This document shows positions 1 to 64,000 of a DNA stretch of 64,000 nt, piece by piece (the first letter of the stretch is position 1; each line of letters starts with the position of its first letter). The position numbers were made by a program, and so were the translations under genes. A model generated the notes under the pieces. The model saw only the letters and a program-made list of their open reading frames with translations, did no database searches and was not told the origin of the DNA. The stretch lies in assembly GCA_946803715.1 (NCBI GenBank), contig CAMPET010000006.1, positions 667,390-731,389 on the forward strand. Reading direction: 5' to 3'. Origin of the DNA: Beroe ovata. Taxonomy: Eukaryota > Ctenophora > Nuda > Beroida > Beroidae.

Positions 1-96
1 TGTGTGTGTCTGTGTGTCTGTGTGTGTGTCTGTGTGTGTCTGTGTGTGTCTGTGTGTCTGTGTCTGTGTTTGGGTGTGTTTGGGTGTGTCTGTGTT
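1..96. repeat. TG/TC-rich microsatellite
   Basis: Nearly pure TGTGTC / TGTG repeats at the window edge. It is probably intronic to the membrane-protein gene that follows, since an acceptor-like cag precedes the first open exon at 144. Confidence 0.9.
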
Positions 97-143
97 GTCA
101 TGATATATGTAGTAACATCATGATGTAACTCGGTATATTGCAG

Positions 144-1090
144 ACGGTGTAATGGAAAACACTGAAGAAGAGAAAGATTCTGGAGGTTTGCCAAATGTCA
201 CAATGGTTGGCATGATTGTAGCGATCGTTGTTAGTGCTATTATATGCTTCGCTATCGGACTTGGAGTACACAAGCTATACCGAAATCACCGTATGAAAAG
301 AGTGAGTGAGAACATTAATCGTATGTTTACTGATGTCACATCAAGCAAGATGTATAACACAATATGAACACTGTATCAGTGTATCACTGTATTCACGTTA
401 CCTGTCTCTGCAGCAATCTGAAGGCTCCCAAACTCCTGGCTGTAGAGGCCGGGGTGGACCGTGGACACCAGTCAACACTCTGCCATATCAGATGTGTAGG
501 CCTGAGGAGTGGCGTGACAGTGGTGTGTTCACCACACCCCACACCCTCCTACCACCTCCCCTCCCTTCAAGATCAGGTGCAGCCCATGTTTCTAAATCTA
601 CCCATGTTTCGACCTTTGGGTAATGAGTAGTTCTTGTTATTTGAAAGAGAGGATGATCTAAGTTGTCAACTGTAACACAATTTCAGAGCTTCTATCGGGT
701 GTTGACTTGGCTGGAACATTAGTGGAGGAAGAAGCCCCGCCCGCTTACGACGACGCACCGGGTGGCGTTCTCGCGTGCAGCGCCGCTCTCTCGCCACTCT
801 CGCCAACTGCCCGCTACACGCCCTCCCACTTCTCCGACCTATACTCGTCTCATTACACTCCCCTGAACGCTGACTACGCAGTGATCACAGCTCCCATTCC
901 GCCTAGACAATATAGCATGGACCTCAGGGCAGGGACTCATAATACCACAGACATTGTGTCGGCCACGCCAGCAGGAGCAGCTGCTGATCGAATCACGCCG
1001 GCTGACATGGCCCGGCCCCCACCAAGTGGGATCGTCCGTGCGGGGCCCTTCAGTCCTCCTACAATGTCAATTCACCAACATAACGTCTGA
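144..1090 (+). CDS. Single-pass membrane protein with proline-rich PPxY tail (3' part of gene)
   Basis: Not recognised as a named family. A cag acceptor at 141-143 opens an exon encoding an acidic linker, an N-x-T sequon, one hydrophobic helix of about 22 residues (MIVAIVVSAIICFAIGLGV) and a basic stop-transfer stretch (KLYRNHRMKR). A GTGAGT donor follows near 303. A middle exon probably starts at 414 after ctgcag and ends near 620. The last exon starts about 687 after tttcag and runs to the TGA at 1088-1090. It is rich in Ser and Pro and contains EEAPPAYDD, a PPxY motif of the type bound by WW domains (for example NEDD4-like ligases). The layout suggests a type I receptor with a short cytoplasmic tail. 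The phase of the middle exon does not fit cleanly, so the exon chain is uncertain. The 5' exons lie outside the window. Confidence 0.5.
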
Positions 1091-1099
1091 TCAAATTTA

Positions 1100-2775
1100 A
1101 ATCATGTATCGGAGAAACATGGTGTATTACGTTTATGATGAAGTTTCTAGTCATCTGATTATCAACATGATGAGTGTGATCAATGCGGTCATGTATGTGT
1201 GGATATACGGAATATGCAAAGGGCCATTTCGAGGTCATGACATATCATGGCTAATCCTTAAATCCTGTTATCTTTATAATTATTGCTTACTTTAATCTGT
1301 CGATGCCAATTTGCAATTTGTCATGCAGAAATGAAAGACACCTATCACTACTTGTAGTTATCAAGTTCTATTCGGTCAATGCCAATAGTAGCGCTAATTT
1401 TATCATTTTTACATTTTTTATTGCCCCCATCGGATATTCGTCATATCAAACTTGAAAACAAGGATTGATTTTTGAAAATTGATGTATATGATTAAATGAT
1501 ATTGAATATTTATATTCTATATCATACTTCATAGTCGAAGTCCGTCATATATGCTCGATGATCATCACTAAAATATGAAATAATTATCAAAGCTTGAATA
1601 TGATGAAATGATCAGATATTTACATTTTACTTTTTTGATCATCGCACATATTGCATTCAATATGATTCAGCTTTATTGAATTCAGATTGATTGATCGATC
1701 AATGATCATGATCAATGATCATTGATCATTGATCATTGATCGATCAATATAAGAATTTTATTTGGATTTTACTGTGATCTTTGTTGATCAACGATTGTAT
1801 AGGGCCGCGCGCCGGGTTTAGTTATTTCCATACGTCGTTGCGCGCCGCGCGCAATTGTAATCCGCGCCCGACGAATGACGATAAACGCCGCGACCGACCT
1901 GCACCAGCAAGGGTAGGGAAAAATTGCCGGATGTTATATGTCCATTGTTTCTTGCGCGCGCGCCGCACGCAAGCGACAGTGCGGACAAATAGCATCCGGC
2001 AAAAAATCCTTGGCATCAACGATACTAGCCCCGTCGAGAATTTTGCACGTGGCGCAAACTGATTGTTTCCTTCGCGGCTTGCAGTTGCTCTGCTTTGCGG
2101 CTTGCATCAGCGGTTTAGCATCGCTTGACAACTGTGATCTGAAATTGTGAAATAGTGCAGTGAGACCAGGCCTGAGACTGCTGATGCAGACCAAGATCGC
2201 AGAGCATAATAATTTAGCACTGAGATTCTTTATACAAAAGATGATAGAGAGGGCATTCAATCCAGAGGTTATAATAACTTATGAATAGTCAATCTCTGTT
2301 CGCCTCTATTTCCTTGTACAACCTTGTACAAGCATGCTTTGACACAATTATTAGAAGGATGCTTGTCTACTAACAATTTGCTGATGCAAATTGATCCACG
2401 GTTTTCCTCAGCAGTGTAGCATTACCAGACAATATAATGCCAATATATTGTAGGGACTTGTCACTTGGAAACGACCAATTGTAAGGGATCAATTGGTAAT
2501 CGCAAAATTGATTAAGCTGATTAAGCAGTAAATAATGTGGAATAATCCACAAATTTCCAAAAGCTTAGAAGTGTAGTACCAAAAGATGCAGGTATTCAAC
2601 TTCTGGCTGATTAGGATGATCTCTCAAGTATCATTTAAGTGTAAATGATCAGTTATTGTGAATTGTCCAGAAAATAGTTAATATTATTTCAATATAACTT
2701 ACTGACAAAAACTACAAATTTTCTTTTCTTTCAGTTAAGACTTTGGCAAAGCAGAAACAAGGTACTTAGCTGATT
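1100..2775. other. Intergenic DNA with GATC palindromes and a GC-rich repeat copy
   Basis: AT-rich 3' flank to about 1680, then a dense run of TGATCA/GATCGATC palindromes (1685-1750), then a GC-rich repeat (about 1800-2130) of the dispersed family also seen near 12000, 13600, 22400, 47500 and 56350. A polypyrimidine tract and cag at 2725-2734 look like a 5'UTR acceptor for TFIP11. No convincing gene. Confidence 0.6.
1800..2130. repeat. Copy of dispersed GC-rich repeat family
   Basis: Contains GCGCGCCGCGCGCAA, a CAGCAAGGGTAGGG block matching the interior of the small inverted-repeat element at 11804, and a GCTTGCATCAGCGG block that recurs near 22300 and 56370. It looks like a degenerate non-autonomous element. 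The short open frames in it have no coding character. Confidence 0.6.
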
Positions 2776-5181
2776 ATGGCTGATCAGATATCTGACAATT
2801 CTGAAGAAGAGTTTGGAGAAGATTACAATGAGGAGTTCAATGAGTCTGATCCTGAAGGTTCTACCCTTGAGGGCGTGACCCAAGCTGATTGGGATTTTGC
2901 CATGAATCCTTTATCAAACAAAGCCCCCCGTTTTACAAAAGATGATGCTATTTATGGGATGTGGAATGATAGTGATGGTGAGGGACATGTTGAGTATGAA
3001 GGGAGAGGGAGTAAAAAATCAGCCAAAGGAATATCTTTTGTTTCTAGTTCAGTAACTCTTGAAGATGAAAAGAAGGCAAGGAAGCCTCAAAGGACTCAGA
3101 GGTCGCATAATGATAGCCATGTGACAAAAGACTATGCTTCTTGGGAAAAATATACAACAGGTATTGGGAGTAAACTGATGGCCAAGATGGGTTATGAACC
3201 TGGCAAGGGTCTTGGTAAGTCAGGTGAAGGTCTTGTAGAGCCTATTATTGCTCAAATGAGGAAAGGAAAAAAGGCTGGTCTCAGTTATTATGGTGCTGAG
3301 AAGAAGACTGCACCTAGTAGAGTGCAAGAACGTAAATTGGCCAAAAATGTTCATCAAAATTATGGTGAAGATTCTGAGAATGAAGAAGATAAGTCTGGGG
3401 ACCCTCAATGGAAAAAGTCGTCTGAGAAAGTAAAGTATTCCTTTAAAACCGTTGACCAAGTTTTATCTGAGGGGTTATTTAAAGCTCAGAAGAAGACAAG
3501 CATAAACACAACAAAGGTTGTTGACATGACTGGTCCTCAGGTCAAGGAGTATGAAGGGTATTCCAAGATCCATTCTCAGCCAGCAAAACCTGATCAAAGC
3601 AAATTTTCTGCAAGTGTTGATCAGAAATCGGGATATTTGCCAGAGCTGGTGTATAATGTGAATGTATTGGTAGATATGACAGAGTCTGACTTGCTCTCGA
3701 ATCACCGGAAGCTACAATATGAGCGTGATACCATTGTAAACCTTAAGTATGATAAGGAGAAAAAAGAGAAGATATTAGACAAGCAGAAGACATCACTCAA
3801 ATCCCTAATTGATATAACTCATGTCATAACAGAGATTAAATGCAGGCTTAATCCCTCTTCAGGGGCTCCACTCTCATTACAGGACTGTGAAGATATTTTT
3901 CTGAAGATAAAAGAAAACAAGGAGGTTTATAAGAAATATTGCCTGAAAAACGTAGTGATACCATTGCTCTACCCACGGCTGAAAGCAATGATGAAACCGT
4001 GGCAGCCACCTGTTAATCCCGGCTTTGGGATTGATTATTTCTTGACTTGGAGAAAGCTTTTAGAAGAGGATCCAAATAAGGGTTGTCAGGAAGAGCTTGA
4101 TCCGTTTCATCACTTGTTGTGGACAGTATGGATGCCGTACATTCGTCAAGCTGTTATGGGTTGGAATGTCAGAGATTCAATGCAGCTCATAAAATTGATT
4201 GAAATATGGCTACCCATTTTACCATCTTGGATTGTTAACAATATTTTGTACACACTGCTCTTACCCAGATTACAATCAGAAGTAGAGTCTTGGAATCCCA
4301 CAACTGATACAGTTCCAATTCATTCGTGGTTGCAGCCCTGGCTCCCTGTGATGGGTGATTCATTATCGGGCATCTTCCCTACAATCCGTCAGAAACTAGG
4401 AAATGCGTTGACTGAGTGGCATCCCTCAGATCCATCTGCCAAGTTGATAATTCAGCCTTGGGTGGGAGTATGGTCTGTAGCATCAATGGACACTTTTCTC
4501 CTGAAGTGCATTGTCCCTAAGCTGAACCAAGCACTTTCAGAGCTTGTAATAAATCCTAATCATCAAGTTCTTGATCCATTTCACTGGGTACTGTCATGGT
4601 CAGACTTGATGTCGACTGTCCATCTGGCATCCATCTTCGACAAAAACTTCTTCCCTAAATTCTCAGCAATCCTCAGAACTTGGCTCTCTAGTAATCCTAA
4701 CTTCAATGAAGTCATCATGTGGTATCAAGGATGGAAAAGTCTGTTTCCACCTGCCATCCAAAACACCCCTGCAATACGATCCAACTTCCATCAGTGTTTG
4801 GACCTGATGAACAAAGCAGTGTCATCATCGACCAACATGCTGCACCCCGGAGCCAGAGAAACAGTTTTATACTTCACCACTGCTGAACGAAAAGGTGAGA
4901 GTGATGCCACTTTCAGACAGATGCCTCTGCCCAGCGTGCCACCTCCCCCTCCTCCCCCACCACAAGCGCAATTGACATTCAAAGATGTACTCGTGAGACA
5001 TGCCCAGGATCACAATATCATATTCGTACCCCTTCCGGGAAGATATCATGAGGGAAAATCTCTCTTCAAATTCGGGAACTGTACTCTTTTCTTGGATAAA
5101 AATGTGGCATTTGTTCAGACTCATCCTAATATTTTCAATCCCATGTCGCTATCAAAATTAATCGAAATTGCAAAATCATGA
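2776..5181 (+). CDS. TFIP11: Tuftelin-interacting protein 11 (G-patch splicing factor)
   Basis: TFIP11 (yeast Ntr1/Spp382 family) recruits and activates DHX15/Prp43 to disassemble the intron-lariat spliceosome in the nucleus. The 801-residue frame carries an acidic TFIP11 N-terminal region (GVTQADWDFAM, DDAIYGMW), a G-patch at about residues 129-173 (GIGSKLMAKMGYEPGKGLGK), a basic stretch, a coiled segment, and then the long helical GCFC-type region (about 390-680) with repeated W-containing helices such as LLPRLQSEVESWNP. A proline run (about 722-731) precedes the conserved C-terminal block. Length is close to human (837 aa). The whole CDS is one exon, unlike the flanking CUL1 gene. The start is the first Met after a probable 5'UTR acceptor at 2734 and matches the family N-terminus. 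Confidence 0.95.
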   Translation: MADQISDNSEEEFGEDYNEEFNESDPEGSTLEGVTQADWDFAMNPLSNKAPRFTKDDAIYGMWNDSDGEGHVEYEGRGSKKSAKGISFVSSSVTLEDEKKARKPQRTQRSHNDSHVTKDYASWEKYTTGIGSKLMAKMGYEPGKGLGKSGEGLVEPIIAQMRKGKKAGLSYYGAEKKTAPSRVQERKLAKNVHQNYGEDSENEEDKSGDPQWKKSSEKVKYSFKTVDQVLSEGLFKAQKKTSINTTKVVDMTGPQVKEYEGYSKIHSQPAKPDQSKFSASVDQKSGYLPELVYNVNVLVDMTESDLLSNHRKLQYERDTIVNLKYDKEKKEKILDKQKTSLKSLIDITHVITEIKCRLNPSSGAPLSLQDCEDIFLKIKENKEVYKKYCLKNVVIPLLYPRLKAMMKPWQPPVNPGFGIDYFLTWRKLLEEDPNKGCQEELDPFHHLLWTVWMPYIRQAVMGWNVRDSMQLIKLIEIWLPILPSWIVNNILYTLLLPRLQSEVESWNPTTDTVPIHSWLQPWLPVMGDSLSGIFPTIRQKLGNALTEWHPSDPSAKLIIQPWVGVWSVASMDTFLLKCIVPKLNQALSELVINPNHQVLDPFHWVLSWSDLMSTVHLASIFDKNFFPKFSAILRTWLSSNPNFNEVIMWYQGWKSLFPPAIQNTPAIRSNFHQCLDLMNKAVSSSTNMLHPGARETVLYFTTAERKGESDATFRQMPLPSVPPPPPPPPQAQLTFKDVLVRHAQDHNIIFVPLPGRYHEGKSLFKFGNCTLFLDKNVAFVQTHPNIFNPMSLSKLIEIAKS

Positions 5182-5398
5182 CACAGTTTGAATTACATTG
5201 TTTCGGATTCCATACTTTTAACCAATTTCTTAAAGCTGTTGAACAATTGATATAGCTTTTTGATGATTTCAGGGCCTCGCTCGTTTAAGAATTGCCGTTT
5301 TCATTGATTCAATGTAACCCAAATAATTAAATGATTAGTATCAATTATTTTGAATTATTAATCTAACTCCTTGTCGCCCTTCTTCTGAAGATACCGAC

Positions 5399-8300
5399 AT
5401 GACCTATCCTGATTCTTCATCCTCCAACCCACACGGGCAGAGACAAAGAGATCTGGATACTTTCTGGTCAGATTTGAGGAACGGCATTGATCAGGTAATG
5501 ATGAATCATGAAAGCAACGTTTGACACTGGATCAATGATCTGTGTGGTGGTGAGTACGCGTATACTGTATTTGACAAACTAACACTTGTTATTTGTCAGG
5601 TTTACAACAAGGAAAACATTAACCGACAGCGGTACATGCAGCTCTACTCCTGTGCTTATGACTACTGTGCCAATGTTAGTGGGGATCCCAATGCAAAAGC
5701 CAATGAACTCCCGAAGCCCACCAAGAAACCTATCAAATCTGCCAATGGAAAACAAGGTACAGGTTCCCTCTATCCACTCATTTGAAAATGATTGGACACA
5801 AATTTCAGTATGAGACTGTTTGTTCATTCAGGAGCGAGATTCATTGGTCACGAACTGTACAAAAAGATCAAAGACTACCTTGAAGCATATTTACAAGGAT
5901 GCAGAACCAAAATCGTACGTGTCTTCTACGTGACTTCATTAAGAATTTTCGATTAATTGCAGCTTTCTTTCCTTCCATTGAATAGCACATCACGAGATCC
6001 GAAAATCTACCAATAACACCTGAAACTTATGTATATATCTGATACCTTATCCTAGAATCTCATGTGTACACTCAGTTTTTCTTATAAGAAACTTATCAAA
6101 ATCCTAGGCTAGAGGTTTCTTATTTTTCCGCGATTTTGAGCCTACAAGTTTCTTAACAGTTTCTTATTTCTGTATCCTATAGCAATTTTCGAAACTTACT
6201 TGAGCCAACATAGTTGTACTAAATTTAGTAGTCTATACCATCGGTGTTCTCAAAATGCCGATCAGAAGTGGCAGATGTGTGGTATACGGATAAAAGTGAA
6301 GGGCGGGGTCTGGGGGCGCAGCCCCCAGGAGCCAGACGTTTTCTGTTGATAGAATTATCGTTGTACTAGGATTCTGTACACAAATTTGAGAATTTTAGGC
6401 TCAAAGTTTCTTAGTTTCTTGATTGTAGATCGGCGGAGTTTCTTAATTTTTCCAGGATCCTAGGCTAAGTTTCTTAAATTTTCAGAAATCCTAGGCTCAG
6501 TTTCTTATAGAGAGTTTCTTATAGAAAAAACTGAGTGAAGTTTTGCCAGGTGGAGAAGGATCTCCAAGACGAGCTTCTGTTGGAATTCTACACGAAACAG
6601 TGGTCAGATTTCCGGTTCAGTAGCAAAGTCCTTAACGGAATTTGTCAGTATTTAAATCGACATTGGGTCAAAAGGAAGAGAGAGGAAGGAAATAAGAAGA
6701 TTTTTGAAATTTGCGACGTAAGTTTCCATTAGGTATTTCATTTCTGTATTTTGTAATTACTTGAATAATAGTTGTTGAATGTTGATGATTCGTTATTTCG
6801 ATTTTTTTGACAATATTATTCTCAACCTGGTTTCCCGTTTCAGTTGGCTCTAGTACAATGGAAGGAGCATATGTTGGCACCTCTTTCCAATCAGGTAAGC
6901 AATAGCTCGCAACATGTATTTCAAATGAAATACACTGTTGTTATGTTTTAGTAGCGTATGTTCGATTTGTATTTGTGTGATGTACTCTCATTAACTGAAT
7001 GATCGGATCACTGTTTATTAGTCGCATAACTGATACTGATTGATTTTTGAATATGGTCTCTGCGACAAAGTAATGAAACTGAATTTTAATAACTGAATCT
7101 GGATTTTGTTGAATCGTTTTACATTATGATTTGTTACACTGTTTAGAAAAGTCAAGCTATGATCCCTAACATTCCATTTCAAGTTTCATTCTGGTTCAGA
7201 TGAACTCTAATAGAAGTCATGTATTATCAGAGTCACGTGAATTGAATAACTATTTTCTTTCTCGATGTTTGGGACACAAAACCATAAGTTAACTATACTA
7301 CTAGCAGACATTTGCCAAATTGTTGATCTGCTGCGCGCGGAAGAGATCAGTAGTGCGCGCGCGGATGCTGCGCGATACGCAAATTTAAACGATCGCAACG
7401 ACTCCTGGCCTGGACACTCGCAATTTCCGTAATACATAGCTGTCTATGTACATGAAGTACAGATTACGACACTCGGACACAAGAACTCTTGATACAGGTG
7501 ACAAGAGCAATCCTGAAACTGATAGAGAAAGAACGAAATGGCGAGGTTGTGAACACTGGCCTCATCAAGACTGCTATCGAGAGTTTCGTGCAGCTGGGAT
7601 TGAAGGGCAGTGCCCCGGAGCACAGACTTGTTGTCTACTCACAGAACTTTGAGCACCACTTCCTAGCGGAAACTAACAGCTACTACACTGCTGAGAGTAT
7701 GCTTTTCCTACAGGAGAATCCGGTACGTTGACCCGTACAGAGGCGAGATTTTTACATCCTACATTTTGACAAGACATTCATGGTACAGATCGATTTCATG
7801 ATCGGGACATTGTTCTCAGGTTCCTGAATACTTGAAAAAGGCAGAAAAACGTCTCCACGAAGAGCAGGAGAGGTGTGCAAAGTACCTTCATGAGAGCACG
7901 AAGTCTGAGTTGGAGCACAGATGTGTCCAGGTCCTCGTCGAGCATCATCTTCACATATTCTACTCAGAGTTCCAGAATTTACTGGATAACGATAAGAATG
8001 AGGGTGAGCGCCGGCACAAGCTTGTCTACCACTAAATGGGAGGTGGTAATGCACGATGTGACTCAATTTCTATGAAAATGTCCTCAGATATTGGTCGCCT
8101 GTACGAACTGGTTGTTCGACTTCCTGCTGGTTTGCAACACCTCAAACAGCTATTCGAGGACCATGTTCACAATGTCGGGTTGAAAGCGGTCCAGAGCTGC
8201 CAGGAATCGCGTGATAATGTGGTAAGTAGGGCACAACAAGGTTTGCAGCTATCGTTGTGCAGCTTGCTACAGCTGTGGTGGAAAACCTCGAATCAGTCTT

Positions 8301-10871
8301 GAGAATTACTCTCCCTCTTAACATCTATAACTATCTATCCCTTATAACAGGATCCGAAGACATTCGTGCAAGCTCTACTGGAAGTTTATAGGAAGTATCA
8401 GGATCTTGTCCACAACTACTTCCAGAAGAATCCCTTATTCGTACAGGCTCTCGATAAGGCTTGTACCGGTTTCATGAACAAGAACAGTGTCTCAGAATAC
8501 TCGAATAACACTGGAAAATCTCCTGAGCTCCTCGCTAAATACTGCAATTTACTCCTCAAAAAGAGGCAAGTTCCTCTTGATTCAACAAAATATCTCTTGA
8601 TTCAACATGATATCTGATATAACAAAAGCAGACTGACAGCACGCTGAAATTAAACTGACAGCATGCAGAAATCGGAACGACAACGAACTGACAACAAACT
8701 GACAGCATGCTGAAATCAGAATGACAACAAACTGACGGCATGCTGAAATGAATAAGACGACATACTGACAACAACCTGACAGCATGCTGGAATCATAATG
8801 ACAACAAACTGACACTTGACAGCATGCTGAAATCATAATGACAACAAACTGACAACATGTCCTCATTGCAGCTCTCGTATGAACCCTGAAGAGGAAGAAC
8901 TGGAAGGAGTTCTGAACAGCGTGATGCTGATTTTCAAGTACATCACAGAAAAAGATGTTTTCCAGAAGTTCTACAGGAATCTACTCGCGAGTCGACTCGT
9001 CAACGACACTTCTGTGTCACACGACCTTGAAGGGAGCATGATATCCAAATTGAAGGTACCAGAACAGTCTGAAATTGAGCGATTATTTGCTATTTTCTGG
9101 AAGAATTATGTCCAGTGACTTATCATACTCTCCCTGTTCAGCAAGAGTGTGGATTTGAGTACACAAGCAAACTCCAGAAGATGTATACTGACACTCACAC
9201 AAGTCGTGATTTAAACGACAGGTTCCAAGAATACTGTTCCGCTTCCTCCCCCAATGACAACAGTAAGTTCAAAGTTGCTACCAACAGTTGCTATGACAAC
9301 AAATTCTGAGTTTTTACTGAGCTGCGCAGTATTGAGACTGCTCTTATTCCATTCTGATGTGCTCCACCCCCGCTCAGTGCAAGGGTTCTCTGTGATGGTC
9401 CTGTCCGATGGTTCGTGGCCCTATTCTCGACCAACGTCAGATTTCAATATCGCTCCGGAACTGCGTAACATACACGAGCTGTTCTCACAGTTTTACGATA
9501 AACAGCACAGCGGCAGAAAACTCAGCTGGTTACATCATCAGAGTAAAGGTTTTCTCTCACTTTACCGCGCTCAAAACAACACTCCCCTCCGACGTCAGGA
9601 GCCCTCCGGCCTAGCCCCTAGCGTCTTTGATTGAAAATTCGATCGTCTTGACCGCCTCGCAATTTGGTCTGTTCTCTCATGTTGTAGAAACTCACTCACC
9701 ACTCATAATAATAGGTGAGGTCGAATGGTCGAGACCGAAGCCGAAGATCAACCACAGATTCCTGTGTTCTACATTTCAGCTGAGTATCCTCGTTCAGTTC
9801 AACCACTGCGACTCCCTCACTTTCTCGGAACTACAGAGTAACACTATGATCGATAAGGTGAGTTAAGTGATTGAGTAACAATATGATCGATAAGGTGAGT
9901 TAAGTGATTGGTGAAGACTAAAATAACATGATATACTTGAGTCTCTATTATATGTGATCTATAATATTCCCAGGACAAGTTAGACCAGTTGATAAAGCAG
10001 TTCATCTCCTTCAATGTCATGGTAAATTTCCTCAATTGTAGTAGACACATAGAACAATCAACTGCCTAATTGATCAATTAACTGTGAATTATCGGCCTCT
10101 TTCCTTCAGAAGTCTGACACGATAAAAGCCGACCAGGAAATACAGCCTTCTGATGATGTTCAGCTCAATGTTTCCTATTCAAAGTATGTGTCAGATAAAC
10201 CTAACCGAAGGTGATTATCGGTTATAAGCAGTTCAATCGGTTCAATTCTATATTTCCTCTTTCCAGTCGTAAGATAAGAGTGAATCTGGCAGTTCCGCTG
10301 AAGAGTGAATCGAAACAGGAAACCGAGCAAACGCACCAAAGTGTGAAGGATGACAGAATGCTTGTCATTCAGGTAACAGAAGAGGGAATAATCCCAATAA
10401 TCCAGCATGTATTCTCTCATTATACCAGCAGTTTCCTCTCGATTATCGATGTATGATACTCCTCTGTCATAATCATGATTAAACCACATTTCCCCCCTCC
10501 CCCAAAAAAATACGAGAAACTACAGGTCTCTCATTGCCATGTTACAGGCGTGTATCGTGCGAACCATGAAATCGCGGAAACAACTCAAACACTCACTTCT
10601 ATTGGCTGAGGTGATGCAGCAACTCGTCAATTTCCAACCTAGCGTTGCTGCCATTAAGGTAAACATCTTCTCAAGTATTCAACTTCAAGTATAATACCAA
10701 ATCTCAGCGGGAAGTATAGTGATGTTCTAGCTGATGCTTCACCTCATCATCTTATCATGAATATCTCTGTCACCACTTCACCCCATTCAGAAATGTATTG
10801 GTATCCTCATTGAGAAGGACTACATAGAGCGAATGGAGGGGGAGAATGACATGTACCAATATCGAGCTTGA
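5399..10871 (+). CDS. CUL1: Cullin-1, 18 coding exons
   Basis: Scaffold of SCF (SKP1-CUL1-F-box) ubiquitin ligases. Exons: 5399-5494, 5600-5756, 5832-5914, 6550-6717, 6844-6894, 7498-7722, 7820-8003, 8088-8221, 8351-8565, 8872-9055, 9142-9262, 9378-9548, 9715-9857, 9974-10021, 10110-10183, 10267-10372, 10548-10658, 10791-10871. They join in frame to 783 aa (human 776). The N-terminal repeats read [37 protein letters not shown] and [17 protein letters not shown]. The cullin-homology part reads [32 protein letters not shown] and [12 protein letters not shown]. The neddylation segment IVRTMKSRK keeps the lysine equivalent to human K720, followed by the winged-helix C-terminus [15 protein letters not shown]1 is preferred over other cullins by residue identity throughout. 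Intron 9 has a GC-AG border, and exon 13 ends in a duplicated donor. Confidence 0.95.
6070..6536. mobile_element. MITE-like element in CUL1 intron 3
   Basis: The ends are inverted repeats: ACTCAGTTTTTCTTATAAG at 6070 and its near-complement ending CTGAGT at 6536. The motifs AGTTTCTTA and CCTAGGCT recur inside on both strands, and a central GC hairpin (GGGGGCGCAGCCCCC) sits near 6313. There is no coding capacity and no clear target duplication. Its right end lies only 13 bp from the exon 4 start, so it contributes the DNA beside the acceptor. Confidence 0.65.
8566..8871 (+). other. GC-AG intron of CUL1 filled by an imperfect minisatellite
   Basis: The 5' border reads AAGAG|GCAAGT, a strong match to the minor GC-AG donor class, and no GT donor preserves the CUL1 frame. 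Splicing gives [15 protein letters not shown], matching the family. From about 8630 to 8865 the intron consists of imperfect 33-44 bp repeats of CTGACAGCATGCTGAAATCA plus AATGACAACAAA. Confidence 0.85.
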
Positions 10872-11578
10872 GGAACGCGCGCTGTACTCGGAGGATTTGC
10901 TGGCTGCGCGGCGTGACGCTCAGTTAGACAAAAACAGCGGCCCACACCACCTCTTCATCTCTCTCTCTCTCTCTTACAGTAGGTCTGAGACAAATGCGTT
11001 ATCAAGTGGAAACATGTATATTTGAGGCAACTTTTTACTAGATTTTTACTTTTCTACGAAACTAGAAGAAAGTTTCTGATCTTGACTTTGAGTCCGATGA
11101 ACCTTGTTGTATAGTATCCTTCGTGCGATAGAACCGAGTTGTGGTAGTTTTTGGTGTTGAAGGGATTTGTTTGAAAAGGGCTGTTCAGTGTTCAATGAAC
11201 GGTAATCACTATCACTTCATAAAAATTGAATTAGGAAATCTTTATATGCGACATATGAGAGTATGCATCAAAATCACTGCCCATGTATAGAGATTTTCTC
11301 AATCACGTATTACTGTATTAAAATTAGAATTAGATGAACGGTTTAATGTTTATGATCGGAAACGTCAAGTGTCAAGCTCCTCTAAGGGGTTTCCCGGTTG
11401 CCATCGCCATTCGCCGTGTTTAAATTTGAATCTGATCATGATGATGGCTGAAGACTTATCAAACGATTTGGTGACGCTAAGTCTAACGCAATAAAGCATG
11501 TTCGACTTCAACTCAAGGATTGAGGCGACTGTGTAACTAAGTTAATAATTGTTTGAAGTATTCCATCTGCATCATTCG

Positions 11579-12711
11579 TTAATGTATCGAGTTCGAATTC
11601 AATATGTTAATGGTATGTTGGCATTAGCATTTGTTCAAAATCAAATGTGTTCGTAATTTAGGAATCAGGAACGAATAGGTTCCCAATTGCAATCTTGCCG
11701 GATGCTACTGTTTTTAGTATTAACTGTTAAATCAATATTACATGTCCACTTTGCACTCAGCAGTCAGACTGTTTGACTGTTAGTGTTAAGTGCCAACAAA
11801 GGCTTGTAGGATTTCACCCTACCCTTGCTGGCGGGATTTTATCCCTGGCAAGGGGCGGATTGAAAATCGCGCGCACCGACGGTAGGGTAAAATCCTACAA
11901 ACAAAGGCCTGCTTCTGACAGTGACGTACGTTACGGACACTGCCAGTGCACTGCATGGCATGTGACACAATCCGAAATTTCGGCCTTCGATGAAGGCGCG
12001 CGCGCCGCGCGCAAGAAACAGTGGACAGATAACATCCGGCAAATATATAAAGACTAATATTGTTTCCAGTTTCTCACGCAGGAGAAATGGTGGACAGTAA
12101 CCATGCGGCTTTAAGTGTGCAGATGCTGAACTATATATATATATGTGCTTTGCTTTATTTGATTGTGATGGAATAGCTACAAAGCAACTGAAAAGTTGAT
12201 AAGTTAAACTATAACACTCTGTCAACCTTGGTCTGGGTGTGAGTTTTTCTTTTCACATCAAAGTATAATTCTTGATTGCGTTTTTCCTTGTTTTTTCTCC
12301 TTTTTTTCTCCTTGGCAAAAAAGAATAACTAATACCACAATATACAAATTGCAGATTTGTCAGAAAGAAAATCTGGCAGCTGGTTTAAGGCCATTAAGGT
12401 CTATTCTAAACTGCTTGCATCAGCAAGCCATTTGAGTGTAAGTTTGAGAATAAGACTGAGAATAAGTTTGCTGGCAGGCAACAAAATTCTTGACTGGATC
12501 TATCATCTATGCTTTATGGAATACACCAGTGATGGATCCAAAACTAAGGCTATGATTCAATGATGAGAATTTAGCTGAATAGGTTGCCATATATAATAAG
12601 TTCAATGCATCTTCCCAATCATCACTATCATACTTGAAGAATTATTTCACTTCAACTTTTTCTCGCTCTCCTCACCATCTGTGTAAGTGAATCACTAGTG
12701 CAGCCAAGCTT
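11579..12711. repeat. Duplicated block, copy A (ends at single N)
   Basis: Near-identical to 13226-14595, starting at TTAATGTATCGAGTTCG. It stops exactly at the isolated N at 12712, in the sequence CAGCCAAGCTT. Copy A carries a 97-bp inverted-repeat insertion absent from copy B, and B has extra bases in several places. Most likely the two alleles of one locus placed in tandem by the assembly. Confidence 0.8.
11804..11900. mobile_element. 97-bp inverted-repeat element with 8-9 bp target duplication (copy 1)
   Basis: Starts TTGTAGGATTTCACCCTACC and ends with the near-complement GGTAGGGTAAAATCCTACAA. Flanks are ACAAAGGC on both sides (9 bp if the terminal A is shared). The interior includes CTTGCTGGCGGGATTTTATC and ATCGCGCGCACCGACG. 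It is absent from the otherwise matching copy B near 13480, which reads as a pre-insertion or sister-allele site. The duplication length and hairpin form suggest a Mutator-like MITE. Confidence 0.8.
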
Positions 12712-12712
12712 N

Positions 12713-13192
12713 CGATTAACTTGAAACTTCTATCATAGCTCAAGGACCATTAGAAACTCGGACAACCAAAATTTCAAGTTAATAGGCCAGGGAAATAGCC
12801 CCCAAAAATATCGATTCAGGGAACTAATTCCCAAAAAGGCGATTCCAGTTCCATGGTACTCGTTTAGGTCCCCAGAAACACCTCCTAAGTTTGTCGCGGT
12901 CTACGAGGTGAAGAAATGCCATTTCTGGACCACGCCCATCTTGACCGTGGGAAAATTTTTGATTTCCTTAAGGAAAGGAGTAGAGGGGCAATTGAGGGCA
13001 CCAAAATGCGCAGAATCATCGCATTATTGGGGGTAGAACCCATCAGAAAGGCGGTATCTATTTCCGTTTCCGAGATATCGGCCACGCCCCATTTTTTCAA
13101 TGCGAGCCTGGGAAAATTTCCGATGTCTTTCAGGAAAGGAATAGAGAGGCCAACGAGGGCACCAAAATGTGCACAATCATCTCATTAGTGGG
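12713..13192. repeat. Orphan contig with two diverged tandem repeat units
   Basis: Bounded by isolated Ns at 12712 and 13193. Two units of roughly 110 bp share GGGAAAATTT, AGGAAAGGA and GAGGGCACCAAAATG (around 12935-13030 and 13082-13190). It resembles a dispersed repeat, which may explain why the assembler placed it here. Confidence 0.6.
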
Positions 13193-13225
13193 NCTAGCAA
13201 ACGTGCCCGCGCGTACAGGGGGTGG

Positions 13226-14595
13226 TTAATGTATCGAGTTCGAATTCAATATGTTAATGGTATATTGGCATTAGCATTTGTTCAAAATCAAATGTGTTCG
13301 TAATTTAGGAATCAGGAATAGGTTCTCAATTGCAATCTTGCCGGATGCTACTGTCATGTTTTTAGTGTTAACTGTTAAATCAATATTATATGTCCACTTT
13401 GCACTTGCAGTTGCAGTGCAACTTGCACTCATGATCTGACTCAGCAGCCAGACTGTTTGACTGTTAGTGCTAAGTGCCAACAAATGAACGAAGGCCTGCG
13501 TCTGACATGGACAGTGACGTATGGACACTGCCAGTGCACTGCATGGCCTGGCATGTGACACATTGACACAATCCGCGCGCCGCGCTACACTGCTACAGAC
13601 GTCGCGAAATTCGCGACTCGCGTGCGATGCGATGGCTGCAACCATTAAACCAGGCGCGCGCCGCGCCTCATTTAACCTGGCATGGGACATGGCCATTATA
13701 TAATACATGGGAGTATAGCATGTCAAGCGCAATTCTCCTTATAATCTAGATAGTGCGCGCGCTACATTGCAGAGAAATTGAAAATATTTTTTTTTGTTTT
13801 TCATTTCATTTGAAATGATCATATTATGCCATAAGCGGTATGAAGAAATTGATGAAATGATGAAGACTTTAAATTGTCCACTGGTCATATATGATGTATA
13901 TAAAGACTGATATTGTATCCAGTTTCTCACGCAGGAGAAACAGTGGACAGTAACCATGCAGATGCTGAACTATATATATGTGCTTCATTTGATTGTGATG
14001 GAATAGCTACAAAACAACTGAAAAGTTGATAAGTTAAACTATAACACTCTGTCAACCTTGGTCTGGGTGTGAGTTTTTCTTGTATTCACATCAAATCTTA
14101 TTCAGTATAATCCTCAATTGCGTTTTTCCTTGTTTTTTCTCCTTTTTCTCTCCTTTTTTTCTCCTTGTTTTTTTTTCTCCTTGTTTTTTCTCCTTTGGCA
14201 AAAAATAATAACTAATGCCACAATATATAAATTACAGATTTGTCAGAAAGAAAATCTGGCAGCTGGTTTAAGGCCATTTTCTGACTATTCTAAACTGCTT
14301 GCATCAGCAAGCCATTTGGGTGTAAGTTTGAGAATAAGACTGAGAATAAGTTTGCTGGCAGGCAACGAAATTCTTGACTGGATCTATCATCCATGCTTTA
14401 TGGAATACACCAGTGATGGATCCAAAAGTAAGGCTATGATTCAATGATAAGTATTTAACTGAATAGGTTGCCATAAATAATAAGTTCAATGCATCTTCCC
14501 AATCATCACTATTATACTTGAAGAATTATTTCACTTCAACTTTTTCTCGTTCTCCTCACCATCTGTGTAAGTGAGTCACTAGTGCAGCCAAGCTT
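13226..14595. repeat. Duplicated block, copy B
   Basis: Second copy of the block at 11579-12711. It lacks the 97-bp element, has additional GC-rich repeat sequence around 13560-13760 and a longer TTTTTTCTCC run, and continues past the point where copy A is cut. Confidence 0.8.
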
Positions 14596-15670
14596 GGCTT
14601 TCTCTTCTGGAGTCAAGTTTGCCAAGCAGAACGCTACCAATGAAGGGGGGACTCCGGACTGGAGTGATGACAAACATTTGAACTTCAGGAACATCTTTGC
14701 TCTGAAAACACCCAACTCAGCAGGTTGAGCAGGGAGGTTGTGTATGTGTTCATTTGTTGGTTCATTATTGTAGAGAACAGGACCTCTGGTGCAGCCTCTC
14801 TTCCTGAGAACACAGCACCAGTATGTCCTAGGTCCCCGATACTTGTTTCAGGTGAAGCGGTTTCCATCTAGCCCCATCTAGTACTGCATTCAGTGCTCCC
14901 CACCTCCCTGTGATGAATTCCACAACAGAGGGTGGAGATAAGGAGTCAGGAGTGGGAGAAGAGAAGGGGGATGGATAAGGGGGAGGATAGATTAGATGGG
15001 GAGAGAGGAGTGGCACAAGGAAAAGGGGAGAGAGGAGAGTAGATGAGGGGTGGTAGTGGAGGGAGCCGCATCTCTTCTGGAGATTAAAGTGGTGAATCGA
15101 AGCTGAGGTGTGCCTATTGCGAATTAATGGTCCTCTAGTTTTTGATCTGAACATCGGTAAAATTGAAATGAGTGACGTTTCGAAGGTGTCAAATGAGGAG
15201 TTAAATTGCACTGAAAATAATATTTTTCACCAAATCATTTCTCATATTCTCACACTTCAAGGCCATCCTTGTGATCATCAAAACTTCATAGTTGCTGTGA
15301 AACCAGGCCCAATTGATGTTTTCAAGCACAACAAAACGCGAAAATCAATGAGACACACTGATACCAAAAATCAGCCAAAACCTATTTTGCGGGGGGCAAT
15401 GGGCATACCAGAAGTGTTCCTAACATATCTACTGGGAATAGATTCAGCCTCAAAAAATTTGTAGTATTTGCATTAAGTAGTGCACAGAGGCAAATATCTT
15501 TCGCGGTGTGTACGGAATCGCGAAATTTGGTGTTTTCCGCGACAAACCGCGAAATTTGGCATTTTCCGCGACAAATCGCGATTTTTTCCGATTCCCGTGA
15601 ATAATCGCGAATTTGTGCGGTTTTCCGCGATAAATCGCGACATTTAAGAGAAATCCAGGGATTTCAAATG

Positions 15671-15790
15671 TTGACCAAACGTTATAAAACTTGACCAAAC
15701 GTTACAAAAGTTGACCAAACGTTATTTAACTTGACCAAACGTTACAAAAGTTGACCAAACGTTATAAAACTTGACCAAACGTTATAAAAC
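15671..15790. repeat. Six-unit 20-bp tandem repeat
   Basis: Six consecutive 20-bp units of TTGACCAAACGTTAYAAAAS, in exact register from 15671 to 15790. Preceded by CGCGAAATTTGG / TTTTCCGCGACAAA repeats at 15500-15640. Confidence 0.9.
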
Positions 15791-16920
15791 TTGGATTGAC
15801 AGGCTCGGAACAGCATATCCCTTAGGCCTTAACGACAAGAAGAAGGGATTTGGCAGTATATCGCNATTTTCTGCTTTTATTTCAGTACCTTTGGATATCG
15901 GCACAGTGCCCTAAGACCACTATATTTCCATTGCTACGACAAACAATAAAAGCCATATATTCTGTAATTTAAATGAGTATCTAACTCCTCAGATCATCGC
16001 ATTTTCTTCAGTCCTTCACTCTTTTTGCATAAATTTTGCATGAATTTCTTGCTCCTCTTATTCTTTGTTACTGTGATATTTTCTTTGATGAAAAAATTTG
16101 TCTACAACACTCTCTTTTTGAAAAATTTTCCAGGGGCTTTGCCCCCTGGACCCAAATCCATGTTGTAGCTTACTCGCTAGGCTCACTGCGCAAACTCGAC
16201 TCGAAAAAATGTCTGGCTACGAGCCTGAGTTAGAGAGAGGATTATCATCAAAAGCGTCACTTTAACCTCTCATCGCCATGGCAGTTCCCACAATAGTGTC
16301 CATGTATAATAACTGTATAATGTATATTCTATGCTATTCGCATGTTACCTCCTCAGTATCCACCTATAGTGTCCTATACCCGTCAGCGCATTCCAGTACC
16401 TCAGGACATTTCTCTGTGACGAATGGAGCCCCGATCGTCACTGCTTTCTGAACTACGATTGAGGTGTTTTGGCAGCACCTTACACACCATTGCACTTATG
16501 CATGATGCAGTGAGGTCCAAAGAGTCGAGTGCTTTCTAAATTCTAGAGAGCAAGTTTGGATTAGATAGTTGGAACGACCAACACAGAACATTGAGTATCT
16601 TGTTTGGGCAGTGTACTAACGGGATTGTATGTAGGTGTGAAAGAAGAAGCATAAGAGTGCTAAAATTTTGTGACAGTGCACAAATGGTCACAAAATTGTT
16701 GCGTGTTTACGTATCGCGCATATCTTCGTTCTCATTGTATTCGCGCAAAATTTCAATTATCACCGCGCGCACACTCATCATTGCCGAATTTAATTGTTGC
16801 CAAACGCGCGCCTTTTCATGCTTTGTTTCCTATACTATTCTTAATCTTATCTCTAAAATAAACTTGTTTTAGGAGGAATCAATTTGTTATCCATTCAATG
16901 ATTTACAAATCCCCCAAGCT

Positions 16921-18110
16921 ATGACTCTATTTCACTTCGGCAACTGTCTGGCTCTTGCCTATTTCCCATACCTCATTGTGTACAAGAACTCCAAGCTGTA
17001 AGTATGATTTTGGATCACGTGTTCCTATTCACTCTTATGATAGTTTTGGACCGTTAACTTCTGATTGTTAATAAATCCCTCATTTCAGCTCTGAGTACAG
17101 CTCATTCTGGCCGTGCGTGAAAGCTGGTGGTATCTACATACTGACTCAACTCTGCAAGGTTTGTACTTCAGTATTCATAAATTCGCGAACTCTGGCCCAG
17201 AAAAATCCGGAGTTAACTTCTATCCACTAATTGTTTTTAGATGGTGATTTTGGCGACATTTTTCCCCACGTACGAAGTACCAGCCGGTAAGATTGACCTA
17301 CACGGGGAACTCATGAAGGGAGCTGTGGAACTCTTCGACTTGGTTGGACTGTTCCTCATCATATCACAACAGATTGGTCGAGGCGATGTCAAGATACTGG
17401 TGGCGGGAGTGGGTTAGTTTGCCTGTAGAATCAATTATTTATTGTTTCCATGTGATCTGATGTATCGTTTATTTTGCTCGCTAGTCAAATAGTATGTTGA
17501 AAACAGCCACACAATGACTATTATCCCCAGGCTGGTCGATGGCTGAGCTCCTCAGTATGCGACTCTTACCCCTCTGGGTGGGAGCCCGTGGTATCGAGTT
17601 CTCGTGGAAATATATCCAACTCTCGCTGGAGGCTAACATCAGTTTGGTAAGACCACCACTCGAAACTGTATTGTGTTTGAACATGCCGATAAGAACTGTT
17701 GACTGTTTCTAGTAAATGACGTGTGGTTAAATCACTCATGCATCACCAGGGTCACCACATTGTGATGGCCATGTTGATATGGCTATACACGCGGAACAGC
17801 ATGGAGAAGTCAGTCCTCCCCCTCATCGTTTCCCTGCTCCTACTCTCGAGCTCCAAACAGACCCTCCTCGAACTACTCGGTACCCTCTTCCACATCTCCT
17901 CCCTGGGAATGCTGGGTTTGAGTGTCCTCATCACTGCCCTAGTCGGCATCATTGCTACTCATCTCTACGTGAGCCTGTGTATACAGGATAACTCCTGGGG
18001 AAACCCAAAGGTGAGAGTCAGCTATCATGAATGCTCTGTTCCTGATTGAGTCTTCTGCGTGTGTTTGTTTTAATGATAGTTCATTTGTTCTCCTCCCGCA
18101 GTATCATTAA
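16921..18110 (+). CDS. TMEM147: Transmembrane protein 147
   Basis: Multi-pass ER membrane protein that associates with the Sec61 translocon and the Nicalin-NOMO complex. Exons: 16921-16997, 17089-17158, 17241-17412, 17531-17646, 17750-18010, 18102-18110. They join in frame to 234 aa (human 224). The start [20 protein letters not shown] is almost identical to the vertebrate N-terminus. Later blocks read [43 protein letters not shown] and EANISLGHH, followed by hydrophobic helices to the end. The last coding exon holds only Tyr-His-stop. An acceptor at about 16872 indicates a non-coding first exon upstream. Confidence 0.95.
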
Positions 18111-18427
18111 TCAACGTGGTAGCCGGAGAGGGATGATGGGAGTGTTTGTGATTTCAACTCCTGTCGATAGAAATGTTATCTGACGTCTGTATTTTCTCTG
18201 ATATATCAAGGGTTGCTCCTACTGCATCTATAGGAGACCACACCCTATGATACATGTGTTGTTATCTTACTATTTACATTTTACGATCATAGTTGCTTTG
18301 ATAGTTTTTGCTTCGGATATATGAACTCTATGCGATTCTTCTGACTCAACATTTAACTTATTTGTTCCGTATAATAGCTCAGTCTCCTCTGATAGAAACT
18401 TTCTCTACGCACAATCTCCCATCTAGG

Positions 18428-20063
18428 ATGTCAAAGCAATGTGACTTGAAACTTAACGAACCAATCTCATCGAGTCGTGTAGTGCCGCGGTGGCAGAGGA
18501 AAGAACTGGAAAAGTCGCGCGGAGCAGGGTCTTCATCAGCCAAGACAAATTCGAACAATGCGTCGTTCTCCAGCCAGAGCAATGTGTCCAGTACATTCGG
18601 GGAATCCTTCACGGCAGATTCCCGGAGAACCCCCAGCAAGCGGCCCTCACTGTCGCTAAACATGCCGTACAAAACCACTAACGTGGACGGCACTCCCAAG
18701 AAGAAAGTCAATTCCTCCCTGAAGAATCAGAACAAGATCGGAACTCCGAAGAAACTGACGAAAAGCGGTGGAAACCGATCTAATCGAACAACACCTATTG
18801 GTGACAGATTTATCCCGCCCCGTACTGCTAACGATTTCGAGGAATCTGGATTTGAACTGCTCGATGAGACAGACGAGGGGAAGCTGTCTCCGTGTACGAG
18901 AAGATTCAGGGATACGATGAAAGTCAACCTTCAGATGGATAAACCCAAGATTCTGAATATGAGAAACAAAGCGCCGGAACCGGCCATCAATCCGCTTAAC
19001 CAACAATCAAAAGTAAGTGTGGTAAGACCGGACATTCATATACCCGCAAGTATATGATCTGTTCCCACGTTGCGTTACCCAAATCTTTCGCCCGCCTTTC
19101 TGTTCACAGAGTTGAATAGGGGCGCACGTTAAAGTGTGCACAATAAGATCTGATTGACTCACTCATTCTCATTTCCGCAGGTGCTGTTTGCACAGAGTGG
19201 CGGACAGGTTCACAGGAAGGCGGCCGCCAGGATGATACCACAGACAGCTTGGCGGGTGTTAGATGCTCCCGATGTGAACAACGATTATTACCTCAACCTA
19301 CTGGATTGGAGTGTGGGGAATTTGCTTTGTGTAGCACTCAACACTAGTGTGTTCTTGTGGAATGCAGGAACTGGCGATATCATGGAGCTTGTCGAGGTAT
19401 TATCTCTAGGGGTGCTGAGGTAGTCTCCAGGATGGTGCCGTGGTAATCCCTTGGGTGGTAGCGTGGTAATTGCGTTATGATCAGTGGCACTAATAACTCT
19501 GACACTAGACACCCCACCTCTTCCACAGCACACAAGTCAGATCTCGTCCGTACAATGGTCACCCACTGTCCCGGATATCCTAGCTGTCGGTGACCATGAC
19601 AACAAGATCTCGCTGTGGAATGTGGAGAAGCAGTCAGTTGTCAGGGTGATGGCTGGACATACAGACAGAGTCAGTGCTCTGGCGTGGAACGAGTTTATAC
19701 TTTCCAGGTATGATGAGATAAGTGATTATACAATACACATTGTACAAGTTTCTCATATTGAATTTTAGTTTCTTTTATTGAATTTTAGTTTCTTATATTG
19801 AATTTTAGTTTTTTATATTTTTGAAAAAAAAAATCAAAAACATTTGATCCATGTCTGCAGGGGGGGTGGAACCGCGCAACCAGTAGTATGGATGTATCTA
19901 ACTCACGGCTTTGTTTTTTCAGCGGCAGTCGGAGTAGTCATATATTCCATCACGATGTACGAGTAGCAGACCATCATACAGCAACACTCAGTGGTCATGA
20001 CTTAGAGGTGAGTGTGTGTGTGTGTGTGTGTNNNNNNNNNNNNNNNNNNNNNNNNNNGGGTGG

Positions 20064-20098
<35 letters not shown>

Positions 20099-21222
20099 GT
20101 GTATGATGATAATTTCTATCCCAGGTCTGTGGGTTAGCATACAGTAAGGACGGCAACTATTTGGCGTCAGGTGGTAACGATAACAAGGTTAACATATGGA
20201 CTGGCCATGAAACTTCACCATTACACACCCTCATCGAGCACACAGCTGCTGTGAAAGCACTCGGTATGTGGGAATAAGTCGGATTATATATTTGTAGAGA
20301 TATGTTATATGATGGGATGGTGGTACATAGTCCATACTGGCAGTTGCTGTCACTGTCACTCCCCTCACAGCATGGTGTCCAAGTTCCAAGAACCTACTCG
20401 CATCTGGTGGTGGTACTGCTGACAGACAAATCTGTTTCTGGAATGCTGCCAGCGGTAGACTTCAACATTCTACCGATACTGGATCTCAGGTACCGCAATC
20501 AAGAGTAGTATGCGGGCAAAAATCTGTGGTCACTGATGCGGTGGTCTCATAGTCATGTGGTACAACATACCTACTCTGCATGAAGAGTTCGTGTTATGTA
20601 GAGCTCAATATACTCCAATCTATGAACTGTTCATAGATTGGACAGATACAATGAGAGACTGATGAGTAACAATGGGAGAAGAGATTCATTCCCATTTGTG
20701 TTACCCGTGTGAAGTACTGTGAGATGATTGTACTATTGCCCGCGCAGGTGAGTGCGATACTTTGGTCACGGAACAACAAGGAACTGGTAACGGGTCACGG
20801 ATACTCACAGAACCAGCTCACAGTGTGGAAATACCCAACCATGACACGTCTAGCTGAACTTACTGGACACCAGGTATTGGATCCTTATCATATTGATATG
20901 AAATACGAGCAAGGAAGTTGATTGCAAAATTTGGTCTATAGCCCTTGATTATTGAGAGATCTGGAGTGTAATGTTTCTATTTAAGTGAACACAACTCCAT
21001 GTTCATACAATAACTGTGTCACACTGTGTCATTACCCCATGATGCCCACAGGACCGTGTCCTCCAATTATCCATGTCACCTGACGGAAGTACTGTCGTAT
21101 CGCTCGGTGCTGACGAATCACTACGTCTCTGGAAAGTGTTTGACAGCGACACTCAGGTCCAGAAGAAGAAGAGGGAGAAAACTCGCACCCCTGGTAGTAA
21201 ACTTACCATGGATTGCCGGTGA
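18428..21222 (+). CDS. CDC20: CDC20, APC/C activator, 8 coding exons
   Basis: CDC20 binds the anaphase-promoting complex, recruits cyclin B and securin, and is the target of the spindle checkpoint. Exons: 18428-19012, 19181-19396, 19529-19707, 19923-20007, 20125-20263, 20371-20489, 20748-20873, 21052-21222. They join in frame to 539 aa (human 499). The N-terminal half is Ser/Lys rich and holds the C-box in GDRFIPPR. Seven WD40 blades follow ([97 protein letters not shown]). CDC20 is preferred over FZR1 from the blade sequences. The protein ends MDCR, not the usual Ile-Arg. Open sequence extends upstream to 18308, but MSKQC after a probable acceptor is the likelier start. Confidence 0.95.
20032..20057. 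other. Assembly gap inside a TG array (CDC20 intron 4)
   Basis: 26 Ns flanked by TGTGTG on both sides, within the intron between exons ending at 20007 and starting at 20125. The coding phase is unaffected. Confidence 0.95.
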
Positions 21223-22036
21223 AGATAGGATGTGTGTCTTTTTATGACTTTTATTTTGGATTACTTTTTATTTTGACCGGTAACTGTAATTCTTGATTTT
21301 GGGTATTCTCAGGCAATGCGATTTTGAATAGTTTTTATCGAGTTACTTCTTACCCATTTCTAGTTTCATATGCAGGAAACTTTGACTTGAAGTTGACCGA
21401 TCGTGGATTCCATTTCCAATCCGATATGTTTTGTTTATAACAAGTAACGTCTGTTTGAATAAGAAATGCCAATCTGAGAGAACATGACATGAATGCAGAA
21501 TGATGATGGACTTGGAGTTGGACTTGGAGGGTGTTAATTGTTAAACTTAATAAACAATTGGAATTGAACGTTGAACAACATTATCAATTATTATTATTAT
21601 TTCAATATTGCCCATCCCGTAATACAAACGATTATATTCACCCGATTTAAATAATATAATACCTTGCCGGATGTTATAACGTTCGGGTGCGCCCCTTTTT
21701 CAAACCTCTACCCGATACCGGCACTACGCTCATAGTCATCTTGTAAAGCTCAGTTATATCGTAGCTATATATAGCTGAATCCATATCCAACGTTCCCGTT
21801 TTTTTGGACCATGGGAACCTTCCTGGCATTGACCGATTGACGTTTTGCTTTTAGTTTTGGTCATGATCATGTGCAGTGCGTGATCATGATCAGTGATCAT
21901 CACGAGACTCGACCTCTCAGTCTTATGTCTATAGAGAATGAGGGACCATGACCATGCGTCACGTGATATAAACACTTGTAACTTGTTTTGCATGCAACGT
22001 TAGACCGCTTTGCATTAATTGCTTTGCATTAATTCT

Positions 22037-22269
22037 ACGACTTTTCAGTTCACTGAGTAGAACAGGGGCGCGCAACGTGTGCACAGGCAATTATTGTTCC
22101 CCGTCCCGCGCTGCGTGACCCAAATACTCCGCGCGCGCTGCGCGTCTCCGTGGTTTACGACTTTTCAGTTCACTGAGTAGAACAGGGGCGCGCAACGTGT
22201 GCACAAACCACGGAGACGCGCAGCGCGCGCGGAGTATTTGGGTCACGCAGCGCGGGAACAATAATTGCC
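22037..22269. repeat. Direct and inverted repeat cassette
   Basis: A 49-bp direct repeat (ACGACTTTTCAGTTCACTGA to GTGTGCACA) at 22037-22085 and 22157-22204 alternates with inverted arms at 22086-22156 and 22205-22269. The arms are complementary over about 65 bp apart from a 5-base insertion in the left arm. The second direct repeat would be the loop of a long GC-rich hairpin. A degraded copy of the same parts lies in CDC20 intron 1 (about 19060-19145). Confidence 0.85.
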
Positions 22270-22279
22270 ATGGCCAGAT

Positions 22280-22800
22280 GCTATTCATTTGTCGGGCGAT
22301 GCCAGACCGCTGATGCAAGCCGCGCGAAGCGGCTTGCCACTTGCGTCAGCGGTCCCTGTCTGAGCTGAGCTGAGAATAAGTTTGCGCCGCGCCGCGCGCG
22401 AAACGAAATTCTCGACAGGGTCTATCATTGATCGACAACTATTCATCTGTCCACTGCATTGTAGGATTTCACCCTACCCTTGCTGGCGGGATTTTATCCC
22501 GGGGCGGATTGAAAATCGCGCGCACCGACGGTAGGGTAAAATCCTACAATCCACTGCACTGCACACTGCACAGCTGTTTGCATGTTTTCAGGTTTCCTAA
22601 ATTTCGCGCGCGCGGCGCGCCTTCATCAAATGCCGAAACCGCTGATGCAAGATTTTCAGCTCTGTGACTGTTTGAGAATTATGAATTAGTTTGCGCCGCG
22701 CGCGCGTCAAACGAAATTCTTGACATGATGATGAAGGTCTATCAATGATAGACCCTCCTTGGAGAAGATCAAAAAGGGGGCGACGGGCGTGCAACGTGTG
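22280..22800. repeat. GC-rich dispersed repeat, two adjacent copies
   Basis: The module GAGAATAAGTTTGCGCCGCG then GAAACGAAATTCTCGACAGG then TCTATCAT occurs at about 22372-22430, and in a diverged form at about 22675-22745. The same module occurs at 12455, 14345, 47430, 47525 and (reversed) 56300. A GCAAGCCGC/GCGGCTTGC palindrome sits at about 22314-22336. Confidence 0.7.
22459..22549. mobile_element. 91-bp inverted-repeat element with 9-bp target duplication (copy 2)
   Basis: Same termini as the element at 11804, TTGTAGGATTTC to AAATCCTACAA. Flanked on both sides by TCCACTGCA (22450-22458 and 22550-22558), a perfect 9-bp duplication. Inserted into the GC-rich dispersed repeat. Confidence 0.85.
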
Positions 22801-24456
22801 TGTGCGGGACTGATCAGACAGTGGAGTGTGGAATAAGTGATCGTATTCCTTTCGTAAGACTAAGTGTGGAAATGGAAAGCTCGCAATTGAATTGAGTCTT
22901 TGGGTTTGCAGAAATGCAGAATATAAGAGGCATTTAAAATTATTGATATCTGAAAAATATATTATTGAATAAAGAGCTGGAAGATCAGTGAGTAATTTCT
23001 GATCTCATTTCAAATGATCGAAAGTGCTCTCATGGGCCATAAAGTGGTCTCATGGAGAGATCCCTGGGGAGACGTAGACAGGGCCCTCTCTACCCCTGGA
23101 ACTGATATCTAAGTTAGTAACAGATCCATGATTTAGATTTTAGAGCTAACCTCAGAAGCCACATTTGTTTCACACAACATGAAACTCAAGTCAGAGAGCA
23201 TTTAGGATTGTATTAATGTATTGTATTTTTCTCAAAATAGCAATCCAATCATGCCTTATAACTCCATCTTTACTGAAGTCTACTGAATGAAGTTTGTGTC
23301 TGGGACACAGGCTTCATAAGCCACGTGTTTTTTATGTAAGTTTCTGTTGAGAATTAGTTTTTGGTAGAAGATAGAGTCCAAGATGACATTCTGAAGAAGC
23401 CACATGGTTTTTTGCTCCTTGATTTTTTATGCACCTTCAATTTTTTAAGTCACCTTCCAATAATGACAGATAAGTGATTACCCTATTTTAGGCAGCATGA
23501 AATATAAAAGCTAGGTTCAAAATCTAGTGGTGCAGACCCCAGGTTTGTTCTCAAATATCGTTTCAATTATCACTTTCAAAGATTGGCCCAGAATAGTGAT
23601 GTGTCTGGCTCTGGGGATGTTTCCCCACTTCACTCCTCTCCATGGCCCTGACTGCTGACATGCAACACCTTCTACTAATGACAGAATTTTTTTAAATTTT
23701 TCTACCATGCCAGAAAGCAAATTACAATAATTTGTTCTAATATTCTGAAAAAATGACTGAGATGAATTGAAATTGTTAATGGCCAGCATGGATCTAAGTT
23801 AGGAAAATCTGGCAACACTTTTCATTCCGTCTGGAATGAGATTGAATGAAATTTCAGAAAGTGGTAATTTGTGATCACAAGAGGATTTGCCCTTGGATCC
23901 TGACACACCCTGACTAAATACACTCTTGTGGAGTGCAAATAATATTTTCGTCTGCTCCGAACTAATCACAACTAACTAAGTTACGCGGTCTTCTTATGGT
24001 GACATTCCTCCTGATGCGCTATTCAGGAGAGGTGTGAGTCATCTCTTCCACATTCTCAAGAATCGACTGAGAAGAGTCAATGGGAATCAGCTCAGTTTCG
24101 GTGACAGACTTCTCTATGAAACGCAGCAATTGTGTCTCTAACTTTGATGTGTCTGAAGATAAGATAGCCACGGTTTTTGCAAATCAATGTGTGGTCTACC
24201 AATTGGAGAGGAAATAAATAATATTAATATTTATTGTTTTATTGTGCTGCAAAAATATGATTCAATTCAATTCACCAATTAATTCTTCTGAATTAATGGC
24301 TGAAAAGTTAATGAATGATTTATACCCTAAGTGTAATCTATGTCATCTAACCATGATATTTGTATGAGGCTGCATTCTGAGAATGAAGCAGATTCATTTT
24401 GTTAATGTTTATTGACCTTCTTGAACGATATTGACCGACTGAATATCTTATAGGAA

Positions 24457-24783
24457 ATGGCCAATGCTGCACCTGATAAACGCCAGCTGAAAATCAAGTC
24501 TGGCATTGTGAAAAGAGTTGGAAAAGAACTCACCATGTATGAAAAAGAAGTAAAAGATGGAGAAAAGAAGTTGGCTGAAATGATGGAAAACCCTGACCAA
24601 GATCCCTATGACATAAAGAAGTATAAGGAGGTCGTGGAGGAAAGTAGAAGCATGGTACCCGACTCTCAAAATAGATTAAAGAAAGCATTGGATGACCTTG
24701 ATATGTTGCTAGAGAACACAGAGCTGGAGGGTACAGAGGAGTACAAGCAGGCAAAAGAGATAAGGGAGTCTGTTTCTTTGTGA
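24457..24783 (+). CDS. TBCA: Tubulin-specific chaperone A
   Basis: Captures beta-tubulin released from the CCT chaperonin, in the cytosol. The 108-aa frame equals the human length. It is a three-helix bundle rich in Lys and Glu: LKIKSGIVKRVGKELTMYEK, then EEYKQAKEI near the end, with no hydrophobic segment. A single coding exon. ttatag at about 24449-24454 just before the ATG looks like a 5'UTR acceptor. The region after its stop is duplicated (24794-25169 and 25171-25562) around an isolated N. Confidence 0.93.
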   Translation: MANAAPDKRQLKIKSGIVKRVGKELTMYEKEVKDGEKKLAEMMENPDQDPYDIKKYKEVVEESRSMVPDSQNRLKKALDDLDMLLENTELEGTEEYKQAKEIRESVSL

Positions 24784-24793
24784 AGCATTAGTT

Positions 24794-25169
24794 CTGTTAA
24801 TAAATCTTGATATAATTATTGAGTACGAAATCTGGGCCCAAACCTTTGTTTGTAAAGTATTTTCTATTTTGTAAATTTTGCAAAGGATCTGTGATCCATA
24901 CTCCATAGGCCATCAAATGTATCACGTTTATGGGGAAAATGTGAAACATTTTTTTTAAAGAAATCATTTGATGTACCTATATTATTTCTGCGTCTTTACT
25001 TTACTCTTTATTTGATATTGCTATCTCGAAAATGAGTTTTGGTGCTTGGATGACTAAAATACAAACAGTTCTTTTTGTATTCAATGTAAATTTGTGCAAT
25101 TATAATCACTTCCTGATCTGACCAAAACATCTTCACCAGCAGTATGGCCATCCCAATGTTGAGAACAAG
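24794..25169. repeat. Duplicate of ATP5F1C upstream region, cut at single N
   Basis: About 90-95% identical to 25171-25562. It includes the ATP5F1C start codon and its first 29 coding bases (ATGGCCATCCCAATGTTGAG) and then stops exactly at the N at 25170. It is a truncated allelic contig end, not a second gene. Confidence 0.85.
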
Positions 25170-25536
25170 NTGTTAATAAATCTTGATATAATTATTGAGT
25201 ACGGAATGTGGGCCTAAACCTTTGTAAAGTAAGTATTTTCTATTTTGTAAATTTTGGATAGGATCTGTGATCCATACTTCATAGGCCATCAAATGTATCA
25301 CGTTTGTGGGGAAAATGTGAAACAGTTTTTTTAAAGAAATCATTTGATGTAGATTATTTCTGCGTCTTTACTCTTTATTTGATATTGCTATCTCAAAAAT
25401 GAAGAAAGAGTTTTGGTGCTTGGATGACTAAAATATTTTAAGGCTCCTTGAATACAGACAGTTATTTTTGTATTCAATGTAAATTTGTGCAATTATAATC
25501 ATTTCCTGCTCTGACCAAAGCATCTCCACCAGCAGT

Positions 25537-26899
25537 ATGGCCATCCCAATGTTGAGAACAAGTATGACCCCTGTTGGATCTCGGGGAATGGCCACTCTGA
25601 AAGATATTGAGACTCGACTCAAAAGTGTTAAAAACATCAAGAAAATCACTTCTTCCATGAAAATGGTCTCTGCTGCCAAGTTCACCAGAGCCGAGAAGTC
25701 ATTGAAGGTGAGTTTTCATCAGGAATGATGAATGTTGTAAAACGTTGCCACATGTCACAATTTGAGAATATTTTTTTCGTACTTTGCGTAACGCGCGAGT
25801 ATCTTTTAGTGGTTTTATGCCGAGGCATCCAGTTCTGTGTTCGCGCGCGTTTTACTAGTTGATTCACTGCGCGCGCATTCTGCTGTTTTAGTATGTAACC
25901 TTACCACTCTTTGTAGCCTGCACGAGTGTATGGAGCCGGAGCATACTCCCTATATGACAAGAATGAGTTCAATGAGGGAGAGGACAAGGTTTACCTGGCC
26001 ATTTCTTCCGATAGGGGCTTGTGTGGCGGTATTCATTCTGGTCTTGGCAGATTCCTCAAGGCTACTAACGCTGAGAATCCCATCAAGAAATTCATCGTTG
26101 TCGGCGACAAGGTTTGAGTCCTAACTTCTAAATTTCCAATTGGTAGAACCAATGATCATTGATCAAGCATCGTCCAATTCCTCCAAAATTACATAAACGC
26201 TGACAACTGGTAATCCTTTCTCAGGCTAAAGCCATCCTACAAAAGACAATCGGTGACTCTTACCTAGCATCATTCAACAATGTTGGCAAAAAGCCAGCAT
26301 CATTCACGGACGCGTTGGACATTGCTGAGGAAGTACTGTCCCATGAATACCAAACTGTCGATGTGGTGTACAACAACTTTGTTAATGTTGTTACCTACAA
26401 AGCTCTGGTATGGATTGTTACTGGACGATAATTCGTTGACAAATTCCATCTATCATGAATTATTTCCATCAAGCCATCCTTCTTAATTCGGAAACCCATC
26501 TCCAGGCAAAAAGCATTCCTTCTCAAGACATAGTCGAGTCTAACGACGCTATCTACTCTTACGATGAGGTCGACTCCGAGGTTTTGAGGTGTTACCAGGT
26601 AATGTTGCTCCTCGTGTTGCCGCTATGAAAATGTTGCTATAGCAACGGAAAAGACAACATTGTTGCTCCACCTCATTACAATTATCCCACAGGAATTCGC
26701 GCTTGCAAACGTCGTGTTCCACTGTCTGAAGGAGCAGGAAGCGAGCGAGCAGAGTGCCCGGATGAATGCCATGGAGAATGCCACTCAAAACGCTGGGGAG
26801 ATGATCGACAAGCTGACCCTGCAATTCAACAGGACCAGACAAGCTGTTATCACAAGGGAGCTTATTGAGATTATATCCGGAGCTAACGCACTCGACTAG
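25537..26899 (+). CDS. ATP5F1C: Mitochondrial ATP synthase subunit gamma, 5 coding exons
   Basis: Central stalk subunit of F1Fo-ATP synthase; its rotation drives ATP synthesis in the mitochondrial matrix. Exons: 25537-25707, 25917-26111, 26225-26407, 26506-26598, 26693-26899, all phase 0, giving 282 aa (human 298). A short mitochondrial presequence ([18 protein letters not shown]) precedes the conserved [20 protein letters not shown] helix. [13 protein letters not shown] and the C-terminal helix [17 protein letters not shown] are diagnostic. The first ATG is supported by the targeting-like N-terminus. Confidence 0.96.
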
Positions 26900-28549
26900 A
26901 TCACGCAAATGCAACGCGGTCACGCTTCGGGTTTATAAGTAGAAACTTGAAGTGACTGTTATCATATTGTTAAACGCTTTCGTAATTTATAAGTTTGTCC
27001 CTGGATCACGTTGAAATTATTACCGTTCTAAAACCGAAATATCCGCCTTTACTTTTGTTCACAATTGTTATCCTCCCGGAATAGAAATAGATTACATGAT
27101 CAGCTTCGATCCTTGTATTCTGGGGTCTCCATTCTCGGATTACTCCCTACCCTCGCTGGTGGGTTTTTATGATCCCTGGCAGAAATCGGGTGGAATCTTG
27201 GTTGCGACGGTAGAGAAAAAGCCCGCAAAATTCTTGCTTAGTCCCTCCCGTCACACGGTTTCAACCCCGGCCGAAATTGCTGCACCGGCTAAGGATGAAA
27301 TTGCTTGTCATACTTGTCGAGACAAGTGCTGGTTCAGGTTGAGTTGCCGAATAGTGATTCTGTGTGATGGATCCATCAACGCACACGGGAATACTGAATA
27401 TTATAGTGGGCAGAAATGACCAAATTTGCGACGATATTGACAGAACAATAACAAGTTAAACAACAGATTTGGATAGCACTGAATAATAAATTGGGCTGAG
27501 AATAAATTTGCATTTGAACTGGAATTAATATCGTTATTATAATGTAATCACAAATAGTAATAGTGTTAACTGTAACTGTAATACCATGCAGTATAAATAC
27601 TCAACTTATTATTACAGAAAAAGTTATTTTTTGAAATTATATGCAAAGCTCGTAACATTATTGGAGCAAATTTAAGAAAACATGATACAAAAAATATATC
27701 AAAATCTTCGCTCATGATATGAAGGTTCATTTTGGATATTAATACGGTATCATTGATGAAATGCGTCGAAAATCATATCATAGGGACCCAATCAGACACT
27801 AGCTCAACTATTATTCCTATAGAAATTTAAGCCAAAATTGATGATTCCACAATAATTTCATGACATCACTGAAGTGCCCAGGATTCGAGCAATTATCACT
27901 TGTAATATAAAACTAATCCGGGGCATCTGTGGGTGGATCAATCTAGTACATTCTCTACAGAGTGAGTGAGAGGGCGGCCCATATGGCATGCACTACTATC
28001 TACATACATGTTAAAGCTTGATCTCTGCCTTACTCGGCGAAGAGAAAAACTTTAAAATCTACAAAATTTTATAAAAATCAAGCTATATAGCAAATATCAG
28101 AAATTTTATTCCTTCGTATGCACACAAAGAAGTCTCCGATATAATCATAGCCTAAACTCGAAATACTGCAATAAATATTGTAAAAACGTTTTAATAAACT
28201 TGAATATTTGTTGTAAAAAACTTAGCCTTAAAGTAACTGAGAGTGAGATCATTCATGACTCAGTGGTTGGTGACGGGAACATACTGAAGCAACTACATAA
28301 GACCACATCGACAAGAAAAATACAAAATATCATGATTAGATGGAAGACATTGAGAAACATATCTAAATCAAGACCATCGATGACAGATACTTAACTTGAT
28401 ATAAAAAGCTGTGTACTCCTATGTGATATTATATGTGTGGCTATGTGAATTATAATGTGACTACGGCGAAAAAGCACCCAGTGGGATAAGATTGTTTGGC
28501 TGGTTGCCAAGGCGGGGTGGTGTGTCACTCCGACACACAGGGTGTCATG
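26900..28549. other. Convergent intergenic region
   Basis: Lies between ATP5F1C (plus) and the TDRKH-like gene (minus), so it holds both 3' ends. A degraded relative of the 11804 inverted-repeat element spans about 27140-27240 (TACCCTCGCTGGTGGG, GACGGTAGAG). The 107-aa frame across it is therefore repeat sequence. The rest is AT-rich with no gene seen. Confidence 0.6.
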
Positions 28550-31500
28550 TCAACCGCAATCTGTGTCCTCTGCACTGCTGAGGTGCAGTGGTGTCACACT
28601 GCTCCGTGCTGGTGTTGCTGTGGGAGCCACGAATGTCGTGCTGAAGTCCGCCCCTGCCGAATCGTACGCGCTGGTCGTCGGTGACGTGCTCTCAGCTGGC
28701 GTGTCGTAGAAATTGCTCTGCGAGAATGCTTCATGTTAACTACTATGGTGATATATCATGGTGGTTTAAAATCCTTAATCAATCTTTACCAATAACCCCC
28801 ATCCCCTCGCAGCTAATAAGACATTATCATTATGTAAAATTCAACAATTCCCAACCTAAACTTATACTATGGGATTGGGAATCGAGAGAAGATGAAGGGA
28901 TACTAAATACTTCCTATAGGTACCTGTTCTGATTCTGAAGTGGTTTCTGAGTCTGAGATGCTCTCTTGTGTCGAGTAACTGGCCTTACTTCCTGTCTCTT
29001 GTGTCACCTGCAATCATTTCAGTTAACATCCCGCAGCAGTCAGCACATCACGTACTAATGATATTCATCATTCCGATTCGCTCTGCAAATGTAATTAGAG
29101 TTCACAACAATGCCAATGTCTCAAACCTGTTCTGGTATCTTGGTATTTGCCGAGGCTTTCCGCTCCATGAATGCGTTATTCTTCGCTGCACCGCATGTTT
29201 GAGGCCGATGTTTCGAGTTACTTTTCTTATTACGCCACTGATTCGATTGATCACTGGGCGGCAACTGAGCAATGTAGAGTGTCAGTGTCATACCAGATGA
29301 ATATAGAATTGGAGTGTCAAACTCATTCTCCACTCCATAACGGTGTTATCTATAGTGCTATATGTGCTGATCAACAGTCTAGGTACCTGACTTCCAAGTG
29401 ACATAAGCATGTTGGAAACGTTAACTCTTGACATGGGGAAGTCATCACTGTCAGCACTGTCACTGTCATCATTACACGCGAACAACTCTTCCAACTCATC
29501 GTCTACATCATCGAAATCGGGGGATACCAGGTACGCGGCACCTGATACAGTGGTGTCAATCATAATGCTGTGGTGTCAATAAAATACTAAAATAGTGGCG
29601 TCAATTCTGTGAGTGGGTCCTGTGCTTCATACCATGACCGAATACCTGATGCGAATGAGGGAATTGGGGTAGAGAGTGTCTGAACCTCTGGGACTTCCAT
29701 CTTACTGGACCTGGCGTAGTCCATGGCACAGAGGCAGTCTCCAACAGAGTATTCCTGTAATGGGAGTTCAGGTTAACACACATGCTGCCCACGTGTTGTA
29801 TGTTTTCTCTCAGAGAGGGCTGAGATTGTGTCATATTACCTTGTCGCTGTACGGCTGGTCGTAGAGCTCAACACATGGTTTACCATGTCGTTCTCCTACA
29901 ACCACGCATCTCAGTGGATACCATTGTCCACACTGTGTCAACGCGTCAAACTTAGCTGTCGCTTCGGGTGTCCACTGCCGCGTAGCTGACAGATTGAGTG
30001 GTGTAAAGGCTAAAACTCAAGTGTCAAGATTGATGGTGGTCTTTAGATTGAATGTGGTTGGTGTCAACATTCAAGAAATGTGAACATCGACATTTGAGAA
30101 AAGAAGAGTCAAAATCAAGAGTTGTTTTGGGAAAGTGTCACGGGTCATCCGATCATATCTGCAGTTACTCACTAATAGGAATAGTGTTCGCCAGGAAGCA
30201 CTCAATCGCTTGATACGGAACATCTTTAAACTCACTCCTGAATTATGAGTCATCACTCATCAGTTTCCTTTTCATTTTATGTGAGTTTTGCTAGTTTTGT
30301 TCGTTTTCCTATTAGTTTTGTTTTCCTATTGGTTTTCCTATTGGTTTTCCTATTGGTTTTGTTTTCTTTATGGTTCTTTATGGTTGTTTTCTTTACGGGA
30401 GACATGTTTTCCTCTAGCCATCTTCGAAAATGTGGCATTGTATCGTACACTACTTCTTCGCAAAACATGAATTCGTTAGAACGTGATAAGCATCAAGTTA
30501 TTCATGAGCATACTGAATAATTATGCTAATCCTGTCACAATCAAACTGTTGCATGCAGGAGCATTATTTGAGTTCGGCATAGAGCCTAAATATCTTATAG
30601 ACGAGCAAATAATCTTTTACGAAGAAATACAGGGAAGCCATATTTTGGTATTGCCTGGATCAAGAGACCGAGAGAGTCTGGACCCAATTATTTGGTCAGT
30701 CCATTTCACACCAACACCTACAGTCTACACCTACACGCAAAGTATACAATATTATACATTACTAGAAAACCCGCCAAGTGGACGTGATACACTACTCTTT
30801 GGAAATTAGACAACAGGATGTTACTTTAGAACGACAGCTAAACATGATCTGTGATCAAAATCCAACGTAGTTACCTATTTAAAAGGATGATTTTATGAAG
30901 GAGCACTTGATCACAATTTGGCCATTTCTCCGAATAAGCACAGAAAATGGTGCTTGCCCGGATGTCCGACTTTTGTTAATCGTTTCAATTTGTTATTGAA
31001 AATAACATCGTATTTTACCATGAGTCGAGATGAATAACTGTAGAGCAGAAGCAACAACTGCTCGAATCAGAACCTACTTGCATGCATTTCATCAACGAAA
31101 AATNGAATCAGATAATATCCCTCCGGGTTTTAAAAATCATAGAAATATCATGCACAAAGCGATAATTCCTTTGTTCGATCTACAATCAGTCGGTGGTTTA
31201 CTAAAGCCACACTTGGCAGCTTCTAATGACCCAAGCGTAACACTTGGCAGCCGATATTGGTGTGTTTGTGTGTGTGTGTGTGTATGTTTTCGAGTGTGGT
31301 ATGATTAAAGAGTTAAAGTCTGGTTTAGACAAGTTTCATGTCATTTTATTTCGGGATCCTTATGACTGGGTGTGAAAATGACTAGAATAGCTGGGCAAGG
31401 TGCATTGAATTATACGGGGAGAACATGGTAGTTTGAACATACCTGTCCAGGTACAGGCTCCCAAGTGTACGTTGGCAGGTTGTCCACTGAACCGTAATAA

Positions 31501-34500
31501 TCTGCCATCTGCGACTCTAATCTGTCCAAATCTGAGATGTTCTTGCCGCAAACCTGAGACATACCGGTGAGTGTGATATAAGCTGCGATTTTAAATTGAA
31601 ATTCGTGTGATAGAAAAGCAATAACGCCAAACTATTGGCAGACCAATAACTACTAAAGACATTTCTATAATTATCTGTCAGACAAACATGATCCCAAACA
31701 CTGACCTGGACATAGAAGTGTCCCGCGTTATGAATGGCGGACACGTAAACTAATGATGAACCATGAGGGAGAAATGCTGTTTCTGAAGGCTTGGGAGAGG
31801 GGACATACGGTCTGTAGTTAGTGTACACTATCTGGAAATATGGGCGTGGTTACCAACTGCTGACACTATATAGTAGGCGGGGGTAGAGAACGGTGTTTCG
31901 GGGGAGGGAACACATGTGGGGAGGAAACACACGTGGGGAGGGAACACATGTGGGGAGGAAACACACGTGGGGAGGGACCACACGTGGGGACGGAACACAC
32001 GTGGGGAGGAACACACGTGGGTTGTATTAATGTATTGAGAGTCTCGTCCGCAAATTGCTGTAAAGTGATCTAACAACATCTGAGTCCTCCCCAATAACAC
32101 CGCACTCTATAACCCCCCGATGTCAAATCCATGCCAATTCTTTCAAAGATACACATTGCTAAACAATGCTCACACTACTCTAACACTACACTACTTCTAT
32201 AATACTACTCTAATACTAATACTACTCAAATTGTATTCGTCATCATATGATCCCATTGGTACCTGGTCACAGTGTAGCTTCACACGAGGGTACTTGACAG
32301 TCTTATTCGCACCCATGTTACTACTAGTCTGAGTTACAGTCAACACTTTTCCTAGGATTTCTGATTCAGGAACTCTGGTACAGGGCTCACTGTTGTCACC
32401 GACACTAACACAAACCGCTGAAACAGAGGAGTGTCGTTGAACAACGAGATATGAGATCAATCAGTCAGAGAGTTAGTAACAACACACAAACACATGACAC
32501 ACGTTACACACACACACACAGAAACACACACACATACATACATACATACACATACACACATACAAACATATTTCACTAAAACAGGACAATGTAAGACATG
32601 AATCATGAGAGACTATCATCACAAAGAAGCCCAATCTTCTTCCTTTCTTTACCAACTAAATTCACAATTAAGCATATCTACAGAGATACCTAAAACACCA
32701 CCCAACCAAGTCACCTGTGCAAACTATACTGCTCCTGTGAGTAGACGAAAACGAGTATCACGAAATGAAGCGGAGAGCTATCAATAAAGAGGGGAGTGTA
32801 GCTAAACGCTATAATAATAACGGTTAAAAAGAGTGATAATGGTAAGCATTTCACGCAGTACAATCTTTAACACTGTTCTCTCTCTATCACTATTCCCGTA
32901 TTACATATATTAACTGTCTCTCTTACTCTCACACTACAATTTTAACAGGGGACTCGGTGTGCAAGCAAAATGTAATATATATATGATGCACGTATAATAC
33001 GTTCAGAGTAATACAATAACAAATTTAGCAAGGACGCAGTTTTAACACTGGATTATAAATGTGTTACAACTGTAAATCGTAAATCACACATTCAAGCTTG
33101 AATCAAGTTATGTAAGCTTGATCAAGTTATGTAATAGTATATGCGCGAGCGCATTGAACAGAAAATCACCGTTATTTTCCATTAAAATTACGGTTTATGC
33201 TTACTTGTGACTCTTAAGATTTGTCTGTAGGAATGCTTAATGATTTGCTAACCACAAACTAGTTTTATTATTGAACGGTTATCAGAGATGAGTAAAAATT
33301 ATTCATTCCGACGCAATCTTTTGTTCCGCAGTTAATATCTATTTAAAGGTGCTAGTAAATTGAATGCGTTGTAATCTCGGATATTTGTTTAACATTGGAA
33401 TGGAGAGCAACCATCGTTAATAAATCGCATAACTTAAGTATGATATTTTCACAAGGGAAATTAATGTGCATAAATTATATCTAGCACGTGATTTTCGTTA
33501 TCACGTTCTTTGGTTTAGGTGCAGAGCCATCGCTATGATAGATCGTCAGAGTAGGTAGAGTAGTAGTAGCAGAAAATTGGGGTAGTGGGAAATTTGGGTA
33601 CCCCTTCTTCATGACGTGCTCTTCAGCATGATTGATATCATGATCTATGAGTCTAAAACCACGACAAGAAATATACTCGAAATGAAAAGTGAAAACAAAG
33701 GATGGAAACAGAATTATGAAAGGTGTTGAGTTGTATCAGGTACCTGCTGCGGGCAGCTCACTGATCTCTGGTGGTAATATGTAGAGACTTCTCACCGGAA
33801 CGCAGAAACACCGACCGGTATCCATATCACAGCACTCTACTATGTATCTGGCTACCCAGCGGAGCGTACAGACACGCTGTCTCGCACCAGATGACATGTC
33901 CCAGAACAGATACCGAACACACTGAAATTGTAGGGGGAGCTGATGATTTGGACAATTGAGAAATTGGCGGACAAATTGTATAGAAAATGCTGGATAAGCC
34001 CGATGGATGATCTTTCGTTCACAAGTGGGACAGTCGACTTCTATCATGTAACCTTGCCAGCAGGGCGGTGGGGTTTCATTTGAATTTTACATTCTCGTAG
34101 CAAATGAATTCTGAGTATGATAACAGAGGGAAGGGGTTTGTAATAGACTAATTTTGATTATCATGCGAACGGCAACTAAGAGATGCCTGGGCATTGGGCA
34201 ACGAAAAGTAATGGAAAGTCATTCCATCCTAATTCAGTCGTTTTACAGTTATAGATGCAAATGAAAGAAGATCGCCTGCAATATCTTCTTGCACAAATGT
34301 TACAGTATGTAGACAGTGAATTTCGCAGTGTGAAACTTGTATTGGCAACGGAATGAAGAAATTTTTGCGAAATTTTCTCACGCGCGCGCGGACCGCGCGC
34401 TAAGAAAACTTTACAAATGGTCTTTTTCATATCAAAATATCATTCGGCTTTCGCGCCAAAAAGTAAAAGTGGCAATTGTGAACCTAGATCCCCTCAGAAA

Positions 34501-37500
34501 CGGCACTGGCTATTGTATTATCAAACACACCATTTTGATAGTATCAGGAACATCAATCAGTATCGGAGAAGCCAGTCTCGAGATAACAGTTTCCATTATG
34601 ACTGATTCACTGTTGATAACCCACACATGTTCCGAACAATCAGCAGCAGTGACTATACCAGTAAACTCTTGTACAAATTCTGGGTTATCTGAAAATGCTG
34701 AAAATTGTTCTGTCAAGTGGAGACGTGCGAAGCGCGACGAATTCACTTGAACAGGGTTTGACGTTGGAATCCTATCAACTTAGGATCCAAATCGGATTGA
34801 GGAGGCAGAGAAAAACTTACGATTATGGTAATCGTACACGTCGCATTGATCCAAAGAGCTGCGGATGGTAGTGATGCCCAGCATCGATTTCAGGTTGTTA
34901 GTGAGATGTTTATTCACAACATCGCTTCTTGAGTCAGACAGAGACTTCAGAGCACTGCTGTTTGAAGACATCATAGAGCTAGGCGGAGTGCTGGGCACCA
35001 ACGTTTCAACACTTTCTGATCCTGTGATAAGGTGTGAAAGTAGGGACATGAAATTGGCAAAATTAGAAATCAGGTGCCATATTTTGAATCTCAAAACACC
35101 TAGTTCTATGGCGGCTTCGTAAGGTATAGGGTGTGTCAGCGGAGGCAGGTGAACTGTATCCAGAAGAGGGTAGTGAGGAATGTCCTCTTTTTTCCTCACT
35201 TCAACTGTCATCACATCCTCATCTATCCTCATATCAGTCCTCACTTTATCAAAACTGCATTCTGACAAACACGATACTTCGTCGTAGGAACTGTTCACTG
35301 TAAACTCCGTGCTGGCTTTCGATCCTAGTTCTGAGAACTCCGAGACACCCGTGTTATAATCCTGTGTCGAGGTGTCATCATCATGTGTAGTGGTGTCACC
35401 ATCATGAGTCGTGTCATCAGTCAGAGTGTCAGGTGATACTTGACCTCCATCGGCCAAGTGAGCTCGGATATCACTCAGCTCAACGGGTGATTTCACGCTC
35501 TCTCTATCTGTCACGATGCCTGTCAAATCTTCTGTTTTAGACAGTGTCTCATCGCAGGAAGGTGCACTTTCTACCAAACACGAGTTTAGTTCAACTTCCA
35601 CGTGTGGCATNTGCGTTCTAGGTACTCTAATTGATGCTCTGGATGCTGTTCTAGACATAGAAACACTGAAACTTCCAGTAAGATCACTCAGGAAAATGAC
35701 GGAGAGTTTTCTGAAAAGTGGAACAAATTTGCCGCCATTCGTGAGAAATGGAACAAACTTGCCACAAAATGGGCCAGAGATAGGGTTCGATTGAGTTTCT
35801 GATGGTTCTAACAGTTAGTAGAGGGATTGAATTTTCGGTTCGATGCTCTATTCGGGTCCATAGACCTCTGAAGTGCCGCCATTTACTTTGTGGCAATTTT
35901 GTTCCGTGTTCCAGCTATTTGTTCCACTTTTCGAGAAACTCGCTAACACTCTTCTGAATGGACTTTAATGGTTCTAGGTCCACTAGAACATCCAGAGCAT
36001 CAATTTGAGTACCTACAAGCATATAGAAATCGTTATTTGGGTGTCAAAAACGCGGACAGACGCATTCGGAAAAATGCAGCTTTGGTGGCTCTCTGGTGGC
36101 ACCCCAAAGGCCCATGAACCCAAAAGCTTCACTTAACCCATAAGTTCATAACAGGAACAAACTATTGGAGCTATCAGGGACCCGTTTGAACTCATATCCT
36201 GGCCACCAGAACATGTCCCCACTTTGTGGCAAGTTTGTTCCATTTCTCACGAATGGCGGCNCTTTTGTTGCGTTTATTTTGGCACACCCTGTATAACTTT
36301 ATCAAACACACCATTTTGATAGTATCAGGAACATCAATCAGTATCGGAGAAGCTAGTCTCGAGATAACAGCTTCCATTATGACTGACTCACTGTTGACAA
36401 CCCATACATGTTCCGAACAATCAGCAGCAGTGACTATACCAGTAAACTCTTGTACAAACTCTGGGTTATCTGAAAATGCTGAAAATTGTTCTGTCAAGTG
36501 GAGACGTGCGAAGCGCGACGAATTCACTTGATCAAGATTTGACGTTGGAATCCGATCAACTGAGGATCCAAATCGGATTGAGGAGGCAGAGAAACACTTA
36601 CGGTTATGGTAATCGTACACGTCGCATTGATCCAAAGAGCTGCAGATGGTAGTGATGCCCAACATCGATTTCAGGTTGTTAGTGAGATGTTTATTCACAA
36701 CATCGCTTCCTGAGTCAGATAGGGACTTCAGAGCACTGCTGTTTGAAGACATCATAGAGCTAGGCGGAGTGCTGGGCACTAACGTTTCAACACTTTCTGA
36801 TCCTGTGATAAGGTTGAACGTAAGGACATGAAATTGGCAAAATTAGAAATCAGGTGCCATAGTTTAATCTCAAAATACCTAGTTCTATGGCGGCTTCGTA
36901 AGGGATAGGGTGTGTCAGCGGAGGCAGGTGAACTGTATCCAGAAGAGGATAGTGAGGAATGTCCTCTTTTTTCCTCACTTCAACTGTCATCACATCCTCA
37001 TCTATCCTCATATCAGTCCTCACTTTATCAAAACTGCATTCTGACAAACACGATACTTCGTCGTAGGAACTGTTCACTGTAAACTCCGTGCTGGCTTTCG
37101 ATCCTAGTTCTGAGAACTCCGAGACACCCGTGTTATAATCCTGTGTCGAGGTGTCATCATCATGTGTAGTGGTGTCACCATCATGAGTCGTGTCATCAGT
37201 CAGAGTGTCAGGTGATACTTGACCTCCATCGGCCAAGTGAGCTCGGATATCACTCAGCTCAACGGGTGATTTCACGCTCTCTCTATCTGTCACGATGCCT
37301 GTCAAATCTTCTGTTTTAGACAGTGTCTCATCGCAGGAAGGTGCACTTTCTACCAAACACGAGTTTAGTTCAACTTCCACGTGTGGCATGTCTGATGTAA
37401 CTTCCTCTACTTGTAACTCCGTTATTTGTGCAGAACTTGTTACTTTCTCACTGCCGGCTTGACAGACAGTATCAGAGTAGGGCTTGTATTCTGTGATATC

Positions 37501-39084
37501 CTGTGAAGTGTATGACAGTTTGAAATGAATAAAGTTCCAGAATTAGAAAAATTAAAAACATGACCTTTTCGAAAACTTATTTCTTCCTGTGAGAAAGTAC
37601 AATCATCACACCTTCTTATGCTCCCTTCGTCTCCGAATCTCTATCTCTGTCATTATGTTGCTCTGAATCATATCTTTAGCAACGTCTATCTCTTCTCTAG
37701 TCCCTGATTGGGAATATATTGTTTGAATTAATCCCACACTATAAAATTCGCATCGGAGTTATTAAGTGAGATAAGATCATCAACGAGAGTACCCTTGAAG
37801 TAAGATGCATATTGCATACCCGTCTAACAAACCAAAACACACAGGATGATAAAGACCATTTCCGTTTTCATGCTTACACATGATTGAATGATAAAGATCA
37901 TAGAAACTCAGATCATGAGATATCCGCCAGTTTTAAATAAATCAGAGAGTTGGTATTCATAATGACGTAAAGTGAAATCAATGAGTTGAGTGTTCCTCTG
38001 TGAGGGTGCTCAGACATTTGACATAACTGACGCTCAATCTGACAAGCACACACTAATTCCTCGATGCTACATTCATTTTCATCATAATGCCAAGGCAGAA
38101 TATCAACACTTTTCACATGAAAGACATGGTGCAAATTCACTCACGTGATCCAATTAACCGAAACATAGGACTATAGAATATACAAGCTCTCATTAGGTCC
38201 AAAAGAAAGTTAATTTTGTGTGACAAATGAACAGGAAATAATTGGATTCATGACACCAGATGTCCCCAACTCTCCACTCACCTTCTATGTGACACAATCT
38301 GATGTCAACATTCCCATCAAACGGTTCTTTGCTGATCAGAATCCGCGTTCCGCTGAAGTCTCGTATGTTTTTCAGATTCTCACCTCCCTTCCCGATGATT
38401 TTTCCACAGAATTCGGAGCGTATCTCCATTGTCTCAGTGAGAATGGCAGGTTTCAACTGGCATGCTTCTCGTATTAGTTCCTGAGCAAGGTTTAAAATTC
38501 AAATAACTTTAGTATGGAGTGAAAACACGACAAAATAAAGAGCACTCAAAAAGAAACTCGATTGTCACTTACCATAGCTTCAGAGATGTCATCGTTACAG
38601 TCCCCCTTGATATTCACCAGTTGTTCGTCCTCTGTCACCACACCAACTGACTCTGATTGGTTGACAGCGATATCCGTGCTGTCTCCTGATTGGTGGATAT
38701 TGACATAGCCGTCCTCTGATTGGCTTGTTTCTATCACGTGCTCGGGGAACGTTATCCTGACGCCGCACCTGCTCTCGATATCCTTGATAACAGCTCCTCG
38801 CTTTCCAATGACAAATCTAAAACAATAACTACTGTTAATATCCATGTGAATTGTGAGTGAGTTGAAAATTAACACCATTTTCATGTCATTTACCTCACGT
38901 CAGCCTTATCAATCTTCATGCTCTTCACAATTTTCTCTTTTCTCCTCTTCACGTACTGCTTTTCGTCCATGCGGTCTTTGGCGCCTGACCGGCGCTTTGA
39001 GAAGCAGTACAGCGCCAGAGGGACAATGACCGCCACAGTTGTGGCTGCCACAGCAGACACAATGACAGTGGAGCAAATTTTCAT
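28550..39084 (-). CDS. TDRKH: TDRKH-like protein: membrane anchor, two KH domains, two Tudor-type regions
   Basis: TDRKH (insect PAPI) is an outer-mitochondrial KH-Tudor adaptor for PIWI proteins in piRNA 3'-end trimming; AKAP1 is the nearest alternative. Exons: 39084-38894, 38816-38573, 38480-38282, 37703-37612, 37500-36879, 36802-36602, 36559-36312, 33921-33744, 32417-32263, 31831-31706, 31553-31443, one missing exon, 30237-30173, 30009-29840, 29754-29646, 29541-29387, 29264-29127, 29007-28924, 28717-28550. An N-terminal hydrophobic anchor (VIVSAVAATTVAVIVPLAL) precedes KH1 (VIGKRGAVIKDIE, with a long Ser/Gln loop) and KH2 (IIGKGGENLKNIRDFSG). A long acidic Ser/Thr linker follows, then a Tudor-like block (VPVRSLYILPPEISELPA) and the TDRKH-type Tudor (VYVSAIHNAGHFYVQ, VPYQAIECFLA). 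Two KH domains favour TDRKH over AKAP1. Exons 5-7 also occur as a second, truncated copy at 34531-35610. Confidence 0.8.
30238..31442 (-). other. TDRKH-like intron region with a missing Tudor-core exon
   Basis: The exon ending at 31443 finishes in phase 0, but the next usable exon (30237-30173) needs two bases carried in. The WYRA / VDYGN part of the Tudor fold is also absent. No exon that fits is visible here, and an isolated N at 31104 marks a contig join, so the exon is probably lost there. Two plus-strand frames (30483-30809 and 31030-31308) have no recognisable homology. A TTTTCCTATTGG repeat lies at 30305-30360. Confidence 0.6.
31875..32022. repeat. GGGGAGG-AACACACGT minisatellite in TDRKH-like intron
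   Basis: Seven or so units of about 17-20 bp, GTGGGGAGGGAACACAC with alternation of CACATG and CACACG. Intronic between exons 32417-32263 and 31831-31706. Confidence 0.85.
34518..35610. repeat. Second copy of TDRKH-like exons 5-7, truncated at single N
   Basis: About 97% identical to 36299-37389. It contains exon 7 (bottom at 34531), exon 6 (34821-35021) and the 3' part of exon 5 (from 35100), then ends inside exon 5 at the N at 35611. It has an in-frame TAA in the short segment between exons 6 and 7 that the other copy lacks. Most likely the other allele. Confidence 0.85.
35612..36260. mobile_element. Orphan contig with inverted repeats, likely a DNA-transposon fragment
   Basis: Bounded by isolated Ns at 35611 and 36261. 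GTGGAACAAATTTGCC and CCGCCATTCGTGAGAAATGG near 35718-35758 recur inverted at 36220-36260, and further matching inverted stretches lie at 35620-35660 and 35960-36010. The flanking TGGCACACCCTGTATAA just right of the N (36282-36298) is typical of a transposon terminus. The other allele (34500-34520) has no such insertion. Confidence 0.6.
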
Positions 39085-39370
39085 CTTACAGGAGCTTCTC
39101 CATACGTGATCAAGGGGGGTCAGAGTGACAATAGCGAGGTCAGAGTGACATGTGACCTTACAAAAGGGCAGTGTGTTTCAGGCATTTGATAACAGAAAAA
39201 TCATATATTACCGAGTTGTTTATCGTCCTCAGTCAAGCAATAAATAAAGAAATGATTTAATCAAATGAGACGAAAGACTCAATGAAATGAACGCAATTCC
39301 ACTACCGTACATGTCAATTCTCACAAGATACATACGGAACAATAAAAACACACCCGGACCCCCGGATCCT

Positions 39371-40339
39371 CTATTCCTCATCTCCCTCGCTCTCTTCCTC
39401 ACTTTCCTCCTCGCCATCCTCACTATCCTCATCACCGTCGACCTCCTGCATCTCCTTCTCTCTCTGCTCCATCTCCTCCTTCAGCTTCTGATCCTCCCTG
39501 TCCGTTACCACTTTAGGCTCCAACTTAACCACAAACTTTCCTCCTGCCGCTTTGATAGAGGACTCTATAGCAGCCATGGCAGCTTTAACCACCTCCACCC
39601 CCTTTTCCTCGTCGAATAACGTGACGGATATGACGTATATGGGCGGCGCGATGAGGTTTATCTTGAGAGGTACCTCCTCTGTGGAGAGGGCTAGTCCAGC
39701 TCTGAGTGCATCTTTCACAGCGTCGATTCCCTCATATGCGTAGCACAACACCTCAACGTCTGCCCTTACTTTCACCGCCTGTGGAGTGAGTCTCCTCTTG
39801 ATGTTCTTGAGCAGGACTTCTTTCGTCTGCTCATCAATGTCCTCCAACTCATCTAGTACCTCTGGTTTTTGCGCCGCCTCCTTGAACATCTCGTGTGCGC
39901 CACCGCTTGCCGCGTACTTCTTGTCGAAGTACCACGCCGTCTTCCTGTACAGTTCCTCCAGTTGCTTATCGTCCTCGTAGTCGAGGAGCTCGCCCACATG
40001 CCGCAAGATCTGGTTCACTGTCTTTGCCTTGGAGTACTTTTCCTCGCACCGTCTGATATCCTCCTGGACTACCCGTCTCTTGGACAGATCAATATATCCC
40101 TTGTCCTGGTCCACTCGCAGAACTAGGACACATTCCGTCCTCCCAACTCTGACCAGCTTGTTGATGGATCGTATCCGTTTCCTGGAGAACTCAGACATGA
40201 GGATCATGCCCTTTTGTCCATCGTACTCGAGAAGCTTGACATATGCTCCCATCTCCGCTATCTGGACGACATTCACCATGACAACGTCGTCCACTTCCGG
40301 GTACTTCTGCTCGTAGAACCGACATGAAATCTGAGGCAT
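39371..40339 (-). CDS. EIF2S1: Translation initiation factor eIF2 subunit alpha
   Basis: Regulatory subunit of eIF2, which brings initiator Met-tRNA to the 40S ribosome. Phosphorylation of the serine known as Ser51 by GCN2, PERK, PKR or HRI shuts down general translation. The 322-aa frame starts [20 protein letters not shown]. An S1/OB fold (about 15-90) holds the target loop [15 protein letters not shown], with the phosphoacceptor at residue 52 counting Met. The helical domain and alpha-beta domain follow ([33 protein letters not shown]). The acidic tail is longer than in human (315 aa). Single coding exon; a tctcctag tract just before the start suggests a 5'UTR intron. Confidence 0.97.
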
Positions 40340-40815
40340 GATGGAACCTAGGAGAGGGAAGAAGAGGTTGTTCAGATCACAAACAATAATTTCATATCTG
40401 ATTTATATCAGGGGCTTGTAACTATAGGAATTATTGCGATCATTGCAACAATAAAAGAATATAGAACCAGCTTATGACCTAAATTCAAGAAAGCAAGAGG
40501 TTGAGCTAAAAGTTTTATACATCTTCAATGTACATTAAAACCCACATTTTAATAGACACACTAGCCATGAATATTCAATATATTCATATTGAACGGACTT
40601 TCTTCATGCTTGCGTCATGAACATTTACTCCCAAATCAGTGTATTGAGGAGTAAACTATTTTCCCAGTTACTGAGGTCAAAACACAGACCGTACGGCTGG
40701 CGCTTGTGTATGTTTCCACCGAAAATCGTCACTACCACAGTTGGAAATAAAACCAGCCTATGATAAACACCGTAGTCAAATGACAAAGTCCTGGATATCT
40801 AAAAACACACAACAA

Positions 40816-43800
40816 TCAGTTCCTTAGTTCCTGCTCCATGAGTCGGCGGTATTCCTTGATACCACCCTCGAGAACGGTAACTTTGTGGTCCCTGCACCAC
40901 CACAACATGGTAGCCACACTCTCTATCAGTCGTTCATCGTGGGATACCATCACCACTCCCCCCTTGTATGCTTTCAGTGCTGTGAGGAGGACAAGGGTTA
41001 TCACATCAGGAATTAGCGGTGATCACGTGAGGATATTGAAAGCCTACAACGATGATTTTAAATATACATCATTGCACATATCACAGTAACTGGGAAGATT
41101 CCGATAAACATTCACCCACCATTCGCAAGAGCCTCTATTGTCTCCATATCCAGATGATTCGTAGGCTCGTCAAGTACGATGAAATTAGGTTCCTTTGCAC
41201 ATAGCACCGCGAAAGCTACTCTGCTTTTCTGCCCTATAGTCATAAATGGTGCCTTTATTAACTAACCTCAAAAACCAAAGTCTATGAGTTTATGATTATG
41301 AAATCGTCATCAAATTACACTGAACTATTCACACCGCCATATGTCAGAATGTTCTCACCTCCGCTAAGTGTACTGATCGGTCTCATCGCAATCTCCCCCG
41401 AGAGACCGAATCTCCCGATGAGTCTCCTGCTGTGCTCCGCATCTGTACCCGGGAACTGGGACATCATGAAACTGACCGGGGAATCGTCCATCGTGAGCTG
41501 GTCCACAAAGTGCTGACTGAAGTACCCAACTCGCAGGTGCCGGTGGTGGAAGGCGTAACCGTCAACTGGCTCCAGTTCCTTTATCAGGAGTTTGAGAAGA
41601 GTTGATTTTCCAGCACCATTCTCCCCGACCAGACATATCCTGGATTCCATGTCTGCTGATATGTCAATCCTGTTGAACATGGGGCAGTCTGCTGAATAGT
41701 GGAACGTTACCTCCTCCAGTTGTAGAATGGGAGGAGCCAGGTTGTTATCCACATCAGGGAATTTGAACACCACTTCCTTCTCTGGGACTACTTCCCTCAG
41801 CACAGGCATTCGCTCCAACATCTTTATCTTGCTCTGTACCAGGGCTGCCCGGTTAGCATTCACTCTGAACCGGTCTATGAACGCCTGGATGTGTGCTCTC
41901 TCCGCCTGCTGGGACTCATACTCGCTCTGCTGAGCTTTCAACTTCTCCGTCTTAGACTTGAGGAAGGTCCTGAAGTCGCCACGGTAAGTGTCTATCTTCT
42001 GGGAGTGCAGGTGGAATATCATGTTGGCTACGGCGTCCAGGAAACTGAAGTCGTGAGAGATGACCAGGAGGGTTGTGGGCCACGTTTGTAGATACTGTTC
42101 CAGCCTGGACATGGTCACATTTCAGTGGTTAGATAATAGGGAAAGTACAAGGTGTATGTACAAGATGTATTTACAAGTTGTATTTGGATGTATTAAATAT
42201 GTATCTAGATATATTGAATGTGATGTAGTGAAGTGTAAGTAGCCATTCACGTACCAGATAATAGCTTTTATATCCAACATGTTGGTAGGTTCGTCCAGTA
42301 GGAGCAGGTCCGGTTGTGTGAACAACGCCCGTGCTAGAGCCAGCCTCATCCTCCATCCACCACTGAACTCTTTGGTGGACATTCCCTGCATCTTCTTAGT
42401 GAATCCCAGACCTGTAATAAGGAGATGGAGTTTGGGCGGCGCCTCATTGCACACAGCGACTATCAGGGGGAAATAACAGTGATGATCATGTCTTTACCTG
42501 AGAGAATGGTTGCCGCTTTTGATTCAGAGCGGTCAGCTTCAATTTCCTCCAACTTTGCAAACACAGCTGAGAATCAATGTATTTATCTGCGGACGTCGAA
42601 GAAACATTCTTACCGAATCTGCACTATAGGTGCTGTACTGTCTAAGGGAGACAAGCTAACCGGCAAGTTCTTTAGAAGCTTTCTCGTTATGTTCATCAGT
42701 CGCTAAGGTAGCTTGTGCCATCTTCTCTCTAGCCCTGAGCTCGGCGAGCTCGGTGTAGCACTCCAACACACTGTCAATAGCCAGTGTGTCCGTTCCTGAT
42801 ATAAACCGTCACGGAGATCAAGGGGGATTTGGGGCGCATAGTTAGTTAGGTGACAATCTAACATGTACAAAATTTTTAAAGTGCATTAATGTGCATTTTC
42901 AAAGTGAAGGTAACTGTGAAGGTAAACTGCGACGGTTCAATTGGAAAACAACATCACAGCTCACAAAATACACGACAAAATACACGTACCCTCGACCTCT
43001 TGAGCAACATGCAACATTGACACGGCACTGGGTACCGCTAGTTCACGTTTAGCAATAGCGTTCATCAGCGTGGATTTGCCGTACCCATTTCGTCCTACTA
43101 GCCCATACCTGACAGAGAGTCATTAAAAATGAGTGCGGTCAAATTCCAATCCGTGAAACGAAAATGAGCAATGAATCATTGTTCATTATCCTTTCCCGGG
43201 TTGAAATTCAATTGCAATCAAATGCTCTTTTTCTAAAGAAAATTTAACCCGTCAGTAGCACGATACCTGTGGCCGTAGTTGATAGTGATACTGGTATCGG
43301 TGAGTAGCTTCTTTTCACCGTACATCAGATCGAAATTGTTAATGTGAATATCACTCTTGGCAGTGAGGTGCTGATCTCGCTTGTTCACTGCTTGTTGTAC
43401 CTGTCACACACACACATGACCGCATTGTCAAACAGGCACAAACCTTGGGTAGTGATGACTCATCATCAACCGAGATAGAATTTTGATATTACCGTTCCCG
43501 AGTCATTGATCACAGCCTTTGGGGCAGACTTCTTATTGGCTTCGTTCTGTAATTTCTTCTCGGCTTTCTCTCTTGACTTTGCCTCCGCTTTTTCCAGCTT
43601 CTGCTTGTTGACAACTGTCGTGCCATCACCTTTGCTTGCTTTCCAGATACTAGCACTCAGCACTGAAGGAAAAATATCAAAATACTAGCGTTTGATACCG
43701 AATCTTTTGATACTAATGACAAGTCAACCTCATAAGTTTTGATAGCTTTATTGACGTTAGTCCTTTCTCCAATTCCAGTGCATAGTAAGAAATCTCCTGC

Positions 43801-44217
43801 ACACGTGGTGTCGGGTTACTCACTATTCTCGTCTGCAATGGCCAAGTTTGCAATCTGAACCGGGGCCGTGAGAATGTGATCTGATCCGTTAGAGGTGGGT
43901 ACATGGAGTGAGGAGAAGAGGGTATCGCACAGCTTCATAACCTTTCCCTCCTTGACATTGGGACAACCGTTCATCAGGAAGGGTCCAATCATTTCATAGA
44001 GATCCTCCGACCTGGGAATTGCATCATGAGTTGAACAGCGATCAAAGATCACACAAATTATAGGGTTACACGTGCTGACTGCTCATTGCGAATCACACAC
44101 ACTTTACACGTACGATGTTAAATCTTCCACTGTAGTTTCGTCCCCTAGCATCCCAACTACATAATCCTTGATGCACGGATCGAGATCCGGGAGAGTGGTC
44201 TCTATCAAAGATTCCAT
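40816..44217 (-). CDS. ABCF3: ABC-F ATPase ABCF3, 11 coding exons
   Basis: Soluble twin-ATPase without membrane domains. Its yeast homologue Gcn20 works with Gcn1 on ribosomes to activate GCN2. Exons: 44217-44114, 44011-43824, 43662-43493, 43400-43267, 43108-42990, 42795-42661, 42566-42498, 42411-42255, 42104-41359, 41233-41120, 40979-40816, joining to 699 aa (human 709). The N-terminal region reads [20 protein letters not shown]1 has Walker A GRNGYGKS, signature [15 protein letters not shown], Walker [10 protein letters not shown] and switch VISHD. NBD2 has [32 protein letters not shown] and VMVSHDERL. The ABCF linker lies between them ([14 protein letters not shown]). All catalytic motifs are intact. 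The gene reads head-to-tail into EIF2S1 477 bp downstream. Confidence 0.97.
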
Positions 44218-44518
44218 GCCCACCTATAACAGGAGACAAGGGTTATCATAAGGGTATAACGTGTCTCAAATAACATACAGTTCATCACTACCTATTTGCT
44301 GCAGACTAAAACCTCTGGTACTAGGTTCAGTTTCCGATAAGATAAGACAAAACAAGCTAACCGGTAAATAGTGTAAATAATAAATTAAAACGAGATGTCC
44401 TACAGTATCATCTGAATAACAGACCTATATAAGTTCATGGTATGAATAGTGTCCTATAGACTTATAGAGGTTTCATTTGAGATGTGATATATGGAAGAGG
44501 GTCACAAAATCCTCTCAA

Positions 44519-45353
44519 TCACTCCTCCTTCACAACAACATCACTGCCCACAGGTTTCCTGCTGGCTCGGTACTTCAATCCAGATGGCAGGTCCCCGGCC
44601 CGGGGAACAGGCTTTGCTTCACACTTGATGGGAATCTCAATCTTGTGTCGGAGTGTCAGTTGTCCTTGGAGAGACACTGGTCCACTATCGGCCACAACAG
44701 TCCCACAACACTTCTTCTGTACCACCAACTCTGTTGTCTGAGAGTCGAGAGAGGATGGTTAGTATGGTTTTTTGGTTAATACATAATATGCGATTCATAA
44801 TATTCATCTTGACACAGAAATGTAAGGAGACTATAAAAAACTGACCTCGTTTAAGGAGATAACCTTGTTTTTCTTGAGCCGGAGCTTCTTGCCATTCAGC
44901 TCTTTCGGATCAATCTGAAATGTTTCATCATCATGTACATTGTACAATGTACATAATACATATGCCATTTGCATTGTGGGAATCATTACGGATATTGCTG
45001 TTCACCAGTTTTCTAAATGGTGATTATCATTACCCCTGGCGGTATCTGTATGAGCCACAGATCACAGCCGTCAACATTGCCTGATTTCACTATCGGAGCA
45101 AACTGTGGGGGTGGCACATACCTGAGATAGGTTGATATCATTGAGACCCGTGGGCATGGAACATTACTACACTTGCGTATCAAGAATAATGGAAAAGTTA
45201 ACTTACTTTCGTGATACTTTTTCTTTCTTAACCTGATAATTCCCAATGATGAATCAGTCGGAATATATTTGTGAATTTTCACCTACAGAATATATGCACT
45301 ACATTGCAAGATGTAATTGCAAGCACAAACATTGAAAAGAACATTACCTTCAT
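44519..45353 (-). CDS. POLR1G: POLR1G-like RNA polymerase I subunit (PAF49/RPA34 dimerisation domain), 5 coding exons
   Basis: Exons: 45353-45348 (ATG AAG only), 45282-45233, 45121-45034, 44914-44846, 44737-44519, joining in frame to 143 aa. The core YVPPPQFAPIVKSGN, GCDLWLIQIPPGI and DPKELNGKKLRLKKN resembles the RPA34/PAF49 beta-barrel (elements such as ELWLIQAP and FNGR-PL in vertebrate POLR1G), which pairs with POLR1E on Pol I. The long Lys-rich tail of vertebrate POLR1G is missing; only a short KEE end remains. The family call rests on a short motif and is moderate. The first coding exon lies directly behind the stop of the 76-aa gene, in the same exon. Confidence 0.55.
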
Positions 45354-45359
45354 GATAGC

Positions 45360-45590
45360 TCAGAGAGTTTTGTTCTCTCCGAATTGAGGTGATGCCAAAT
45401 GTCTTTCAATTATCTTTTGTCTAACAACTTCCTTTCTCTTCCGATTATAGTAGATTTTCATGTACACCACTGAGCTAACAGAGCCAGCGAAACAAAATCC
45501 CCAAAATGTAAGCAGTCCTTTCCCAGAGTTGGCAAAGTTCCAGAGTCGAACTGGTATTGACGGCTTGTTTACTGATACCTTCCCATCCAT
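45360..45590 (-). CDS. 76-aa single-pass membrane protein, shares an exon with the POLR1G-like start
   Basis: Not recognised. The sequence has a short N-terminus, one hydrophobic helix (about residues 25-45, GLLTFWGFCFAGSVSSVVYM) and a strongly basic tail (KIYYNRKRKEVVRQKIIERH). This is the shape of small mitochondrial inner-membrane or ER assembly factors, but no family can be named. Its TGA (45362-45360) is followed six bases later, in the same frame, by the ATG of the POLR1G-like CDS, and the next splice donor is behind that ATG. A transcript spliced there would carry both frames. Confidence 0.6.
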   Translation of the reverse strand: MDGKVSVNKPSIPVRLWNFANSGKGLLTFWGFCFAGSVSSVVYMKIYYNRKRKEVVRQKIIERHLASPQFGENKTL

Positions 45591-46097
45591 GGCAACATAG
45601 TATCTGAATGCAATTTACAACCAGCTTGAGAGAAAACGATGTTTTCATTTGATAATCGTTCAGCAAGAATCATTCATTTATAATTATATGACGTTGCCTC
45701 TGAGAACAAATTATGAAATTTCTTGGCCACATTCACAGCACGAAACAAAACATCAAAACCCGGAATAAAATAGATATACAGATAACAAACATACTTCACT
45801 ACAGTAGAACAGATAAATCTATAACCAAAACTTTCAAATATTTCATACAGATATTCTCAACTCGCGAATAAAACATTATTAAAACTGATTCTTGTGCAAC
45901 CTTGCTGTCAGGGAGCAAGCATTAAACCCAGTAAAATCTGAAACTTTATAGAAGGTGTCACAAAACTGAAGTTCTATAGTTTATCCCTCTGTATTGTGGT
46001 TACAACTGTTGCAGAAATAAAATTAACAAATAGTTAAAATGAAAAATTTCCAATTTATGAATTCAAGTATGAATTCCAAAATGCACACTTCATCAGT

Positions 46098-46271
46098 TTA
46101 TTTTGAGGTGATATACTTCAGGAAGCCAAGGAGGACAATAATAAAAGCAACAAAAACTGGGATGCCACGAGAGAACATCTTTGAATGCCCATCTTTGATT
46201 AGTGCTCGCCTTTTCTTTTTGTCACTGGCAGTGTCTTTTTTGGTCTGAGAGTTTGCCTTGTACTTGGGCAT
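46098..46271 (-). CDS. SMCO4: SMCO4-like 57-aa membrane microprotein
   Basis: A 57-aa frame from ATG at 46271 to TAA at 46098. The N-terminal half is very basic and hydrophilic (QTKKDTASDKKKRRALIKDG). It is followed by one hydrophobic helix (GIPVFVAFIIVLLGFLKYI) and a short end. Length (human SMCO4 is 59 aa), layout and the KK-[DE]-T-x2-DKK-x-R motif fit SMCO4, a single-pass protein of unknown function. The family match rests on that motif and hydropathy only. The 65- to 69-residue plus-strand frame here is its shadow. Confidence 0.6.
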   Translation of the reverse strand: MPKYKANSQTKKDTASDKKKRRALIKDGHSKMFSRGIPVFVAFIIVLLGFLKYITSK

Positions 46272-46559
46272 GAATGCTGCTAATTAAAAGTGATAAGACT
46301 TTGGTAATGGAACATCTTTAGGATGCCAGCATAGTATTGGTATATGATTCCAATGAATGCAAAAATTAAGCATCAATTTACAATTTCTCTAATAAGTCTC
46401 CCTAGAATGATATCTCTCATAAAGTTAATCCTCTAATAATTAATGTTAAATAACCAGCATCAATGGCAGATACTTGAAAGTAGATCCTTACTTATGAAAG
46501 GAGACTTCCTATTTAAAAATTTGTTTTAAAATACAAAAATTAACATCAAATTTGAATAT

Positions 46560-47038
46560 TCATTCTGATGGCAAAATCATATTGATGGCTTCAATTATTT
46601 CAGCAACTATTGGTTCATTCTGATAGTGTTCAAGAGCCAATTCAGGCTCTTTTGCAGAATTGATCTCCATGATAATTTGCTTTAGATGTTTATTACCTGA
46701 AACAATGCTATCTTCAATCTTAGAAATAAGTTCTCATCAAAACTAGAAAAACTTTTGAATTGCTGAGAGCAGGAACATAACAATGAAAGGTGCTTACCAA
46801 GAAGACTTTTCACCTCAGGACAATTAAGCTTGCGGAGTTGATCTGTATTGAGTAACTCTAGATCATCGTCTGAGTCAAAAGGAAGGGGCTGCTCCTTTTT
46901 CTTGTTGCTAATGAATTGTCTTTCTTCCACTTTTTTCTCACATACATGATCTTTATAACAGGCCACAGAACAATATTTAAGAATACATTTTGGACATTTG
47001 TATTTCCAAACTGTATCAGAACAAACTTGACACTGCAT
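46560..47038 (-). CDS. ZNHIT3: Zinc finger HIT protein 3-like, 2 coding exons
   Basis: ZNHIT3 (yeast Hit1) acts with NUFIP1 in box C/D snoRNP assembly in the nucleus. Exons: 47038-46798 and 46696-46560, joining to 125 aa (human 155). The HIT-type zinc finger is at the very start: CQVC, CPKC, YCSVACYKDH then C, with eight Cys/His ligands. A charged linker with DSDDDLELLNTDQL and the helical C-terminal NUFIP-binding region (KSLLGNKHLKQIIMEI, EPIVAEIIEAI) follow. Met at 47038 is chosen because the finger starts right after it; upstream Mets lie in apparently non-coding sequence. Confidence 0.85.
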
Positions 47039-48216
47039 GTAGTAGAGATAGCTACTATTGAAGAGCTGAATTACCCTATAGGTGTTAACTTCAATGGCTA
47101 TCAATACTATAGCATACTGCAATACCCTTGCATATTATAATAGCCTCTATACAAAAGATATGAAAGGTAAGGATATGCCAGCATTGCAATTGCCAATAAC
47201 TCCTATTCCTTTGCCATTTGATCTCCTAGTATAATTATTGCATTGTCCATTTGACCTTACTTTTATGGTATTGAATCATGATGAATATGGATTATATCTT
47301 GTCTAAAAACCTGTCCAAGGGGCATGATACAGTGATACACCAAGCATATAATTAAGTAAGAAGTGGTCAAGTAAAATTATGAAGGTATAGGTAAGGACTG
47401 ACCACTAATCTTCATGTAATACCGCTGACTGGAAATAAGTTTGAGCGGGCGCAACGAAATTCTTGACAGGGACTATTATCGATTGCCTGGCGATGCAAGC
47501 CGCGAGCGCCAGCGAGAATAATTATCTGAGAATAATTTACGGCGCGCGCAATGAAATTCTTGACAATGGCTATCATCCACAGCCAAATTATCGATGGACA
47601 AGTAAGCACTTGTCAGATGACGCGGCGCGCACGCTAATTACGCGTAAGCGCTTGAATTTCATAGCCGTTATACAAGAAACGCATGTGGCGCTGGCGCGTG
47701 ACTGCAAAAATCACCATCGAGGAGATTTTAGGAGACTATTGCTATTCATAAAAATGACAAATGTCACTCATTTAATTGTAATTTGAGAAAATTATTGATG
47801 ATTAAAATGTAATATTATAATGACCGACCAATAAGGACATAATCGGTACTATTACCAAAAAGTAAATAAGATGAAATTTCATACCAATCCCTACCAATAG
47901 CACCTATAAATCAAAAGTACCTATAAATCAAAAGTACTTAAATTCACTTGAAAATACCGAGGAGTGTCCACATGTTAAGAAAACGGGGAGAAAACGTCCG
48001 AATGAGCAGCGGTACCTATCTAATAGGATGTAGTGTCTCAATCACATAACTTAGCCAATGTAAAAATTGTAGATGATGTCAAATGAAGTGAAAACTTTCA
48101 TTCATGATCCATGTTGTTGATTCAGTCATAGTTTATCAAATAGATAAATAGGTGCCAAGAATCATTTTATGACGTATCGAAAACACAATACATAACGTCT
48201 CTATTTATCAATGACG
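47039..48216. other. Intergenic region with two GC-rich repeat modules
   Basis: At 47425-47480 and 47515-47575 the AATAAGTTTG...GAAATTCTTGACAGGG...TATCAT module of the dispersed family occurs twice, followed by GC-rich sequence to about 47700. The remainder is AT-rich with no gene seen. Confidence 0.6.
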
Positions 48217-49149
48217 TCACCGAGCATTATTGCCGAGAACACACCTCCGGCAGAAGTACTTCCTCTTGAAGACAGGTGTCCGCTCTTTACCAACACTCCA
48301 GTTGGATGGACACTCTGACTCTGCAAGGCCTCGCAGCTCCCCACTCTCGTCAACCGTAAACGGTACTAATGTCAGCATTGATCTCTCCAATTTGAAACTG
48401 AAGTTCTTGTTGCAGTTTCTGTGCAATTTCCTATTCCGTTTTACCGCATACTTGCTACTTCTCCCCTGACCTTCTGAGGGCGCAGGTGGCGGGGCAGGTT
48501 GTGTTGGGGTGGGGTGAGACGGGATGAGTGGTGGCGGGGTAGGTTGGGCAGGGCGGGGTTCAACACTACTCTCTGAACCCGCAACAGTCTGAAGGGCAAT
48601 CTCCGCATTTTTAATCCGCAACATCTCTTGTCGGAGAGATTTCCTAGTCACAAACACTGATTCAGGCGGCTTATCAGGAGCTGTCTTATTCATACACGAG
48701 GCATTATTCGCAACTGATCGATTCCTGTTCCTGGTAATTCTCACGTCTGCCCTCGCTTCGCTATCTTCACTACCACCTTCCACCTCGCCACTGCTGACAC
48801 CACACGACTTGACACTGCTGACACCACACGACTTGACACTTGACACATCCTCCCATGATGATGATTCCTGGCTGTTATCCGACTCACTGCCCTCAGTCCG
48901 TTTCCGTTTGCGGGACGCGGCGTGTTCACGGAGGGCGGAGTAGATATCCGTCACGCCATCCTTAAGAGGGATGGCGTGAAGACGGGTGTTGTGTCGGTTT
49001 ATCTTGAGACGCTCTGCCACACCCAGCATATCATCACCCGTCTTGGAGCGAACTCTGTCGATAACCTCACTCAGAATGTCGGAGAGAATTCCTGTGGTTC
49101 GATCACGGAGCACATTCGTCGATTGTCCGCCGTCAAACAATAGTTCCAT
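48217..49149 (-). CDS. Unrecognised 310-aa basic, low-complexity protein
   Basis: Single exon, TGA at 48217. The N-terminal 80 residues look folded and helical (GILSDILSEVIDRVRSKTGD, GVTDIYSALREHA). A KRKR nuclear-localisation-like motif and an acidic Ser-rich stretch with WEDVSS follow, then an exact tandem SSVKSCGV duplication and a Pro/Thr/Gln-rich segment (QPTPPPLIPSHPTPTQP). A conserved-looking C-terminal block ends KRKYFCRRCVLGNNAR with a CxxC pair. No family recognised. The sequence suggests a nuclear protein. Codon-level order and length support a real gene. A further upstream coding exon cannot be excluded. Confidence 0.6.
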   Translation of the reverse strand: MELLFDGGQSTNVLRDRTTGILSDILSEVIDRVRSKTGDDMLGVAERLKINRHNTRLHAIPLKDGVTDIYSALREHAASRKRKRTEGSESDNSQESSSWEDVSSVKSCGVSSVKSCGVSSGEVEGGSEDSEARADVRITRNRNRSVANNASCMNKTAPDKPPESVFVTRKSLRQEMLRIKNAEIALQTVAGSESSVEPRPAQPTPPPLIPSHPTPTQPAPPPAPSEGQGRSSKYAVKRNRKLHRNCNKNFSFKLERSMLTLVPFTVDESGELRGLAESECPSNWSVGKERTPVFKRKYFCRRCVLGNNAR

Positions 49150-49646
49150 TTCTCACTACATGGTCCTAGTGATGAGAAATGGGGTAAAATTGTCGTGAAT
49201 TGGAGCAATATGAATCGTAACAATCTGTGATGTAACAGGGTATCGCACACAACAATCAGCATATTTGGCAGTCAAGAGATACAGTCAAATGGTAATCGCT
49301 TATTTCCCCCGATTCACGATCTTATGATAGGACTCTCTTGACGTATTGATCAGTCGAACGAGCGATTTAACTTCCACTTGAGTACCAAATTATTGATTAC
49401 AGCATCTCGGTACAGATCATTGCTACACAAAACCACAAAATCATTATCAGGATAATCTAAGTCATTGGATGAATCTCAAAAATGCAGAAAGGAAATCGAG
49501 GAACAAAAAATCGTATAGTACCGTAGGCATGACCATCAATTCCACAATTCCATTTCCATAATAAGTTAAACCAAGATAAACCGACAAATCATCATACAAG
49601 AACTCAAGAAGAGAACATATTATCCTATACGCTATCCAGACCAATA

Positions 49647-50326
49647 TCACCGAATGTCACTGAATGAGTCGGGAACAGTGAACCTCGCCCCCTCCAAGTC
49701 CCTGGTAATGTCTATCTGGCAAGCTAATCGAGATGTATCAGTTAGTCCCGCCGCACTGTCTAACGTATCTAACTCCTCCTCCTCAGCCTCTGGCAACAAG
49801 CCAAATGTCGGGGAGTCCGCTATCACGTGACAAGTTGAACACTCACACATTCCTGAAACAGAATTATCAATACCCTCAATAACTTCAAGTTTGTCAGAAT
49901 GTCAACCTTTGGGCATTATTGATGAGGAACGAGACGGAACTCAGTAAAAATAGGAATTAGGAACTCACCACCACACACACCAGGCAAATTTATTCGATTG
50001 TCCTTTGCCGTCTCTAGCAGAGTATCTCCCCGAATAGCTTTCACACTCCTCTCAACTCCTGCATGTGCGAGGGCTCATCAACAGTAAAACAGACCATAAC
50101 AGTAAACATCTACAGTGAAACAGACCAATCACTCACAGATATATAGTACGGTACGACAGAAAAACAGTGACATGTACTACAGCTGTACCATACACTCACC
50201 CTTCTCCACAAAGATGACATTCACATTTAGAGAGGGCGATGAGTGAAGACTACCGGCTTGGCTTGTCAGGATGGCAGTCTTCCGACAGCAGTATCTCTGT
50301 GCCATTCGGCGTATCACCGCACTCAT
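49647..50326 (-). CDS. FDX1: Mitochondrial [2Fe-2S] ferredoxin (adrenodoxin family), 3 coding exons
   Basis: Carries electrons from ferredoxin reductase to mitochondrial P450s or the Fe-S assembly machinery. Exons: 50326-50200, 50058-49969, 49852-49647, joining to 140 aa. An Arg/Ser-rich presequence without acids (MSAVIRRMAQRYCCRKTA) is a mitochondrial targeting signal. The fold follows: VNVIFVEKGVERSVKAI, GDTLLETAKDNRINLPG. Cluster ligands are in CGGMCECSTCHV (C-x5-C-x2-C) and SRLACQI. The C-terminal ELGAR-type strand ends in SFSDIR. GLTDTSRLACQI looks FDX1-like while DLEGARFTVP looks FDX2-like, so the paralogue is open. A truncated allelic copy of exon 1 lies at 50631-50720. Confidence 0.88.
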
Positions 50327-50629
50327 TCTAACAAACACATTCTTACCACAAGATCAACAGCCACATTTTATCACCATTGTTTTCAATAATTTCATAATTA
50401 TGATAGTTCAGGGAAATAGAAGAATCAAAATTACAAAGCAAATGAACAAGACTTTCAATAAAACGGCATATCGTAACGAAGACTAAGTTTAAGAACATCT
50501 TCAGCTCTTCAATCATCAACATATTACCTAATGGGCTCATTGTATTCAGAAAAAAAGTCAACAGTCTAGTGTCATCATCCTGCTGAGATATGCAATTCTT
50601 CCATCACCGTTTTCTCCACTTATAACGAG
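50245..50629. repeat. Allelic duplicate spanning ferredoxin 5' region, copy 1 (ends at single N)
   Basis: Matches 50631-51023 with scattered differences. It begins inside ferredoxin exon 1 and ends inside the MRPS9 stop region at CTTATAACGAG, exactly at the N at 50630. Copy 2 begins inside ferredoxin exon 1 and continues into intact MRPS9. Overlapping, unmerged contig ends are the simplest reading. Confidence 0.88.
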
Positions 50630-50997
50630 NGAAGACCACCGGCTTGACTTGTCAGGATGGCAGTCCTCCAACAGCAGTATCTCTGTGCCATTCGGCGTAA
50701 CACCGCACTCATTCTAACAAACACATTCTTACCACAAGATCAGCAGCCGCATTTTATCACCATTGTTTTCAATAATTTTACAATTGTGATAGTCCAGGGA
50801 AATAGAAGAATCAAAATTACAAAGCAAATGAACTTTCAATAAAACGGCATATCGTAACGAAGACTAAGTAACGAAGACTTAATTTAAGAACATCTTCAGC
50901 TCTTCAATCTTGAACATATTACCTAATGGGCTCATTGTATTCAGAAAGAAGTCAACAGTCTTGTGTCATCATCTTGCTGAGATATGCAATTCTTCCA

Positions 50998-52194
50998 TCA
51001 CCGTTTTCTCCACTTATAACGAGCTCGAGCGTTCTTCTTGCCCGCCTTATCATACTCTTGCCTCAGCGATTTTCTGTAAACAGGCTTCAGAACTTTATGA
51101 ATACCAGTATTATACTGCTTGAGACAATCAGCTATGGACATGGATACACAGTGAGCCATCATGCGTCCCTCAACATCCCCTCCCTCCACTACCTGTACAT
51201 CGACATCAAATACTCCAAGTGTTTTGGACAGACGGAGTGGTGAGATCACGATCATTCTGGCGAGCATACGCGGGAAGAAATCAAGATAAGACTGTCCGTT
51301 GATAGAGATTTTCCCAGAACCCGGAATCATAGTTGTTTCAACGCTACTGAACATAAACACTCTGGATACCTTAGCTCTGAACGGACGGTTTGGAACAATA
51401 ACCTGTTTTTCTTGCTTGATCTCAGAGCGCTTCTCCGTCTTGGTGTGACCAGGCATGATCAAACTTTCTAAAATATGATGGTAATACCTTATTAGATCCG
51501 GCCGGTCCTTAATAAGGTCGTTTAATCGACGGAACTGTAACTCCATGATTGCATCTACATCCCTGTTGCTCGTTGTCTCTGGAACGAAGGGAAATTTGTA
51601 GACCGATTGCGATGGCTCTGTCTCACAATCCTCGTCCATTTCCTCAGCAAGGGGAAGAATCGGCTCATCTCTATCGATGTACATCTCGAGTCCCGAGCTC
51701 ATTTCGATCTGTTCCTGTGCATGCAAGTTAGCGCTGTGAATCAACCGTATTTTATTCCTGTTCGCCTTATCCTTAACGGAAAAACCATGAGCAGACTTTT
51801 CTGAAGTGTACTCTGCAATAATTCCGAATATATCCTTCACAGGAAGCTCAGGGAGCACCGAAGGCTTGTAATCTTGTTTTTGAATGTCTGAAGGGAATAG
51901 ATAAAGCATGCTAAGCTGAAACTCCCGCTGGGTCAAAAGCTCCGGTTTGATACCCATTAACAGGGCAATATTTGACCTCGTAACCTGCACCTTATAGTTT
52001 ATTTCAGCTTTATTGAATGTGGTCTTCTCATAGGCAAGCATGTCACCCTTGAGCTCCTCTATAACTGGTCCCGGCACGTTGTTCCATTTGAAGAAATCTC
52101 TCCCTCGTTGGATCGGCCAGCTGACTGTCACAGATGATCTAGTACATATATTTGATAAAACATCAGTGTAAGGAAGGCGTCTGAGAAGGAACAT
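50998..52194 (-). CDS. MRPS9: Mitochondrial ribosomal protein uS9m
   Basis: Component of the mitochondrial 28S subunit. The 398-aa frame (human 396) has a basic N-terminus, a long lineage-specific region (residues about 30-265), and the uS9 fold at the end: FRAKVSRVFMF, GSGKISINGQSYLDFFP, DVDVQVVEGG, then helices and the basic tail. The last residues, ARARYKWRKR, reproduce the uS9 C-terminal tail that reaches the P-site tRNA. Single exon. Only 276 bp separates its start from the DDX47 stop. Confidence 0.9.
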   Translation of the reverse strand: MFLLRRLPYTDVLSNICTRSSVTVSWPIQRGRDFFKWNNVPGPVIEELKGDMLAYEKTTFNKAEINYKVQVTRSNIALLMGIKPELLTQREFQLSMLYLFPSDIQKQDYKPSVLPELPVKDIFGIIAEYTSEKSAHGFSVKDKANRNKIRLIHSANLHAQEQIEMSSGLEMYIDRDEPILPLAEEMDEDCETEPSQSVYKFPFVPETTSNRDVDAIMELQFRRLNDLIKDRPDLIRYYHHILESLIMPGHTKTEKRSEIKQEKQVIVPNRPFRAKVSRVFMFSSVETTMIPGSGKISINGQSYLDFFPRMLARMIVISPLRLSKTLGVFDVDVQVVEGGDVEGRMMAHCVSMSIADCLKQYNTGIHKVLKPVYRKSLRQEYDKAGKKNARARYKWRKR

Positions 52195-52469
52195 GAAGAG
52201 TGCATACAGATCTGTAGAATAGAGTTACCATTAATCAATCATGTTTGGAGCATCGAACGTAAACCTGGAACATGAATCGTACACTTGCTAATTAACATTC
52301 AAATAATACCAGGATATCTTCATCTAACAGAAACCAGATTTGTTTCGCAATAAAAGATCACATGAAATAAAAAATCGCTGCAATACTGATGATGATATTA
52401 TTGATATTATTCAGCTGATTCAAGTTTACATTAGCAAATGGATAAAATGAAGAGGTGCCCATAGATTGT

Positions 52470-53816
52470 CTATATTTTATTCCTTTTCTTCTTTTGATTC
52501 CCAGATATCGGCCCTTTCCTTTTTTTAGCACTGTATCTTTTTGAGATGCCATTTTCCTCGTTATCAGGAGTGTCCTTCAGCTTACCTTTCTTCGTTTGCA
52601 TATCTCTCAACTCAGTATGAGCTATGTGTTTGGCTTCATTTACCCGCTCTTGCAAGATCATAGCTTCTTCATCTACAGTCGGAAACTTAGGAAGCTTTTT
52701 CCCAATCAAAAACTCGATTCTCTGATAAAGTTCGACATCATACTGAGTGACAAATGTGACGGCTTTACCAGATCTACCAGCACGCGCTGTTCTCCCGACC
52801 CGGTGGATGTAGTCCTTGGAATGGGTGGGGATATCGTAGTTTATAACAACATCAACATGGGGAATATCTAATCCTCTGCTGGCAACATCTGTTGACACCA
52901 AAATAGAATAGTCGTTTGATTTGAATTTGTTGAGCGATCCCAATCTTTTATTCTGACTCATTTGTCCATGTAGAGGAATGGCATTGAGGCCAAGGTTTCT
53001 AAGGACTATAGAGATCCTGGTGGTGTTTGAACAGGTACTACAAAATATCATGAAGGAATTTCCAGCGAGCTCATTTAGGATATAAACCAAGTAACACTCC
53101 TTAAACTTCTGAGGTATAAAGATATAGTATTGCTGCAACTTATCAACAGTAGAATATTTGTTGGCGACCTCAACTTTGACAGGATTTTGGAGTGATGCAC
53201 GTTGGAGTTTCTGTACCTTTTTTGTCATTGTAGCAGAGAATAAATAAGTATTCCGCTCCTTGGGGATAATGCTTAAAATCTTATCCACCTCATCCTCAAA
53301 ATCCATGTTCAAAATTCTGTCAGCTTCGTCCATCACTAAAAACTTCAATGATCTCAGATTGAAACCTTTGGTATTTTCTAAATGGTCAACCAATCTTCCA
53401 GGGGTAGCAATGACAATATGAGGCTTTTTTGCAAGCATGATCGACTGAGTCATCATGTCAATTCCGCCAATTATAACGGCACATTTCACTCCAATAACAG
53501 CGCCAAGGGCCTCGAACTGTTCTGAAATTTGGTAAGCCAGCTCTCTAGTTGGTGTAAGGACTAAGGCAAAGAGGCCCTGCGGTGTGTTCAACAGGGACTG
53601 CAATATAGGAAGCGCAAATGCACCAGTTTTTCCACTACCAGTTTCGGCAAGCCCAATGACATCTTTCCCTGCCAATGCAACAGGAATAGCTTCAACTTGA
53701 ATCTTGCTAGGCTTAGTCCACCCTAACTGTTTACAAGAGGAACACAGTTCCTCAACAACTCCAAGTTCAGCAAAGCTTTGTGGATCAGCACTGTCGGATA
53801 CTTCAGGAGCAGCCAT
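52470..53816 (-). CDS. DDX47: DEAD-box RNA helicase DDX47
   Basis: Nucleolar helicase for 18S rRNA processing (yeast Rrp3). 448 aa, human 455, one exon. Motifs in order: Q motif GWTKPSKIQ (32-40), I AETGSGKT (57-64), Ia PTRELA (89-94), Ib TPGR (138-141), II DEAD (163-166), III SAT (194-196), then [12 protein letters not shown] and [12 protein letters not shown] Lys-rich tail ([18 protein letters not shown]) serves as a nucleolar signal. All catalytic residues are intact. The first Met gives the family N-terminus MAAPEVSDS with [11 protein letters not shown]. Confidence 0.96.
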
Positions 53817-54162
53817 CCAAAATTCAAATACCTGAACAGGGGATAATAATACTTCAATTATTCATTTAGAATGGAATGCCGAGAAAGATACGCCCAAAAA
53901 AATTCCTAAAACATCAGTGCAAAGTGGAGAAACATCTAATAAATGGTCTGATATGAGAGCTTTGAAATTATTCTCTGCTTCTAGCAAATTCATGATTGCA
54001 ATGACAAATAATTGATAAAGCGGTATTGATGGTGAAAAACAATTCGGTGAATTTTTGAAAAGGACACAAGAAAAATACATTGAGAATGGAATCAAGTATC
54101 GAATTAAGTATATTATGCAATTTATAAGTTTATCTGATGGGGTCGAAAAGCTGACATCTTTG

Positions 54163-55743
54163 CTACCTCTTACACTTTTTTGATGTCCATTGTTCATACG
54201 TTAATAATGCTAAGTCTAACTGGTCACTAAGATGTTTCAAGCATTTTGCATCTTTTGAAGGAAGGCGACTCATTGCATCTTGGAGGGTTATATTTTTACA
54301 TTTGAGAATGCTTTCGGCCATTCTGGTAAGTTTATCTTCTAAAGTCGAATTAGTCACAGGGAAACAAGTCCAGAAGTGACATAAAATTTGGGATGAGTTC
54401 AAATAGCATAGCCGTATCTCCTCTAGAGATGAAGACCCAGGCTTAGGAGCATGGTTTGAATTACATGCTTTACCTCGATCTGAAATGTCCATAACAGTTT
54501 GGTAGGCTTTGTTGGGTAAAATGCTTTCATGTAGCTTATGCATGGAAAAATTCTTTAACTCAGCTCTTGTTCTCTCAAGTGCATTGACAGCTTCTTCTTT
54601 AGATTTCAAATAACTTCCACTGTCAGTAACCTGTGATCTGGATAATTGGAGAGGAATATTGCCCTGCCTTTCAGAAATGACAAGATCATTTTGAGAAGTC
54701 AACTCTTTCAACTGCTCTTTTTTAACTATATGAATTGTTTTATCAGAATTAAGATCGGTCTTGGCAAAGTTCTGGCAAATCATAAACCCATGGTGGTTAT
54801 ATTTACGGACAAGTGGCTTTTCTCCAGGTTCAGCTGTAGATTGTTGCATGACACCATATCCATCATCTTTGAAGAATGTATTAGGGTCAGAAATATCCAA
54901 TAATGGATCTCGTTTATCCATTAAGAACTTCTGCAAAGATGTTTCCTCATCTTCATGGGCAAGATCAAGAAAGATATCATTCTTTTGGGAATTATTTGTT
55001 TTATTTTTGTGAAAATATTGAGATTGGAAGAAAGATGTCCAGAATTCTTTTTCATTAATTTTGCTTGGGACCAAATCATGATACCGCCTTTTTATCATAG
55101 GATATGTATGAAATATACTTTGAATAATTTCTGGTGTAAGGTTGTATTGAATAGCATTACAACCGTCAACTTCAGGTCTAGCCTCTGATAGAAAAGCAGA
55201 TGAAATGCCAACTGGCTGTAATTGATTCTGCTCAGCCAGCAACAAAGTTTCTGCCTTTGGAATCGACCAGAAGTCTTCAGCTGATATTATTCCACCACTC
55301 ACAAGAGTCTTGTACATGACAAACATTTCTTCTGAATTCTGTAGAATCTTCTGTTTCATTTCCAGTTCTTTGCTTATTTGCTTTTTTGAAGGCTCTTCTT
55401 TAAGATTATTTTTCTTTGATTTCATGAGCAGTTGAACTAACATTTCCTTCACCTTTTCTCTTTCAGGCTTCTGCATCTCAACAACAGGGTTATCAAAGTG
55501 AAATGTGACAGCTGTGTCATCATGAAGAACAAGTTGAAGTCTCACTTTAGCAGCTGAATCAGGACTAATACGCTGGGCTTTTATTTGATTATATTCATAT
55601 TGAACTGCAGGAGAAGCAGGAACATCAATATGATTCCATATCAATCTCTGAACTGTTATGAAAAGGGTCCCATTTTCCTTCTTATATTTCACACTTTTTA
55701 TTTCTAACAACACATTCTCTCCACAATTCAGCCATGGGAGCAT
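54163..55743 (-). CDS. GTF2H1: TFIIH core subunit p62
   Basis: Core TFIIH subunit in Pol II initiation and nucleotide-excision repair; its PH domain binds TFIIE, XPC and activators. 526 aa (human 548) in one exon. PH domain at about 12-108 (YKKENGTLFITVQRLIWN, VRLQLVLHDD). BSD1 at about 135-185 (GIISAEDFWSIPKAETLL) and BSD2 at about 220-255 (NEKEFWTSFFQSQYFHKN) each have the FW pair. The C-terminal helical bundle contains LNSSQILCHFWTCFPV, typical of p62/Tfb1, and ends LLTYEQWTSKKCKR. The start MLPWLNCGENVLLEIKSVKY sits directly on the PH domain, so no upstream exon is required. Confidence 0.95.
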   Translation of the reverse strand: MLPWLNCGENVLLEIKSVKYKKENGTLFITVQRLIWNHIDVPASPAVQYEYNQIKAQRISPDSAAKVRLQLVLHDDTAVTFHFDNPVVEMQKPEREKVKEMLVQLLMKSKKNNLKEEPSKKQISKELEMKQKILQNSEEMFVMYKTLVSGGIISAEDFWSIPKAETLLLAEQNQLQPVGISSAFLSEARPEVDGCNAIQYNLTPEIIQSIFHTYPMIKRRYHDLVPSKINEKEFWTSFFQSQYFHKNKTNNSQKNDIFLDLAHEDEETSLQKFLMDKRDPLLDISDPNTFFKDDGYGVMQQSTAEPGEKPLVRKYNHHGFMICQNFAKTDLNSDKTIHIVKKEQLKELTSQNDLVISERQGNIPLQLSRSQVTDSGSYLKSKEEAVNALERTRAELKNFSMHKLHESILPNKAYQTVMDISDRGKACNSNHAPKPGSSSLEEIRLCYLNSSQILCHFWTCFPVTNSTLEDKLTRMAESILKCKNITLQDAMSRLPSKDAKCLKHLSDQLDLALLTYEQWTSKKCKR

Positions 55744-57209
55744 GACCTACAATCATAACACAATAATTAATTTGAAAGAACAAACTAAACATGTAATCCA
55801 ATATGATCAAAGTCAAAAACACATACATTTATCCCATGAACATTCATGACTACAGACAGTTAACACACTTCCTTGAATTGAATTGATTTGAATAATTTTG
55901 ACATGAATCAACTCTAGTATTCACTGAAAACTGATCCCTACAAGACTTCACTAGTAAGTACCCCAGTCTGGGCACCCAGTATAAAACATTAATATAACAA
56001 CTTATTGCGTTAAACTTACATACTTCAATGAATAAGAACACTGTACAACAGTGTGTGACTTCTTGAATTGAATTGTTTTGACATGAATCAAAACTAATTA
56101 GTAAGAACCACCAAAATCTTTTAGGAATTCGGTTATCAAATTTTGCACTCGTACTAAATTCATCTCCCTAATTTTTTGAATATTATTATTTTTGTCTCTT
56201 TTTCTGTATTAAAACAGGCATGCAATGAACCGACATATTTTCGAGCGCTGATTCCGAATCACCCCATGTGATGTAGGGTAAAATAAAGGCTACCCTTGTC
56301 AATCGATGATAGACCCTGTAGAGAATTTCGTTTCGCGCGCGCGCGGCGTAAACTTATTCTCAGTTCGCGGCTTGCATCATTGTAGGATTTTACCCTGCCG
56401 TCGGTGCGCGCGATTTTCAATCCGCCAGCAAGGGTAGGGTGAAATCCTACAACTTGCATCAATGCATCAGCAGTCTGGCATCGCCCGACAAAGTGGGCCT
56501 AAATGCCAGCTGGCATTTAGCCTAGGCTCTTATAGCATCGCCAGGCGCCCAGGCAAATCCGATCCCGCTGCAGCGATTAGGTCATGGGCACCATGATTGA
56601 TGATAGAATAGTATCACTGTATCATGGCAATGCAAATGGCATGATACATCTGCAGACCAATAGATAGTTTGTACAATTAGAATAATTTTTTACCTGATCA
56701 ACGTGAACAAGAACATCGAGTTAAAATCAATAAACCACCAACAAGGAAGCTCAAAATCTGGACCAAGGCCAAGTGACCCAAACTTAAATAGCCAAGAAGT
56801 TAGAAAATAAACCTTCTAATAGTTCAAATTACAGGCGTGAACCAGTTTTATAGTAGCACTAACTGTCTTACTGACTTACCACTAATGCAGTATTCAACTA
56901 TTCATCCGGTGCAGTTATGATAGTTTCACATTGTACATGAATTTTCAAATATTAAAAACAAAAAGCGTCCACTAGAATCACGAAAAATTGTATTTGAGTC
57001 CTATTATTGATTAATTTGCTTCGGTAAATCAAGGATAACAACGAACCAGCATACATAATACAAAACATGGGTTCAACTACGAGCAAAAGCACTAAGTTCG
57101 TCCATTTGCCGTGTCACAATATCCCTCTTCACTCTATCGCAGGGAATTCTGCTTATTGTGACAGAAACGAGACAAATTTAGAAGTTCATACACAACTACT
57201 GAGACTTCG
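55744..57209. other. Intergenic region with GC-rich repeat and inverted-repeat element
   Basis: Holds the upstream flank of GTF2H1 and the 3' flank of the kinase gene. A reversed copy of the GC-rich repeat family at about 56290-56560 carries a 73-bp inverted-repeat insertion at 56380-56452. Two AATTGAATTGATTTGA-type direct repeats lie near 55875 and 56065. No gene seen. Confidence 0.65.
56380..56452. mobile_element. 73-bp inverted-repeat element with 9-bp target duplication (copy 3)
   Basis: Begins TTGTAGGATTTTACCCTGCC and ends GGTAGGGTGAAATCCTACAA. It is in the opposite orientation to copies 1 and 2 and is internally shorter. Flanks are CTTGCATCA on both sides, an exact 9-bp duplication. 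Confidence 0.87.
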
Positions 57210-60200
57210 TCACACATTGAGACTTCTTCTGAGAGCTGTCAACTCAGTTCGAATGGTTGAGTCCGTGAAGCATAAGTTTAGGGCATTCTTGATCTGACAA
57301 GGCCATAACGAATTAGCCATGTAGGATGGTGTGTAACTCTGCAAGTATTCCACGATGTTCTCACAGAATTTCTGCATAAAACCTGGACTTTCTTCTGTAG
57401 TGTGGTCCTCCGGCATCAACTGAGGATTTCCATGATGTTGATCTTGATGCACGATTTGGAAACAGTTCAAGTGCATACATGCGCGCATCATATATATCTC
57501 GAACGCGCGCATAAATTGCGCGAGGACACCCAAAATATAGATTTCGCGCCAGCCATTAAAACCTACGATTAGAGTTTAAAAGTGTGGCACGGTGGCAACA
57601 ATTATAGTCTCAGTCACACTATCGATATTATAACACTATTATATCAGGCAATTGTCGGAAGATTAAGATCGCTTTGCCAGATAAGATTGTACATACCTCG
57701 ACGTAAACAGTAGAAGTGGAGAACATTTGTAAAAGTAGAATGCCAAACATCCAGCTGTCAGCTTTGCTATTCAAATACACTTCTCGCTGCTCAAGCAAAC
57801 CACTTAGCACCTGGGAGAGAGGTGATATATCAGTGACGACCACGGCGTCACACACAAACACGCACACACGCACAAACATACACACACACGCACAAACACA
57901 CACGCACAAACACATACACACACAAAAAGCACTGGAAGCCGTAATACTGTAATAATGCGAACCTGTCAGCTAGAGTATCTACAGAGAAAACATAATATAA
58001 ACCGTGTGCATAAACATCACAACACTTGATAAGAGGAATTTCAGTACAAAATTTGGAACTTCAGTTATAGTGTCCAATACATGATATTATGGCATGTGAA
58101 GTACTGATATGTGTGTGCTGTTGTACAAAGATATGACCAATATGCTAATAAACTCCGAAACTATGGAAACCGCCAAAAATATGATAACTTCACTATTAAT
58201 TTCGCAGCGTTTATACTTTCCTGGGAGGCGTGAATCCTGTGGATATTTTCGCCCTGCACCGACTTATTATAAGCAGACATAGCACAGATCCAATTATAAT
58301 TCATCATTGATTTCTAACCTCTGGCGGGAAAGTGACTATGTTCCTTGAATCAGCTTTGTCCAATGATACAGAGCTGACAATTCCTGCGTTAGCGATCACA
58401 ACGCAGTTGCTGGTTCGAAGCCAAACTGTGGGAGGTCATTAAGTGATTATCAAGGAGATCATAAAATGACTATCAAGGAATCGAAACCGTGGGGTTCCGT
58501 ACAGACCACTCTGTCACAGAAGTTGATAGCCTAATCACATACACAGGAAACTGAGACATACACAAACTGAGATACATACATACGGACTGTTTATCACACA
58601 GAGACACATGCAGACATACTCATAAGCCAACACGATCTCACGAAAATACACGCACAGTACACGCACACAAACACACAATCCCACAAACAAACACACAGAC
58701 ACACATTGACACGAAAACTACCTTTGAATGATAGGGGATAAAAACACTCCACATCACTAAGCATTTGACACGTTTATTATTAGCTGTTGTTCAGTAGGCA
58801 ATATTAGAATATTATTTGTACAACACACACTCACACTATACACACACACACATAATAGACCATACTAAAAGCAGTTCACGCAGCTAACTGTTCCCTAGTG
58901 ATTAGACTATTTATAGACACTTATGGTACCTACAGTTTGTAAATTATAGAAGATGTGTGTTTGTTTGTTTGCTCTTTTGTGTGTGTGTGTGTGTGCGAGT
59001 AAGTGTATGAGTGAGTGAGTGTGAGTACTCTATGATTATCATTGAATTATCATAAAATATTCAACCAGCACATTATATTCTCATATATTAAGGCAAATAA
59101 GACAGTGTCAGCAAAGTGATGGCAGCAACAACGACAAACTCTTATACGGTGTTCCTGGTAACAGGTAACTATCACATGACACTGGTACAACATGAAATTG
59201 TTATTTGTTAGTGTGCTAATTACTATAACATGACACTGTTAGCGTTCTGGATTGTATCATAAAAAGACAACTGAAGTACTGTAGAAGTGCAAAACAGACA
59301 GAGGCGAAGCTTAGGAGAGCCTTGGTATCCTTCGAGATAATAAGTTGATTGGATAATGGCAGGACTATGATCGATGATAGGATGTAATTGTATGCTGTGA
59401 ATTCGTAGTCAGTAATTCATATACTTATCAACACATTACGGAGAGAGGATGTGAGTTAAATTGGTTCCTCTTCACGGATAAATCATCCCGTGGAAGTGCC
59501 CCAAGATGCACTGTACACTCAGATCTATACCACAGGTCACAGTATAGTTCATATTGTATAATGCCACGGACCCATTCAAACAATGTGCACACTGCACAGA
59601 GCAGCCCACTCAGTTTTACAGTTACTCATAATACATTGCAGCTGAGGTATTAGTAGAGTAGTGAGGGCAAACAATATTAAAACGTGACGAGTGTACCAAC
59701 ACACTGAGCACTTGAGTACACGTCTTCCTAACCAATGAGTACAATACATGTCATCATATTATTAGCAATGACTAATGGGTAGTGAGTAGAATACATGTCA
59801 TCATATTATTAGCAAGTGCATACCGTTATGAATCGAGAGGGACCCATGGATAATCTTCTGAGAATGCAGGAAGATCATTCCTTCCAGTATCTGTACTGCA
59901 TACACGAACTTTTTCTGAAAAAATAAGACTCGTATAATCGTATAGAAGTATAGAGTGAAAATATATCTACGGTATAGTGATACTATGTTACTATAGAGTA
60001 TAGAAGTGTAATATAGGTTGGACGGTTGGTATGGTTCCGAATTTTATCGCGAAATCAGGTTTAATAGGTACCTCAGGTTAGAAGCATTATATCGATTTGA
60101 AAATAAAAATATCTGATAGTGAATAGTGATATGTTACTACTATAATAAGTATAATAGTAGTAGAACATTTAATTGCGGGAAATACAATATATAGTTGTAC

Positions 60201-63200
60201 CCTGCCTTGGATTAATTTGCTATTTTAAACTGATAATTTCTGATAAACAAGTTCTTAATGAGACTATAAAACATGGTACCTTGAAATTGTCTGCCCTTGT
60301 AGAGGTACAGTAACTGAACAAGGTTCCTTTAGAATGAACTGGGGCAGCAGTGTAAAGTATATTGGAGGCAGTGTGTGCGTAGCCGACCAACTGCATCAGA
60401 TGCCTGCATTGGAGATTGTGTGTGTGTGTGTATGTGTGTATGTGTGTGTGTGTACTGTGTATGTGTGTATGTGTATATGTGTGTGTGCGTGTCTTTGTAA
60501 TTTTAACACGAACGTGTTAAAACATTCTCCATTAATAACGAAGCTCTAGATAAGTAATTATTATCAAAAATCACGCCACCGTCCGTCTTGTACGTGCGCG
60601 CCACCTGTGACCTATAGAATTACTTTCCTACGGTGATAAGAGGACGCAATGTCATCCAATGCCGGAACGTGTGTGTGTGTGTGTGTGTGTGTGAGAGATG
60701 TTGTGTGAGTGTGTTTGTGTATGTGTGTTTGTGNNNNNNNNNNNNNNNNNNNNNNNNNNNNNNNNNNNNNNNNNNNNNNNNNNNNNNNNNNNNNNNNNNN
60801 NNNNNNNNNNNNNNNNNNNNNNGTGTGTGTGTGTGTGTGTGTGTGAGTGTTCATGTGTGTGTTCTTGTGTGTGTGGGGGAGGGGGCAGCTGTACCTGTGT
60901 TTCAGTTTGGGAAGAAGGGTCAGATATTTCGTGACATCATCTACTTGGTGTCGGTACACTGTCAGTTTGTCGTACGGAATGTCAGGATCACAGTTCTCCA
61001 CATCCAAACTTTTCTCTGAGAAATGGTCAATAGGTAAATCAGAAATTATATTGAGCACTAATAAAGACGTGTCCCCTGACTGAATCTCACCAGTGAAGGT
61101 GAAGGGGTCGAGAAGTTTTGGGGATGGAACGTTCATGAGTGGCATGGTCTGTAACGAGAATGTTCCAGTCTCGTGTTTCTTCACCGAATAGATACTTTCA
61201 CAATCTACCGGCTGCATTTCTGGCATTCTCTGAAGGAAATGCAAGAGGTCATTTCCAATCATCAGAAACCAGACGTTAAGTTCTGTATGGAAGGGCGAAG
61301 TCCTTGAAAATTTTCATCAGAGGTCCAATTTGTTCCCCCCCTGTCTACGTGCCTGTTCTTGGATAGCCAAGAACTTATAGGGTTGTTTTCTTATTCAAAA
61401 GATAGGACAATTATATACGTAGGTACTCGAGAAGACAACTTATTCAGCTTTTCGTATCACTGAAACTCGATGGAAAATACCTTAGGTGCCTCGGAGGGGT
61501 CGAAGTAGACAACATTTGACTTGATGTAGTTGACAATACTTTTGAAGTCCCATCGTTCTCTCTTGCGTAGCCAACACTTCTGTAATGAGTGTGAGTTTAC
61601 AAGAAGGATGGTGTGATTGTTGAATAATAATATCAATACGTCAATGTGGCGATTTGATCCGATAAATGTATTGTATACGTAAGGATTGAGATACGTTGTC
61701 TCATTTTACGATCGAGATTGAAAATATCTCAAGTCTCAGGATAATTGATTACACACAATCTCAACAGGTTCATCAATGTTGCATACGCCTAGCACGTTCG
61801 GTATTATAATAAGACGTACCTACATCCATTCATTAACACCAAAAAGCAGGGGTCTGGAGGCGACAGCCTTCAGAAGCCAGAGCCTCCGACTTAAATATAC
61901 AGAATGCTAAAAAAACTTTAGATCTAGATTTTGCACCGTCATATCAATGAACTAATGTAGCCAAAACAGTCCATGCAAATTCATTGTAGTCAATCACTTC
62001 AAAACAGTAGTGGTCTGGCTGGTCTGGGCGCAGCCATAAACCAATTGTCGAGAAATTCGTCAAGAGTGACAGGACTCAATGGAATAACAGGTTACACACA
62101 GGTTCTCTCATCGCTCAACCGTATTTTCACAAATGAAAGTAGCAATGGAGACTCACCCCTACCGTTTTCACTAATTCTGTCAACAGACAGTAGGGGTCCC
62201 GCGCCTATTTTACGAAAATTTCCGCAGACGGAGATTTCCGCAGGTTTGCGCTTTTTTGGCTAGGTATGGCACGGGCATCATTATAACTCCCACCTTACCA
62301 TGGGCACCACTTTTCTTCATTTTCGTTGGTGAGGGGGCATAAAAAATCTTTTCTTTGATGTAACGCTCTCAGCGTTGTAAAACTATTAAAACGTTTCGAA
62401 AATTAGCAATAATTCATGACTTCTTATATGTTTGGTTTATCTTGAGGTATGGCACCCCATTATCCATCTTAGTTATTAATGTCTTAGTTTAGAATTTATA
62501 GGTTCATACTTTCATAGAGATATATTTACATACAGCTGCTATACAACATACTATCATAGATGTTAGAGTGGCCGGGAAAGCTCAACACTGCAATACGTGT
62601 GTGCTTATCTATGGTACGTAGCGAAGAAAGCTAGATAGCTCTCTATAAGTATGATAACAAATATGAACCGTAGATGTCAAACAGCCCTGTTTAAGGAGTA
62701 AAGCAATTGGGCGTACCCTTTCCAAAGACAGATCGACGCCGGGGATCATCTTATTTGTGAGTTTGTTAGCAGGGTGGAAACAATACCCACCAAGTCTAGC
62801 AACGTTTCAACATCATCACTGAGACCCAAACGGGGCATAATTGTTACTTTGCTAGTTCGAGCAGCATCACAGGTCGTGTATGTGTGTGTGTGTGTGTTTC
62901 TCACCTTCATGACATGCTGGAAAACAGGAGGCGTTTCGGGAGGCACGTCGAGGGTTTTTTCCTTGAGAAAATCTACCAGTTTCTGACTGTTTGTAACACC
63001 GTACTTAGCGTAGGGAACCTGTAGCGTAATACGTGTCATAAACACAGGTACCGCGAATTACCGTACCATAATCTACAGGCTGATGTTACATCTGTGTTAC
63101 ACCGCGCAATATGTCACGTATAAACTCCGGATGATAACAAACCTACCTCGCCGTAGGACCACATCTCAAACATGGTTACTCCGTAACTCCAAACATCGCA

Positions 63201-63611
63201 GTACTTGTCGTATTTGAAGTTGTTGGAGAAAAACTCGGGCGAGTACGAGAGGTACGGGAGACCGCCTTTGCTGGACTTTTTGACAGGATAGTAGTAATCT
63301 GCATCCACATCCTGCTTGATTGATCGATCAATGGATCGATCGATCGATTGATTGATAAGTTGATTGATTGATTGATTTATTGATCGATCGATCGATTGCC
63401 TGATTGATTAATTGATCGATTGATTGATTGATTGATTGATTGGTTTGTTGATATAACGCACCCTGGTTAGACCGAGGTCAGCTATCCTAACTTTGGTAGG
63501 GTTTTCCACCAATATATTCCGGAGGGCCAGGTCCCTGTGTACGAAACCACTGCTACTCAAATACTCCATTCCTTCGGCGATTTGGAGTCCAAACAGAATG
63601 AGTCGTTGTCT
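57210..63611 (-). CDS. Tandem tyrosine kinase plus pseudokinase (3' part of gene, 10 exons)
   Basis: Exons: 63611-63462, 63311-63147, 63018-62905, 61579-61481, 61229-60895, 60403-60280, 59914-59824, 58425-58319, 57810-57697, 57419-57210 (TGA). Phases match throughout. The first five begin at helix E of a tyrosine kinase: catalytic loop [11 protein letters not shown] for DFG (IADLGLTR, as in ROR kinases), YSPE for [20 protein letters not shown] and [14 protein letters not shown] second kinase fold follows without a break: N-lobe without a VAIK lysine, helix C into [19 protein letters not shown], hinge, then HGSLSIHN for HRDLxxxN, VVIANAG for DFG, FPPE for [37 protein letters not shown] and stop. 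The second domain lacks every catalytic residue. The N-lobe of kinase 1 and any receptor part lie beyond the window. Subfamily unclear. Confidence 0.8.
58426..59823. other. 1.4-kb intron of the kinase-pseudokinase gene
   Basis: CA/TG-rich short arrays (58550-58700, 58820-58850, 58975-59025) and a direct repeat of ACATGTCATCATATTATTAG near 59745 and 59790. No exon that fits the kinase frame was found. Confidence 0.6.
60734..60822. other. 89-base assembly gap in a TG array (kinase gene intron)
   Basis: N run bounded by GTGTGT on both sides, between exons 60895 and 60403. The phases of those exons (2 bases plus 1) join directly as KHR-HLMQL across the kinase fold, so no exon need be missing. 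Confidence 0.9.
63312..63461. repeat. 150-bp kinase-gene intron made of GATT/GATC repeats
   Basis: Between kinase exons 1 and 2 the intron consists almost wholly of TGAT / CGAT tetranucleotide repeats, leaving only the donor, a few bases and the acceptor as unique sequence. Confidence 0.85.
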
Positions 63612-64000
63612 CTGATGTGTGAGAAGGCAATTATTCGAGATTACACCTCAAATTTCATACCCTTCCAGAAGAGATTTAACTAGTATTTCTCCAATTACCG
63701 ATAAGCTGTAGCCCGAAAATTCTTCACGACTCAGATTCTACGTAACCAAATAGGGCTCCCACTATTATACCTATTTAAATGAAAGGCATCGGATTTGGGG
63801 CGTGGGCCTTATAAAAGGTCCTCAATTTTAGATTGTGAGAAATTTCACGCACTTAGATCCTATCCCGATTCCCGGACGTCGTTTTGAGTACATCTAGCAG
63901 CGGAATTATCTATGGACACGGGATGCATTCGGAAGTTCTTTCGATATGAACATTCGAAACGGTAGTGATCCGTCATGAGTCACTACCTACCGTTCACTAA

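Follow-up and report, generated by a model that had tools for sequence, protein, structure and literature searches.

A JAK-type gene of the ctenophore Beroe ovata with a predicted additional pseudokinase after the kinase and, likely, two alternative heads

The window analysed here is a stretch of 64,000 nucleotides from Beroe ovata (contig CAMPET010000006.1, hereafter C6, positions 667390-731389). It covers just the 3′ part of a JAK-type gene, which lies on the minus strand and is cut by the window edge. Six more exons are found upstream of the window on the same contig, and the first of them, which we call head B, starts 7.8 kb past the window edge. The predicted FERM-SH2 region, a JH2-like pseudokinase and the N-lobe of the kinase are encoded in the sequence that reaches up to 10 kb past this edge. 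The full model contains 17 exons, all GT-AG, with matching phases and a single terminal stop, and encodes 1496 amino acids in the domain order FERM-SH2, pseudokinase, tyrosine kinase, second pseudokinase. Head B (1964 bp) is followed by five smaller exons before the window is reached; exons 5 and 6 among them carry the kinase N-lobe with the GAGNFG and VAVK motifs, the latter in exon 6. The remaining 11 of the 17 coding exons are inside the window, or ten frame blocks if a 75-bp mini-intron is not split out. An earlier note, made from the window, had described ten exons with matching phases and a protein that stops right after a second kinase fold. The GT-AG blocks from 63611 to 57210 do join in this way (eleven when the mini-intron is counted) and a stop does close the frame at 57210. 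The note's N-terminal placement of the kinase does not hold, given the six further exons beyond the window edge. The features are as follows, with contig positions (C6) for those beyond the window and window positions for the others.

C6 739710-741679, minus strand: head A exon, beyond the window
C6 737260-739223, minus strand: head B exon (exon 1 of the 17-exon model), beyond the window
C6 736592-736856, minus strand: exon 2, beyond the window
C6 735935-736216, minus strand: exon 3, beyond the window
C6 735581-735763, minus strand: exon 4, beyond the window
C6 735316-735456, minus strand: exon 5, beyond the window
C6 731929-732150, minus strand: exon 6, beyond the window
63612..64000, minus strand: 3′ part of intron 6; the gene runs on off the window
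63462..63611, minus strand: exon 7, αE and catalytic loop of the tyrosine kinase (sequence, splice sites, phase, PF07714 match)
63147..63311, minus strand: exon 8, activation loop (DYYY), APE-motif region and helix F (sequence, splice model)
62905..63018, minus strand: exon 9, kinase C-lobe (sequence, splice model)
61481..61579, minus strand: exon 10, kinase end (a stop would follow 7 residues past the donor if it is read through)
61091..61229, minus strand: exon 11, linker with a tyrosine (IY[S/T]) and predicted start of the C-terminal pseudokinase (model, three-protein alignment)
61016..61090, minus strand: predicted mini-intron, 75 bp, GT..AG, in frame (segment missing in P0001 and P0002)
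60895..61015, minus strand: exon 12, N-lobe of the C-terminal pseudokinase (LTVYRH.., helix C; splice model)
60280..60403, minus strand: exon 13, β4-β5-αD of the C-terminal pseudokinase (corrected against ctenophore homologs)
59824..59914, minus strand: exon 14, αE and degenerate catalytic loop HGSLSIHN of the C-terminal pseudokinase (splice model)
58319..58425, minus strand: exon 15, degenerate DFG (NAG) and PPE motif (splice model)
57697..57810, minus strand: exon 16, helix F region of the C-terminal pseudokinase (splice model)
57210..57419, minus strand: exon 17, end of the C-lobe of the C-terminal pseudokinase and stop codon (splice model)

The block 61229-60895 was split in two because its 75-bp in-frame GT..AG segment (61090-61016) is absent from both ctenophore homologs, namely, P0001 of Bolinopsis microptera and P0002 of Mnemiopsis leidyi. 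Two candidate exons, 60326-60280 and 60205-60138, were discarded: their phase fitted, but their homology to the ctenophore proteins did not.

Pfam gave no FERM or SH2 match in the gene model. In ncbifam, all matches of P0002 were below the cut-offs and the two heads had no match. The relationship of the head to JAKs was found by profile-profile comparison. The head profile was made of 13 heads (six of the head-B type, four of the head-A type, two from locus C29 and one from locus C266 of the Beroe genome), and the JAK profile of residues 1-520 of 20 JAK-type proteins picked by name or Pfam domains, some of them unnamed. The two profiles matched with a probability of 98.6% (P 7e-16) over 374 columns. 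Controls on the heads, namely, one reversed and five column-shuffled profiles against JAKs and the true heads against three unrelated families, all scored at or below 0.5%, and the same three families scored 4.4, 0.1 and 0.1% against the JAK profile. Taken singly, head B, head A and the C29 heads matched the JAK profile at 93.1%, 91.8% and 97.0%, respectively; the lone C266 head reached only 12.9%, which is no match. The AlphaFold model of the head-A ortholog P0121, built from a five-row alignment, is poor (mean pLDDT 36). A Foldseek search with this low-confidence model returned JAK1 or JAK2 at all of PDB ranks 1-7, a result that we treat as support rather than proof because matches of poor models can mislead. 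By its profile match, the head is thus a predicted JAK-type FERM-SH2 module. The first pseudokinase has a Pfam kinase match, with HRD replaced by HGC in head B or by HSL in head A, and the first pseudokinases cluster with JAK JH2s in the tree (support 94/82, not starred). A putative JH2-type pseudokinase therefore sits directly N-terminal of the kinase, as in JAK. The window had been read as holding the reverse of the JAK order, which is not supported: FERM-SH2 and the JH2-like pseudokinase precede the kinase on the same contig, therefore the JAK order appears intact and the C-terminal pseudokinase is an addition to it.

The first pseudokinase and the kinase are separated by a linker of ~160 residues. 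The kinase keeps HRDLALRN and IADLGLTR (DFG as DLG) within the window, VAVK in exon 6 and the DYYY activation loop, and these residues predict a catalytically competent JH1 tyrosine kinase. Among PDB sequence matches of the kinase, an EGFR tandem construct (9p9u) is first by whole-sequence E-value and JAK1 (7t6f) second, followed by ZAP-70 and many JAK1/2/3 chains. Foldseek with the structure model of P0001 also placed the EGFR tandem construct on top, then mainly SYK, with JAK chains at ranks 6, 18, 30, 42 and 49 of the best 50. Judged by the modelled fold alone, the kinase is a tyrosine kinase and not specifically a JAK. A clade uniting the ctenophore kinase with six JAK JH1s is not in the best tree and is not rejected (p-AU 0.117).

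The domain that follows the kinase has HGSLSIHN in place of HRD and NAG in place of DFG, and its glycine loop and VAIK lysine are unrecognisable by eye, in agreement with the loss of catalytic motifs described earlier. The description of this domain as a complete kinase fold holds in part. The fold itself is above chance (PK_Tyr_Ser-Thr, E 1.1e-14, early gene model), and Pfam finds three kinase stretches in P0001, in P0002 and, all passing, in the final 1496-aa model. It is not complete, as the N-lobe motifs are unrecognisable and the N-lobe is modelled poorly. Structure prediction, which the earlier note had proposed for the joined protein, was run on the Bolinopsis protein P0001 with a 30-row alignment. 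The kinase is modelled well (mostly pLDDT ~90), the first linker poorly, and the C-lobe of the C-terminal pseudokinase fairly (pLDDT 65-90, mean ~80), whereas ten-residue means in its N-lobe are 36-58.

The same kinase-pseudokinase arrangement is found in two other ctenophores. The homolog query was the kinase-pseudokinase part of an early model, which still included two wrong short exons and the mini-intron. P0001 of Bolinopsis microptera ('JAK2-like isoform X2') is 47% identical over 99% of this query and P0002 of Mnemiopsis leidyi (ACHWQZ_G012424) 46% over 97%. The other 118 matches listed (best 120 of 159) cover at most 55% of it; the named ones are mostly JAKs or other kinases, and many are without names. 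Among the matches listed, Mnemiopsis and Bolinopsis resemble both the kinase and the added domain far more than all others do, and in none of the others are the kinase and the C-terminal pseudokinase covered together. In two homolog searches the query ended with the kinase (1197 of 1498 residues in one and 1195 of 1496 in the other), and this fixed the range of candidate lengths. P0002, at 1495 aa, is collinear end to end with the 1496-aa model (alignment with the early model), and P0001 is collinear with the Beroe model over the common tail; by this collinearity we assign both as orthologs. With the final model, identity to P0002 is 46% in FERM-SH2, 50% in the first pseudokinase, 30% in the first linker, 63% in the kinase, 30% in the second linker and 42% in the C-terminal pseudokinase. 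P0001 and P0002 are gene models annotated in databases. As far as the databases show, the gene is thus represented, by sequence comparison, in three ctenophores.

These proteins bear directly on whether the kinase and the C-terminal pseudokinase belong to one polypeptide. Alternatively, the locus could hold two adjacent genes, a JAK-like kinase that stops in intron 10 and a pseudokinase gene that starts near 61229. An in-frame stop 7 residues beyond exon 10 and two early methionines in Beroe exon 11 would suit such a pair. However, both domains reside within one annotated protein in each of the two other ctenophores, and the exon 10-exon 11 join is in phase 0 with a pyrimidine-rich acceptor. 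Furthermore, between the end of the kinase and the KHRHM motif, a stretch that includes the N-lobe region, P0001 and P0002 are free of methionine (Mnemiopsis has one at the motif edge), so that a separately started second gene would lack the N-lobe. We consider two separate genes highly improbable. A kinase followed by a pseudokinase in a single polypeptide, as proposed in the earlier note, is therefore the supported reading. In addition, read-through of the exon 10 donor gives a stop after 7 residues, so that a shorter protein without the C-terminal pseudokinase may also be made.

A further head exon, head A, is located ~0.5 kb (486 bp) upstream of head B; it is intact, has 656 codons and possesses an ATG of its own. 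Heads A and B, each a predicted FERM-SH2-pseudokinase exon, are only 19% identical to each other, and no C-lobe was seen by eye in the reading frames between them. In both heads the frame runs to ..DR, after which comes a phase-2 donor compatible with one and the same exon 2 (AG/GTAAAT in the case of head A). Relatives of head A are 42-67% identical to it (P0121, 67%; P0123 and P0122, 42-45%) and those of head B 45-62%, suggesting that both heads are old. Mnemiopsis P0002 carries head B. Bolinopsis P0001, annotated as isoform X2, starts inside head A and continues directly into the common tail. Of its first 111 residues, 110 are the same as in P0122, a head-A frame contained in one exon, which enters an intron exactly where P0001 passes into the tail. 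Since P0002 carries head B and the Bolinopsis isoform X2 carries head A, the two heads likely share one tail, and in Beroe both are likely spliced onto it. For Beroe, this sharing is deduced from another species' annotation together with matching splice phases. Part of head A recurs beside 1214 N (extended window coordinates 73949-76860 versus 80640-83580; 2941 columns at 98.7%); this repeat is likely an assembly duplicate and was not counted as a head.

Each head having its own ATG, head A might instead be a separate truncated gene or a pseudogene, with head B alone feeding the tail. The head A-exon 2 join in Beroe is a prediction, and the recurrence of part of head A beside an assembly gap would also be compatible with this scenario. 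Yet head A is intact over its full length, closely resembles P0121 and ends in a fitting phase-2 donor, and the Bolinopsis isoform X2 connects the end of head A to the tail. A separate or defunct head A is accordingly improbable in our estimation, and two alternative heads on one tail are the preferred interpretation.

The C-terminal pseudokinase could also be a decaying, idle remnant left by a kinase duplication. Its conservation is below that of the kinase (42-46% versus 63% identity), and its N-lobe is the poorly modelled part. On the other hand, it shows about the same conservation as the FERM-SH2 head (46%), its frame is open and HRD and DFG are lost in 3/3 ctenophore species, and the dead catalytic loop is its best kept stretch: the best conserved 15-residue window of the domain falls in the catalytic-loop region, with 12 of 15 positions invariant versus 34% domain-wide in the three proteins. 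In the poorly conserved linker between the kinase and this pseudokinase, one tyrosine (IY[S/T]) is kept in all three aligned ctenophore proteins. The conserved dead loop and the linker tyrosine fit a putative regulatory or docking surface rather than decay, and we regard an idle relic as unlikely.

As to the origin of the C-terminal pseudokinase, we lean towards a copy of the JH1 kinase. The best tree, which was built from 29 rows, groups it with the ctenophore kinase (support 100/100), although its branch is as long as 4.16 changes per column. Among its six introns, one agrees in phase with one of five kinase introns and is no more than one column away from it, a single match of this kind being expected about one time in ten by chance (rough arithmetic), and a second intron is ~5 residues off a kinase intron. 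The first pseudokinase is intronless up to ..DR. The same evidence may be set against descent from JH2, for which there are also favourable points: the HG-x that replaces HRD resembles JAK JH2s, with HGN or HGK in six of the seven JAKs compared, and trees placing the C-terminal pseudokinase with pseudokinases are not rejected (p-AU 0.237 with all of them, 0.182 with the ctenophore ones). We consider a JH2 source the less probable one, albeit with a real chance of being correct, and provisionally retain derivation from the kinase.

The added pseudokinase was also sought elsewhere in the Beroe genome. The JAK-like C266 locus (C266:46883-53337) encodes one head, the C-lobe of a first pseudokinase and an intact kinase with VAVK, IHRDL and DLG, the last frame running to a stop. 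A search of this locus up to position 62000 with a three-sequence profile of the added pseudokinase recovered only the kinase and first-pseudokinase exons, the rest being at E 0.77 or worse. The C29 locus, likewise JAK-like, contains two heads, both with phase-2 donors, plus the next exon, followed by an assembly gap (85306-86087). No intact kinase was found at C29 in 66001-96000, where a second gap spans 68775-73370. A search of the whole 77.8-Mb assembly with the added domain from the early model gave nothing better than E 1.1e-4 outside the C6 locus. The added pseudokinase thus appears, as far as seen, to be confined to the C6 locus. A profile search for STAT_bind produced no match, with the control also silent. 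A weak STAT_alpha match in two copies was rejected: the copy examined is a long coiled-coil ORF, PDZ-like by eye, and not a STAT.

With the JAK family (JAK1/2/3, TYK2 and Drosophila hopscotch), the ctenophore protein shares the predicted FERM-SH2 head, a JH2-like pseudokinase directly before the tyrosine kinase and a multi-tyrosine activation loop. It differs from JAKs in the ~160-residue linker between the first pseudokinase and the kinase, in the gene's likely possession of two alternative heads on one tail and in the pseudokinase added after the kinase, so that JH1 is not the last domain. Since a second pseudokinase follows JH1, we refer to it as JAK-type with an added domain rather than as a standard JAK. 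Alligator JAK2 and JAK3 carry a long insert near helix G, which is lacking in the ctenophore kinase and in tick and mite JAKs. P0002 and P0001 have the same domain order and have lost the same motifs; their database names are just hypothetical or JAK2-like. The EGFR kinase-domain duplication in PDB 9p9u likewise has two tandem kinase folds in a single chain, but is an EGFR construct. We take it to represent a duplicated active EGFR domain, without FERM, SH2 or a JH2-like pseudokinase. Plant tandem kinase-pseudokinases of the WTK1/Yr15 type, as portrayed in PMC6170490, also combine a kinase with a degenerate kinase behind it in a single chain, which means that this order is not new as such. The plant proteins are, according to the same paper, of serine/threonine type and without FERM, SH2, JH2 or other conserved domains, whereas the Beroe model has FERM-SH2 and a third kinase-like domain.

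In JAKs, receptors are bound by the FERM-SH2 module and the kinase is under the control of the pseudokinase, as outlined in PMC5394478. The family is reported as absent from unicellular holozoans in PMC8061703. A 2021 survey of tyrosine kinases dated the JAK family to chordates (PMC8662651); in its main text, 'ctenophor' and 'Mnemiopsis' have 0 occurrences, and ctenophores are not mentioned there. A 2026 pathway survey (PMC13203501) traces JAK to sponges, contains two conflicting statements on coelenterates and names ctenophores among the lineages still to be included. Among the papers listed in searches of the open-access literature, we recognised no description of a ctenophore JAK, of a C-terminal pseudokinase in a JAK or of alternative JAK heads.

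Taken together, the locus most probably encodes one JAK-type protein in which FERM-SH2, a pseudokinase and the kinase are followed by an additional pseudokinase at the C-terminus, and two alternative heads likely feed the same tail; we assign this reading a probability of roughly 0.7. Judging from the gene models, what had been seen as a reverse JAK is likely a JAK plus one domain and, likely, two heads, which would be a new design. By analogy with JAKs, the FERM-SH2 head would bind a membrane receptor, and heads A and B could give two receptor specificities. Before receptors cluster, the JH2-like first pseudokinase may hold the kinase in check; clustering would allow activation in trans of the kinase, whose catalytic residues and multi-tyrosine activation loop are retained. 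A second layer of control within the molecule might come from the C-terminal pseudokinase, acting on the kinase as a regulator or docking surface, and the tyrosine conserved in the linker after the kinase could be its gate. A tentative extension, which we put forward with little confidence, is that ctenophores run a modular JAK with interchangeable receptor-binding heads and one catalytic tail, in which the kinase is gated on both sides by two pseudokinases. If this were true, exon choice would set the receptor, and a double brake, unique to this animal group, would set kinase output.

JAKs are well studied drug targets, and the control of the kinase by the pseudokinase is a central question in their study. 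For the study of pseudokinase control, a naturally occurring JAK that carries another pseudokinase behind its kinase would offer a ready-made comparison. The Beroe locus and its relatives may help to fill the ctenophore gap noted in the 2026 survey (PMC13203501). Finally, two conserved heads on one tail, if true, would mean a wider choice of receptors from a single kinase.

A second two-head locus lies on contig C29 of the Beroe ovata assembly (G000), where both of the tandem FERM-SH2-pseudokinase heads terminate in a phase-2 donor and are followed by an assembly gap. A kinase fragment on the same contig also adjoins an assembly gap and is degenerate, with HRD replaced by HRN and DFG by NFG; no intact kinase was found between 66001 and 96000, an interval that includes assembly gaps. 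Contig C266 carries a JAK-type gene with intact kinase motifs, the final frame of which ends at a stop, and an added pseudokinase was not found there as far as position 62000.

G000:C29:86500-91737 (L047), tandem FERM-SH2-pseudokinase heads
G000:C29:73371-73720 (L045), minus strand, degenerate kinase fragment, from motifs
G000:C266:46883-53337 (L048, L049), JAK-type gene with a single head

The start of head A is present twice on C6, in a near-identical 2.9-kb pair (748029-750969 versus 741338-744249, 98.7%). The former copy is truncated by 1214 N and is likely an assembly duplicate.

A whole-genome search for STAT with the STAT_bind profile gave no match, the control being likewise silent. 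STAT_alpha produced only a weak match, which by eye does not look like a STAT.

Long minus-strand frames occupy 39374-55746 of the window, and six of the seven scanned have Pfam matches, the seventh having none. These frames look intron-poor compared to the 17-exon kinase gene. Within intron 5 of the latter, a reading frame on the opposite strand stays open for 846 codons.

Window 39374-55746, minus strand, eIF2 alpha, ABC-transporter type, HIT zinc finger
Window 39374-55746, minus strand, ribosomal S9, DEAD-box helicase, TFIIH p62
L031:949-3486, ~0.86-3.4 kb beyond the window's right end, plus strand, 846-codon frame (Pfam)

In the Pfam scan, Sulfotransfer_2 and His_Phos_2 domains are joined in this single 846-codon frame, which, judging from sequence, is a predicted nested gene encoding an unusual fusion.
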